IMG/VR virus record: IMGVR_UViG_3300021963_000294
Span: 1 to 38,813 of that record
Strand: one strand, 5' to 3'
Source: a virus
DNA length: 38,813 bases
Positions 1 through 38,813 of the stretch are shown here, one piece after another (the first letter of the stretch is position 1; the number at the start of each line of letters is the position of its first letter). Both the position numbers and the translations under genes were made by a program. The notes beneath the pieces are model-generated. The model had not been told where the DNA came from and made no database searches. It was given only the letters and a program-made list of their open reading frames with translations.

Positions 1-137
1 CCCGAATTGGCCTTCGACGTGGACAGCAAGGGCAACGTCATCATCGAACACCCGGAACAGGGCAGGTTCATGCTGAACAAGCCCGGCGCGTCGGGCCGCG
101 ACGTGCTGGAAACTGCCGAGGGCATTATCCCCTACTA
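1..137. repeat. Terminal redundancy, left copy
   Basis: These bases recur at 38677-38813. Everything from position 12 on is identical; positions 7 and 11 differ (t/c and c/g), both within the first 12 bases. Reading frame is kept across the join, so the gene truncated at the right end continues at position 1. This fits a circular or circularly permuted genome assembled past its own start, not a long true terminal repeat. Confidence 0.95.
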
Positions 138-1710
138 TCCGGCAGCTCGCGGGGCGATGGGCTTGAAGGCACCGGCTGCCGTCAAGATCGCGGCGGGCGG
201 GGCGGGCGCTGGCGCAACGTCTGTTGGCCTCGACGTTGCCAGTGAGGCGTTCGGCTCGGAACAGGGTATCGATCCGTGGAAGGCCGGTGCGGCTGCCGCT
301 GGTGAAATGCTGTTGCCCGCCACGGGGTCGCTGCTTCGCAAGGCGTTCGGCTCGCGCGGCATGGGCGCGTCGGAAATGCAGGGTCTGACGAAAGAAGGAC
401 TGCAAGGCACCATCGACGCCGCCAAGGCGGTCAAGGTGGACCTGTTCCCGGCGCAGAAAACCCAGGTCATGTCGGCGCTGGAAAAACAGTCGCTGCTCGC
501 AAACCTTCCCGGCTCCGCCCAAAAGGCAGGCGTGGCGCTGCGGGAACAGAACCGGCAAGTCTACGATGCCGTCACCAGCTTTATGGAAGCCATTGCCCCG
601 CCGTCCGCCGTGTCAACCGGGCCGGCCAAGTTCAGGACCGCCAGTGAAAAGCTGCGGGAGAACCTGATCAAGGTGCGCCGGGAACGGGCATCGCCGCTTT
701 ACAGGGAAGCGTTCGGCGAAGGCACCCAGGTCGATACCACGCCCGTTTCTGAAAGCATCAAGGCGATCACGGACAAGTTCCCCGCCGGTGGCAAGATATC
801 GGCTCCGGTGGCGCGCATCGGCAAGATGATCGACCAGGCAGGCGGCGACCTGGAGAAGCTGCACAACGTCAAGACCGAGATCGATCAGGTAATCGAAACC
901 GGCCTCGGAGCCAACGGCGCGCCGCTCAAGGGCACGGCAAAGGCCAAGCTGGAGGAGATCAAGCACGCGCTGCTTGACGTGATGGATGAGGCCAGTCCGG
1001 GCTACAGGGCCGCGCGGGAGACATTCGAGAAGGAAAGCGGCGCGGTCAACGCCTTTGATCAAACCGTGCTCGAGCAGGCGCGCAAGACCAAGGACACGAA
1101 CCTGAAAACCCTTGCGCCCAAGATATTCGACGCGGCGGAAACCAATCCCGAAGTCGTGAAGCAGACGCGGGAAATGATCGACGCGGTTGACCCGGAGGCA
1201 TACGACCAGTTGCTCAGGGTGGAACTGGAACGGCGCATCGGCAAGACCAAGCCGCCGTCAGAGGGTATCCAGAACACGCCATCCCAGATGCTCAATGCGA
1301 TCTTCGGAAACGAGAAGCAAACCCGCGTGCTGATGAATGCCCTTCGCCCAGAGCAACAGAAGTTCGCGTCCAACCTGTTCCTGACGCTGAAGGCCGCGTC
1401 CGGTGGCCGTCCGTCCAATTCGTTCACCGCGACACGGCAGCAGGCGGTGGAAGAACTGACCAAGGGCGGCGCGTGGAACTGGCTCACCCGATGGATCACC
1501 GCGCCGGGCCAGACGTTGCGCGGCGTCGGATTGGAAATGGCCAGCCGCAACCGTCAAGCGGCAATCGCCAAGATCATGTACGACCCGTCCTATACCAAGG
1601 ACGTGGAGGCTGCGATGCGGCTGATGAAAACCGACCCTTCGGCGGGACAGCAGGAATTAACCGCGCTGCTTCAGGCGGCGATGGCTGGCGGAGCCGCTGG
1701 CTTCAACTAG
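1..1710 (+). CDS. Internal virion protein, C-terminal part (continues from 38311)
   Basis: The frame is open from base 1 and has no start of its own: the codons match those at 38677-38813, so this is the C-terminal 569 residues of a protein of about 691 residues beginning at 38311. It is mostly predicted helix, with an Ala/Gly-rich, possibly membrane-active stretch near residues 45-75 (GAGATSVGLDV region), then long charged helices. It ends in another Ala/Gly-rich tail (MAGGAAGFN). It is the last gene of the block of large proteins after the tail stopper, the usual place for podovirus ejection proteins that leave the capsid with the DNA. No enzymatic motif was recognised. The role rests on position and composition. 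Confidence 0.7.
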   Translation, partial: PELAFDVDSKGNVIIEHPEQGRFMLNKPGASGRDVLETAEGIIPYYPAARGAMGLKAPAAVKIAAGGAGAGATSVGLDVASEAFGSEQGIDPWKAGAAAAGEMLLPATGSLLRKAFGSRGMGASEMQGLTKEGLQGTIDAAKAVKVDLFPAQKTQVMSALEKQSLLANLPGSAQKAGVALREQNRQVYDAVTSFMEAIAPPSAVSTGPAKFRTASEKLRENLIKVRRERASPLYREAFGEGTQVDTTPVSESIKAITDKFPAGGKISAPVARIGKMIDQAGGDLEKLHNVKTEIDQVIETGLGANGAPLKGTAKAKLEEIKHALLDVMDEASPGYRAARETFEKESGAVNAFDQTVLEQARKTKDTNLKTLAPKIFDAAETNPEVVKQTREMIDAVDPEAYDQLLRVELERRIGKTKPPSEGIQNTPSQMLNAIFGNEKQTRVLMNALRPEQQKFASNLFLTLKAASGGRPSNSFTATRQQAVEELTKGGAWNWLTRWITAPGQTLRGVGLEMASRNRQAAIAKIMYDPSYTKDVEAAMRLMKTDPSAGQQELTALLQAAMAGGAAGFN

Positions 1711-1924
1711 GCTTTATCTTCGCCAGTATGGCCATGTAGCAGACCACGGCAGCGAGGCATATTTGCCACACCTGATCTTTCGACACCGGCAGGCCGAGCT
1801 TGAACACCACGCTGTAGACCAGCCAATAGCCGACGGCCATGCAGGCCGCTACAATCATCAGGACGATGATGAACGACCCGGCATATCCGGCGAAGAAGTG
1901 GGCGGCGTTCCGTATCCGCCACAT
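1703..1924 (-). CDS. Small two-helix membrane protein, antisense in late block
   Basis: 73 residues starting MWRIRNAAHFF. Two hydrophobic segments lie near residues 14-38 (GSFIIVLMIVAACMAVGYWLVYSVVF) and 53-67 (ICLAAVVCYMAIL), with a basic C-terminus (AKIKPS). The start overlaps the stop of the upstream minus-strand peptide as TAATG, which suggests translational coupling. It runs opposite to the flanking virion genes, and its stop overlaps the end of the internal virion protein gene by 8 bases. The function is unknown; a holin-like or superinfection-type membrane role is possible. The opposite strand holds no convincing frame here. Confidence 0.55.
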   Translation of the reverse strand: MWRIRNAAHFFAGYAGSFIIVLMIVAACMAVGYWLVYSVVFKLGLPVSKDQVWQICLAAVVCYMAILAKIKPS

Positions 1925-1986
1925 TACGGGAACACCAGCGATACCAGCCCGATCAGGGCTATTCCGACCGCGAACTGAACCAGCAT
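1924..1986 (-). CDS. 20-residue transmembrane peptide
   Basis: The peptide begins MLVQFAVGIAL and ends SLVFP: one hydrophobic segment and almost nothing else. The chosen ATG at 1986 has a GGAGG Shine-Dalgarno seven bases upstream; in-frame ATGs at 1992 and farther upstream are badly placed for it. Its TAA overlaps the ATG of the 73-residue membrane protein. The well-placed ribosome site and coupling argue for a real microprotein. Function unknown. Confidence 0.45.
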   Translation of the reverse strand: MLVQFAVGIALIGLVSLVFP

Positions 1987-2049
1987 ATGCATCGGCCTCC
2001 ACATAACCGGAATATGCACCCGTCCACGGCAACGAACAAGAGGTAGCAA

Positions 2050-3150
2050 ATGGCCATCAAATCCTGGTCCACCACGGCAGCGTCCAACGTCAACGCTCTG
2101 ACCGGCGTCGGTCTGGGCTTCGACGAAAGTCAGGCTCCGTCGCTGGTCAACAACGCCGCTCGGGAACTGATGGCGCAGGTTGCCGCCATGGTGGCCGACG
2201 CCTATTCGGGCCTGTGTCCGTACTATGCCGGCGCGGGGACTGCCAACGCCCACACCATCACCGTCAATCCCGCCATCGCGGCCTACGCCTCGGGGCAAAT
2301 GTTCGTGATCAAGTGGGGCGCGACCAACACCGGGGCGACGACGCTCAACGCCAACGCGCTCGGCACCAAGGCCATTCAGTATGCCGGGACGGCGTTGAAG
2401 GGCGGCGAGATCGTGTCGGGGCGGATCGGCGTGGTGGTCTATGACGGGACGCAATTCGAGCTGCTGACGCCGTTCGTTCTCCACGTGCAGGACACCACCA
2501 ACAAGCACCTTGGCATCGGCTCCGGTGTGTTTGCCAACGGTACGGGCGGCACCACGGAAGCAAACCTTGCCATCGGGCAGGGTGCGCTGCCGGCATTGAC
2601 CACCGGCTATGGGCACGTTGCCATCGGCGTCGATGCTGGCAAGCTGATTTCATCCGGCACCGACTGCACGGCGGTCGGCTATACTGCATTGGATGCATCC
2701 AGCACGGCCAGCAACAACACGGCGGTCGGCTTTTCCGCGCTCGGGGCGGCCACCGGCGCGACCAACACCGCCATTGGCTCGCGGGCGGGCGCCGCCACCA
2801 CGTCGGGCGGCTCCAACACGTTTGTCGGCTTCGACGCCGGCTATGGCAATCCGACCACGGGCGGGTTTAATACCATCCTCGGGGGGAGTGCTGATGGAGC
2901 GGCGACCAGCACGGCCAGTGCGGTGGTTGTTGGCTATGGTGCATCCGCCGCCACGGCGGGCATCGCCATCGGTCGGGGAGCGACGGCAGCGGCCAACAAG
3001 CTGGCGCTCGGCTCGGCCACCTACAATCTGACGACGCAATCCACCATCGGGGCCAACGGCGCGGCGTCCGCATTGACGGCAAACCCGCTGGGCTATCTCG
3101 TCATCGACCTGAACGACACCGAAGTGATTATCCCGTATTACACCAAATAA
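2050..3150 (+). CDS. Tail fibre/appendage with YadA-head-like repeats
   Basis: 366 residues, preceded by AGAGG ten bases upstream of the ATG. The N-terminal third (to about residue 140) looks like a fibre shaft with beta-rich segments (IKWGATNTGATTLNANA). Residues 150-320 hold repeated 'N-T-A-[VI]-G-x-x-A-G/A-L' units such as NTAVGFSALGAATGATNTAIG, the pattern of trimeric autotransporter head beta-rolls, also found in phage fibres. The last 45 residues (LGYLVIDLNDTEVIIPYYTK) form a beta-rich tip. It probably forms a trimeric receptor-binding appendage. It sits between ejection and lysis genes. Confidence 0.7.
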   Translation: MAIKSWSTTAASNVNALTGVGLGFDESQAPSLVNNAARELMAQVAAMVADAYSGLCPYYAGAGTANAHTITVNPAIAAYASGQMFVIKWGATNTGATTLNANALGTKAIQYAGTALKGGEIVSGRIGVVVYDGTQFELLTPFVLHVQDTTNKHLGIGSGVFANGTGGTTEANLAIGQGALPALTTGYGHVAIGVDAGKLISSGTDCTAVGYTALDASSTASNNTAVGFSALGAATGATNTAIGSRAGAATTSGGSNTFVGFDAGYGNPTTGGFNTILGGSADGAATSTASAVVVGYGASAATAGIAIGRGATAAANKLALGSATYNLTTQSTIGANGAASALTANPLGYLVIDLNDTEVIIPYYTK

Positions 3151-3169
3151 CCTACGGAACAGCGTAGGT
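3150..3169 (+). terminator. Hairpin after tail fibre gene
   Basis: A 7-bp perfect stem (ACCTACG / CGTAGGT) with a six-base loop begins at the last base of the fibre stop codon. No T-run follows, so it may end the mRNA or stabilise it and is not a classical intrinsic terminator. Confidence 0.35.
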
Positions 3170-3259
3170 CACAAAACCGATTTCAGGTGTCACCATAGGC
3201 AGCGGGCTGCACCATGTATGGAGCGAGGCGATGGTCAATGCTAGGCTTGGGGAAACCGA

Positions 3260-3640
3260 ATGGATGCGGTGAAGTGGCTGCTATCGTGGTTCTGGCCGCC
3301 GACGCATCCTGATCCGCAACAGAACAGGTGGCAGCAGGCTATGAGCGCAGGATTCTTGGGTGTAGTCGCATTGGGGCTTGTCGCCACAAACCAGATACCC
3401 GGCGTGGAAGGCTTCGCGAACAAGTCCGACCTGGCGCAGATACAGGAGACGGCGCAGGGCATCGAGGCCCGGATCATCGCGCAGGACATCTACGAGGCGC
3501 GGAAAGAACAGTGCCGGGCCATAGCGGAACGGGACGGCCCGGCCAAGCCGGGGCCGCTGCGGCGGCTCAACACCCTGCTGCTGGACTACCAGCGCGTTAC
3601 CAAACAGCCCTACCGGCTGCCGGGGTGTGAGGAGATTTAG
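3260..3640 (+). CDS. Lysis-cassette membrane protein, function unknown
   Basis: 126 residues. A Trp-rich N-terminus (VKWLLSWFWPP) is followed by one membrane segment near residues 28-45 (SAGFLGVVALGLVATNQI) and a helical, charged region to the end. A GGGG run lies 6-9 bases before the ATG. It sits four bases before the endolysin gene. One membrane segment plus a helical soluble domain could fit a holin accessory or antiholin, but no family was recognised. Confidence 0.6.
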   Translation: MDAVKWLLSWFWPPTHPDPQQNRWQQAMSAGFLGVVALGLVATNQIPGVEGFANKSDLAQIQETAQGIEARIIAQDIYEARKEQCRAIAERDGPAKPGPLRRLNTLLLDYQRVTKQPYRLPGCEEI

Positions 3641-3643
3641 GGC

Positions 3644-4060
3644 ATGACGCTCGTTGACGACCTGATCCGGGACGAGGGCTTGAAGTTGAAGCCCTACCGC
3701 TGCACCGCCGGGAAGCTGACCATCGGCGTCGGGCGCAATCTGGACGACGTGGGCATCAGCCATCAGGAAGCAATCGACCTGTTGACGAACGACATCGTGC
3801 GCGTCCGGGCCGAGTGCGCCAGACAACCATGGTGGCCGGCGGTGCAGGGCGATCAGGTGCGCGAACGGGCCATGCTCAACATGGCGTTCAATGTCGGGAT
3901 TGTCGGCCTGTCCAAGTTCACCAACACCCTTGCGGCGGTGAAGGCGAAGGACTGGCCTCGGGCGGCTCGCGGGATGCGGGCGAGCCTGTGGGCCAAACAG
4001 GTCGGAGCGCGCGCCGAACGGCTGGCCGTGATGATGGAGACCGGACAATGCGCCGACTGA
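3644..4060 (+). CDS. Endolysin, GH24 (T4-type) lysozyme
   Basis: 138 residues; cleaves the peptidoglycan glycan backbone at the end of infection. The N-terminus shows the family triad spacing: E11 in IRDEGLKLKPY, C20 and T26 in CTAGKLTIGVGRN. T4 lysozyme has E11, D20 and T26, so this is the Glu-8aa-Cys-5aa-Thr version seen in many phage lysozymes. MLNMAFNVGIVGLSKF matches the helical core of the family. No signal peptide or signal-anchor is visible, so export should depend on a canonical holin. The gene overlaps the next by 13 bases. Confidence 0.92.
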   Translation: MTLVDDLIRDEGLKLKPYRCTAGKLTIGVGRNLDDVGISHQEAIDLLTNDIVRVRAECARQPWWPAVQGDQVRERAMLNMAFNVGIVGLSKFTNTLAAVKAKDWPRAARGMRASLWAKQVGARAERLAVMMETGQCAD

Positions 4061-4242
4061 TCACCCAATGGTGGAGGCCGCTCACTTGCGTCTGGATTTC
4101 CGGCGCGATGCTGGTGCACGGCGTCGTCCTGCCGCTCATCACCCGGACGACCGACACGGCCAGCCTTGCCGCGCTGATCACCGCCACCGCAGCGGCGTTC
4201 GCGGTTCGTGAGTGGGGCAAGATCAAGGGCACGGCGGAATGA
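4048..4242 (+). CDS. Holin-like two-helix membrane protein
   Basis: 64 residues with hydrophobic segments near 12-30 (CVWISGAMLVHGVVLPLI) and 36-52 (TASLAALITATAAAFAV), a basic N-terminus (MRRL) and a charged tail (REWGKIKGTAE). The start lies inside the endolysin gene and the stop overlaps the spanin gene by ATGA. Size, topology and position fit a class II-type holin that forms the inner-membrane lesion for endolysin release. Which of the small membrane proteins here is the true holin is not settled by sequence. Confidence 0.65.
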   Translation: MRRLITQWWRPLTCVWISGAMLVHGVVLPLITRTTDTASLAALITATAAAFAVREWGKIKGTAE

Positions 4243-4661
4243 GCGCCATCGCCCTTCGGTTCCTGCTGGCGCACTGGAAAACGATCCTGATCGGCATTGC
4301 CGTTTGCGCGGCCCTGGCATGGGCCTACAGCGCGATCTACCAGCGCGGCTATGACGCGGCGGATAGAGAGTGGAAGGCCGCTCAGGACGCCGCAGCGGCC
4401 AAAGCGGCGGCGGATACCATCCTGCTGCACGACGCCATCGCCGAGATAGACCAGGGCGTCACAACCGATTTGGAGGCCATCGATGCCGTTCGCGTGGTTT
4501 ACCGGGATAAAATCCGAACAGTGGCAATCGCTGCTGATCGCCCTGATTGCGCTCTCGCTGACGGCTTGCGCGAGCAAATCAATACCGCCGCAGCGGCCTA
4601 CCGTTCCGCCGCTGCCGGCTCGGGTGGTCCAGTCGTGCGCCCTGCCGATCCCGCTCCCTGA
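4239..4661 (+). CDS. Rz: Rz-like inner-membrane spanin
   Basis: 140 residues. An N-terminal signal-anchor (residues 13-33, TILIGIAVCAALAWAYSAIY) is followed by a periplasmic Ala/charge-rich helix (YDAADREWKAAQ...), as in i-spanins. Start chosen at the ATG overlapping the holin stop (ATGA). The 3' part encodes the o-spanin in another frame, the classic Rz/Rz1 arrangement. With its partner it should bridge inner and outer membranes at the last step of lysis, which implies a Gram-negative host. Confidence 0.8.
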   Translation: MSAIALRFLLAHWKTILIGIAVCAALAWAYSAIYQRGYDAADREWKAAQDAAAAKAAADTILLHDAIAEIDQGVTTDLEAIDAVRVVYRDKIRTVAIAADRPDCALADGLREQINTAAAAYRSAAAGSGGPVVRPADPAP

Positions 4662-4794
4662 CGGCGACGTATCGACGCTGATCGCGGCGTTGCTCGACGC
4701 ATGGGAGGGGATGACCGAGTGCGAAGTCAAGCGGGCCGGCGCGGTGCAAGCCTACGAGGCGGCGCGGGCCATCAACAACGAGGTGATGCCATGA
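4483..4794 (+). CDS. Rz1: Rz1-like outer-membrane spanin lipoprotein
   Basis: 103 residues in a different frame from Rz, overlapping it by 179 bases and extending past its end. The N-terminus ends in a lipobox (SLTAC at about residues 25-29), followed by a Pro-rich segment (PPQRPTVPPLPARV), both typical of o-spanins. The mature protein should be lipid-anchored in the outer membrane. The C-terminal extension (LLDAWEGMTECEVKRAGAV...) is longer than lambda Rz1 but common in other phages. Confidence 0.82.
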   Translation: MPFAWFTGIKSEQWQSLLIALIALSLTACASKSIPPQRPTVPPLPARVVQSCALPIPLPDGDVSTLIAALLDAWEGMTECEVKRAGAVQAYEAARAINNEVMP

Positions 4795-4907
4795 AGGACA
4801 AGAACATCACACAGGGCGACTTCCGGTTCATCTTCCGGTTCCGCGAGACGTGGCTCGCCTGCCTGGTGGCGGCGCTGATCGGCGGGGTCATCGGCTATCT
4901 GGTGTAG
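4791..4907 (+). CDS. 38-residue membrane peptide at end of lysis cassette
   Basis: Begins MKDKNITQGDFRF, then one hydrophobic segment (WLACLVAALIGGVIGYLV) running to the C-terminus. The ATG overlaps the o-spanin stop (ATGA) and GAGG lies eight bases upstream. Its end overlaps the convergent early gene by 20 bases. It may be a holin or antiholin subunit, or an unrelated membrane peptide; no family was recognised. Confidence 0.55.
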   Translation: MKDKNITQGDFRFIFRFRETWLACLVAALIGGVIGYLV

Positions 4908-5250
4908 CCGCCGCGATCATGGCGCGGTAGACTGCCTGTGCCGGGGTGTCCGGCTTGAACACGAACATGGAATCACTGAGGTGATCAACAAGAACCTCGT
5001 CGCCCTTGCAAAACATGGCCTCTGTCGGCTCCTTCGGCACCAGGACAAGCCCGGCTGCCGCGATCTCTGCTAGGACGGCATCAGCCGCTGCCAGATAGTC
5101 GCATTGCATCGGCTCGTTAATGTCCCGATACCGACCCGCTTTGTCTCCACGGCAGTCGATCCATTCCCTTTTGCCCGAGAACGCATCATCAAAACCGTCA
5201 CCGATTCCATCGGCCATCGTCCTGGCGATCCGCTCGCGCAGTTCAGTCAT
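4888..5250 (-). CDS. Conserved-looking hypothetical, end of leftward operon
   Basis: 120 residues beginning MTELRERIARTMADG. Helical ends flank a middle part (CDYLAAADAVLAEIAAAGLVLVPKEPTEAM) that resembles a short protein common in phages and prophages, with the 'ADAVLAEI...AGLVLVPKEPT' signature, of unknown function. The start overlaps the upstream stop by eight bases. As the last gene of the early leftward operon it runs into the convergent lysis cassette. Confidence 0.75.
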   Translation of the reverse strand: MTELRERIARTMADGIGDGFDDAFSGKREWIDCRGDKAGRYRDINEPMQCDYLAAADAVLAEIAAAGLVLVPKEPTEAMFCKGDEVLVDHLSDSMFVFKPDTPAQAVYRAMIAAATPDSR

Positions 5251-5620
5251 GGCCCGTCCTCCGGCGCAGGAAGGCGGTCAAGGCGGCATTGAACGCGGCG
5301 GTCAATCCCTCTCCGGGATATGCCGTCCAATCACGTTCAAACTGGCCAACTTCGTAATCCGTCGGCTCGGCTGTCAGCGCATCGACCTTGGCCTGTAGGG
5401 CGATGATCTCACGGCCTTGCTGAACGACCCTGCAACGGGCTTCATGGAGGGCGTCCATCTTCTCGCGGATGATCGCTTCGCAGGCTTTGGCGTCGACCTT
5501 GAAGCCATCGCCATCTTGCAGGAAGAATTCAGAGCCGCCGGGTGTGAACCGGAGTAGCGCATCCCCGAGTTCCTTCCGGTGGGCCTCCAACTCAGCACAG
5601 CGCGCCCGTAGATCGGTCAT
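5243..5620 (-). CDS. Hypothetical coiled-coil early protein
   Basis: 125 residues from MTDLRARCAELEAHR. Two heptad-like helical stretches (residues 1-18 and 48-80, EKMDALHEARCRVVQQGREIIALQ) suggest a coiled coil. The C-terminus (FERDWTAYPGEGLTAAFNAALTAFLRRR) is a further helix. The start at 5620 was chosen because its ATG overlaps the upstream stop (ATGA); longer in-frame starts would run through the neighbouring gene. Function unknown. Confidence 0.7.
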   Translation of the reverse strand: MTDLRARCAELEAHRKELGDALLRFTPGGSEFFLQDGDGFKVDAKACEAIIREKMDALHEARCRVVQQGREIIALQAKVDALTAEPTDYEVGQFERDWTAYPGEGLTAAFNAALTAFLRRRTGHD

Positions 5621-5793
5621 GGCTGTGTGTCCCTGAATTTGGCGACAGCGGCCTTGTGAATTCGGCAGACATGCGAGTGTCCGGTTGACCGCTCGGGTTC
5701 CCAGTTGTCGAGATCGCAGTTGCATCTCATACCGCCGTCTCTGAGTTCCTTGGCGTGTTCGCGGGCTGTTTTCTTTTCAGTGCTGCCGTCCAT
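5617..5793 (-). CDS. Small Cys/His-containing hypothetical
   Basis: 58 residues from MDGSTEKKTAREHAK. Contains CNCDLDN and HSHVCRIH, so cysteines and histidines that could bind a metal, but the spacing matches no known finger. The start at 5793 overlaps the end of the upstream gene by 17 bases. Function unknown. Confidence 0.6.
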   Translation of the reverse strand: MDGSTEKKTAREHAKELRDGGMRCNCDLDNWEPERSTGHSHVCRIHKAAVAKFRDTQP

Positions 5794-6088
5794 CACCGCC
5801 CCTCCCCATCGGGCCGACCAGCGCGGCGCGGCAAAAATCATCGAGTGGATTGTCCAGCCCGCACACCTTGCACCTCAGCGTGTGCAGTTCACCGTTTCCA
5901 GCCTTGATTTCGCGCGGGCAACCCGGCTCACCGGGACGCCAGTAGACGTGCTTGGGCGGATTTTCCAGCGCCTTGACCAGCGTTTTGGCAACGTCGCGGA
6001 TCATGTCCCAATCGTGGTATGCCGTGGTCTGTATTTCCTCCGCCTCGGCGGTTGCCAAGAACTTCGCCGCCTCGATCACATCACGCAT
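5777..6088 (-). CDS. Hypothetical with Cys-rich C-terminus
   Basis: 103 residues from MRDVIEAAKFLATAEAEE. The start has AAGGAG seven bases upstream. The N-terminal half is helical (DMIRDVAKTLVKALENPP). The C-terminal half carries C...CKVCG...C (CPREIKAG..., RCKVCGLDN..., DDFC), a possible zinc site. Function unknown; a small adaptor is possible. Confidence 0.65.
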   Translation of the reverse strand: MRDVIEAAKFLATAEAEEIQTTAYHDWDMIRDVAKTLVKALENPPKHVYWRPGEPGCPREIKAGNGELHTLRCKVCGLDNPLDDFCRAALVGPMGRGGDGRQH

Positions 6089-6163
6089 CAGCCATCTCCT
6101 TTCCAGATACCGGCAACCAAGTGTCCGTGCCAACGACAGGCCCCGGTACGCTGGACGCTCGGG

Positions 6164-6241
6164 CTAAGGGTGGGCGCTGTCCATGGGTAGCCACCCTACC
6201 GCCGCAGCGTGGTCGCGGGCCTGCTTGATCAGGTCATCCAC
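6164..6241 (-). CDS. 25-residue microprotein with GTG start
   Basis: Starts GTG, reads VDDLIKQARDHAAAVGWLP and ends DSAHP. A GGAGG lies six bases upstream of the GTG, and the start overlaps the upstream gene's stop by eight bases. Its opening resembles the N-terminus of the early protein at 6686-6952 (SDDLIRQARE), so it may be a paralogous fragment. The gap between it and the next gene (6089-6163) has no other recognised feature. Confidence 0.45.
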   Translation of the reverse strand: MDDLIKQARDHAAAVGWLPMDSAHP

Positions 6242-6437
6242 GGCTGGCCTCCGTTTTCGGCGGGTTTACTAGGACGTTCTTGCCCTTCGCCCCACATTTC
6301 GGGCACCCACGGACAGTTGCTGTTTTCATGGATGCCAAGGCCACGTCGGGCGGCGCGTCCATAACGATTTCAATTTTCCATGGGTGCCCGCACTTCTTGC
6401 AGTGCAGGGCCAGTTCTTCAATCCGCACGGCTGGCAT
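6234..6437 (-). CDS. Zinc-ribbon-like small protein
   Basis: Up to 67 residues beginning MPAVRIEELALHCKKCGH. Two CxxC knuckles (CKKCG near residue 13 and CPKCG near 46), about 30 residues apart, make a four-cysteine zinc ribbon. The start is uncertain: an ATG at 6449 gives 71 residues, while a GTG nine bases after GAGGGA would give a few less. It overlaps the upstream gene. A nucleic-acid-binding or adaptor role is inferred from the ribbon only. Confidence 0.6.
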   Translation of the reverse strand: MPAVRIEELALHCKKCGHPWKIEIVMDAPPDVALASMKTATVRGCPKCGAKGKNVLVNPPKTEASRG

Positions 6438-6693
6438 TCCCTCTTGCATTGGCGATGGCCATGGCGGCCTGTATCTGGGCCGTCATCTCTGCCCGGCTCT
6501 CGCGGATGATGACCGCGCCCACGCCGATCAGCAGGGACAGGTCTTCGCTAGACAGCACGGTTCCGTTGCGAGCGACGACCCCGGCCAGTTCCTGCATTGC
6601 CGGGACGAGGAAGAAGTCCTCCGGCAGCGAGCGGGATGCGCTAATCATCTGGCCGATGATCTTTTGTGTGGTGTCGTCAAAGATATCACCCAT
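6418..6693 (-). CDS. Hypothetical early protein
   Basis: 91 residues from MGDIFDDTTQKIIGQM. Predicted mostly helical, with a hydrophobic central patch (DLSLLIGVGAVIIRES) and an Ala-rich helix near the end. A strong GGAGGAG precedes the ATG, and the start overlaps the upstream stop by eight bases. No family recognised. Confidence 0.65.
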   Translation of the reverse strand: MGDIFDDTTQKIIGQMISASRSLPEDFFLVPAMQELAGVVARNGTVLSSEDLSLLIGVGAVIIRESRAEMTAQIQAAMAIANARGNASRAD

Positions 6694-6952
6694 TGCGCTC
6701 CTCCAGTTCGGCTATCAGGGCGGGCACGCCTTCACGGCACCAGGCGATGAAGCGGGCGTTGGCTGCGGAATCTGAATCTGGCACGCGGCCCCGACCGCAA
6801 GAAGCGATCAACTCCCGCACCATAACTATCCGCCCGTGATTTTCTCGGGGGTGGTTGGGTGTAAATACTCCTATGCTGTAAACACTTTCCCACGGCCCTT
6901 CGGTCGTTCCGGCCAGCATCTCCCTCGCCTGCCGTATCAGGTCGTCGCTCAT
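6686..6952 (-). CDS. Ea22-like early protein
   Basis: 88 residues from MSDDLIRQAREMLAG. The pattern 'AREMLAGTTEGPWE ... NARFIAWCREGVPALIAELEE' matches the Ead/Ea22-like group of phage early proteins, whose function is unknown. The start at 6952 follows GGAGG and overlaps the HNH gene stop by ATGA; an earlier in-frame ATG is less well placed. Confidence 0.7.
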   Translation of the reverse strand: MSDDLIRQAREMLAGTTEGPWESVYSIGVFTPNHPRENHGRIVMVRELIASCGRGRVPDSDSAANARFIAWCREGVPALIAELEERNG

Positions 6953-7230
6953 TCCGTCCTCCATCGTTGGTACATCGTCGCGGCCAGCGCCGGCCCATCA
7001 ATCCCGCGCTCCGCAAGCCAACGCGTCTCATTGCCATCGGCGTGTAACGATGCGTGGCAAATTGGGCACAGTGGCACCGTCATGTCGTCCCCGGCCTTCA
7101 TGCCCATGCCGTGCCTGCCGCCGATCAGGTGATGCGCCTGGCAGGGCGACGTGCGGCACACTAGGCACGGCAGCGAGGCGACGTGCATCAGGTACGCGCG
7201 ACTGCGGAATTTCGGGGTTTTCAGCTTCAT
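6949..7230 (-). CDS. HNH nuclease-like protein (Ref/DUF968-like)
   Basis: 93 residues. A CxxC...C knuckle (CLVCRTSPC, residues 22-30) is followed by QAHHLIGGRHGMGMKAGD (residues 31-48) and a second zinc/His part, VPLCPICHASLHADGNE (residues 52-68). The order Cys pair, HH, 'GMGMK', Cys pair, 'H..LH..GNE' matches the small HNH/DUF968 (Ref-like) nucleases of phage recombination regions. Its ATG overlaps the upstream TGA by one base. Position next to SSB-, ERF- and exonuclease-type genes supports a role in recombination or DNA processing. Confidence 0.75.
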   Translation of the reverse strand: MKLKTPKFRSRAYLMHVASLPCLVCRTSPCQAHHLIGGRHGMGMKAGDDMTVPLCPICHASLHADGNETRWLAERGIDGPALAATMYQRWRTE

Positions 7231-7658
7231 CAGCAGAACGCCAGTGCTTGCATGATCATGTCCTCGGAACAGCCTGCCGGAAGCAGCTTCAGCAGCGCCG
7301 CGCGCGCGCCGATGAAAAATCGGTCGAACTGGTCGGCGTCGGCGGATGCGAAGTTCGTCGGCTTCGGCACCGCGATCAAGCCGCCCTTGCCGTCCGGCAC
7401 GAAATCGCACCAGCCCGACAGGACTCGCAGGACATGGTGAAGCTGATCCTTCGTCCACTCGCCTTCCAGGTTCTCCGTACCCCATGTGACCATCGCCCAA
7501 TACAGGTTGTGGTACTTCAGATTGCGCGGTTGCTTGCCGGGCAGTTCCACCAGTTCGCCGAACTTGACGCGCCGGAAAAAGCGCCACGCCTCATCAGACG
7601 CGGGCGCAAAGCCCTGCATCGTCTTGGCGTAGACCTGCTTGGGCGCGTCGTCGCTCAT
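7230..7658 (-). CDS. DUF1367-like recombination-region protein
   Basis: 142 residues. The middle reads RNLKYHNLYWAMVTWGTENL (residues 45-64) and later IAVPKPTNFASADADQFDRF (residues 94-113), the arrangement seen in DUF1367 proteins ('VPKSISFAKMD...F..FYDRA'). These small proteins are frequent in lambdoid recombination and Nin-like regions. The biochemical role is not established. Starts TGATG-coupled to the upstream SSB-like gene. Confidence 0.6.
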   Translation of the reverse strand: MSDDAPKQVYAKTMQGFAPASDEAWRFFRRVKFGELVELPGKQPRNLKYHNLYWAMVTWGTENLEGEWTKDQLHHVLRVLSGWCDFVPDGKGGLIAVPKPTNFASADADQFDRFFIGARAALLKLLPAGCSEDMIMQALAFC

Positions 7659-7909
7659 CAGAATGGGATACCCATGTCGTCCTCATCGCCGAACGTGCCA
7701 CTCTTGCCGCCGCCCGCGTTCTCGCGGACCTCGCTGGCCTTCAGGCTGAAGAACTTCTTGCCCGACTTGCCCTCCTTCACCCAGGCCGCGAGCCGCCACT
7801 CCTTGCCGTTCTCGTCGGTCCACTTGCCGGTGTATTCCGGGGCGCGGTCGTTGGTGCGCTTGTCATCGCGGAACAGAACGCCGGTGTTCTCGTTCGAGTA
7901 TTCAACCAT
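7658..7909 (-). CDS. SSB-like small protein with acidic IPF tip
   Basis: 83 residues. The body is beta-rich (TGVLFRDDKRTNDRAPEYTGKW, then KEWRLAAWVKEGKSGKKFFSLKAS) and ends in a Gly-rich linker and acidic tip, GDEDDMGIPF. An acidic stretch ending Ile-Pro-Phe is the hallmark protein-interaction tail of bacterial and phage single-stranded-DNA-binding proteins. It is less than half the length of E. coli SSB, so it may be a compact OB-fold protein or one that only borrows the tail. It lies directly after ERF, and the pair probably acts together on ssDNA. Confidence 0.55.
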   Translation of the reverse strand: MVEYSNENTGVLFRDDKRTNDRAPEYTGKWTDENGKEWRLAAWVKEGKSGKKFFSLKASEVRENAGGGKSGTFGDEDDMGIPF

Positions 7910-8601
7910 TACAGCTTCCTCGCTTCATAAGCGGCCTGCACGCGGGCGTACTCGACCGGCGCGGTGTTCTTGAGTTTGGCCAGCTTGGTGCCAGCCTCCA
8001 GCGACCAGCCTTCGTCGGTCACGTCCGCCAGGCCGATATCCATCAGCACGCGGGATGCGTCGGCCAGACTGGCGGCGGCGTTGATCGCGGCAATGGTGGC
8101 GTCGGCGAACTGGACGGCAGCCGGGGAGGCTCCCGGCGGCCTGTCAGCGACCTTGGGCGCGGCCTTGCGCGGCTCGTTCGTTGCGCCATCCGCCGCCGCG
8201 TTTCCGTCGTCGTCGGACGTGGCGATGTTGGCCAGTGCGGACACGGCGTAGCGGCGCAAATAGGTGCACGCAGACCCGACCGCCTGTGGATTGCCGGGCT
8301 GGGAAACAGGCATTTCCATGGTGCCAGAGATGAATTCGCCGCTGCCGTGCGCCAACATCACCCGCATGGATACGCGGCCTTCTTTCCAGCCGTTTGGGAT
8401 GCACATCACTGCAACCCCGTTCTCGGCCAATACGCGGGCGGATTCGTTCACGGCCTCAAGGTCGGCGTAATTCGACTTGAAATGCGGATTGGTCGCATCC
8501 TTCACGGCGGGCTTCATCTTGGCCTGTGCCGTCGCCATGGCTTTGGCCAGATTGCCGATGCCCGGCGACATGGCGATTGCGGTCGTTTGAACCTCGTCCA
8601 T
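7909..8601 (-). CDS. erf: ERF-family single-strand annealing protein
   Basis: 230 residues. Residues 15-130 hold the ERF core: IGNLAKAMATAQAKM, NPHFKSNYADLEAVNESAR, then GTMEMPVSQPGNPQAVGSA and TYLRRYAVSALANIATSDDD. This is the P22 Erf / Rad52-like fold class that anneals complementary ssDNA. A variable Ala-rich linker and a C-terminal helical domain follow. Start and stop are coupled to neighbours (TAATG upstream). It should work with the YqaJ-type exonuclease encoded just before it. Confidence 0.92.
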   Translation of the reverse strand: MDEVQTTAIAMSPGIGNLAKAMATAQAKMKPAVKDATNPHFKSNYADLEAVNESARVLAENGVAVMCIPNGWKEGRVSMRVMLAHGSGEFISGTMEMPVSQPGNPQAVGSACTYLRRYAVSALANIATSDDDGNAAADGATNEPRKAAPKVADRPPGASPAAVQFADATIAAINAAASLADASRVLMDIGLADVTDEGWSLEAGTKLAKLKNTAPVEYARVQAAYEARKL

Positions 8602-9413
8602 TACTTCACACCTTTAATCGAGAGTGCGCCCGCTTTCGAGCGTTTGACGGAAATCCCGTGGCCGGTGGCCTCGCTGGCGTCATCGGGCACGATATCCTTG
8701 ATGCCCTTCTCCGCCTTCTTGAACGTGTCAGCAGCCGCCTTGGTGGCCAGCCAGTCGGCAGCGTGCGATGCCCATTCGTTCTGGCCGGTCATGTCATAGG
8801 CGCGGAACAGGGTCGGCTTCGGGCCGGCCAACGCGGGAGTGTCATGCGGCGGTGTGCTGAACGCGACGCAATCGCGGAACTCCTCCAGCATGGCGAGAAC
8901 CTGGGCGGCGTAGGCATCATCCCATTCCACCAGTACCCATTCGTAATTTTGGGTGCCGTGCAAGAGGGAGAGGATGGCCAGCTTGCACTCAGCCAGGTGC
9001 ATTTGCACGAACACCTGCGGCATGTACCGCTGCATCGCCTCGTCGATCTTGGAGAAGGCACCGATATGCTTGGCCTCCCAGACGGCTGGCGTGCCATTGT
9101 ATTCGCACTTGCCGTCGAGCGTGGCGCGCAGCCAATCGTTCCGCAGCACGTCCTGCCGCCCGGTCACGGTCATGCCCGACATGCGCTCGAACCAGGCACA
9201 GTTGAACGGTTCGGTGTATGACCCGAGTTGGACCGGCAGCACGCCGCTCAAGTCCTCCGGTTCGGCCTGCCCGGTCTTTTCCAGCCACAGCCGGTGCCGC
9301 TTCTCGGCATCGCCGCCGCAGATCGTCGGGGCTTCGCTGGCGTTGATGTAAATCTTGCGGTCGGCAAGATCGTCGGCGTTCAGGCCGTAGGATACTCCAT
9401 CGACTGTTATCAC
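8601..9413 (-). CDS. YqaJ/lambda-type recombination exonuclease
   Basis: 270 residues with a GTG start at 9413 overlapping the upstream stop (GTGA); AGGA lies just upstream. Motifs in order: INASEAPTICGGD (residues 24-36), GSYTEPFNCAWFE (64-76, E69), LRATLDGKCEY (95-105, D100) and VWEAKHIGAF (111-120, E113-x-K115), the conserved nuclease core of the YqaJ viral recombinase family. It resects dsDNA ends so that the neighbouring ERF protein can anneal the exposed strands. An apparent extension upstream of the GTG is in frame but overlaps other genes and lacks a ribosome site. Confidence 0.9.
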   Translation of the reverse strand: MITVDGVSYGLNADDLADRKIYINASEAPTICGGDAEKRHRLWLEKTGQAEPEDLSGVLPVQLGSYTEPFNCAWFERMSGMTVTGRQDVLRNDWLRATLDGKCEYNGTPAVWEAKHIGAFSKIDEAMQRYMPQVFVQMHLAECKLAILSLLHGTQNYEWVLVEWDDAYAAQVLAMLEEFRDCVAFSTPPHDTPALAGPKPTLFRAYDMTGQNEWASHAADWLATKAAADTFKKAEKGIKDIVPDDASEATGHGISVKRSKAGALSIKGVK

Positions 9414-9577
9414 GACTTCCTCACCACTTTTATGTTTGCGCGCGGAGCCAGCCGATCCGGCTCCACGTTGGCCTTGATGGTACCGTCCGCCAGCTCGACG
9501 TTGTAGTCCCGGCAGGATTTGCCGACGATGCGCCCGGCGTGCTGGCCGTCCAGGGTTACGGCGTCTCGTAAATTCAC
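9410..9577 (-). CDS. 55-residue hypothetical
   Basis: Starts GTG at 9577 with GGAG seven bases upstream; reads VNLRDAVTLDGQHAGRIVGK and ends VVRKS. Looks like a small beta-barrel (RIVGKSCRDYNVELADGTIKANV), somewhat reminiscent of KOW/SH3-type folds, though no family is assigned. Both ends overlap neighbours as GTGA. Confidence 0.55.
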   Translation of the reverse strand: MNLRDAVTLDGQHAGRIVGKSCRDYNVELADGTIKANVEPDRLAPRANIKVVRKS

Positions 9578-9774
9578 AGTAATTCTCCATGTTTGCGCGC
9601 CCGCCGCTGGTAAAGATCGACGTGCTTCCGCTTCAGATGATCGACGACGCTGCCGGTGATCCGCTCGCCACATCCTGGGCAGACCGGCGCTTCCGTTTTG
9701 CCCTCGCGGCGAGTCCGGTGGCCCTTGAACGCGGCATAGGATCGACGCTCATTCTTCGATAGTGGCCTGCTCAT
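9574..9774 (-). CDS. Small zinc-finger protein
   Basis: 66 residues from MSRPLSKNERRSYAAF. A CPGCG knuckle (residues 36-40) followed by VVDHLKRKH gives CxxC...HxxxxH spacing close to a C2H2 finger, and the protein is very basic. It probably binds nucleic acid. The ATG overlaps the upstream stop (ATGA). Confidence 0.65.
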   Translation of the reverse strand: MSRPLSKNERRSYAAFKGHRTRREGKTEAPVCPGCGERITGSVVDHLKRKHVDLYQRRARKHGELL

Positions 9775-9860
9775 GAGAGTTGCCCCGACATGACGCCCCA
9801 CACCACAGCGCCGACCAGCGCGGCCAGCATAACGAAAGTGATCCAGTCGTCGGCGGTCAC
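9771..9860 (-). CDS. 29-residue membrane microprotein
   Basis: GTG start; reads VTADDWITFVMLAALVGAVV and ends MSGQLS, a single transmembrane helix. GGAG lies five bases upstream of the GTG. It overlaps its upstream neighbour as GTGA and the downstream zinc-finger gene as ATGA. These coupled junctions on both sides make a chance frame unlikely. Function unknown. Confidence 0.55.
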   Translation of the reverse strand: MTADDWITFVMLAALVGAVVWGVMSGQLS

Positions 9861-9988
9861 GGCCACTCCCCCGCTTCCACCGCCGCGAGCAGGGCGCTGA
9901 ACTTGGCATAGAGCGCGTCGATCTCGCCGGCCAGATCATCCTCGCCGATAAACTCAGCCGTGGCGTGCGCGGCCTTCAGGTCGGCCAT
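9857..9988 (-). CDS. 43-residue helical hypothetical
   Basis: Begins MADLKAAHATAEFIGEDD and ends EAGEWP; acidic and helical. GGAG lies six bases before the ATG at 9988, which lies inside the end of the preceding small gene. A longer in-frame extension upstream runs through the repeat gene in another frame and was rejected. Function unknown. Confidence 0.5.
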   Translation of the reverse strand: MADLKAAHATAEFIGEDDLAGEIDALYAKFSALLAAVEAGEWP

Positions 9989-10059
9989 GATGCTCTCCAG
10001 GTCGCTGGCGCGGTTGCTCGCGGCTTGTCTCCCTGTTCGCCGGTCATGGCGTCTCTCAT
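9976..10059 (-). CDS. 27-residue microprotein
   Basis: Starts MRDAMTGEQGDKPRATAP and ends RASWPT; basic and probably unstructured. The ATG overlaps the repeat gene's stop (ATGA) and GAGGGG lies five bases upstream. It overlaps the next gene by 13 bases. Supported by coupling and ribosome site only. Confidence 0.35.
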   Translation of the reverse strand: MRDAMTGEQGDKPRATAPATWRASWPT

Positions 10060-10487
10060 CCCAGCCCCTCCGCGATCCGCCCGAACGCAGCGGCGGTGGC
10101 CTCGTTGCAGGCCGTCCGCGCCAGGGTGATGGCCTCGCCGTAAGCCGTCCGCGCTGCGGCGGTGGCCTCGCCGTAAGCCTTCCACGCTGCGGCGGTGGCC
10201 TCGCCGTAAGCCTTCCCCGCTGCGGCGTCGGCCTCGCCGTAAGCCGTCCGCGCTGCGGCGGTGGCCTCGTCGTAAGCCTTCCACGCCGGGGTGATGGCCT
10301 CGCCGTAAGCCTGCCGCGCTTCGGCGGGCAGCAGGTTGCGTGCAGCCCAGGCCCAATAGAAAACCTGGGCGTGCTCGATGCAGAGCGCCTCGGTGACGGC
10401 GACCTGATCCCCGAACAGGCGCTTGAATTCAACGACCTGATCGGCGCACGCCTCCCTCAGGCGCAGCATGTCAGCGGTGATGATCAT
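10056..10487 (-). CDS. Early protein with 11-residue helical repeats
   Basis: 143 residues. The N-terminal 55 residues (CADQVVEFKRLFGDQVAVTEA ... FYWAWAARNLLPAEARQAY) form a conserved-looking domain seen in phage proteins of unknown function. Residues 56-132 are tandem 11-residue units of the type A-[WR]-[KT]-A-Y-[GD]-E-A-T-A-A. Eleven residues is three helical turns, so the repeats probably make one long amphipathic helix with stacked Tyr. The start overlaps the upstream stop by ATGA. Confidence 0.75.
   Translation of the reverse strand: MIITADMLRLREACADQVVEFKRLFGDQVAVTEALCIEHAQVFYWAWAARNLLPAEARQAYGEAITPAWKAYDEATAAARTAYGEADAAAGKAYGEATAAAWKAYGEATAAARTAYGEAITLARTACNEATAAAFGRIAEGLG
10090..10320. 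repeat. Seven tandem 33-bp repeats
   Basis: Seven in-frame copies of a 33-base unit (consensus begins gcggcggtggcctcgccgta on the plus strand) inside the preceding gene. Copies differ mostly at a few positions, so copy number could change by slippage or recombination. Confidence 0.9.
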
Positions 10488-10711
10488 TGGTCGTCCCTCT
10501 TGGCCAGTTCCGTGCTGCGAAAAGCGTTCGCCAGGTCGAGCGCGGTCTGATTGTGCGCCCGCTTGGCCCGGTTGAAGTCGAGCACGTTGGGGTCGCGGTA
10601 CTTGGCCTCGCGGTAATTGGCGATGTGCTCGTGCAGCTCTCTGTAGAGGCGCTGCACGGTGGCGTCCGGTTCGTCGAGCGGGCTGTCGGATGGCCGTGTA
10701 TCGTCACACAT
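10484..10711 (-). CDS. Hypothetical helical early protein
   Basis: 75 residues from MCDDTRPSDSPLDEP. An acidic, flexible N-terminus precedes two helices (VQRLYRELHEHIANYREAKY and FNRAKRAHNQTALDLANAF). GAGGG lies eight bases upstream of the ATG, and the stop overlaps the next start (ATGA). No family recognised. The 60 bases before it (10712-10771) hold no supported gene. Confidence 0.65.
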   Translation of the reverse strand: MCDDTRPSDSPLDEPDATVQRLYRELHEHIANYREAKYRDPNVLDFNRAKRAHNQTALDLANAFRSTELAKRDDQ

Positions 10712-10771
10712 TCGTGTTCCCTCTGTTGATCTTCCATCACTGCCCGCGTTCCAGACGGCAGGTAAAGAGGA

Positions 10772-10978
10772 TCAGTGCGTTAAAAGTCCGCCATTCACGG
10801 GATGGAACTGGCCGGCGTAAACCGTGTGGCCCTCGGCAATGCGAGAGGCGCGAAATGCGTCGGCTGCATCGGCAGTGGGGAATGACCAGCAGTCGATGGT
10901 ATCGCCGTTTAGCCACCAGACGTTGCCGTTGACGGCGGCGCGGCGCGATCTTACGCGGATCAAAAGTTCGTCGTTCAT
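10772..10978 (-). CDS. First gene of leftward early operon, hypothetical
   Basis: 68 residues from MNDELLIRVRSRRAAV. Contains NVWWLNGDTIDCWSFPTADAA and a C-terminal GQFHPVNGGLLTH, which look like a small alpha/beta protein. GGAG lies seven bases upstream of the ATG. An in-frame extension to 11056 would cross the promoter and was rejected. As the gene nearest the early promoter it should be among the first made; function unknown. Confidence 0.6.
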   Translation of the reverse strand: MNDELLIRVRSRRAAVNGNVWWLNGDTIDCWSFPTADAADAFRASRIAEGHTVYAGQFHPVNGGLLTH

Positions 10979-11006
10979 CGGGTTTCTCCGTGTCTCGATA
11001 CAGCAG

Positions 11007-11035
11007 ACGGTAAACGTGCGGCGCGTATCCGTCAA
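11007..11035 (-). promoter_or_regulatory. Leftward early promoter
   Basis: On the minus strand, TTGACG (11030-11035) and TACCGT (11007-11012) are separated by 17 bases. The predicted start near 11000 leaves a leader of about 22 bases before the first leftward gene. The -35 is nearly consensus; the -10 is weak. Confidence 0.5.
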
Positions 11036-11075
11036 CGGTCTTTTTACGGCAAACACGTATTTTATTTGTTGACCG
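11029..11075. promoter_or_regulatory. Symmetric divergent control region
   Basis: The divergent -35 boxes lie in an inverted arrangement: GTCAAC at 11031-11036 and GTTGAC at 11068-11073, with an AT-rich 31-base centre (11037-11067). Such symmetry suits a dimeric repressor, with the HTH protein encoded at 11104 as the obvious candidate. The operator itself is inferred, not proven. Confidence 0.4.
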
Positions 11076-11097
11076 CCATACGCTCGCGGCGTTAGGT
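11069..11097 (+). promoter_or_regulatory. Rightward early promoter
   Basis: TTGACC at 11069-11074, a 17-base spacer, then TTAGGT at 11092-11097 (poor -10). Transcription from it would start at or next to the regulator's ATG at 11104, giving a very short or no leader. Weak by sequence, so repression or activation may matter. Confidence 0.4.
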
Positions 11098-11103
11098 TTG
11101 GGC

Positions 11104-11310
11104 ATGACGCAAGTTGAAAACATCATCGAACGGTTCGGCGGCATGACGGCCTTGGCCCGTGCTCTCGGCCACAAAAACCCCACAACGGTTCAGGGCTGGA
11201 AGGTGCGCGGCATCATCCCGGCGCGGCAGCAACGCGAGTTGCTGGACCTTGCGAAAAGGGCCAACGTGCCGCTGGAACCTGCGGACTTTTTCGCGGACGC
11301 ACGCGGATGA
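11104..11310 (+). CDS. Carph-isopro-type HTH regulator (Cro-like)
   Basis: 68 residues from MTQVENIIERFGGMTAL. The pattern ENIIERFGG-x5-RALGHKNPTTVQGWK-x-RGIIPARQQ matches the small carph-isopro/Cro-like HTH proteins of alphaproteobacteria and their phages, with the recognition helix in NPTTVQGWK. ATG at 11104 preferred; TTG at 11098 would add two residues. Position beside a divergent promoter suggests that it represses one or both early operons. Confidence 0.8.
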   Translation: MTQVENIIERFGGMTALARALGHKNPTTVQGWKVRGIIPARQQRELLDLAKRANVPLEPADFFADARG

Positions 11311-11360
11311 ATACGACGCGCTCTCAGCAAGCGCGGACGCCCGGTCATCGACGGGCACTT

Positions 11361-11382
11361 CCCGGTTCGCCGGGCTTTTCTT
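11361..11382 (+). terminator. Intrinsic terminator after the regulator
   Basis: CCCGG (11361-11365), a TTCG tetraloop and CCGGG (11370-11374), followed by CTTTTCTT. It lies 50 bases after the regulator stop, so rightward transcripts may end here unless antiterminated or restarted. The rest of the 172-base gap (11311-11482) holds the inverted repeat listed next. Confidence 0.6.
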
Positions 11383-11438
11383 CCCATCGCAGGCCCGGCT
11401 CCGTGCGGAACCCCCTCCCGCATTCGTGCTTGCGCGCT

Positions 11439-11474
11439 CCCGAGCTGGTTTTAGTCCCTCTTGGCCAGCTCGGG
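11439..11474 (+). promoter_or_regulatory. Perfect 10-bp inverted repeat upstream of C5 methyltransferase
   Basis: CCCGAGCTGG at 11439-11448 and CCAGCTCGGG at 11465-11474 around a 16-base loop. The right arm runs into the G-rich stretch (11472-11476) that is the only Shine-Dalgarno-like sequence for the ATG at 11483. It could be an RNA hairpin hiding the ribosome site or a DNA operator. Confidence 0.5.
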
Positions 11475-11482
11475 GGCACCCT

Positions 11483-12355
11483 ATGAAGCCGCTGGCGGTA
11501 GATTTATTTTGTGGCCTCGGAGGCTGGACTGACGGCCTGCTCGCCGCTGGATACGACGTGGTGGGCTTCGACATCGAGCAGCACGTCTACGGCGACATGC
11601 GCTATCCGGCGCAGCTCGTGGTGCAGGACGTTCTGACGCTGCACGGCTCGCAGTTCCGCGACGCCGCCCTGATCGTCGCAAGCCCGCCGTGCCAGGAATA
11701 TTCATGGATGGCCATGCCGTGGAAACTGGCGAAAGCCAAGGCTGCCGCGATCCGCGCGGACATGACCGGCGAAAGCCTCGAACGGCTCAACCGGCTGTTC
11801 AACGCCTGCTTCCGCATCCAGGCAGAGGCCAGTCTCGCGGCGGGGCGGCATATCCCGATGGTGGTCGAGAACGTGCGCGGCGCGCAGCCATGGGTCGGAC
11901 GGGCGCGGTGGAACTTCGGCAGCTTCTACCTGTGGGGCGACGTGCCGGCGCTGATGCCGCCCGCCCGCTCGATAAAGAACACTGGCGGTTCATGGTTCAA
12001 CATCGGCGGCCCCGGCCAGGCGGTCACGAACAACAACCCCGTGCACGGCCACAAAGTCCCCGGCTTTCGGTTTGACGGCAGCGGGCGCAGTTTCCAGAGC
12101 GCGAGCGTGGCCGAGCATATCAAGGTGCCGAGCGAAAGCGGGCGGCGCACAGACCCCGGCAAGGGCGCGCGGTTCACGCCGCAGTCCCGCGGCGTCGAGG
12201 CTGGCATCAAGATCGGTGGCGACTGGTTCAGCGATCCGGAAAGCACCTGCCGAAAGCACGGCAGCAAGTCCCCGGCCCGCAAGATGGCCAGCGCCATGAT
12301 CGCCAAAATCCCCGAGCCGCTGAGTCGGCACATCGCCGAGGTCTACCGGCCATGA
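11483..12355 (+). CDS. DNA (cytosine-5) methyltransferase
   Basis: 290 residues. Motif I is AVDLFCGLGGWTDG (residues 5-18), the catalytic SPPCQ has C70, and motif VI is VVENVRGAQPW (128-137). The region after residue 140 holds the target-recognition part and the C-terminal motifs. It transfers a methyl group from S-adenosylmethionine to C5 of cytosine. No partner restriction enzyme is adjacent, so protection from host restriction is the likely role. Start chosen at ATG 11483; a longer in-frame reading runs back through the terminator and regulator. Confidence 0.93.
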   Translation: MKPLAVDLFCGLGGWTDGLLAAGYDVVGFDIEQHVYGDMRYPAQLVVQDVLTLHGSQFRDAALIVASPPCQEYSWMAMPWKLAKAKAAAIRADMTGESLERLNRLFNACFRIQAEASLAAGRHIPMVVENVRGAQPWVGRARWNFGSFYLWGDVPALMPPARSIKNTGGSWFNIGGPGQAVTNNNPVHGHKVPGFRFDGSGRSFQSASVAEHIKVPSESGRRTDPGKGARFTPQSRGVEAGIKIGGDWFSDPESTCRKHGSKSPARKMASAMIAKIPEPLSRHIAEVYRP

Positions 12356-12702
12356 AAGAATCCGCGCTCCAGTCCGCGTGCATCGATCTACTGGCCGTGT
12401 ACGAGAGGCAAGGCATCCTGACTTACACGGCAATCCCGAACGGCAGCGTTTTAGCCGGGGACGAGCGCCAGCGGGCCATCCAGATGAACAAGTTGAAGGC
12501 CACCGGGCTGCGGCCCGGCTTCCCCGACCTGATGATCATCCTGCCCGGCAAGGTGGCGTTCGCGGAACTGAAATCCGACAAGGGCGTGCTGTCCCCGGCG
12601 CAGATCGGATGGCGGGACGCGCTCGAGCGCATGGGCTTTGCGTGGCGGCTGGTGCGAACGCTGGACGAGATGAAAGACTACATAACCGAACTGAGGGGAT
12701 AA
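12352..12702 (+). CDS. VRR-NUC domain nuclease
   Basis: 116 residues covering a whole stand-alone VRR-NUC domain: GLRPGFPDLMI (G56-D59), AELKSDKG (E72 and K74) and LSPAQIGWRDAL (80-91). This is the PD-(D/E)xK-type fold seen alone in many phages, where it is linked to Holliday-junction or structure-specific cleavage. ATGA overlap with the methyltransferase. Substrate not predictable from sequence. Confidence 0.9.
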   Translation: MKESALQSACIDLLAVYERQGILTYTAIPNGSVLAGDERQRAIQMNKLKATGLRPGFPDLMIILPGKVAFAELKSDKGVLSPAQIGWRDALERMGFAWRLVRTLDEMKDYITELRG

Positions 12703-12706
12703 GAAT

Positions 12707-13165
12707 GTGAAGCCGTGGACGGACGAGGAAAAGGACTGGCTGACCGAGGAGGGGCACAAGATGACCGTGCAGGCCGCTGCCCGGCGGCTGGGGCGCACCA
12801 ATGCCAGCGTATCGGGCATGATGCGCTCGCTGGGGCTGGTCAGGGTATATCCGCCGAAGTTCTGGACGCCGGAACGCAACGAGCGGCTGACGGAGATGTA
12901 CACCACCGGCGCGGAGCGGCGCGACATCTGCCGGTCGCTCAACATCACCATCGGGGCGCTTGAAACGCAGGTCACCAAGCTGGGGCTGACGCGACCGTGC
13001 CCGAGAGGCCCGAAGGAACCGCGCGGCCCGCACTGCCGGGTCTGCTACATCGGCGCGGAACACATGGCGGGGTGCCCGCGGCCAGAGTGCCGGCACTATG
13101 CCGAGCCGATGCGGCCCGCAGAGCGGACACTGGCAGGTGTCGGTGCGAGTATGCTGGTGGCATGA
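12707..13165 (+). CDS. Double HTH (GcrA-like) protein with zinc knuckle
   Basis: 152 residues, GTG start with GAGGGG eight bases upstream. Two similar HTH units follow each other: WTDEEKDWLTEEG...RLGRTNASVSGMMRSLGL (4-44) and WTPERNERLTEMY...SLNITIGALETQVTKLGL (53-93). Their 'W-T-x-E... L-G-L' pattern resembles GcrA/SANT-like DNA-binding units. The C-terminus has CRVC-x9-CPRPEC, a possible zinc site shared with the 114-residue protein at 14939. Probably a phage transcription factor; targets unknown. A GcrA-like factor beside DNA methyltransferases is suggestive, because GcrA responds to adenine methylation in alphaproteobacteria. Confidence 0.7.
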   Translation: MKPWTDEEKDWLTEEGHKMTVQAAARRLGRTNASVSGMMRSLGLVRVYPPKFWTPERNERLTEMYTTGAERRDICRSLNITIGALETQVTKLGLTRPCPRGPKEPRGPHCRVCYIGAEHMAGCPRPECRHYAEPMRPAERTLAGVGASMLVA

Positions 13166-13302
13166 CCTACGATCCCCACCTTGACAGCCGCCTGAGCTAC
13201 GAGGCCGCGATTGCAGCCGCCCGCGCCGACTACCTGGCGAACCGCCGCGAGGGCGAGACGGCGGCGCAGTACATCGAGCGCAGACGGAGGGAGCGGGAAT
13301 GA
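13162..13302 (+). CDS. 46-residue protein with RRRRERE tail, cassette copy 1
   Basis: Starts MTYDPHLDSRLSYEAAIAAA; the end REGETAAQYIERRRRERE is shared, with small changes, with the 35-residue protein at 14048. ATGA overlaps on both sides couple it to the upstream HTH gene and the methyltransferase downstream. The paired occurrence before each methyltransferase copy suggests a fixed two-gene unit. Function unknown. Confidence 0.65.
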   Translation: MTYDPHLDSRLSYEAAIAAARADYLANRREGETAAQYIERRRRERE

Positions 13303-13375
13303 GAGAGGAAGTCATCGGCGACTGCCGCCTGATACTGGGCGACTGCATGGCCATCCTGCCGACGCTTGGCAAGGT
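13274..13375 (+). repeat. Left flank of methyltransferase cassette, copy 1
   Basis: 102 bases identical to 14127-14228. They cover the end of the small upstream gene and the first 25 codons of the methyltransferase. Confidence 0.95.
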
Positions 13376-14051
13376 CAGCCACTTTATGACCGATCCGCCA
13401 TTTGAGGCAGAGGCGCACAAAGTCGGCCGTCGCACGCACAAGCAGATCAAGACCGGCGAGTCTGCGGATTTGGACTTCGCCGCGATCACCGAAGATGTGC
13501 GACTGGCGACGGCGCGATTTGCCGTGGAAATGAGCGAAGGCTGGGCCATCGTCTTTTGTCAGGCCGAAGCCGTTGGCGACTGGCGCGATGCTTTCGAGGC
13601 TGCTGGCGGGAAATACAAGCGCCCGATGATCTGGGTGAAGCCGGATTCTGCCCCGCAATTCAACGGCCAGATGCCTGCCATTGGGTACGAGTCTATGCCC
13701 CTGACATGGTGCGGCGAAGGCTGGGCTAGGTGGAACTCGGGCGGCAAGCGTGGGGTCTACACCCACAACTGCAACAGCAATCGACACGGCGGTCATCCGA
13801 CCGAGAAGCCCGTCTCCTTGATGAGCGAGTTGCTGGCTGACTTCACCAATCCCGGCGACCTGATCCTCGATCCATTTATGGGCAGCGGCACCACTTTGGT
13901 TGCGTGCGCTCGCATGGGCCGCTCTGGCATCGGGATCGAACTGGACCCACGTTACTTCGACATCGCCTGCCGCCGCATCGAGGCCGCCTACAAGCAAGGC
14001 GACATGTTCCGCGAGCCGCCGCCAAAGTTCAAGCAGGAGGCGTTTCTGTGA
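13299..14051 (+). CDS. DNA amino-methyltransferase, cassette copy 1
   Basis: 250 residues. Catalytic motif IV is TDPPF (31-35) near the N-terminus and the SAM-binding motif I DPFMGSGTT lies near residue 191, the order of beta-class N6-adenine/N4-cytosine methyltransferases. DPPF is less usual than DPPY. The C-terminus IEAAYKQGDMFREPPPKFKQ is shared with the next methyltransferase although the middle differs, so target specificity probably differs. ATGA with the preceding gene and GTGA with the following one. Confidence 0.9.
   Translation: MREEVIGDCRLILGDCMAILPTLGKVSHFMTDPPFEAEAHKVGRRTHKQIKTGESADLDFAAITEDVRLATARFAVEMSEGWAIVFCQAEAVGDWRDAFEAAGGKYKRPMIWVKPDSAPQFNGQMPAIGYESMPLTWCGEGWARWNSGGKRGVYTHNCNSNRHGGHPTEKPVSLMSELLADFTNPGDLILDPFMGSGTTLVACARMGRSGIGIELDPRYFDIACRRIEAAYKQGDMFREPPPKFKQEAFL
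13965..14040 (+). repeat. Right flank of methyltransferase cassette, copy 1
   Basis: 76 bases matching 14725-14800 with four differences, all at silent third codon positions. Encodes the shared C-terminus of the two methyltransferases and the AGGAGG ribosome site of the next gene. Confidence 0.95.
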
Positions 14052-14155
14052 TCGAGCCGCACCTCCGCCGCTTGTGGGACGCCGTGGCCACGCTGCGCCG
14101 CGAGGGTGAAACCGCCCGTGAATACGTCGAGCGCAGACGGAGGGAGCGGGAATGA
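14048..14155 (+). CDS. 35-residue protein with RRRRERE tail, cassette copy 2
   Basis: GTG start with AGGAGG seven bases upstream; reads VIEPHLRRLWDAVATLRREG and ends YVERRRRERE. The C-terminal half matches the 46-residue protein at 13162; the N-terminal half does not. Overlaps are GTGA and ATGA. It is the second copy of the small partner gene. Confidence 0.6.
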   Translation: MIEPHLRRLWDAVATLRREGETAREYVERRRRERE

Positions 14156-14228
14156 GAGAGGAAGTCATCGGCGACTGCCGCCTGATACTGGGCGACTGCA
14201 TGGCCATCCTGCCGACGCTTGGCAAGGT
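14127..14228 (+). repeat. Left flank of methyltransferase cassette, copy 2
   Basis: Identical to 13274-13375 over 102 bases, offset 853 bases. Confidence 0.95.
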
Positions 14229-14811
14229 GGACGCCGTGATTACCGATCCTCCGTATGGGATCGCGCACGTTTGGAAAGGCGGCTTCGGGCATGGGTGGGG
14301 CAGGGCGAGGGCTGAAGCAGAAGAGCGCAATGAATGGGACGACGCCGCACCGGATGCTGACGCGCTTCAATTGATCCTGTCGAAAGGATCGCAGCACATC
14401 CTGTGGGGTGGCAACTACTTTGCCCTTCCTCCGTCCCGATGCTGGCTGATCTGGAACAAGCCCGAGCGCGGGTTCACTTTGGCCGAAGCCGAGATGGCAT
14501 GGACTGATTTTGATTCCGTGGTGCGCGTGTTTGATGCCCCTCGGTCGGAACCAGACCGCGAACACCCGACGCAAAAGCCCGTCGCGCTTATGGCGTGGTG
14601 CGTCAAGAAAACCAAGGGCATCGTCTGCGATCCGTACATGGGGTCAGGAACGACCGGCGTCGCGTGCGCTCGCATGGGCCGCGAGTTCATCGGGATAGAG
14701 CAAACTCCCCGTTGGTTTAATCTAGCCTGCCGCCGCATCGAGGCCGCTTACAAGCAGGGCGATATGTTCCGCGAGCCGCCGCCCAAGTTCAAGCAGGAGG
14801 CCATGCTGTGA
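14152..14811 (+). CDS. DNA amino-methyltransferase, cassette copy 2
   Basis: 219 residues. The first 26 residues equal those of the upstream copy, then the sequence diverges at once: TDPPY (31-35), ILWGGNYFALPPSRCWLIWN (the WGGNYF type found in many phage N6-adenine methyltransferases), HPTQKP and motif I CDPYMGSGTT near 159-168. The last 20 residues are again shared with copy 1. Probably an N6-adenine methyltransferase of beta class. The same ends with different cores point to exchange of a central cassette. Confidence 0.92.
   Translation: MREEVIGDCRLILGDCMAILPTLGKVDAVITDPPYGIAHVWKGGFGHGWGRARAEAEERNEWDDAAPDADALQLILSKGSQHILWGGNYFALPPSRCWLIWNKPERGFTLAEAEMAWTDFDSVVRVFDAPRSEPDREHPTQKPVALMAWCVKKTKGIVCDPYMGSGTTGVACARMGREFIGIEQTPRWFNLACRRIEAAYKQGDMFREPPPKFKQEAML
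14725..14800 (+). repeat. Right flank of methyltransferase cassette, copy 2
   Basis: Matches 13965-14040 with four silent differences; includes the AGGAGG used by the next small gene. Confidence 0.95.
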
Positions 14812-14942
14812 AAGAATGGATCGCCCGCTACATCCCTCACCATCTCGTGGACGCCTACTACTCTCAGGGCTGGGAGATCACGCCGCTATCCGGGCCGCAC
14901 GCTCGGTACAGCCACCTGGCGACGATGGAGGCGTGGTGGTGA
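14808..14942 (+). CDS. 44-residue protein after second methyltransferase
   Basis: GTG start seven bases after AGGAGG, in the place where the first cassette has its own small gene. Reads VKEWIARYIPHHLVDAYYSQ and ends MEAWW; Trp/Tyr-rich. GTGA overlaps on both sides. Function unknown. Confidence 0.6.
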   Translation: MKEWIARYIPHHLVDAYYSQGWEITPLSGPHARYSHLATMEAWW

Positions 14943-15283
14943 TCGAGGCGCGCGACAGACAGCCGCCGCTCATGGAGCGCGTCCACGGTGCCGTCAGGGT
15001 GCTGCGCCGGGCTGGTGTCAGTGTATCCGTGCACGACGAGGCGGCGTGGAACCAGTGGACGCCCGCAACGCTGTTCAGCGTCGGCCCGTACCGCAAGATC
15101 GGCGCGTATGAGATGATCCGGCTGGCGGCGCTGGACAATCCGGCCGTGGCGGTGATCGCCGCCGACCGGCGCCAGCGGTGCGAGAAGTGCGGCTTCCTGC
15201 TGCGGTACAACCACGCCTGCCCGCTGCCGGCGTGCCGGGAAACCATTAAGGGGAACAACACAAAGGATGCGCTCAGGCAATGA
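14939..15283 (+). CDS. Hypothetical with C-terminal zinc knuckle
   Basis: 114 residues from the third of three tandem GTG codons (14933, 14936, 14939); GGAGG spacing favours the last. The helical N-terminus (MERVHGAVRVLRRAGVSVSV) leads to a C-terminal CEKC-x9-CPLPAC with the same spacing as the knuckle in the HTH protein at 12707. The protein could share a partner or nucleic-acid site with it. No family recognised. Confidence 0.6.
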   Translation: MIEARDRQPPLMERVHGAVRVLRRAGVSVSVHDEAAWNQWTPATLFSVGPYRKIGAYEMIRLAALDNPAVAVIAADRRQRCEKCGFLLRYNHACPLPACRETIKGNNTKDALRQ

Positions 15284-15486
15284 CCGTCCGCGTCATCAAC
15301 GCTGATGTGTTCGATGGGCTGGCGCAACTGCCGGACGCATTGGTGAACTGCTGCGTGACGTCGCCGCCATACTTCGGCCTGCGCTCATACGACGAGAACG
15401 CTGTCCGCATTGACCCAAAATTGGATGCGGCAACACGCGAATGGCTTGATGCAGAACTGAAGCGGCGAGGCATCCATGCCCGATGA
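15280..15486 (+). CDS. Split DNA methyltransferase, N-terminal fragment
   Basis: 68 residues: MTVRVINADVFDGLAQLPDA, then VTSPPYFGLRSYDE with motif IV TSPPY at 27-31, typical of beta-class N4-cytosine (or N6-adenine) methyltransferases. It stops just after RGIHAR, where an HNH gene begins in another frame. The SAM-binding half is encoded separately from 16024. The fragment alone cannot be a full enzyme; it either pairs with the C-terminal protein or is an inactive remnant. Confidence 0.85.
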   Translation: MTVRVINADVFDGLAQLPDALVNCCVTSPPYFGLRSYDENAVRIDPKLDAATREWLDAELKRRGIHAR

Positions 15487-16027
15487 ACTTGGCCGGTTCC
15501 TAAAGGGTGAACACTGGCGCGCGCCTCGGCTGCACTGGGATCGTGAATGGCTTCACCACCAGTACGTCGTGCTTGGCGTATCAACGGGCGATCTGGCCGA
15601 AGAGTGCGAATGCACAGACGCGAACATCCTGCACTGGCTGAAGAAGCACGGCATTCCTAGGCGTACAGTGTCTGCGGCTCGGTCACTGAAGCACTGGGGA
15701 CCGACCGGCGAGGCTAACCCGATGTACGGGAAAACTGGTGCCGCCAATCCCAGGTTCGTGGACGGCAGCAGTCCGGAGCGGCAGAGGCTCTACGCCCAAG
15801 GCGAAGGCCGCGCTTTCATCCGCGATGTGTTGAAGCGGGACGGCTACTGCTGCCGGCGATGCAATGCGCCGAAGTCTGGCAAGCGATCCCTGCACGTTCA
15901 CCACTTGGCACCGTGGGCTGGCAACGAGGCGCTCCGGTTCTCATTGGATAACGCTGCCACGCTCTGTCGCCCGTGCCATCACTGGGTCCACAGCAGAGAA
16001 AATACCGAGGGGGAGTTCCTGTTGTGA
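15476..16027 (+). CDS. HNH homing endonuclease inside methyltransferase gene
   Basis: 183 residues. An HTH-like N-terminal part (STGDLAEECECTDANILHWL, 36-55) is followed by a NUMOD3-like GEANPMYGKTGAANPRF (78-94) and an HNH domain: DGYCCRRC (122-129), LHVHHL (139-144), N159 and CRPCHHWVH (164-172). Such proteins cut DNA at intron-less or intron-containing target sites and spread by homing. The gene overlaps the N-terminal methyltransferase fragment by 11 bases and the C-terminal one by GTGA. Confidence 0.9.
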   Translation: MPDELGRFLKGEHWRAPRLHWDREWLHHQYVVLGVSTGDLAEECECTDANILHWLKKHGIPRRTVSAARSLKHWGPTGEANPMYGKTGAANPRFVDGSSPERQRLYAQGEGRAFIRDVLKRDGYCCRRCNAPKSGKRSLHVHHLAPWAGNEALRFSLDNAATLCRPCHHWVHSRENTEGEFLL

Positions 16028-16863
16028 TCTACCAGAAGTCAGACATTCCCGACGATCTACAGAAGTTCTTCGTGCGCGCCGAGATCGGGCTTGAGCCGAC
16101 GCCCGACGAGTTTATTGCCAAGCTGGTTGCCGTGTTCCGCGAAGTGCGCCGGGTGCTGACCGATGATGGGACTTGCTGGGTGAACATCGGGGATAGCTAT
16201 GCGGCGAACCGTGGCTATCAGGTGCCCGATAGCAAGCACGTTGATGTCGGAAATAGTCGCGGCCAGAAGGCTGCTGAATATGGGCTAAAGCCCAAAGACC
16301 TGATCGGCATCCCATGGATGCTCGCCTTCGCCCTTCGCGCTGACGGCTGGTATCTGCGGCAGGACATCATCTGGCACAAGCCCAACCCGATGCCTGAGAG
16401 CGTCACCGACCGCTGCACCAAGTCGCATGAGTACGTGTTCCTGCTCACCAAGTCGGCGAGGTACTGGTACGACGCGGAGGCGATCAGCGAGCCGCTTCAA
16501 GGGGCGCCCCACGCCCCCGGCAACAAGAAGTTAGACGCCAGCCGCAACGACCGTGACTCCATGGAAAAGGTTCGGGGCGCGAACGGGATGCGCAACCGCC
16601 GCTCTGTATGGCCGATCACCACGCAGCCTTTCAGCGAAGCCCACTTCGCCACGTTCCCGCCTGAACTGCCGGAACTGTGCATCAAGGCTGGCTGCCCCAA
16701 GGGCGGCACCGTGCTTGACCCATTCTTCGGCGCGGGCACCACAGGGCTTGTTGCAGACAGGCTTGGACGGAACGCCATCGGGATTGAACTGAACCCGGAA
16801 TACGCGGCCATGGCGCGCAAGCGCATCCAGGCTGATGCGGGCATGTTTGGGGAGGTTGCGTAA
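16024..16863 (+). CDS. Split DNA methyltransferase, C-terminal fragment
   Basis: 279 residues, GTG start with GGGGGAG eight bases upstream and overlapping the HNH stop. Residues 1-30 (VIYQKSDIPDD ... IGLEPTPDEF) continue the methyltransferase where the N-terminal piece ends. Then FREVRRVLTDDGTCWVNIGD (38-57), IIWHKPNPMPESVTDR (115-130), and SAM motif I LDPFFGAGTTG (231-241). Catalytic TSPPY is only in the other fragment. The separate, well-placed ribosome site suggests that two polypeptides are made and may assemble. Confidence 0.88.
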   Translation: MIYQKSDIPDDLQKFFVRAEIGLEPTPDEFIAKLVAVFREVRRVLTDDGTCWVNIGDSYAANRGYQVPDSKHVDVGNSRGQKAAEYGLKPKDLIGIPWMLAFALRADGWYLRQDIIWHKPNPMPESVTDRCTKSHEYVFLLTKSARYWYDAEAISEPLQGAPHAPGNKKLDASRNDRDSMEKVRGANGMRNRRSVWPITTQPFSEAHFATFPPELPELCIKAGCPKGGTVLDPFFGAGTTGLVADRLGRNAIGIELNPEYAAMARKRIQADAGMFGEVA

Positions 16864-17627
16864 TGGCTGAAGCACCCATTTGGCCAGTAGCGACAGACGC
16901 CTTCATCGCGGACACCACTCACTTGGACGCAGAGCAGACCGGCGCGTACATGATGCTGCTGATGAGCCTGTGGCGCTCGCCCGGTGCCAAGCTGCCGATG
17001 GACGACAAGAAGCTTTGCAGGATGGCCCGCGTCTCGCCCCGCCGCTGGCCCGTAATCTGGTCTGTCATCTCCGAGTTCTTCACCGTGAAAGACGGGTTTG
17101 TCGCGCACAATCGTGTCACGTCAGACCGAGTTAAGGTGCGCGAAAAGATTGAAGTTGCGAGGCAGCATGGCGCGCAGGGAGGAAAAGCTAAAGCACGGAA
17201 AACAAACACTCTTGGCATAGCGGACGCTACAAATCCGCTAGAAAAAAAACCTAGCGGAACCGTAGCGGAATCCTACCAACCCATAAACCATAAACCAGAT
17301 CCAGAAAGAAAGAATCCCCCCTTGCGTCCCCCCAAGGGGGATAAGGCTCGACGAACAGGATTGCCCGATGGCTTCCCAGACGAGGCGTGCCGGGAGCCTG
17401 CGCTGGCGTATTGGCGGAAAAGGGGGCGGCTGGACCTCGATTTCGACATCGAGGCCCAGAAGTTCCGGGCCAGCGTGCGGGCCAATGGCCGGAAATACAT
17501 CGATTGGCCCGCTGCCTGGCAGACCTGGTATGCCAACGCCGTCGAGTTCAACCGGCCAGGCATCAAAGCCGCCTCCGGGTTTGGTGGAATCTTCGACGAC
17601 CTTCGCAGCCGAGGAGTGATGGAATGA
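16863..17627 (+). CDS. DUF1376-containing replication initiator-like protein
   Basis: 254 residues. Residues 1-90 form the DUF1376 domain: PIWPVATDAFIADTTHLDAE, GAYMMLLMSLWRSPGAKLP and DKKLCRMARVSPRRW. A basic, low-complexity linker follows (about 95-165), then a C-terminal domain (FDIEAQKFRASVRANGRKYI, WPAAWQTWYANAVEF) like that of phage O-type initiators. The linker-coding DNA contains iteron-like repeats (17218-17340), as lambda O contains the lambda origin. Start TAATG-coupled to the methyltransferase; stop ATGA with the next gene. Confidence 0.8.
   Translation: MAEAPIWPVATDAFIADTTHLDAEQTGAYMMLLMSLWRSPGAKLPMDDKKLCRMARVSPRRWPVIWSVISEFFTVKDGFVAHNRVTSDRVKVREKIEVARQHGAQGGKAKARKTNTLGIADATNPLEKKPSGTVAESYQPINHKPDPERKNPPLRPPKGDKARRTGLPDGFPDEACREPALAYWRKRGRLDLDFDIEAQKFRASVRANGRKYIDWPAAWQTWYANAVEFNRPGIKAASGFGGIFDDLRSRGVME
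17218..17340. other. Candidate replication origin (iterons and hairpins)
   Basis: Four copies of TAGCGGA within 52 bases: 17218-17224, 17234-17240 (inverted), 17252-17258 and 17263-17269, the last two one helical turn apart. The inverted copy forms a perfect 8-bp palindrome with the third around an A-rich loop. A/T-rich CATAAACC repeats follow (17281-17296 region), then a CCCCCTTG/CAAGGGGG inverted repeat (17317-17340). It is the most A-rich, repeat-rich stretch of the operon and lies inside the initiator gene. Confidence 0.55.
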
Positions 17628-18358
17628 ACGACCTCGTACCACTGAACATCCCGGCGCCCGCCCTTGGCACCCTGCTGGCCAGCTACCGCTATCTGCTGTT
17701 CCCCGGTGACGCCTACCAGCACGTTGACGCCCACACGCTGCTGATGCCGGCACCGGCCGCGCTGGCCTGTGTCGCCGAACTGGACCGGCAGTTGAAGGCC
17801 ATGACGCGGAACGAGGCGCTGGCGCTCACCGAACAGCTTTTGAGCTACTTCCCGCACACGGCGACGAACCACGACCCGAAGGCCAAGGCCATATTCCTGA
17901 CGGGCCTGGTTGATATCCTGACGCAGCATCCGCTCGCGGCCGGGCAGACGGCGGTGAAGTGGGTGCGGGACAACAAGACGTTCCTGCACCACGCCGATCT
18001 GGCTCAGGCATGTGAACAGCAGACGCGGGAACTGCGGATCGCCCGCGGTCTTGCCAAGGCGCACGCCGACGAGGCCGAACGCCGCGCCGGGCAGGCTCAG
18101 TCCAGCGTGTCTCCCGAGGAAAAGGCCGAGATCGCCGATCTTCTGGCCAAGGCAGCATCCCGGCTGCGCCTAAAGTCGGCCTCGAGCGGCGAACGCGATG
18201 CGTCGGCCCGCAAGTCCGCGATCAAGGCCATGTCGGACGATGAGTTCCACGCCTACATGAAGGCCGAACAGGAACGCATGGCAGCCGAGGAACCAGCGTA
18301 CCGCGCCCGCATGGCCAATGCTGGCCAGCGCAAGGTCGCTGAGCGTCACCCTCGATAA
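17624..18358 (+). CDS. Hypothetical, possible helicase-loader analogue
   Basis: 244 residues from MNDLVPLNIPAPALG, ATGA-coupled to the initiator-like gene. The first half is alpha-helical and hydrophobic (LLASYRYLLFPGDAYQHVDA; AKAIFLTGLVDIL), then a coiled coil (CEQQTRELRIARGLAKAHADEAERRAG) and a charged C-terminus. No Walker motif. Size and place resemble lambda P, but there is no recognised homology, so the loader idea is inference only. Confidence 0.65.
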   Translation: MNDLVPLNIPAPALGTLLASYRYLLFPGDAYQHVDAHTLLMPAPAALACVAELDRQLKAMTRNEALALTEQLLSYFPHTATNHDPKAKAIFLTGLVDILTQHPLAAGQTAVKWVRDNKTFLHHADLAQACEQQTRELRIARGLAKAHADEAERRAGQAQSSVSPEEKAEIADLLAKAASRLRLKSASSGERDASARKSAIKAMSDDEFHAYMKAEQERMAAEEPAYRARMANAGQRKVAERHPR

Positions 18359-18395
18359 TTCCGCTACCCGAGAGAATACCCCAGACACGAGACGG

Positions 18396-18596
18396 CTACT
18401 CAGTGACGCTTAAAACCCCGTATGCGAGCATGTACCGGATGGCCAGTGCGGCGGGGCCGGATATGCGATCCGTGTCTGTCTCGGGGTTTTCCCATCGCCT
18501 GACGGTATTGCGTCCGTTCTTTTCGGACAGGCCGAGAACGGATGCGAGCGCGGCTTGTGACAGGCCGAGTTGTGCGCGGGCGCCATTATCGCGCAC
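18396..18596 (-). CDS. HTH transcriptional regulator, minus strand
   Basis: 66 residues if started at GTG 18596 (VRDNGARAQLGLSQAALASV); upstream in-frame GTG or ATG starts give up to 110. The HTH is LGLSQAALASVLGLSEKNGRNTVRRWEN, and the tail is ISGPAALAIRYMLAYGV, usual for small XRE/Cro-type proteins. No ribosome site precedes the GTG; TATGTT lies five bases before it, so a leaderless transcript is possible. It is the only minus-strand gene in the region and could be a repressor or timing factor. The rest of the 18359-18686 gap has no other gene. Confidence 0.6.
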   Translation of the reverse strand: MRDNGARAQLGLSQAALASVLGLSEKNGRNTVRRWENPETDTDRISGPAALAIRYMLAYGVLSVTE

Positions 18597-18686
18597 GATG
18601 CAACATAAAAGCGCACCCGTTGAAAGATTTTCGGGCACGACACGCGAAACACGGGCAATATAGCCCCACAACAGGGAGGAACCACG

Positions 18687-19193
18687 ATGCGCCGGGTCGC
18701 CCTCAAGTCGATGTCCCGTGCCGAACAACGCGCCATGGAGAACGACCGCGCCAGACGCCGCGCCGCAGAGAACGCCGGCCCGACGCCGGAAACCCTCGCC
18801 AAGCTACAGCCGTCCAGCATCGACACGCTGAGACGCGCCAAGATCATCGATGACGCCCAGCAGGCCGACATGTACAGAATAGCCCGCGCCGTCAGGCTGA
18901 TAGCCTCTCCGGTAGCACTTCGCACTGCCAGCCTCATGTACATCGACGGAGGGCGGAACGCCTCAGCCATGGCCGACGCAGACGTGCAATGCCTCGCCTG
19001 GTATCGCCGATGGTGGGATGAACTGGCCGTTCGCCACGCCAAGCGAATGGCATGGACCGTGGTTTACGCCGCCGCCGTGGATGGAATGAGCCTTCGAAAC
19101 ATACAGGAAGCCTATGGAATGGGCCGCATACGCACCAAAAACCTTCTGCTATACGGACTGGACACATACGCCAGGATCAAGCGCCTCACCTAA
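18687..19193 (+). CDS. Hypothetical, possible late-gene regulator
   Basis: 168 residues with GGAGG before the ATG. A basic N-terminus (MSRAEQRAMENDRARRRAAE) leads to a C-terminal helical domain ending in an HTH-like segment (GMSLRNIQEAYGMGRIRTKN). The gene stands alone, immediately upstream of the late promoter region, the place where late activators or antiterminators often lie. No family recognised; role inferred from position. Confidence 0.6.
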   Translation: MRRVALKSMSRAEQRAMENDRARRRAAENAGPTPETLAKLQPSSIDTLRRAKIIDDAQQADMYRIARAVRLIASPVALRTASLMYIDGGRNASAMADADVQCLAWYRRWWDELAVRHAKRMAWTVVYAAAVDGMSLRNIQEAYGMGRIRTKNLLLYGLDTYARIKRLT

Positions 19194-19232
19194 GCCTCAC
19201 AAACACTTGATTATGTTAAATCACAAGGAACA

Positions 19233-19261
19233 TTGACCGAACAACCGCACTAACGTATCGT
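19233..19261 (+). promoter_or_regulatory. Candidate late promoter
   Basis: TTGACC at 19233-19238, a 17-base spacer and TATCGT at 19256-19261. It is the best sigma70-type match in the 237-base gap before the late block. The predicted start near 19268 would leave a leader of about 160 bases. Confidence 0.5.
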
Positions 19262-19379
19262 TTCTGTTAATCGGGGCACTGCGCCCGAGGGGAATTCACC
19301 CCGAATCATGCGCCCGACGCATATCGCACAAGGCTCCGGTATCGCCAAACACCGGGCGAACACCGAAACAATCCGAATT

Positions 19380-19418
19380 TGATATAAAAACCCACGGCGT
19401 TTTCACATATCGCCGTGT
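19380..19418 (+). promoter_or_regulatory. Extended -10 and hairpin before pectate-lyase-like gene
   Basis: TTGATATAAA at 19379-19388 reads as an extended -10 (TGnTATAAA) without a good -35. Next comes a perfect 7-bp hairpin, CACGGCG (19393-19399) and CGCCGTG (19411-19417), followed by TTTT and then the GGAGG site of the next ATG. It may be a leader stabiliser, an attenuator or part of a second promoter. Confidence 0.4.
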
Positions 19419-19430
19419 TTTGGAGGCATC

Positions 19431-20579
19431 ATGCTCCGATCCGCCGCGTTCCTGACTGCCGTTCTGTTCGCCACGCCCGCGCTTGCCGTGGCCGGCGCAG
19501 ACCCGAGCCTGTTCAACTTCTCGACCGTGCACACGGTCACGAACTGCAACGACAGCGGTGCTGGTTCGTTCCGGCAGGCGGTGGAGGGCACCAGCGGCCC
19601 GCGCCGGGTGCAGTTCTCGGTTGCCTGCACCCTGACGCTCCTGACGCCGGTGACGGTCACCAACGGCAGCGTGTGGATCAAGGGCGAGACGGCTCCATCG
19701 CCGGGCTGGGAAATCGTCGGTCATCGGCTGGAGATCAAGAAGGCCACGGTCAAGGTTACGCACATGCGGTTCCGGCCCGGCACCAGCTCCAACCCGTCGC
19801 TACAGGACGCCATATCGGTGACGGGCGCGGCCATCGGCACCGGGCCGTCATCGTGCGCCGGCCAGCGGGACATGGGCAACATCATCCTCGACCACGTGTC
19901 GGCGACCTGGGCGCAGGACGAGAATATCCAGTTGTGGGGCTGCAACATCCACAACGCCACGGTGTCCAACTCGATCATCGCCGAGGGGCTGAAATCGAGC
20001 GGGCACCCGGACGGCGACCATTCCATGTCGCTGATCGTCGGACCCGGCGCGCGTGACGTGCTGGTGCACCGCAACCTGTTCGTGTCGAGCCAGTGGCGCA
20101 ACCCGGTGCTGCACGGCGACAGCACGACGGCGGTGGTGAACAACTGGATACACAACCCGGCGAACCAGAACATCCACGTCTATTCGCACGCCAGCTACAC
20201 GGCTCCGACCAAGGGGGCGATCATCGGCAATCTGATCAGCGCCGGGCCGTCCAGCCGGGTGGACCAGAAGTTCGGCAACGGATCGGCGAACACGGTCAAT
20301 TCCGGCTCGACGTTCTACCTGGACGACAACGTGCAGGAGGGCGAGATTTCGACGCTGAACGTGACGGCGGCGTCCGGGGCATCACTGGTGAGCACCAATC
20401 CCGTTCCCATCGGCTTCACGCCGATCAGCGCCTATGACGTGGAGGCTGCGCTGGTGAAGTGCGCCAATCCCTCTGCAAGCGCCGTAGGGCCGGTCTACAA
20501 GGACGCGACGGACCTTCGGCTGATTGCCGAGGCGTGTGCGCGCACTGGCTCGCTGAAGAACGCGCCCGTTTCGGAATGA
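19431..20579 (+). CDS. Secreted pectate-lyase-like beta-helix protein
   Basis: 382 residues. An N-terminal signal peptide (MLRSAAFLTAVLFATPALAV, probable cut near 'ALAVAGA') is followed by a right-handed beta-helix with the pectate-lyase signature: DHVSATWAQDENIQLWG, then TVSNSIIAEGLKSSGHPDGD, then LVHRNLFVSSQWRNPVL and VVNNWIHNPANQNIHVY. Such proteins cleave acidic polysaccharide in many phages. A classical signal peptide is unusual for a virion depolymerase, so it may be secreted by the infected cell. First gene of the late block, with GGAGG before the ATG. Confidence 0.8.
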   Translation: MLRSAAFLTAVLFATPALAVAGADPSLFNFSTVHTVTNCNDSGAGSFRQAVEGTSGPRRVQFSVACTLTLLTPVTVTNGSVWIKGETAPSPGWEIVGHRLEIKKATVKVTHMRFRPGTSSNPSLQDAISVTGAAIGTGPSSCAGQRDMGNIILDHVSATWAQDENIQLWGCNIHNATVSNSIIAEGLKSSGHPDGDHSMSLIVGPGARDVLVHRNLFVSSQWRNPVLHGDSTTAVVNNWIHNPANQNIHVYSHASYTAPTKGAIIGNLISAGPSSRVDQKFGNGSANTVNSGSTFYLDDNVQEGEISTLNVTAASGASLVSTNPVPIGFTPISAYDVEAALVKCANPSASAVGPVYKDATDLRLIAEACARTGSLKNAPVSE

Positions 20580-21220
20580 CACAGACCACCATCCGGCCCG
20601 CCAGCACCCAGCGGGACGGCCATATCCGCAGCCGCAGCACGGTCTACGCCACGTCGCAGACCGGCGGCACTCTGACCAACACCAACGCCTCGACGCCGAT
20701 CATCACCGGCCAGCAGTTTTCGACGCCGAACTACGACACGTTCGAGGGCATCGTCCAGTTCGATTGCTCGGCGATCACCAGCACGCAGGTGGTGTCCAAC
20801 GCGGTGGTCGAGGTGACGTTCGGCACGTCGTCGGCCACGAGTGACGTGAAGCTGGTGTCCATCAGCTCCGCCGTGGGCGCGACGGTAGACACGGCGGACT
20901 ATGTGGACGCCACGACGCTGAGTGGAAAGACCGTCTACGGTACGATCCCGGCGGCGTCGATTGTGGCGGCATCGACTGTCCAGGTGACGTTGACGGCTGC
21001 CGGCATCGCGGCTGTCCAGACGGCGGTGACGGCGGGAGGTTATTTCGAGGCGATGCTCGCGTCGGCCAACACCATCAACGCCGCCACGCCGACCGGTGAC
21101 GAGCGGGTGCGTATCGAGAGTTCGGAACACGCCACGGCCGGCAGCCGACCGGCGCTGATTGTGGACCACGTATCGCGCCCGGTGCTGACAACCCACTACC
21201 TCAACCAGATGGCGGGCTGA
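20576..21220 (+). CDS. Beta-rich virion or accessory protein
   Basis: 214 residues from MTQTTIRPASTQRDGHIRSR, ATGA-coupled to the upstream gene. Thr/Ser/Ala-rich beta pattern (VVSNAVVEVTFGTSSATSDV; FEAMLASANTINAA; RPALIVDHV), similar to the DNRLRE/carbohydrate-binding jelly-roll modules on phage fibres. No catalytic motif. Probably surface-exposed or associated with the beta-helix protein. Confidence 0.55.
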   Translation: MTQTTIRPASTQRDGHIRSRSTVYATSQTGGTLTNTNASTPIITGQQFSTPNYDTFEGIVQFDCSAITSTQVVSNAVVEVTFGTSSATSDVKLVSISSAVGATVDTADYVDATTLSGKTVYGTIPAASIVAASTVQVTLTAAGIAAVQTAVTAGGYFEAMLASANTINAATPTGDERVRIESSEHATAGSRPALIVDHVSRPVLTTHYLNQMAG

Positions 21221-21221
21221 C

Positions 21222-22319
21222 ATGATCTTCGTGAAGCAGTCCACCGCCGTTGACGTGGTGATCGGCCCGTTCGTGGACGACACGGACGGCAAGACGGCGG
21301 AGACGGCGCTTACCCTGTCCCAAGCCGACTGCCAGTTGATGAAGAACGGCGGCGCTGCGGCGCAGAAGAACGACGCTACAGCGGCCACGCACCTGGCGAA
21401 CGGGCAGTACAAGGTGCCGCTGAACACGACGGACACCAACACGCTGGGCGTGACGCGGCTGTCGATCCACGAGACGGGCGCGCTGCCGTGCTTTCTCGAC
21501 ATGATGGTCATGCCGGCGAACGTGTGGGATAGCCTGTTCGGGGCGGATTATTTGCAGGTGGACGCGGCGCAGTGGCTTGGCCAGACCATCGCGGCGGCGG
21601 ACACCAACGGCTATCCGAAGGTAACGGTGAAGTCGGGCACCGGAACGGGCGAAATCAGCCTGACGAGCGGCATCGCCAGCGTGAACGCGACGCAGATCAG
21701 CGGCGACAGCGTGGCGGCGGATAATCTTGAGGCCATGCTCGACGGCACGGGCGGCGTGACCCTGACAACCGCGCTGACTGGCAACATCACCGGCAACCTG
21801 TCCGGTTCGGTCGGTTCCGTGACTGGCGCGGTGGGCAGCGTGGCGGGGGCCGTTGGCTCGGTCACTGGCGCAGTCGGCTCGGTCACGGGCAATGTGGGCG
21901 GCAACGTCGTCGGCAGCGTGGCCAGCGTCACCGGCAACGTCGGGGGCAATGTCGTCGGGTCGGTAGGATCGGTGACGGGCGCGGTGGGAAGCGTGACCGG
22001 CGCGGTCGGTTCTGTCTCCGCTGGTGGTATCGCCGCCGCCACGTTCGCGGCTGGCGCGGTTGATGCATCGGCCTTGGCGACGGACGCCGTGACGGAGATC
22101 GTCAACGCGGTCCTGACCACGGCGATGACGGAGAGCTACAACACGGACGGTGCTGCACCCACGGTGGCCCAGGCGCTGATGGGCATCATGCAGCGGGTTA
22201 CTGAGTTCTCAATCTCCGGCACCACGATAACGGTCAAGAAACTGGACGGCTCGACCACGGCCATGACCCTGACGCTCGATAGCGCGACCACGCCGACCAG
22301 CTCGACGCGCGCCACATGA
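21222..22319 (+). CDS. Fibre-like protein with GSV repeats
   Basis: 365 residues. Residues 1-105 form a beta-sandwich-like domain (VDVVIGPFVDDTDGKTAETA; GQYKVPLNTTDTNTLGVTRL; LSIHETGALPC). A repeat tract of GSVTGAVGSV- and GNVGGNVVGSV-type units follows (about 190-268), and then a small C-terminal beta module (SISGTTITVKKLDGSTTAMT). The layout (domain, repetitive shaft, tip) suits a minor fibre or appendage. Confidence 0.7.
   Translation: MIFVKQSTAVDVVIGPFVDDTDGKTAETALTLSQADCQLMKNGGAAAQKNDATAATHLANGQYKVPLNTTDTNTLGVTRLSIHETGALPCFLDMMVMPANVWDSLFGADYLQVDAAQWLGQTIAAADTNGYPKVTVKSGTGTGEISLTSGIASVNATQISGDSVAADNLEAMLDGTGGVTLTTALTGNITGNLSGSVGSVTGAVGSVAGAVGSVTGAVGSVTGNVGGNVVGSVASVTGNVGGNVVGSVGSVTGAVGSVTGAVGSVSAGGIAAATFAAGAVDASALATDAVTEIVNAVLTTAMTESYNTDGAAPTVAQALMGIMQRVTEFSISGTTITVKKLDGSTTAMTLTLDSATTPTSSTRAT
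21792..22020 (+). repeat. Tandem Gly/Val repeats in fibre-like gene
   Basis: Degenerate 15-30 base units encode about eight GSV(T/A)GAV blocks interrupted by two GNVGGNVVGSV blocks. The arrangement is palindromic in broad outline: GAV units, two GNV units, GAV units. Confidence 0.75.
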
Positions 22320-22582
22320 CGGCGATTGCCACGCTGGGCTTTTCGCCCGGCACCATCGCCAACGTGGTGCTGCTGGGCTTCGGCGCGGTCGGTTCAGGAG
22401 CGACGTGGACCGATATATCCGGCGTATCGACGGCATGGGCCGATCAATCGGTGGCGGTGACAAGCTGGTCCGCCGCTTCGGGTGTTGCAACAACGTGGTC
22501 GCCCGTGACACCGGCATCGCCGTCATGGTCGACCGAGAGCCAGGTATCGACGACATGGACCGCTATTCCACCTGTGGAGTGA
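22316..22582 (+). CDS. Small protein with exact 10-residue Trp period
   Basis: 88 residues from MTAIATLGFSPGTIANV. After a hydrophobic N-terminus, six Trp recur exactly every ten residues (codons at 22406, 22436, 22466, 22496, 22526, 22556), within units like S-x-V-S-T-x-W. That suggests a short beta-repeat with a Trp ladder. ATGA-coupled to the fibre-like gene. Function unknown. Confidence 0.6.
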   Translation: MTAIATLGFSPGTIANVVLLGFGAVGSGATWTDISGVSTAWADQSVAVTSWSAASGVATTWSPVTPASPSWSTESQVSTTWTAIPPVE

Positions 22583-22586
22583 ACCA

Positions 22587-23213
22587 ATGAGCCTGCAAGC
22601 CACCATCGCCCCCGCCGCGCTCGACCGCGACGGCATCAGTGCATCCCAGACACCGGGAGGCGCGGGCAATCTGACCATCGGCGGGGCGTTGGCCTCGGGA
22701 GGATCGGTCACGTTCACCGACGCCCAGATTGTCGCAATCTATTCCGGTTCCAACATCGCGGCGCGGGTGTTCACCGTCACCGGCACCGACAGGTTCGGCG
22801 CGGCGATGACCGAGACGATCACCGGCGTCAACGCGGGCACGGTATCGGGCGTCAAGATGTTCAAGACCGTGACGCAGATCGCGGTGGACGCGGGCACCGG
22901 AGCGGCGGTGGAGGCGGGTGTGACCGGCCTGCTGAAAACCGGGTGGTATCAACTGCGGAACCGCAACGGCGATTTCGGCGCGTCGGTGGGTGTGGACATC
23001 TCCGGCACCTGCACCTTCAGCATTGAATACGCGCTCGCCCCGATCTCCGGCGCGGTGGCCGATGACAGCATTGTCGGATGGACCGAATCCGCCGGCGCGG
23101 GCAAGTCGGCGGACACGTTCCTGCCGATCACCAGCCCGATCTATGCCGTGCGGCTCAACGTGACGGCGTTCACCTCGGGCACGCTTGGCCTGTACATCGT
23201 CGAGAAACGATAA
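22587..23213 (+). CDS. Beta-rich structural protein
   Basis: 208 residues. Ig-like or jelly-roll pattern throughout (NLTIGGALASGGSVTFTDAQ; RVFTVTGTDRFGAAMTETIT; YQLRNRNGDFGASVGVDISG) with no catalytic motif and no signal peptide. It ends directly at the terminase gene (TAATG). Probably a head or appendage protein. Confidence 0.6.
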   Translation: MSLQATIAPAALDRDGISASQTPGGAGNLTIGGALASGGSVTFTDAQIVAIYSGSNIAARVFTVTGTDRFGAAMTETITGVNAGTVSGVKMFKTVTQIAVDAGTGAAVEAGVTGLLKTGWYQLRNRNGDFGASVGVDISGTCTFSIEYALAPISGAVADDSIVGWTESAGAGKSADTFLPITSPIYAVRLNVTAFTSGTLGLYIVEKR

Positions 23214-23521
23214 TGCCATTCCAGAAGGGCAATCCGGGCAAGCCGAAGGGTGCGCGTCACACCCTCGGGCAGAACATGGTCAAGGAACTGGCCATACAGT
23301 TCCAGAAACACGGTCGCCGATGTGTCGAGGACCTGGCGGTGAACGACCCGAAGGCGTTCCTCGACGTTTGCGTAAGGGTGCTTCCGAAGGAAATCAACGT
23401 CAGTGGCAACATCGACCTTAACCATAGCATCGAGATCGCGGCTCAAAGAGTGGATGAGATCATCTCTGCCCTCTCTCTCGCCGACGGAGAAGCATGCGAC
23501 GTTCAGGAGGCTCTGCACTGA
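23213..23521 (+). CDS. Terminase small subunit-like (DUF5681-like)
   Basis: 102 residues from MPFQKGNPGKPKGARHTLGQ. The 'KGNPGKPKGARH' opening is the DUF5681 signature found next to phage large terminases, and helices follow (MVKELAIQFQKHGRRCVEDL; AFLDVCVRVLPKE). It should recognise viral DNA for packaging. It overlaps the large-subunit gene by 68 bases. Confidence 0.75.
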   Translation: MPFQKGNPGKPKGARHTLGQNMVKELAIQFQKHGRRCVEDLAVNDPKAFLDVCVRVLPKEINVSGNIDLNHSIEIAAQRVDEIISALSLADGEACDVQEALH

Positions 23522-24929
23522 GAGCCTGTTCTTCCTGCTGGTCTACGGACTAGGCCGGGCGGACGCCGACAACGAATGGTGTTTCGACCGTTGCCGGGAG
23601 GTTCAGGACAACCCGAACGGCCATCTCGACCTGTGGGCAAGAGAGCACTACAAATCGACCGTCATCACCTTCGCGCTGACGATACAGGACATTCTCCGCG
23701 ATCCCGAGATCACCATCGGGATATTCAGCCACACGCGGGGCATCGCCAAGGGCTTCCTGCGGCAGATCAAGCGGGAATTCGAGGCCAACGCGCTTTTGAA
23801 GGCGCTGTTCCCCGACATCCTGTGGGCGGACCCGGCGAAGGACAGCCCGAAGTGGAGCGAGGACGAGGGCATCATCGTCCAGCGCAAGGGAAACCCGAAG
23901 GAAAGCACGGTGGAGGCTTGGGGGCTGGTGGACGGCCAGCCGACATCGAAGCACTACAAGCTGATGGTCTATGACGACGTGGTGACCCGCGAGAGCGTGT
24001 TCACGCCGGAACAGATCGCCAAGACGACCGAGGCATGGGAGTTGAGCCGCAACCTGACCAGCCAGGGCGGCGTGTCGCGCTACATCGGCACCCGCTACCA
24101 TTACAACGACACCTATGCCGAGATGATGCGGCGCGGTTCCGCCCTGCCCAGGGTCTACGCCGCGACACATGACGGCACGGTGGACGGTGATCCGGTGATG
24201 ATGAGCCGGGAACTGCTGGCGGAGAAGCGGCGCGACATGGGGCCATACACGTTCGGAGCGCAGATGCTGCAAAACCCGACCGCCGACGCTACCCAGGGCT
24301 TCAAGGGAGCGTGGCTACAGTATTGGAAGGTGGACAACTGGGCGGCGATGAACCGCTATATCCTGGTGGACGCGGCCAACGCCAAGCGTCCGTCGAGCGA
24401 CTACACGAGCATGTGGGTGGTCGGGCTGGCGTCGGACCAGAATTACTATGTGCTCGACATGATCCGTGACCGGCTCAATCTGACGGAGCGGGCGGACGCG
24501 CTGTTCAAGCTGCACCGCAGATACAGGCCGATGGGCGTTGGCTACGAGCAATACGGCGCGATGGCCGACATCGCCCACATGGAGGACCGCCAGGCGCGGG
24601 AGAACTACCGGTTCAGGATCACGCCGCTTGGCGGGTCGATGCCGAAGAACGACCGCATCCGCCGGCTGATCCCGGACTTCGAACAGGGCCGGTGGTATCT
24701 GCCCGAGAGCGTGCACCGGACCAACTACGAGAAAATCACCCGCGATCTGGTGGTTGATTTCATCGAACAGGAATACAAGGCGTTTCCGGTTGCCGGGCAT
24801 GACGACATGCTCGACGCGCTGTCGCGGCTATACGAGGACGACATGAAGATCGTATGGCCGCAGCACCACGAGGAACGGCGGGACGACTATGGTTCCAGAG
24901 GCGCGGGATTTTCACCTTGGGCGGCATAG
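23454..24929 (+). CDS. terL: Terminase large subunit
   Basis: 491 residues from ATG 23454; a GTG at 23403 would give 508. The ATPase has a deviant Walker A (WAREHYKSTVIT, 61-72) and Walker B YKLMVYDD (168-175). The RNase H-like nuclease starts at RYILVDAANAKRPSSDYTSM (301-320, D306) and ends with GHDDMLDALSRL. The motor pumps DNA into the prohead through the portal encoded next. The start choice is uncertain because both starts lie within terS. Confidence 0.93.
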   Translation: MRSSLPSLSPTEKHATFRRLCTESLFFLLVYGLGRADADNEWCFDRCREVQDNPNGHLDLWAREHYKSTVITFALTIQDILRDPEITIGIFSHTRGIAKGFLRQIKREFEANALLKALFPDILWADPAKDSPKWSEDEGIIVQRKGNPKESTVEAWGLVDGQPTSKHYKLMVYDDVVTRESVFTPEQIAKTTEAWELSRNLTSQGGVSRYIGTRYHYNDTYAEMMRRGSALPRVYAATHDGTVDGDPVMMSRELLAEKRRDMGPYTFGAQMLQNPTADATQGFKGAWLQYWKVDNWAAMNRYILVDAANAKRPSSDYTSMWVVGLASDQNYYVLDMIRDRLNLTERADALFKLHRRYRPMGVGYEQYGAMADIAHMEDRQARENYRFRITPLGGSMPKNDRIRRLIPDFEQGRWYLPESVHRTNYEKITRDLVVDFIEQEYKAFPVAGHDDMLDALSRLYEDDMKIVWPQHHEERRDDYGSRGAGFSPWAA

Positions 24930-24975
24930 ATGGATATCTGGTCATGGCTTCACTACTGGCAGCACGAGGTAAGCG

Positions 24976-27069
24976 ATGAACGTCGAAACCCTGAGCCAGA
25001 ACAGCGAGGAACACGACGACCTGCTGGACCAGGCGCGGGCGCACTGGAACGAGGCGTTCAGCCATTGGGGCAAGTGGCGGGACCGGGCGAAGGAGGACTT
25101 CGCGTTCGTGGCCGGCGAGCAGTGGGCCGAAACCGACAAGCAGAAGATGATCGACGAGATGCGCCCGGCGGTGACGTTCAACCGCATCCAGACGGTGATC
25201 AACGCCGTCACCGGAAGCGAGGTATCTAACCGGCAGGAGGTCAAGTATTACCCTCGGGAGGAGGGCGATGCGCGGGTGTCCGAGTTGATGACATCCACGG
25301 CCATGTGGGTGCGTGACGGCTGCGATGCCGAGGACGAGGAAAGCGATGCCTTCGCCGACATGATTATCTGCGGTCTGGGCTGCACCGAGACGCATCTGGA
25401 CTACACGCGCAACCTGGACGGCGACATCATCATTGACCGGGTGGACCCGTTCGAGATGTACCCGGACCCGAACGCCACCAAGCGGAACCTGGACGATAAG
25501 CGGTATGTGTTCCGGGTGAAGGACTATTCGCGGGAGGAGTTCAAGTACTACTGGCCTGACGCCGAACTGCCGACGCCGGAAGCCCGCGACACATGGGGCG
25601 CGGCTGCCGACGACGCCAACAAGACCAGCGACTACCGCGAGGGCTATTACCCGTCGCCGGGCGACCGGAACGGCTTTCCGGGAACGCGCAAGATACGTGT
25701 GGCGGAATACCAGTGGTGCGAATACGAGACGGTCTACCGGGTGTCCGACCCCTCCGGGCAGATTGTGCCGCTCGACGACAAGCGGTTCAGCGTCTACCGC
25801 AAGCAGCGGGAAGATCAGATCAAGGCCACAGAGGCGCAGGTAAAGGCGATCCGCAAGCAGTGGAAGGATGCCGCCGGTGTGCTGTCGGAGGCCATGCCGG
25901 GCGTCGAGACGGTGCGGCCCGAGGACGTGATGCAGCTTCCGCCGATCCCTGAGCCGCTGAAAGAGGGCCGGGATTACGTCAAGCAGCGCAAGAAGGCGAT
26001 CAGGCAGGCGTTCTTTGCCGGATCGACGGTGTTGCAGGAAGGTGACGCGCCCGTGCCGGAGTACTTCACCTACAACTTCATCACCGGCATGCGCGACCGG
26101 AACGAGAACACATGGTACGGCATCGTCCGGGCGATGAAAGACCCGCAACGGTGGGCCAACAAGTTCTTTTCGTCGATCATGCATATTATCAACAACTCGG
26201 CCAAGGGCGGCGTCATGGTCGAGCGCAACGCCGTGTCCGACCTGTCCAAATTCGAGAAGGACTGGGCCAATCCGACGAAAGTGTCTGTGGTCGAGAACAT
26301 GGCCGGCGTGCGCGAGAAGCAGCTTGCGACCTATCCGAACGGCCTCGCCGACCTGATGCAGTACGCCATTTCGTCCATTCGGGACGTGTCCGGCGTCAAC
26401 CTGGAGCTTTTGGGGCTTGCCGACCGCCAGCAGGCGGGTGTTCTGGAGGCGCAGCGCAAACAGGCCGGCATGACCGCGCTGGCGACCATGTTCGACGCGC
26501 TGCGCCGCTACCGGAAGGAACAAGGCCGGCTGCTACTGAAGATGATCAACGAATACATCGCCGATGGGCGGCTGGTCCGCGTGGTCGGCGACGAAGGCGC
26601 GCAATATGTGCCGCTGATGAAGCAGGATGGCGTGCTCGAATACGACGTGATCGTGGACGAGGCTCCGTCCAGCCCGAACAACAAGGAACGGGTGTGGGGC
26701 ATTATTCAGGGCATGTTGCCGACGATCATGAACCTGCCGGCGGCGGGCCAGATCATGCTTGAAATCCTGCCGTACACGCCGCTGCCCGAGAGTCTGGTGG
26801 CCAAGCTGAAGGAAATGGCCAAGGCGCAGGTGGACCCGAACGCGGTTCAGGCGCAGCAGCAGGCGCAGCAGCTTGAAATGGCCGGTGTGCAGGCCGAGGT
26901 GGAGAACACCCAGGCCGACACGTTGAAAAAGCAGGCGGAAGCGCGCAAGATTGCCGCCGAGGCCGGAACGGTCCAGCCGAAGATGCAGCTTGAGGCCGCG
27001 AAACAGATGCACGACGCGCAACAGGACGTTCACCGCCAGGCCATGCCGATGATGCCGGTGCAGAGATGA
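24976..27069 (+). CDS. Portal protein, P22 type
   Basis: 697 residues, GAGG six bases before the ATG. Characteristic stretches: DRAKEDFAFVAGEQWAE, RPAVTFNRIQTVINAVTGSE, DPFEMYPDPNA, GVNLELLGLADRQQAGVLEA, all found in P22-like portals. The long C-terminal helix is Gln/Ala-rich (QAQQQAQQLEMAGVQAEVEN), as in the portal barrel. It forms the dodecameric DNA gate and docking site for terminase and the adaptor. Confidence 0.92.
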   Translation: MNVETLSQNSEEHDDLLDQARAHWNEAFSHWGKWRDRAKEDFAFVAGEQWAETDKQKMIDEMRPAVTFNRIQTVINAVTGSEVSNRQEVKYYPREEGDARVSELMTSTAMWVRDGCDAEDEESDAFADMIICGLGCTETHLDYTRNLDGDIIIDRVDPFEMYPDPNATKRNLDDKRYVFRVKDYSREEFKYYWPDAELPTPEARDTWGAAADDANKTSDYREGYYPSPGDRNGFPGTRKIRVAEYQWCEYETVYRVSDPSGQIVPLDDKRFSVYRKQREDQIKATEAQVKAIRKQWKDAAGVLSEAMPGVETVRPEDVMQLPPIPEPLKEGRDYVKQRKKAIRQAFFAGSTVLQEGDAPVPEYFTYNFITGMRDRNENTWYGIVRAMKDPQRWANKFFSSIMHIINNSAKGGVMVERNAVSDLSKFEKDWANPTKVSVVENMAGVREKQLATYPNGLADLMQYAISSIRDVSGVNLELLGLADRQQAGVLEAQRKQAGMTALATMFDALRRYRKEQGRLLLKMINEYIADGRLVRVVGDEGAQYVPLMKQDGVLEYDVIVDEAPSSPNNKERVWGIIQGMLPTIMNLPAAGQIMLEILPYTPLPESLVAKLKEMAKAQVDPNAVQAQQQAQQLEMAGVQAEVENTQADTLKKQAEARKIAAEAGTVQPKMQLEAAKQMHDAQQDVHRQAMPMMPVQR

Positions 27070-27293
27070 GCATACTGGGATGGGCGCGCGAGTTTGCCAC
27101 CGTCACCAACAGCAAGGTCACGGCGCTCCATACGCTGATAACCATCGAGGTTGATGGGATTGATACGAGCATCCGAATTGGCAATGGTGCAAGCCGCGAA
27201 CAGGTTGGCGAGATCATCGGACGATACGCTGACCGGCTAAGGAAATACGCCCAACACAGGGCGGAGATATCCCGCGAGGGTTCGGCTGCCTGA
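27066..27293 (+). CDS. Small hypothetical between portal and scaffold
   Basis: 75 residues from MSILGWAREFATVTNSK, ATGA-coupled to the portal. A compact alpha/beta pattern (KVTALHTLITIEVDGIDTSI; REQVGEIIGRYADRLRKYAQ) with no recognised family. Position suggests a minor head or regulatory role. Confidence 0.6.
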   Translation: MSILGWAREFATVTNSKVTALHTLITIEVDGIDTSIRIGNGASREQVGEIIGRYADRLRKYAQHRAEISREGSAA

Positions 27294-27322
27294 CCGCTTC
27301 AGGCTCCATCCAAGGATGTAAA

Positions 27323-28147
27323 ATGAGCACGCTACCCAACGACACAGGAACACCGGAAGTCGATGTTGCCCAAATGGACGATGCCGCGCTCGACGCAGCA
27401 CTCCAGGGCGCGCCGGCAGAGACGGTCGAGGAGGCCCCGGAAGAGGCCACGGAAGAAAAGGAAAAGCCCAAATTCGTCCCCCATGCGGCGCTGCATGAGG
27501 AGCGTGTGAAGCGGCAGGCGCTGGAAAAGGAAGCGTCGGACTTGAGAAGCTGGCAACGCCAGATGATGGATCGCATCCAGCAGGCCGAAGCCCTCAGGGC
27601 GCAGGAAGCCGCGCCGAAGCCGCCGTCCCTCGACGACGATCCCATCGGGGCCATCGTGCACAAGCTGGACACGGTGGAGGGCCGGTTGCAGGCGCAAGCC
27701 CAGATGCAGCAGCGTCAGGCCGAGGAACAGCAGTGGAACCAGTACGTCGAGCGCGACCGGCAGCAGTTCATGGCCCAGGCACCGGACTACCCGGACGCCA
27801 TCAACCATCTTGCCGAGAACCGGGCCAACATGTACCGGGCGCTCGGCTACGCGGACCATGAAGTTACGGCGCTGCTCAACCAGGACGCCAGCGCATTCGC
27901 CGTCAGGTCACGGCAGACGGGCATGAGCCTGTCGCAGATGCTCTACAACGCGGCCAAGGCGTCCGGCTACCAGCCACAACCGGCTGGCGAAGAAACCGCC
28001 GCCAAGCTGGCGACCATCGCCAAGGGCCAGGAAACCACCCGTTCGGCGGGCGCGGGCAGGGCGAAAGCCAGCCTCACCCCGGCTGATCTTCTGAACATGT
28101 CCCCGGAAGATTTCAACAAGCACTGGGACAAGGTAATGAAGGGCTAA
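27323..28147 (+). CDS. Scaffolding protein
   Basis: 274 residues, acidic N-terminus (EEAPEEATEEKEKPKF), long coiled coil (HEERVKRQALEKEASDLRSW to about residue 150) and a small helical C-terminal segment (LTPADLLNMSPEDFNKHWDK) of the type that binds coat protein. Low sequence complexity and the position just before the capsid gene are usual for prohead scaffolds. The 120-base gap after it (28148-28267) has no gene. Confidence 0.85.
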   Translation: MSTLPNDTGTPEVDVAQMDDAALDAALQGAPAETVEEAPEEATEEKEKPKFVPHAALHEERVKRQALEKEASDLRSWQRQMMDRIQQAEALRAQEAAPKPPSLDDDPIGAIVHKLDTVEGRLQAQAQMQQRQAEEQQWNQYVERDRQQFMAQAPDYPDAINHLAENRANMYRALGYADHEVTALLNQDASAFAVRSRQTGMSLSQMLYNAAKASGYQPQPAGEETAAKLATIAKGQETTRSAGAGRAKASLTPADLLNMSPEDFNKHWDKVMKG

Positions 28148-28267
28148 CCACCTTCTCCGTCACGCGGACGTTAATCGCTTCGGTGTAGTCGCCGTTACCG
28201 ACTTCTTCGCTCCAGCCAGCGTCATGGGCTGACCAAACCCTTTCACATCAATCAAGGAGTCAAGATC

Positions 28268-29332
28268 ATGGCTGAGACCAGCTATGGCGTGAACGACGCC
28301 CTTGCCGTGAAGCTCTGGAGCAGGAAGCTCTTTCAGGAAGCCCTGAAGGAAACCTACATCGAACGCTTTATCGGCACGTCGAGCAACAGCCTCATCGTCC
28401 GCAAGGACGAAACCAGCAAGTCGGCGGGTGACAAGATCACCTACGGCCTGCGTATGCAGCTTTCCGGCGACGGCGTCCAGGGTGACGCGATCCTGGAGGG
28501 CAACGAGGAAGCCCTGACGACCTATTCGGACAGCCTGTTCATCAACCAGCTTCGCCACGCGGTGAAGTCGGCGGGCAAGATGTCCGAACAGCGTGTGCCG
28601 TTCTCGGTGGGCGACGAGGCGATGCAGGGCCTCAAGGACTGGCTGGCGGACAAGATGGACGCCGGTTTCATCAACCAGATTGCCGGCTATTCGGACCAGA
28701 CCGATACCCGCTACACCGGCAACAACACGGCTGTCGCGCCGACCGCATCGACCCGCATCATCGTCACCGAAGCGGGTTCGACCACGGAAAGCCAGATCGA
28801 CAGCGGCGACCTGTTCGATATCACCTACATCGACAAGGCCGTTACTCTGGCCAAGACGGCGACCCCGTACATCCGCCCCGTCCGCGTGGACGGCAAGGAT
28901 ATGTACGTGATGTTCCTCCACCCGTACCAGGTCCGCGATCTTCGCATCTCGACGACCACGGGCCAGTGGCTGGACATCCAGAAGGCCGCGATGACCGGCG
29001 GGCAGACCACGAACAACCCGATCTTCACCGGGGCGCTCGGCGTCTACAACAACGTGGTGCTGCACGAGAGCACCCGTATGCCGGTCGGCACCAACTCGGG
29101 AACCCCGATCACCACGGTCCGCCGTGCGGTGTTCTGCGGTGCCCAGGCCGCGACCATTGCCTTCGGGCAGGGTTACGGCGGCGGTGGCCTCGGCGGCAAC
29201 TGGACCGAGAAGCTGTTCGACTACGGCAATCAGCTTGGTGTCGCTGGCGGCATCATCTGGGGCCTGAAGAAGAACGTGTTCAACTCGACGGACTTCGCGA
29301 CCATCGTCGTGTCGTCCTACGCGGCGGCATAA
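28268..29332 (+). CDS. Major capsid protein, N4-gp56 family
   Basis: 354 residues, with AAGGAG upstream. SYGVNDALAVKLWSRKLFQE, ETYIERFIGTSSNSLI, KSAGDKITYGLRMQLSGDGV and RVPFSVGDEAMQGLKDWLAD mark the HK97-fold N4-gp56 family. MYVMFLHPYQVRDLR and the C-terminal AATIAFGQGYGGGGLGGNWT agree. It forms the icosahedral shell; no processing site is evident. Confidence 0.93.
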   Translation: MAETSYGVNDALAVKLWSRKLFQEALKETYIERFIGTSSNSLIVRKDETSKSAGDKITYGLRMQLSGDGVQGDAILEGNEEALTTYSDSLFINQLRHAVKSAGKMSEQRVPFSVGDEAMQGLKDWLADKMDAGFINQIAGYSDQTDTRYTGNNTAVAPTASTRIIVTEAGSTTESQIDSGDLFDITYIDKAVTLAKTATPYIRPVRVDGKDMYVMFLHPYQVRDLRISTTTGQWLDIQKAAMTGGQTTNNPIFTGALGVYNNVVLHESTRMPVGTNSGTPITTVRRAVFCGAQAATIAFGQGYGGGGLGGNWTEKLFDYGNQLGVAGGIIWGLKKNVFNSTDFATIVVSSYAAA

Positions 29333-29345
29333 GGAGGCATGAACA

Positions 29346-29759
29346 ATGGCCACTGACACCGCTGGCACCAGCGCCCGCCTTCTGCCCTTCCAGGCGGTCC
29401 ACTACATCCGGAAGGACATCACCTACGCCGATGACGGGGATACTGTCGTGGTCGGCGTCCTGCCGGCTGGCGCGGTCATCATCAAGGCCGCGTCTGGCGT
29501 CAACATCTCGACGGCGTTTGACGGCAACTCGTCCAACGTCCTCGATATCGGCTACTCGACCGACAGTGGCACGAACAACCTCGCCACTCAGCTTGCGCTG
29601 GGCACGGCCACGTTCGTTCCGCTCGATGAGGCGACGGGCGGCAACTACATGGGCGCGACCACCGACCGGACCATATCGGCATTGGTGACTTCGACCGCAT
29701 CGGCGACAGCCGGCGTCGGTCAGATCATCATCGCCTATATCCCGGCGGCTCGTACCTGA
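29346..29759 (+). CDS. Small beta-rich head protein, paralogue 1
   Basis: 137 residues from MATDTAGTSARLLPFQAVHY. The pattern 'ARLLPFQAVHYIRKDITY... GAVIIKAASGVNISTAFDGNSSNV...' recurs in the next two genes, so the three are paralogues. Small, beta-rich and directly after the capsid gene, they are plausible decoration or head-fibre proteins (inference). Confidence 0.65.
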   Translation: MATDTAGTSARLLPFQAVHYIRKDITYADDGDTVVVGVLPAGAVIIKAASGVNISTAFDGNSSNVLDIGYSTDSGTNNLATQLALGTATFVPLDEATGGNYMGATTDRTISALVTSTASATAGVGQIIIAYIPAART

Positions 29760-29765
29760 TCGACC

Positions 29766-29789
29766 GGGGGAGGGCTTCGGCTCTCCCCC
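29766..29789 (+). terminator. Strong UUCG-capped hairpin after capsid genes
   Basis: A 10-bp stem (one G-U) with a TTCG loop: GGGGGAGGGC, TTCG, GCTCTCCCCC. No T-run follows, so a stabiliser or processing/partial terminator that sets capsid mRNA abundance is likelier than a full stop. Confidence 0.5.
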
Positions 29790-29811
29790 ATCACCATCAT
29801 GGAGAGATAAC

Positions 29812-30219
29812 ATGGCCACAGACACAACGGGCAGCGCCGCCCGGCTCGCACCATATCAGGTGACGCATTACGTGCGCGGCTCCGTGGCCTTCAACACGGC
29901 GCATATCAGCGAGGCGGCTGCGGTCGCCATCGGCATCATTCCCTCGGGCGCGCTGGTGCTGCGAACGCATGTCGCCGTCACCGCCGCCTTCAACGCGGCG
30001 ACAACCAACGTGCTTATCGTCGGCACGTCCTCCGATGACGACTTGTTCGTCGATGCGGATGACGTGGACGAAACCGCCATCGCGGTAACATCCGGCATCA
30101 CCACGGGCGTCGGCGTGCTGGCGGCTGACACCAAGGTCTATGTCAAGTACAGCCAGACCGGCACCGCCGCGACGGCGGGCGCGGCGACCATCGTCATCGA
30201 ATACATTCCGGGAGCCTGA
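29812..30219 (+). CDS. Small beta-rich head protein, paralogue 2
   Basis: 135 residues from MATDTTGSAARLAPYQVTHY, closest to paralogue 1 at the N-terminus (MATDT-x-G) and to paralogue 3 at the C-terminus (KYSQTGTAATAGAATIVIEY). The middle holds TAAFNAATTNVLIVGTSSDD. GGAGAG precedes its ATG after the strong hairpin, so its expression could differ from that of the capsid gene. Confidence 0.65.
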   Translation: MATDTTGSAARLAPYQVTHYVRGSVAFNTAHISEAAAVAIGIIPSGALVLRTHVAVTAAFNAATTNVLIVGTSSDDDLFVDADDVDETAIAVTSGITTGVGVLAADTKVYVKYSQTGTAATAGAATIVIEYIPGA

Positions 30220-30221
30220 TC

Positions 30222-30617
30222 ATGCCATTCCAGCCAGTCGTAGAGGCCCGCAAGGCTCTGGTGCAGTTCATCCAGGGGTCCATTGCGTTCGACACCGCCA
30301 GCGCGGCCACGGGCGTATCCATGGGCACGCTGCCGGCCAATTCGTACATCGTTGACATCGTGGTCAAGGTCACGACTGCGTTCAACGCGGGGACCACCAA
30401 CGTCCTCAAGGTCGGCAAGACCGGCACGCTCGGGGCCTATGTCGATACCGCCGACGTGGACGAGACATCGGCGACGGCGCAGCGCGTGACCACCGGCATC
30501 GGCTCCATCGGGGCGACCGCCGTTCCGGTGCTGATTTCCTATGCCCAGACCGGCACCGCGGCGACCACGGGCGCGGCCACCGTGACCATCACCTACATCA
30601 ACACCGGCGCTGTCTAA
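30222..30617 (+). CDS. Small beta-rich head protein, paralogue 3
   Basis: 131 residues from MPFQPVVEARKALVQFIQGS. Shares TTAFNAGTTNVLKVGKTG and YAQTGTAATTGAATVTITYI with paralogue 2, but lacks the MATDT opening. Overlaps the adaptor gene by one base (TAATG). Confidence 0.65.
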   Translation: MPFQPVVEARKALVQFIQGSIAFDTASAATGVSMGTLPANSYIVDIVVKVTTAFNAGTTNVLKVGKTGTLGAYVDTADVDETSATAQRVTTGIGSIGATAVPVLISYAQTGTAATTGAATVTITYINTGAV

Positions 30618-31258
30618 TGAGCACCTATGGCGACATGAAAACCCGGATTGCGGACGAACTGTCCCGGTCGGACCTGTCGTCGCAGATCGCGCTCGAGGTA
30701 TTGTCGGCGATCTCGCATTACGAAAACCAGCGGTGGTCATGGAGTGAAATCCGCGCCACCGCCAGCACCACGGCGAACGTGGCCTTTGTCGCCGTGCCGT
30801 CCAACTTCCTCGACGAGGACTCGATGAAGCTGACGGTGAACGGCGACTACCAGCTGTTGAGCCGGGTGTCGTACGAATACATCGACCGCATCGACAGCGG
30901 CGACCAGACGGGGGAGCCGTTCTACTACGCCTTCTATGCCGACCAGATACGGCTCTACCCGATCCCGGATGCGACATACACGCTGACCTTTTCCTACATC
31001 GGCTCGCAGACCGCCCTGTCTGCCGATGCCGATACGAACGACTGGACCAACGAGGCGGAGACGCTGATCCGGGCGCGGGCCAAGGCGGCGGTGAAGATGA
31101 ACTACCTCAACGACGCTGGGGCGATTGCCGAGGCGCAGGCCTACGCGCTGAACCGGCTCGACTTCCTGTGCACGGCGGAAGCGTCGGCGTTCAACTCGCT
31201 CAGGCGCAAGGCCGACATGCGGACCGCCACCGGGACAATCCAGGCGTATTGCATATGA
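30617..31258 (+). CDS. Head-to-tail adaptor protein
   Basis: 213 residues. An N-terminal helix (MKTRIADELSRSDLSSQIAL) leads to SAISHYENQRWSWSEIRATA (about residues 31-50), then beta strands with IRLYPIPDATYTLTFSYIG and a helical C-terminus. This is the usual pattern of phage adaptor proteins that sit under the portal. ATGA-coupled to the stopper gene. Confidence 0.75.
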   Translation: MSTYGDMKTRIADELSRSDLSSQIALEVLSAISHYENQRWSWSEIRATASTTANVAFVAVPSNFLDEDSMKLTVNGDYQLLSRVSYEYIDRIDSGDQTGEPFYYAFYADQIRLYPIPDATYTLTFSYIGSQTALSADADTNDWTNEAETLIRARAKAAVKMNYLNDAGAIAEAQAYALNRLDFLCTAEASAFNSLRRKADMRTATGTIQAYCI

Positions 31259-32718
31259 AGCAAACCCTCGCCTTCGCCGATTACATGCCGGACCAGCCCG
31301 ACTTCAGCAATCCGGGCGTGCCGCTGGCGACCAACGTCATTCCGAAGGCGCGGACATTCGGCCCGCTGGCGGCGATTGCCGGGTATACTTCCGCGCTGGC
31401 CGCTGCCCCGAAGGGCGGATACAGCTTCCAGCGCAACGGCACCAACTACGTGTTCGCCGGCACGGCCACGGCGCTCTACAAGCTGGAGGCGGCAAAGACA
31501 TGGGAGACGGTAACAAGATCGTCAGGCGTGGCCTACGCGACCGCTACCGACGACGCATGGCGGTTCGTCGATTACGGAACCTATGTGGTGGCGGTCAACG
31601 GCACCGATGCGACGCAGTATTACGAGGTCGGCGTTTCGACCGATTTCGAGCCGCTGTCCGGGTCGCCGCCGATTGCCCATCATATCGCCATCGTCAAGCA
31701 GTTCCTCGTCATGGGCAACCTCTCGACCGACAGCACCAAGGTCCAGTGGAGCGCGCAAGGCTCGCCAACCGGCTGGACGGCGGGCGTGGGGCTTTCAGAC
31801 AGCCAGATACTCCCGGACGGTGGCGAGGTGGTCGGCCTGACGGGCGGCGAATACGGGCTGGTGTTCCAGCGCCGGGCGATACAGAGAATGGACTACCAGC
31901 CGGGCAGCCCGCTGATCTTCTCGTTCTCGCCCATCGTCTCTGGGGAAAACGCGGTCGGTTGCCTGGCAGCCGGGTCCATCGTCGAGCATCGCGGCGGGGT
32001 GTATTTCATATCCGACAACGGCTTCGAGTATTGCGACGGCGTTTCGGTGAGGAACATCGGCACCCAGCGGATCAATGATTTCTTCCTCACCGATCTTGAC
32101 CGGGCGCTGACATACCTGGTGACGGCAGCGGTCGATCCGATCCTCGGCTTTATCATGTGGTCCTATCCCGGACAGGGGAATACCGGGTCGGCCAATCACC
32201 AGATCATCTACAACCCGTTCGTGGACAAGTGGTCCTACGCCGAACAGACCGCCCAGTTCCTGATGCAGGGCTATTCGTTCGGCTACACGCTGGACGACCT
32301 TGACGCGATCACCACCAGTCTGGACCTGCTGCCGTACTCGCTCGATAGCGTCTACTGGCAGGCCGGCGCGGTGCTTCTCGGGGCCTTTGACAGCAACAAC
32401 AAGTTCGGCTTCTTCAACGGCCTTGCCCTGGAGGCGACCATCGAAACGACGGAATGGGGCGGCGACAGCACGGCGCTGGTGACGGCTGCCAGGCCTTTGG
32501 TTGCTGGTGTGTCCACCTGTGAAATCGAGATCGGCTCACGCTACCGGCAATCCGACGATCCGACCTATTCGACCGCCGCGGCGATGGCGACGGTCGGCAA
32601 GTGCTTCATGCGCTCCAACGGCAGATACCACCGGGCGCGGCTGACGATCCCGTCGCAAACCTTCTGGAGCCATGCCCAGGGCGTGGACATCGAATACGAA
32701 TACACGGGTGACCGATGA
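31255..32718 (+). CDS. Tail stopper / packaged-DNA stabilisation (gp10-like)
   Basis: 487 residues from ATG 31255, overlapping the adaptor stop by ATGA. The beta-propeller-like sequence has repeated 'NGTNYVFAGTATALYKLE' and 'VDYGTYVVAVNGTDATQYYE' blades, then KQFLVMGNLSTDSTKVQWSA, IYNPFVDKWSYAEQTAQFLM and others, as in P22 gp10-type plug proteins. It closes the portal-adaptor channel and docks the tail needle or fibres. Confidence 0.75.
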   Translation: MKQTLAFADYMPDQPDFSNPGVPLATNVIPKARTFGPLAAIAGYTSALAAAPKGGYSFQRNGTNYVFAGTATALYKLEAAKTWETVTRSSGVAYATATDDAWRFVDYGTYVVAVNGTDATQYYEVGVSTDFEPLSGSPPIAHHIAIVKQFLVMGNLSTDSTKVQWSAQGSPTGWTAGVGLSDSQILPDGGEVVGLTGGEYGLVFQRRAIQRMDYQPGSPLIFSFSPIVSGENAVGCLAAGSIVEHRGGVYFISDNGFEYCDGVSVRNIGTQRINDFFLTDLDRALTYLVTAAVDPILGFIMWSYPGQGNTGSANHQIIYNPFVDKWSYAEQTAQFLMQGYSFGYTLDDLDAITTSLDLLPYSLDSVYWQAGAVLLGAFDSNNKFGFFNGLALEATIETTEWGGDSTALVTAARPLVAGVSTCEIEIGSRYRQSDDPTYSTAAAMATVGKCFMRSNGRYHRARLTIPSQTFWSHAQGVDIEYEYTGDR

Positions 32719-33095
32719 TTGCCTCGCGCTTCGACACATCTCCCGGCTCGCTGGCGCGGTGGGTGTCATCGGTGGCCAACGACATCAACAACCTGCATCC
32801 GAGGGCGCGGGGCCGGTTCTGGAAAACCATCACCGGGGCGACTTCGGTCAACGAGAACTGGACGTTCATCCTGTGCGATGCCTCGGGGGGCGCGGTGACG
32901 CCGACCCTGCCGACCGGCATGCCGAAGGACCATGAGATTGTGTTTCAGGACAGCGGGTCGGCTGGAACCAACAACATCACCATCACCAGGGGCGGGACGG
33001 ACACCATCAACGGGGCCAATACGCTGGTAATCAGCACCAACTATGGACGCAAGACGCTGATCAGCGACGGCGCGGGGAAGTGGTACGCGGCATGA
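32715..33095 (+). CDS. Small beta-rich tail or fibre protein
   Basis: 126 residues from MIASRFDTSPGSLARWVSSV, ATGA-coupled on both sides. N-terminal helix, then a beta pattern (TGATSVNENWTFILCDASGG; ITRGGTDTINGANTLVISTN; TLISDGAGKWYAA) typical of short phage fibre tips. Likely virion-associated; function not defined. Confidence 0.6.
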   Translation: MIASRFDTSPGSLARWVSSVANDINNLHPRARGRFWKTITGATSVNENWTFILCDASGGAVTPTLPTGMPKDHEIVFQDSGSAGTNNITITRGGTDTINGANTLVISTNYGRKTLISDGAGKWYAA

Positions 33096-33634
33096 GGAAT
33101 TTCTTGCGGCTGGCGGAAGGCGTCGATGTCCTCCCGTTGGTTCATTCGCTGCACCGGCAGCCGGAACTGTGGAAAAAGGATTGCCGCACCAAGCTGGACA
33201 TCTTCAAGGATACCGAGGAGATCATCCTCCGGTTTTTCGAGTACGAGGACGACGCCGATGACCCGGCTGACATGATGACGCTGCATTTCCTGCACACATG
33301 GGACTGCCTGCCGGAAGTGAAGCCTATCGTGCTGGACCTGATGCGGCGTGTCGGGGCGTATTCGCTGGAACGGTCATTCATCTCCCGGCTTCCGCCTGGC
33401 GGGCGCATCCTGCCCCATGCGGACAGTCGCGGACCCTACGCCAATCTGCCGGACATCGCCCGTTATCATGTCGTGCTGCAAGGTCTGCCCGGCTCCAACT
33501 TCCGCTGCGGCGAGGAGTGGGTGCACATGAAAACCGGCGACGTGTGGTCGTTCAACGCAAGGGAAGAGCACGAGGTTGTCAACAATTCGGCGGATGACCG
33601 GATACACCTTCTGGTGGACATGAGGCTGATGTGA
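33092..33634 (+). CDS. Aspartyl/asparaginyl hydroxylase-like 2OG oxygenase
   Basis: 180 residues from MRNFLRLAEGVDVLPL. The catalytic core is ERSFISRLPPGGRILPHADS (residues 93-112, iron ligands H109 and D111), followed by ARYHVVLQGLPGSNFRCGEE, then MKTGDVWSFNAREEHEVVNN with H160 and R170 for 2-oxoglutarate. This is the double-stranded beta-helix of Asp/Asn beta-hydroxylases, which modify proteins. ATGA start and GTGA end tie it to structural and acetyltransferase genes, so its target may be a phage virion protein (inference). Confidence 0.8.
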   Translation: MRNFLRLAEGVDVLPLVHSLHRQPELWKKDCRTKLDIFKDTEEIILRFFEYEDDADDPADMMTLHFLHTWDCLPEVKPIVLDLMRRVGAYSLERSFISRLPPGGRILPHADSRGPYANLPDIARYHVVLQGLPGSNFRCGEEWVHMKTGDVWSFNAREEHEVVNNSADDRIHLLVDMRLM

Positions 33635-34086
33635 TCACGGCACAGGTCGAGAGCATGTTCGACGCGCTCGACGAGGCGTTGCCGATGCTGCGCCAGCATT
33701 ACGAGGAACTGGCGCTCAACAAGGACAAGGTGCCGCTCGATCCCGATTGGGAAACCTATCGCCGGATGGAAGCGCAAGGGTCGATCCTTTGCGTCACCCT
33801 GCGGCAGAATGGCCGGCTGGTGGGCTATTACACCGGGTTCGTGGTGCCGGACCTGCACTACAAAACGTGCCTGTCGCTGAAGATGGATATTTTCTGGACG
33901 CATCCCGACGTGCGCGGCGGGACGGCGGGGCTGAGGCTGTTCCGGGCGGTGAAACAGGAAGCCAGGCGGCGGGGCGTCCAGCGGATATTCCACGGCACCA
34001 AGCTGCACAAGGATGCGTCACGGCTGTTCCAGTCCCTCGGGATGGAAGCGGTCGAAACCTACTATTCTGAATGGATCGGAGACTGA
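33631..34086 (+). CDS. GNAT-family acetyltransferase
   Basis: 151 residues, GTG start overlapping the hydroxylase stop. Motif A region: SLKMDIFWTHPDVRGGTAGL (acetyl-CoA-binding loop 'VRGGTAGLRLF'), motif B: HKDASRLFQSLGMEAVETYY. Residues 50-72 (ILCVTLRQNGRLVGYYTGFV) are the usual central strands. It transfers an acetyl group to an amine. Coupling to the hydroxylase inside the tail block suggests joint action on one protein or on a host target. Confidence 0.85.
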   Translation: MITAQVESMFDALDEALPMLRQHYEELALNKDKVPLDPDWETYRRMEAQGSILCVTLRQNGRLVGYYTGFVVPDLHYKTCLSLKMDIFWTHPDVRGGTAGLRLFRAVKQEARRRGVQRIFHGTKLHKDASRLFQSLGMEAVETYYSEWIGD

Positions 34087-34087
34087 C

Positions 34088-35350
34088 ATGGTGACAGCCG
34101 CAGTCGTTGGCGCAGCCGCCGTTGCCGGAGGTGTTTCCGGGGCGCAGGGCAAGAAAACCAAGACGTCGAGCACGAGCGTTGCCGAGCCGTACAAGCCTAC
34201 GGTTCCGTACCTGAACGACATCCTTGGCAAGTCGCAGGAACTCTACAACGCCAATCCCAATCCGTCCTATGGTCCTTCGGCCATCCCCAATCCGTCATCC
34301 CAGACGCTCGCGGCCCAGAAGCAGATCACGGCGTTGTCGAAGGCACCGACCGGCCTGATCCCGGCGGCGCAGACGGCGGTGAAAAACACCATTGCCGGCA
34401 ACTACCTGAATTCGGCTCCGGGCACCGCTCCGCTGACCACCGTGGCCACCGGAGGCGCGACCAATCCGGCGACGGCGCGCACCGCGCAACTGGCGCAGGG
34501 CTACACCGACCCGGCGATCGGCTTCAACAATGCACTCATGCGGCAGGGCTACAACGACCCGTCGCAGCCGCTCTACCGCCAGATCGCCGGGCTTCGCGCC
34601 GGCGACAATTCATCGGGCCTGTTCGGGCAGGCGTCGGGGATGCAGTCGCAGTCGCTCGGCAACCCGTATTACACCGCCGCTGGCGGGCAGACGGCGGGGC
34701 CGGGGGCTACCGGGCTTTACGGCCAACTGGCGGGCACACAGGCCGGGCAGGGGGCTTCAAGCCTCTACGGCGACCTGTCGGGCATGCGGGCGGGACCGGG
34801 CGGCACGGGGCTGTACAACCAGCTTGGCGGCATGACCGCCGACACCAGCACGCTGGGCCAGTACGGCCAGTTGTCCGGGATGCGCGGCAATGCCGACGCG
34901 CTCGGCCAGTACGCCAATGTTGGCGGGATGCGTGCCGACATGTCTGGCATGGGGGACTATGCCAATCTGGGCGGCATGCGGGCTGATATGGGCGGCATGA
35001 CCGACTTCGCCAATCTCGGGGGCATGCGTGCCGACATGTCGGGCATGGGGGACTATGCCAACATCGGCGGCATGCGGGCAACCGGCAATCCCGACAATGG
35101 AGTGTATTCCGGCCTTGCCAATGGAACCAATCCCAATGCCCAGGTGTTCGGCGACTTCGCCCAAGGCAACTTCAACCAGGGCGCGAACACCTACGAGCAA
35201 CTGGCCAACCGGCAGTACACCGACCCGTCGAGCGCGGCGATGCGGACTATCTGGTGCCGTTCGCCAATGGCTCGCTGTCGAATGTGGACAGCAATCCCTA
35301 CCTTCAAGGCATGCTGGACATTCAATCGAGGCGCATCGCCGACAGCGTGA
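34088..35350 (+). CDS. Repeat-rich internal virion protein, N-terminal frame
   Basis: Reads 420 residues to a stop at 35350, but homologous-looking sequence ends near residue 385 (YTDPSSAAM at 35242); the last 35 residues (RTIWCRSPMARCRMW...) look like out-of-frame sequence. Starts MVTAAVVGAAAVAGGVSGAQ, hydrophobic and Ala/Gly-rich, then Pro/Asn-rich. From 34781 six 16-residue repeats (GMRADMSGMGDYANLG type) follow. Moving to the -1 frame at 35242 gives SSAAM-ADYLVPFANGSLSN, which continues without interruption to 37044. Together they would make about 985 residues. Probably an ejection protein. Confidence 0.75.
   Translation: MVTAAVVGAAAVAGGVSGAQGKKTKTSSTSVAEPYKPTVPYLNDILGKSQELYNANPNPSYGPSAIPNPSSQTLAAQKQITALSKAPTGLIPAAQTAVKNTIAGNYLNSAPGTAPLTTVATGGATNPATARTAQLAQGYTDPAIGFNNALMRQGYNDPSQPLYRQIAGLRAGDNSSGLFGQASGMQSQSLGNPYYTAAGGQTAGPGATGLYGQLAGTQAGQGASSLYGDLSGMRAGPGGTGLYNQLGGMTADTSTLGQYGQLSGMRGNADALGQYANVGGMRADMSGMGDYANLGGMRADMGGMTDFANLGGMRADMSGMGDYANIGGMRATGNPDNGVYSGLANGTNPNAQVFGDFAQGNFNQGANTYEQLANRQYTDPSSAAMRTIWCRSPMARCRMWTAIPTFKACWTFNRGASPTA
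34781..35068 (+). repeat. Six 48-bp (16-residue) tandem repeats
   Basis: In-frame units beginning at 34781, 34829, 34877, 34925, 34973 and 35021, all starting Gly-Met-(R/T) and ending in (Y/F)-x-(N/Q)-(L/V/I)-(G/S). The last three are most alike. A partial seventh (GMRATG) follows. Confidence 0.9.
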
Positions 35351-37044
35351 ATTCCATGTTCGGCGCGGGCAACCGCTACGGCTCCGGGGCCAATCAGGAC
35401 TTGCTGGGGCGGAACATCGGTGACGCGGCCACTCAGATGCTCGGCACGGCCTACGAGAACAACATGGGCCGGCAGCTTGGCGCGGCGGGGCAGTTGGCGG
35501 GCATTGGCGAGAACCGGGCCTCGCGCGATCTTCAGTCGATGGCGACCGGCGCGGCGGGCATGGAATCGCAGAGGCTGAACAATCTTGGGCAACGGTTCCA
35601 GGGGGCACAGGCGGGTGTCAATTCGGCGCTCGCTGGGGCGCAGGGGCTAACCAATCAGGCGCAGTTTGCCGATCAGTACGGCCTCGCCGCCGCTCAGGCC
35701 GGGGCCGCTGGCCAGCAGAACATCCGGCAGTTCGGCGACCAGTACGCCGCTCAGAACGCATTGGCGGGCGCTCAGGGGCAGCAGAACATCCGCCAGTTTG
35801 GGGATCAATACGCCGCTCAGAACGCTCTCGCGGGCGCTCAGGGCCAGCAGGGTATCAGGCAGTTCGGCGACCAGTTCGGCGCTCAGAACGCTCTCGCCGG
35901 CGCTCAGGGCACGGCTGGCGTCAACCAGTTCCTCGACCAGTACGCGGCACAGAATGTCGGGCAGGGCGCGGCTGGCATGGCTGGAATCCGTCAGTTCGCC
36001 GACCAGTTCGGGGCCAGCAATCTCGGGCAGGCAGCGGCGGGCATCCAGAACCAGGGCCAGTTCTCCGACCAGTACGCGGCGGGCAATCTCGCCCAAGGGG
36101 CTTCGGGTATCCAGAACCAGTCGCAGTTCCGCGACCAGTTTGGGGCCAGCAACCTTGCACAAGGGGCGGCTGGTATCCAGAACCAGGGCCAGTTCGGCGA
36201 CCAGTTCAACCAGAACGCCTTGCTCAACGCCGGGCAGGGCTTGCAGGCGTCGGGCCAGAACGCCGATGCGTTCCGGTTGCAGGCGCTGCTCTCGGGTGCA
36301 CAGGGCTTGCAAGGGAACCAGCAGTTCGGCGACCAGTACGCCATGAGCGCGCTCGGGCAGGGTGCCGCGGGCCTGGGAACCGGCGCGGCGAACCAGATAC
36401 AGGCGCAGCAGGGCGCGGCCAATTCACTCACCAGCGCGCTCGGCAACCAGTTCCAGTCGGCCTTGGCCGGAACGGGACTGCAAGCCCAGGTCGGCCAGCA
36501 GAACACCAGCAACGTCATGGCGGCGTCCAACTCGCTCAACGACGCCTATTCGCAAGAGCGGGAGAACATGCTCAACGCCACCAACAACGCGGCGGCTCTC
36601 GATCAGGCGCGGTACATGGACAGCCAGATGCTGGCCCAGGTCGGCGCGCAGCGGGATGCTTTGGCGGCGGCGAAGGCGGCGGAAGCGCAGGCCGCATATC
36701 AGTACGAGCAGAACCAGGCACCTTATCAGGCGCTCAACCAGTATCTCAGCACGGTCGGCAGCATCGCCGGGCTTGGCGGCACGACCACATTCAACGGCGT
36801 GTCCAAGCAGGGCGGCGGCACCATGGCTGGCCTTGCCGGCGCATTGGGAGCCGGGGCGTCGGCGATGGGCGGCATGAGCACCGGCATGGGCATGATGGGG
36901 TCGCAGGGCGGCTACAGTTCCGGGTTCAGCCAGTTCATGCCGCAGATGAGCGGGCAGTCCAGCGCCGGATATAACCCGTTCTTTCTACAGAACTACGGGT
37001 CTATGATCCCGATGACTTCCTACAGCAGCGACAGGCCATGGTGA
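35254..37044 (+). CDS. Repeat-rich internal virion protein, C-terminal frame
   Basis: The frame first offers a GTG at 35254 without a ribosome site, but in-frame codons before it (ADYL) fit a -1 continuation from 35242. About 600 residues: an Asn/Ala/Gly-rich N-terminus, eight 22-residue Gln-rich repeats (AGAQGQQNIRQFGDQYAAQN type), a long helical Ala/Gln region (LNDAYSQERENMLNATNNAA; DALAAAKAAEAQAAYQYEQN) and a Gly/Met-rich tail (GASAMGGMSTGMGMMG). Long helical, low-complexity domains are usual for podovirus internal proteins. Confidence 0.75.
   Translation: MPFANGSLSNVDSNPYLQGMLDIQSRRIADSVNSMFGAGNRYGSGANQDLLGRNIGDAATQMLGTAYENNMGRQLGAAGQLAGIGENRASRDLQSMATGAAGMESQRLNNLGQRFQGAQAGVNSALAGAQGLTNQAQFADQYGLAAAQAGAAGQQNIRQFGDQYAAQNALAGAQGQQNIRQFGDQYAAQNALAGAQGQQGIRQFGDQFGAQNALAGAQGTAGVNQFLDQYAAQNVGQGAAGMAGIRQFADQFGASNLGQAAAGIQNQGQFSDQYAAGNLAQGASGIQNQSQFRDQFGASNLAQGAAGIQNQGQFGDQFNQNALLNAGQGLQASGQNADAFRLQALLSGAQGLQGNQQFGDQYAMSALGQGAAGLGTGAANQIQAQQGAANSLTSALGNQFQSALAGTGLQAQVGQQNTSNVMAASNSLNDAYSQERENMLNATNNAAALDQARYMDSQMLAQVGAQRDALAAAKAAEAQAAYQYEQNQAPYQALNQYLSTVGSIAGLGGTTTFNGVSKQGGGTMAGLAGALGAGASAMGGMSTGMGMMGSQGGYSSGFSQFMPQMSGQSSAGYNPFFLQNYGSMIPMTSYSSDRPW
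35698..36225 (+). repeat. Eight 66-bp (22-residue) tandem repeats
   Basis: Units begin every 66 bases from 35698 to 36160, e.g. AGAQGQQNIRQFGDQYAAQN. The pattern Q-F-x-D-Q-[YF] is constant; the Q-N-[AL] end varies. Copies after 36160 degenerate toward 36360. Adjacent copies are similar enough for recombination or misassembly. Confidence 0.9.
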
Positions 37045-37048
37045 TCCA

Positions 37049-38314
37049 ATGAACCCCTTCATGTATCCGCAATCCGCCTTCGCCATGTTCGGCCGGCAGC
37101 AGCCGCAAATCCCGCAGCAGGCCGGCATGGACCCGCAAACCATGATGCTGTTGATGCAACAGGAACAGCAGCAGCAGGAACAGCAGGCCATGCCGCAGCT
37201 TCCGCGGCAGGCCGCGCAATACGACCCCAACGAGCCGATGCGCGCGCCGTTCGGCCTCAAGATGACCCGTGGGCAGGCCGACTACATGAAAGACCTCGGG
37301 GCGGGCATCGGGCAGGCATTCGACAATCCCGTGGTGCAGGCGCTTTCCTACGCCAACCAGAGGAAGGACCAGCGCCGAGGCTATGACGCGGAAGCCGAGC
37401 AGAAGCGGTTCGAGAACGAACTCAAGCTGCGGGAATTGAGCAACGAGGAGAAGAAGGCCAATTCGCCGAAATGGCAGCTTGGCGCGATGTACGACGACAG
37501 CGGGCGTGAACAGAAGATCTTCTACGACGAGCGCGACCCGTCCAACTTCAGGATCCACGGCGGGACGAAAAAACCCGAAGTCGGGGCGCTGTACAAGATC
37601 GTCGGCAAGGACGGGCAGGTGGTCTACGAAAGCGCGGAGAACGCACAGGGCGCGACGCCGTATGAGAAGCCGGATGATTTCGGTTTCAGCGTCCAGTCCC
37701 CGGACGGCACCGTGATCAGCTACGGCAAGGGCGGCTCCCCCATTCAGAAGCCCACAGCCAACGACCTGGAAAAGAAGATCGTTCAGGGCGGCGAGATGAT
37801 GGGGCGGCTGCGCGACATGAACAGCCGCTTCAATGAGCAATATCTGACCTACCAGGGACAGGCCGACAACTGGTTCAACAACATGAAGGAAAAGGCCGGG
37901 ATCGACCTTGGGCCGGACGAACAGCAGAAGGTCGCGGAATATTCGGCTTTCCAGCGCGACGTGACCAATAACCTGTCTCTCTACCTGAACCAGTTGTCGG
38001 GTGCCGCGATTTCCCCGGCGGAAGCGGAGCGCATCGGCAAAACCCTGCCAGCCATGGAGGATGGTCCAACCAAGTTCCGGTCAAAGATGGGCGCAACTAT
38101 CCGCGACCTGTCGAAGGCGCAGGCACGGGCCAAGTGGGCGTTGCAGAACGGCGTTGGTCAAAACCCGTGGGAGGCCGACGCCAAGTTCAACGAGAGCGTC
38201 CAGCAGCGCGGCGATGAACTGGCGCAGCGGATCAGGCAGCGAAGCCCGAAAGCCACCGACGAGGAAATCAAGCGGGCGGTGGCGAACCAACTCAAGATGG
38301 AGTTCGGATTTTGA
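37049..38314 (+). CDS. Internal virion protein, Gln-rich N-terminus
   Basis: 421 residues. The first 55 residues are extremely Gln/Met/Pro-rich (MMLLMQQEQQQQEQQAMPQL), then ANQRKDQRRGYDAEAEQKRF (coiled coil) and, after a beta-rich centre, AAISPAEAERIGKTLPAMED and LSKAQARAKWALQNG, a helical domain seen in phage internal proteins. The gene ends four bases into the next one (TTGA). Likely co-ejected with the DNA; enzymatic motifs are absent. Confidence 0.7.
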   Translation: MNPFMYPQSAFAMFGRQQPQIPQQAGMDPQTMMLLMQQEQQQQEQQAMPQLPRQAAQYDPNEPMRAPFGLKMTRGQADYMKDLGAGIGQAFDNPVVQALSYANQRKDQRRGYDAEAEQKRFENELKLRELSNEEKKANSPKWQLGAMYDDSGREQKIFYDERDPSNFRIHGGTKKPEVGALYKIVGKDGQVVYESAENAQGATPYEKPDDFGFSVQSPDGTVISYGKGGSPIQKPTANDLEKKIVQGGEMMGRLRDMNSRFNEQYLTYQGQADNWFNNMKEKAGIDLGPDEQQKVAEYSAFQRDVTNNLSLYLNQLSGAAISPAEAERIGKTLPAMEDGPTKFRSKMGATIRDLSKAQARAKWALQNGVGQNPWEADAKFNESVQQRGDELAQRIRQRSPKATDEEIKRAVANQLKMEFGF

Positions 38315-38813
38315 CCAACTGGCTGGATATCGCAACCGAACCGGACAAGCTGGATAAGCCGCCGAAACTGGATTGGGTGGACGCGGCCACGACCATGCCG
38401 GAAACGCCGGACTTCAACCCGCCGTCCGCTGGAACGGTCGTTGGCGAGATGCAGCGCGCTCGGCAGGCCAACATCCCGGAAACCGGCATGCTCGAGGGCA
38501 TCGGCAACTTCTTCACCGGAGAAAACCGCAAGACGCCGGAAAGCCGCCAGTATCCCGAATTTTCCAGCATGACCGACGGGATGAAAGGCGATCTGGTCCC
38601 GTCCCTGAAAGCGGCGGCTGGCATGTTCCTGTCGTCATCCGATCCGCAGCGGGTGGACATTCTCAAGAAGCAGTTCCCCGAACTGGGCTTCGACGTGGAC
38701 AGCAAGGGCAACGTCATCATCGAACACCCGGAACAGGGCAGGTTCATGCTGAACAAGCCCGGCGCGTCGGGCCGCGACGTGCTGGAAACTGCCGAGGGCA
38801 TTATCCCCTACTA
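38311..38813 (+). CDS. Internal virion protein, N-terminal part (continues at 1)
   Basis: Starts with TTG at 38311, overlapping the previous stop (TTGA); reads TNWLDIATEPDKLDKPPKLD, then a Pro-rich segment and helices. The frame is open to the window's end and continues in frame at base 1 via the 137-base overlap, giving about 691 residues in all. No other start with a better ribosome site is visible. A GGA-rich stretch (agatggagttcgga) precedes the TTG. Confidence 0.7.
   Translation, partial: MTNWLDIATEPDKLDKPPKLDWVDAATTMPETPDFNPPSAGTVVGEMQRARQANIPETGMLEGIGNFFTGENRKTPESRQYPEFSSMTDGMKGDLVPSLKAAAGMFLSSSDPQRVDILKKQFPELGFDVDSKGNVIIEHPEQGRFMLNKPGASGRDVLETAEGIIPY
38677..38813. repeat. Terminal redundancy, right copy
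   Basis: Same 137 bases as 1-137 with two mismatches (38683 and 38687). The copy here, reading PELGFDV, is probably the correct one, because errors cluster at contig starts. Confidence 0.95.

Follow-up and report, generated by a model that had tools for sequence, protein, structure and literature searches.

The window analysed here, the 38,813-nucleotide stretch of IMG/VR virus record IMGVR_UViG_3300021963_000294, has ends that share 137 nucleotides (1-137 versus 38677-38813) with 98.5% identity and 2 mismatches, so that the record probably covers the whole genome, either circular or terminally redundant, with slight variation in the population. Pfam and PHROG assignments point to a podovirus-like phage whose portal is P22-type and whose adaptor is SU10-type, with a virion protein in the place of gp10. 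Its late genes are ordered as adaptor, head-closure protein at the gp10 position, small fibre-like gene, hydroxylase, GNAT acetyltransferase and ejection proteins, as follows.

30617..31258, + strand: SU10-type adaptor (head-tail), first gene of the overlapping late chain (PF24175, E=4.1e-20)
31255..32718, + strand: virion structural protein at the head-closure or P22 gp10-type DNA-stabilisation position (phrog_3287, E=7.7e-71)
32715..33095, + strand: small fibre-like protein, 126 aa (weak assignment by PHROG and Pfam)
33092..33634, + strand: 2OG-Fe(II) hydroxylase, 180 aa (PF05118, conserved triad, AlphaFold model, PDB fold match)
33631..34086, + strand: GNAT acetyltransferase, 151 aa (PF00583, AlphaFold model, viral fold match)
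34088..35350, + strand: N-terminal part of the first ejection (internal virion) protein, with Gly/Met-rich repeats (position and MVTAAVVGAAAVAGG N-terminus)
35254..37044, + strand: remaining part of the repeat-rich ejection protein, read in a different frame (frame analysis; phrog_4287, DNA ejection, E=7e-4)
37049..38314, + strand: next internal-virion-type protein (position only)

ATGA overlaps join the adaptor to the closure gene, the closure gene to the fibre-like gene and the fibre-like gene to the hydroxylase gene, the hydroxylase/GNAT junction is a GTGA overlap of 4 nucleotides, in agreement with the overlap read in an initial annotation of this sequence, and the first ejection gene begins 1 nucleotide past the end of the GNAT gene. 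Given its gene position, the product of 31255..32718 would act in head closure or DNA stabilisation. The same annotation had located the two enzymes between fibre and ejection protein genes; the downstream half of this placement holds by position, while the upstream gene owes the name fibre to weak tail/baseplate PHROG matches (2e-4 to 2e-3). The best PHROG match of this upstream gene is phrog_31104 (function not known; 2.4e-7), and its match to T4_gp9_10_N (0.004) falls under the Pfam cutoff. An apparent single-base indel near 35240, with no obvious slippery site, breaks the reading frame of the repeat-rich ejection protein at 34088-37044; this region probably encodes one protein of ~980 aa, and the frame break may be an assembly error or a true frameshift.

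Several features elsewhere in the window were recorded. Past the major capsid gene, 29346-30617 encodes three tandem small beta-rich proteins (131-137 aa) that are apparently paralogous and possibly represent decoration proteins. Two tandem N6/N4 DNA methylase genes (13299-14051 and 14152-14811) have a common 106-bp start (99% identity) and resemble each other again at their ends (83%), with unlike cores in between, a pattern that looks like the product of recombination. Close to them are a third N6/N4 methylase gene (15973-16863) and a gene for a C5 cytosine methylase (11159-12355). A protein of Ala/Gly/Tyr-rich repeats of ~11 residues (AxxAYGEAxxxA) is encoded on the minus strand at 10056-10487, and 19431-20579 encodes a secreted-looking protein with an apparent signal peptide that is pectate-lyase-like by eye and had no Pfam match at 1e-3.

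Folds and catalytic residues of the hydroxylase and the GNAT

The hydroxylase reading frame runs from an ATG at 33092 to a stop at 33634, and its product passes the curated PF05118 cutoff (E=2.6e-14; 53.8 bits versus 22.6). Its translation places H109, D111, H160 and R170 at the numbers given in the initial annotation, with H109/D111/H160 forming the iron facial triad and R170 binding 2OG, as in the proline hydroxylases. H109, D111, H160 and N164 are kept in all 174 distinct hydroxylases compared, and R170 in 173 of them. The AlphaFold model (pLDDT 93.7) has L-proline cis-4-hydroxylase 4P7W as its top PDB fold match by Foldseek (E 1.6e-9, TM 0.70), and the same enzyme is also the top profile match. 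With 4P7W and proline 3-hydroxylase 1E5R the phage protein has in common the fold and the HxD...H plus Arg active site, but it is shorter (180 aa versus about 290) and, unlike them, is paired with a GNAT among morphogenesis genes. Human AspH belongs to the same Pfam family, PF05118, and shares the jelly-roll core; however, in AspH the Asp of HxD is missing and TPR repeats are present, whereas the phage hydroxylase is a single domain with the full triad. An AspH-type two-His (HxG) iron site was therefore rejected, because Asp111 is invariant and AspH chains lack Asp at that column. Because AspH is also a weaker match than L-proline cis-4-hydroxylase, the term Asp/Asn hydroxylase names the family and predicts no substrate. 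Thus, the earlier description as Asp/Asn hydroxylase-like stands for the Pfam family and the four residues, while the triad is of the cis-proline hydroxylase type and not that of AspH.

The GNAT reading frame starts with GTG at 33631 and stops at 34086, and the protein passes the PF00583 cutoff (E=3.8e-8; 34.1 bits versus 20.7) with an AlphaFold pLDDT of 96.7. Residues conserved in its family are H23, E26, Y66, H76, D86, R95 and K124. In the acetyl-CoA motif A (Q/R-x-x-G-x-G/A), R95 is found in 133 of 137 sequences and G/A100 in 129 of 137, while Gly98 appears in just 20 of 137. With motif A non-canonical at one position, the GNAT is likely to be enzymatically active, though this is less than certain. 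Combined, the computational results show that the hydroxylase and the GNAT possess intact enzyme folds with conserved catalytic residues.

The best viral fold match of the GNAT is VpV262 ORFS of Zobellviridae, and by profile it is closest to the Zobellviridae GP100 and VpV262 GNATs; the best PDB profile match of its family is N-alpha-acetyltransferase 30 (E=2e-4). The Zobellviridae GNATs (VpV262 ORFS, GP100 and those of Vibrio phages) have in common with the window GNAT both the fold and a position between tail and internal virion genes, and in the Autographiviridae phage vB_PaeM-G11 the GNAT ORF39 sits between gp12 and gp14 (PMC10142737). By contrast with the window GNAT, these Zobellviridae GNATs and ORF39 stand alone, with no partner hydroxylase.

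Co-inheritance of the two genes

The initial annotation had called the two genes coupled and had proposed that gene pairs be compared in other phages. In IMG/VR the GNAT was present at 79 of the 80 hydroxylase loci retrieved, the contig of the sole exception ending 415 nucleotides downstream, and the hydroxylase at 77 of the 79 GNAT loci retrieved, rates that are inflated because loci were ranked by similarity and cover the closest relatives only. The GNAT loci were retrieved with an alignment as query; a scan with a single GNAT sequence as query gave no matches. A 4-nucleotide overlap was the commonest hydroxylase-GNAT spacing among the hydroxylase loci. The pair was also found in 8 of 8 close relatives within bacterial genome assemblies (loci L171-L178, from Massilia, Paraburkholderia, Cupriavidus, Janthinobacterium and two MAG contigs), and the isolated Pseudomonas phage PfAn1 and Limnohabitans phage DC33 both have it; the DC33 hydroxylase has been listed as an auxiliary gene (PMC12195039). 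Among farther hydroxylase homologues in bacterial genomes (L179–L199), no such GNAT was found close by. Sequence distances of hydroxylases and GNATs were correlated across 81 loci (r=0.45, Mantel p<0.0005, a statistic that ignores phylogeny), and the partial correlation given the ejection gene was still 0.39.

That the pair, its order and its close junction recur in divergent phages with near-invariant catalytic residues places the arrangement beyond chance. We consider it real, as far as sequence comparison can tell, that the two genes constitute a late cassette, probably translationally coupled, that is nearly always co-inherited among close relatives, so that the coupling proposed earlier is borne out by these loci, by the assembly relatives, and by PfAn1 and DC33. 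A linkage of hydroxylase and GNAT was not described in the open-licence papers searched.

A gene slot upstream of the ejection gene and its occupants

Among the relatives, the gene that immediately follows the pair is an ejection gene of the P22 gp7 type. An ejection-family gene was next downstream at 144 of 159 pair loci, with another 7 loci having no room for one, and this family corresponds to phrog_598, which contains P22 gp7. The window's own ejection protein gave no match to the gp7 profile, and 34088..35350 had no PHROG or Pfam match of its own, while its N-terminus (MVTAAVVGAAAVAGG) is as in relatives. P22 gp7 is itself known to be processed after translation: its record (L332:1370-2059) notes that the host protease OpdA removes the N-terminal 20 residues.

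Exchange of the genes upstream was seen in Rhodoferax phage P26218: its ejection protein and the one from a phage carrying the pair (L005) are 63-67% identical. In P26218, the pair's slot before this closely related ejection protein is occupied by gp30 (phrog_34170), a single chain in which a cupin stands for the hydroxylase and is fused to a SET domain standing for the GNAT. A SET domain is normally a protein-lysine methyltransferase. PF00856 (SET) was found in 17 of 17 members of this cupin-SET family (best 1.7e-9, the P26218 member just 0.015), and MLL-type methyltransferases were matched by profile (2.8e-8); the cupin call on the N-terminal domain comes from sequence reading and PHA00672-type annotation, with no Pfam match. 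Proteins of this phrog_34170 family, with their cupin-like N-terminus and SET domain, lie directly before an ejection gene (L200:6009-6884, L201:4356-5240 and IMG/VR loci L203-L272), which places a phage-encoded SET domain among morphogenesis genes. The pair and the cupin/SET family were mutually exclusive, with co-occurrences of 0/159 and 0/67.

A slot census anchored on the P26218 ejection gene, with single proteins as queries, yielded ~25 readable slots, which by hand count with redundant sequences retained held 11 cupin-SET, 5 cupin, 2 hydroxylase plus GNAT, 2 clear GNAT, 3 weak GNAT-like, 1 DUF6445 and 1 small gene with no assignment. The cupin stood alone in Vibrio, Shewanella and Thalassomonas phages, several of whose records read short tail fibre protein, so that a structural role is possible for some occupants. 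The DUF6445 protein, alone in its slot (L288:4307-4942), has HxD-type motifs and is possibly another 2OG oxygenase. A slot protein of another phage weakly matched DUF2824 (0.0025) and acetyltransferase phrog_1249 (0.006). Taken together, the other enzyme-like genes in the same position suggest that enzymes which would finish a virion protein have a fixed place here. The component families are known. The conserved pair, the fixed slot and the cupin–SET replacement are undescribed in the open-licence literature searched, where papers on SET or cupin genes in the pre-ejection slot and on P22 gene 14 likewise gave no account of the linkage.

The nature of these occupants also bears on whether the two enzymes might instead act on small molecules, the hydroxylase taking free proline or some other metabolite as its substrate and the GNAT then acetylating the hydroxylated product. 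The closest solved relatives of the hydroxylase are indeed free L-proline cis-4- and cis-3-hydroxylases; however, the pair sits inside the morphogenesis chain, no other biosynthetic gene recurs beside it, and a SET domain as replacement speaks against a small-molecule reaction, making this explanation the most improbable of those considered.

The same map slot is occupied in well-studied phages, gene 14 lying directly before gene 7 in P22 and gene 13 directly before gene 14 in T7, and T7 gp13 (PF11090) and P22 gp14 (PF11039) are similar in size to the window GNAT. To our knowledge, no enzyme activity has been assigned to either protein. Homology of the GNAT to T7 gp13 was rejected on non-significant hmmsearch and hhalign results and no PF11090 match, and homology to P22 gp14 (PF11039, DUF2824) on the lack of a significant score. 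The slot proteins could be non-enzymatic chaperones or scaffolds with incidental enzyme folds, given that Pfam terms T7 gp13 a probable scaffold protein, that P22 gene 14 is annotated as head morphogenesis, and that the gp13 homologue of the T7-like phage phiPsa17 is absent from the reported virion proteins (PMC4517105). By contrast, a scaffold would have no need for the catalytic residues held constant in 174 hydroxylases, and the sequence dissimilarity of the GNAT to both proteins argues in the same direction; a scaffold role is thus very unlikely.

Candidate substrates of the cassette

With both proteins predicted to be enzymes, we weighed a host-directed takeover, in which the GNAT, and with it the hydroxylase, would modify host proteins late in infection. 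LUZ19 Rac (gp28), also a phage GNAT, has such a host-directed effect by triggering cleavage of the RNA polymerase alpha subunit (PMC7552054), and phage 2OG oxygenases are mostly annotated as auxiliary genes (PMC12195039, PMC11288001). However, the Rac gene is located elsewhere, ahead of the structural genes and adjacent to the gene for the phage RNA polymerase, whereas the pair is locked in the late morphogenesis chain. Moreover, enzymes of other types take over the slot with the ejection gene kept in place, which is against a host target, and we regard a host-directed role as unlikely.

Among virion proteins, the substrate could lie upstream, namely the fibre-like protein or a beta protein of ~111 aa. 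The fibre-like gene overlaps the hydroxylase gene by ATGA, and at many pair loci, as well as in cupin/SET phages, a member of the ~111-aa family comes just before the enzyme genes. By contrast, the upstream neighbour is variable and belongs to another family in the window, while the downstream ejection family is near-constant, which favours the ejection protein over the fibre as the substrate and leaves an upstream tail or fibre target quite unlikely. The initial annotation had named the neighbouring fibre or the repeat protein as possible targets; neighbour conservation points more to the latter, the ejection protein, than to the former. Its broader proposal of late, virion-directed modifiers gains circumstantial support from a slot locked before the ejection gene into which other enzyme-like genes swap.

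Features of the ejection protein were compared with slot content. Gly and Pro are the most conserved residues of the family; an invariant Lys, Asp or Asn was sought as a target in the aligned ejection proteins and none was found, the best Lys column reaching 87%, with one pair locus having no Lys there. With no invariant modifiable residue, the ejection protein stays an inferred substrate. Its N-terminus is MV at nearly all pair loci (MVA at 119 of 151, mostly MVAAA) and MS at 24 of 25 cupin/SET loci, a split seen even among related ejection proteins. Phylogeny confounds this contrast, and so does the ATGA overlap of the cupin/SET phages, in which the second codon must start with A. An N-terminus that tracks slot content would fit an N-terminal acetyltransferase. 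The ejection family also exists in phages that do not carry the pair, so that the fold itself can do without modification.

The explanation that we tentatively favour, at a probability of roughly 0.45, is that a late, translationally coupled two-enzyme cassette fills a fixed modifier slot of short-tailed phages, between the head-closure and fibre genes and the first ejection gene, and that both enzymes modify one virion protein post-translationally during its synthesis and assembly, the neighbouring ejection protein being the likeliest candidate. The GNAT would probably acetylate an amino group, which might be the N-terminal one, while the hydroxylase would hydroxylate a side chain, with the modification tuning assembly or ejection and not metabolism. 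A wider generalisation appears doubtful: short-tailed phages may share a slot of exchangeable modifiers that mature the ejection protein (hydroxylase plus acetyltransferase, cupin plus SET, or a lone GNAT), of which T7 gp13 and P22 gp14 would be diverged members and with which the ejection N-terminus would co-evolve.

If true, the ejection proteins that build the phage DNA channel would be enzymatically matured, and T7 gene 13 and P22 gene 14 would gain a testable biochemical role. Many phage hydroxylase, GNAT and SET genes now called auxiliary would then have a protein-level reason, and phages would provide cases of paired hydroxylation and acetylation on structural proteins. Because the slot is exchangeable, such isolated phages as PfAn1, DC33 and P26218 would allow a direct test of the question.
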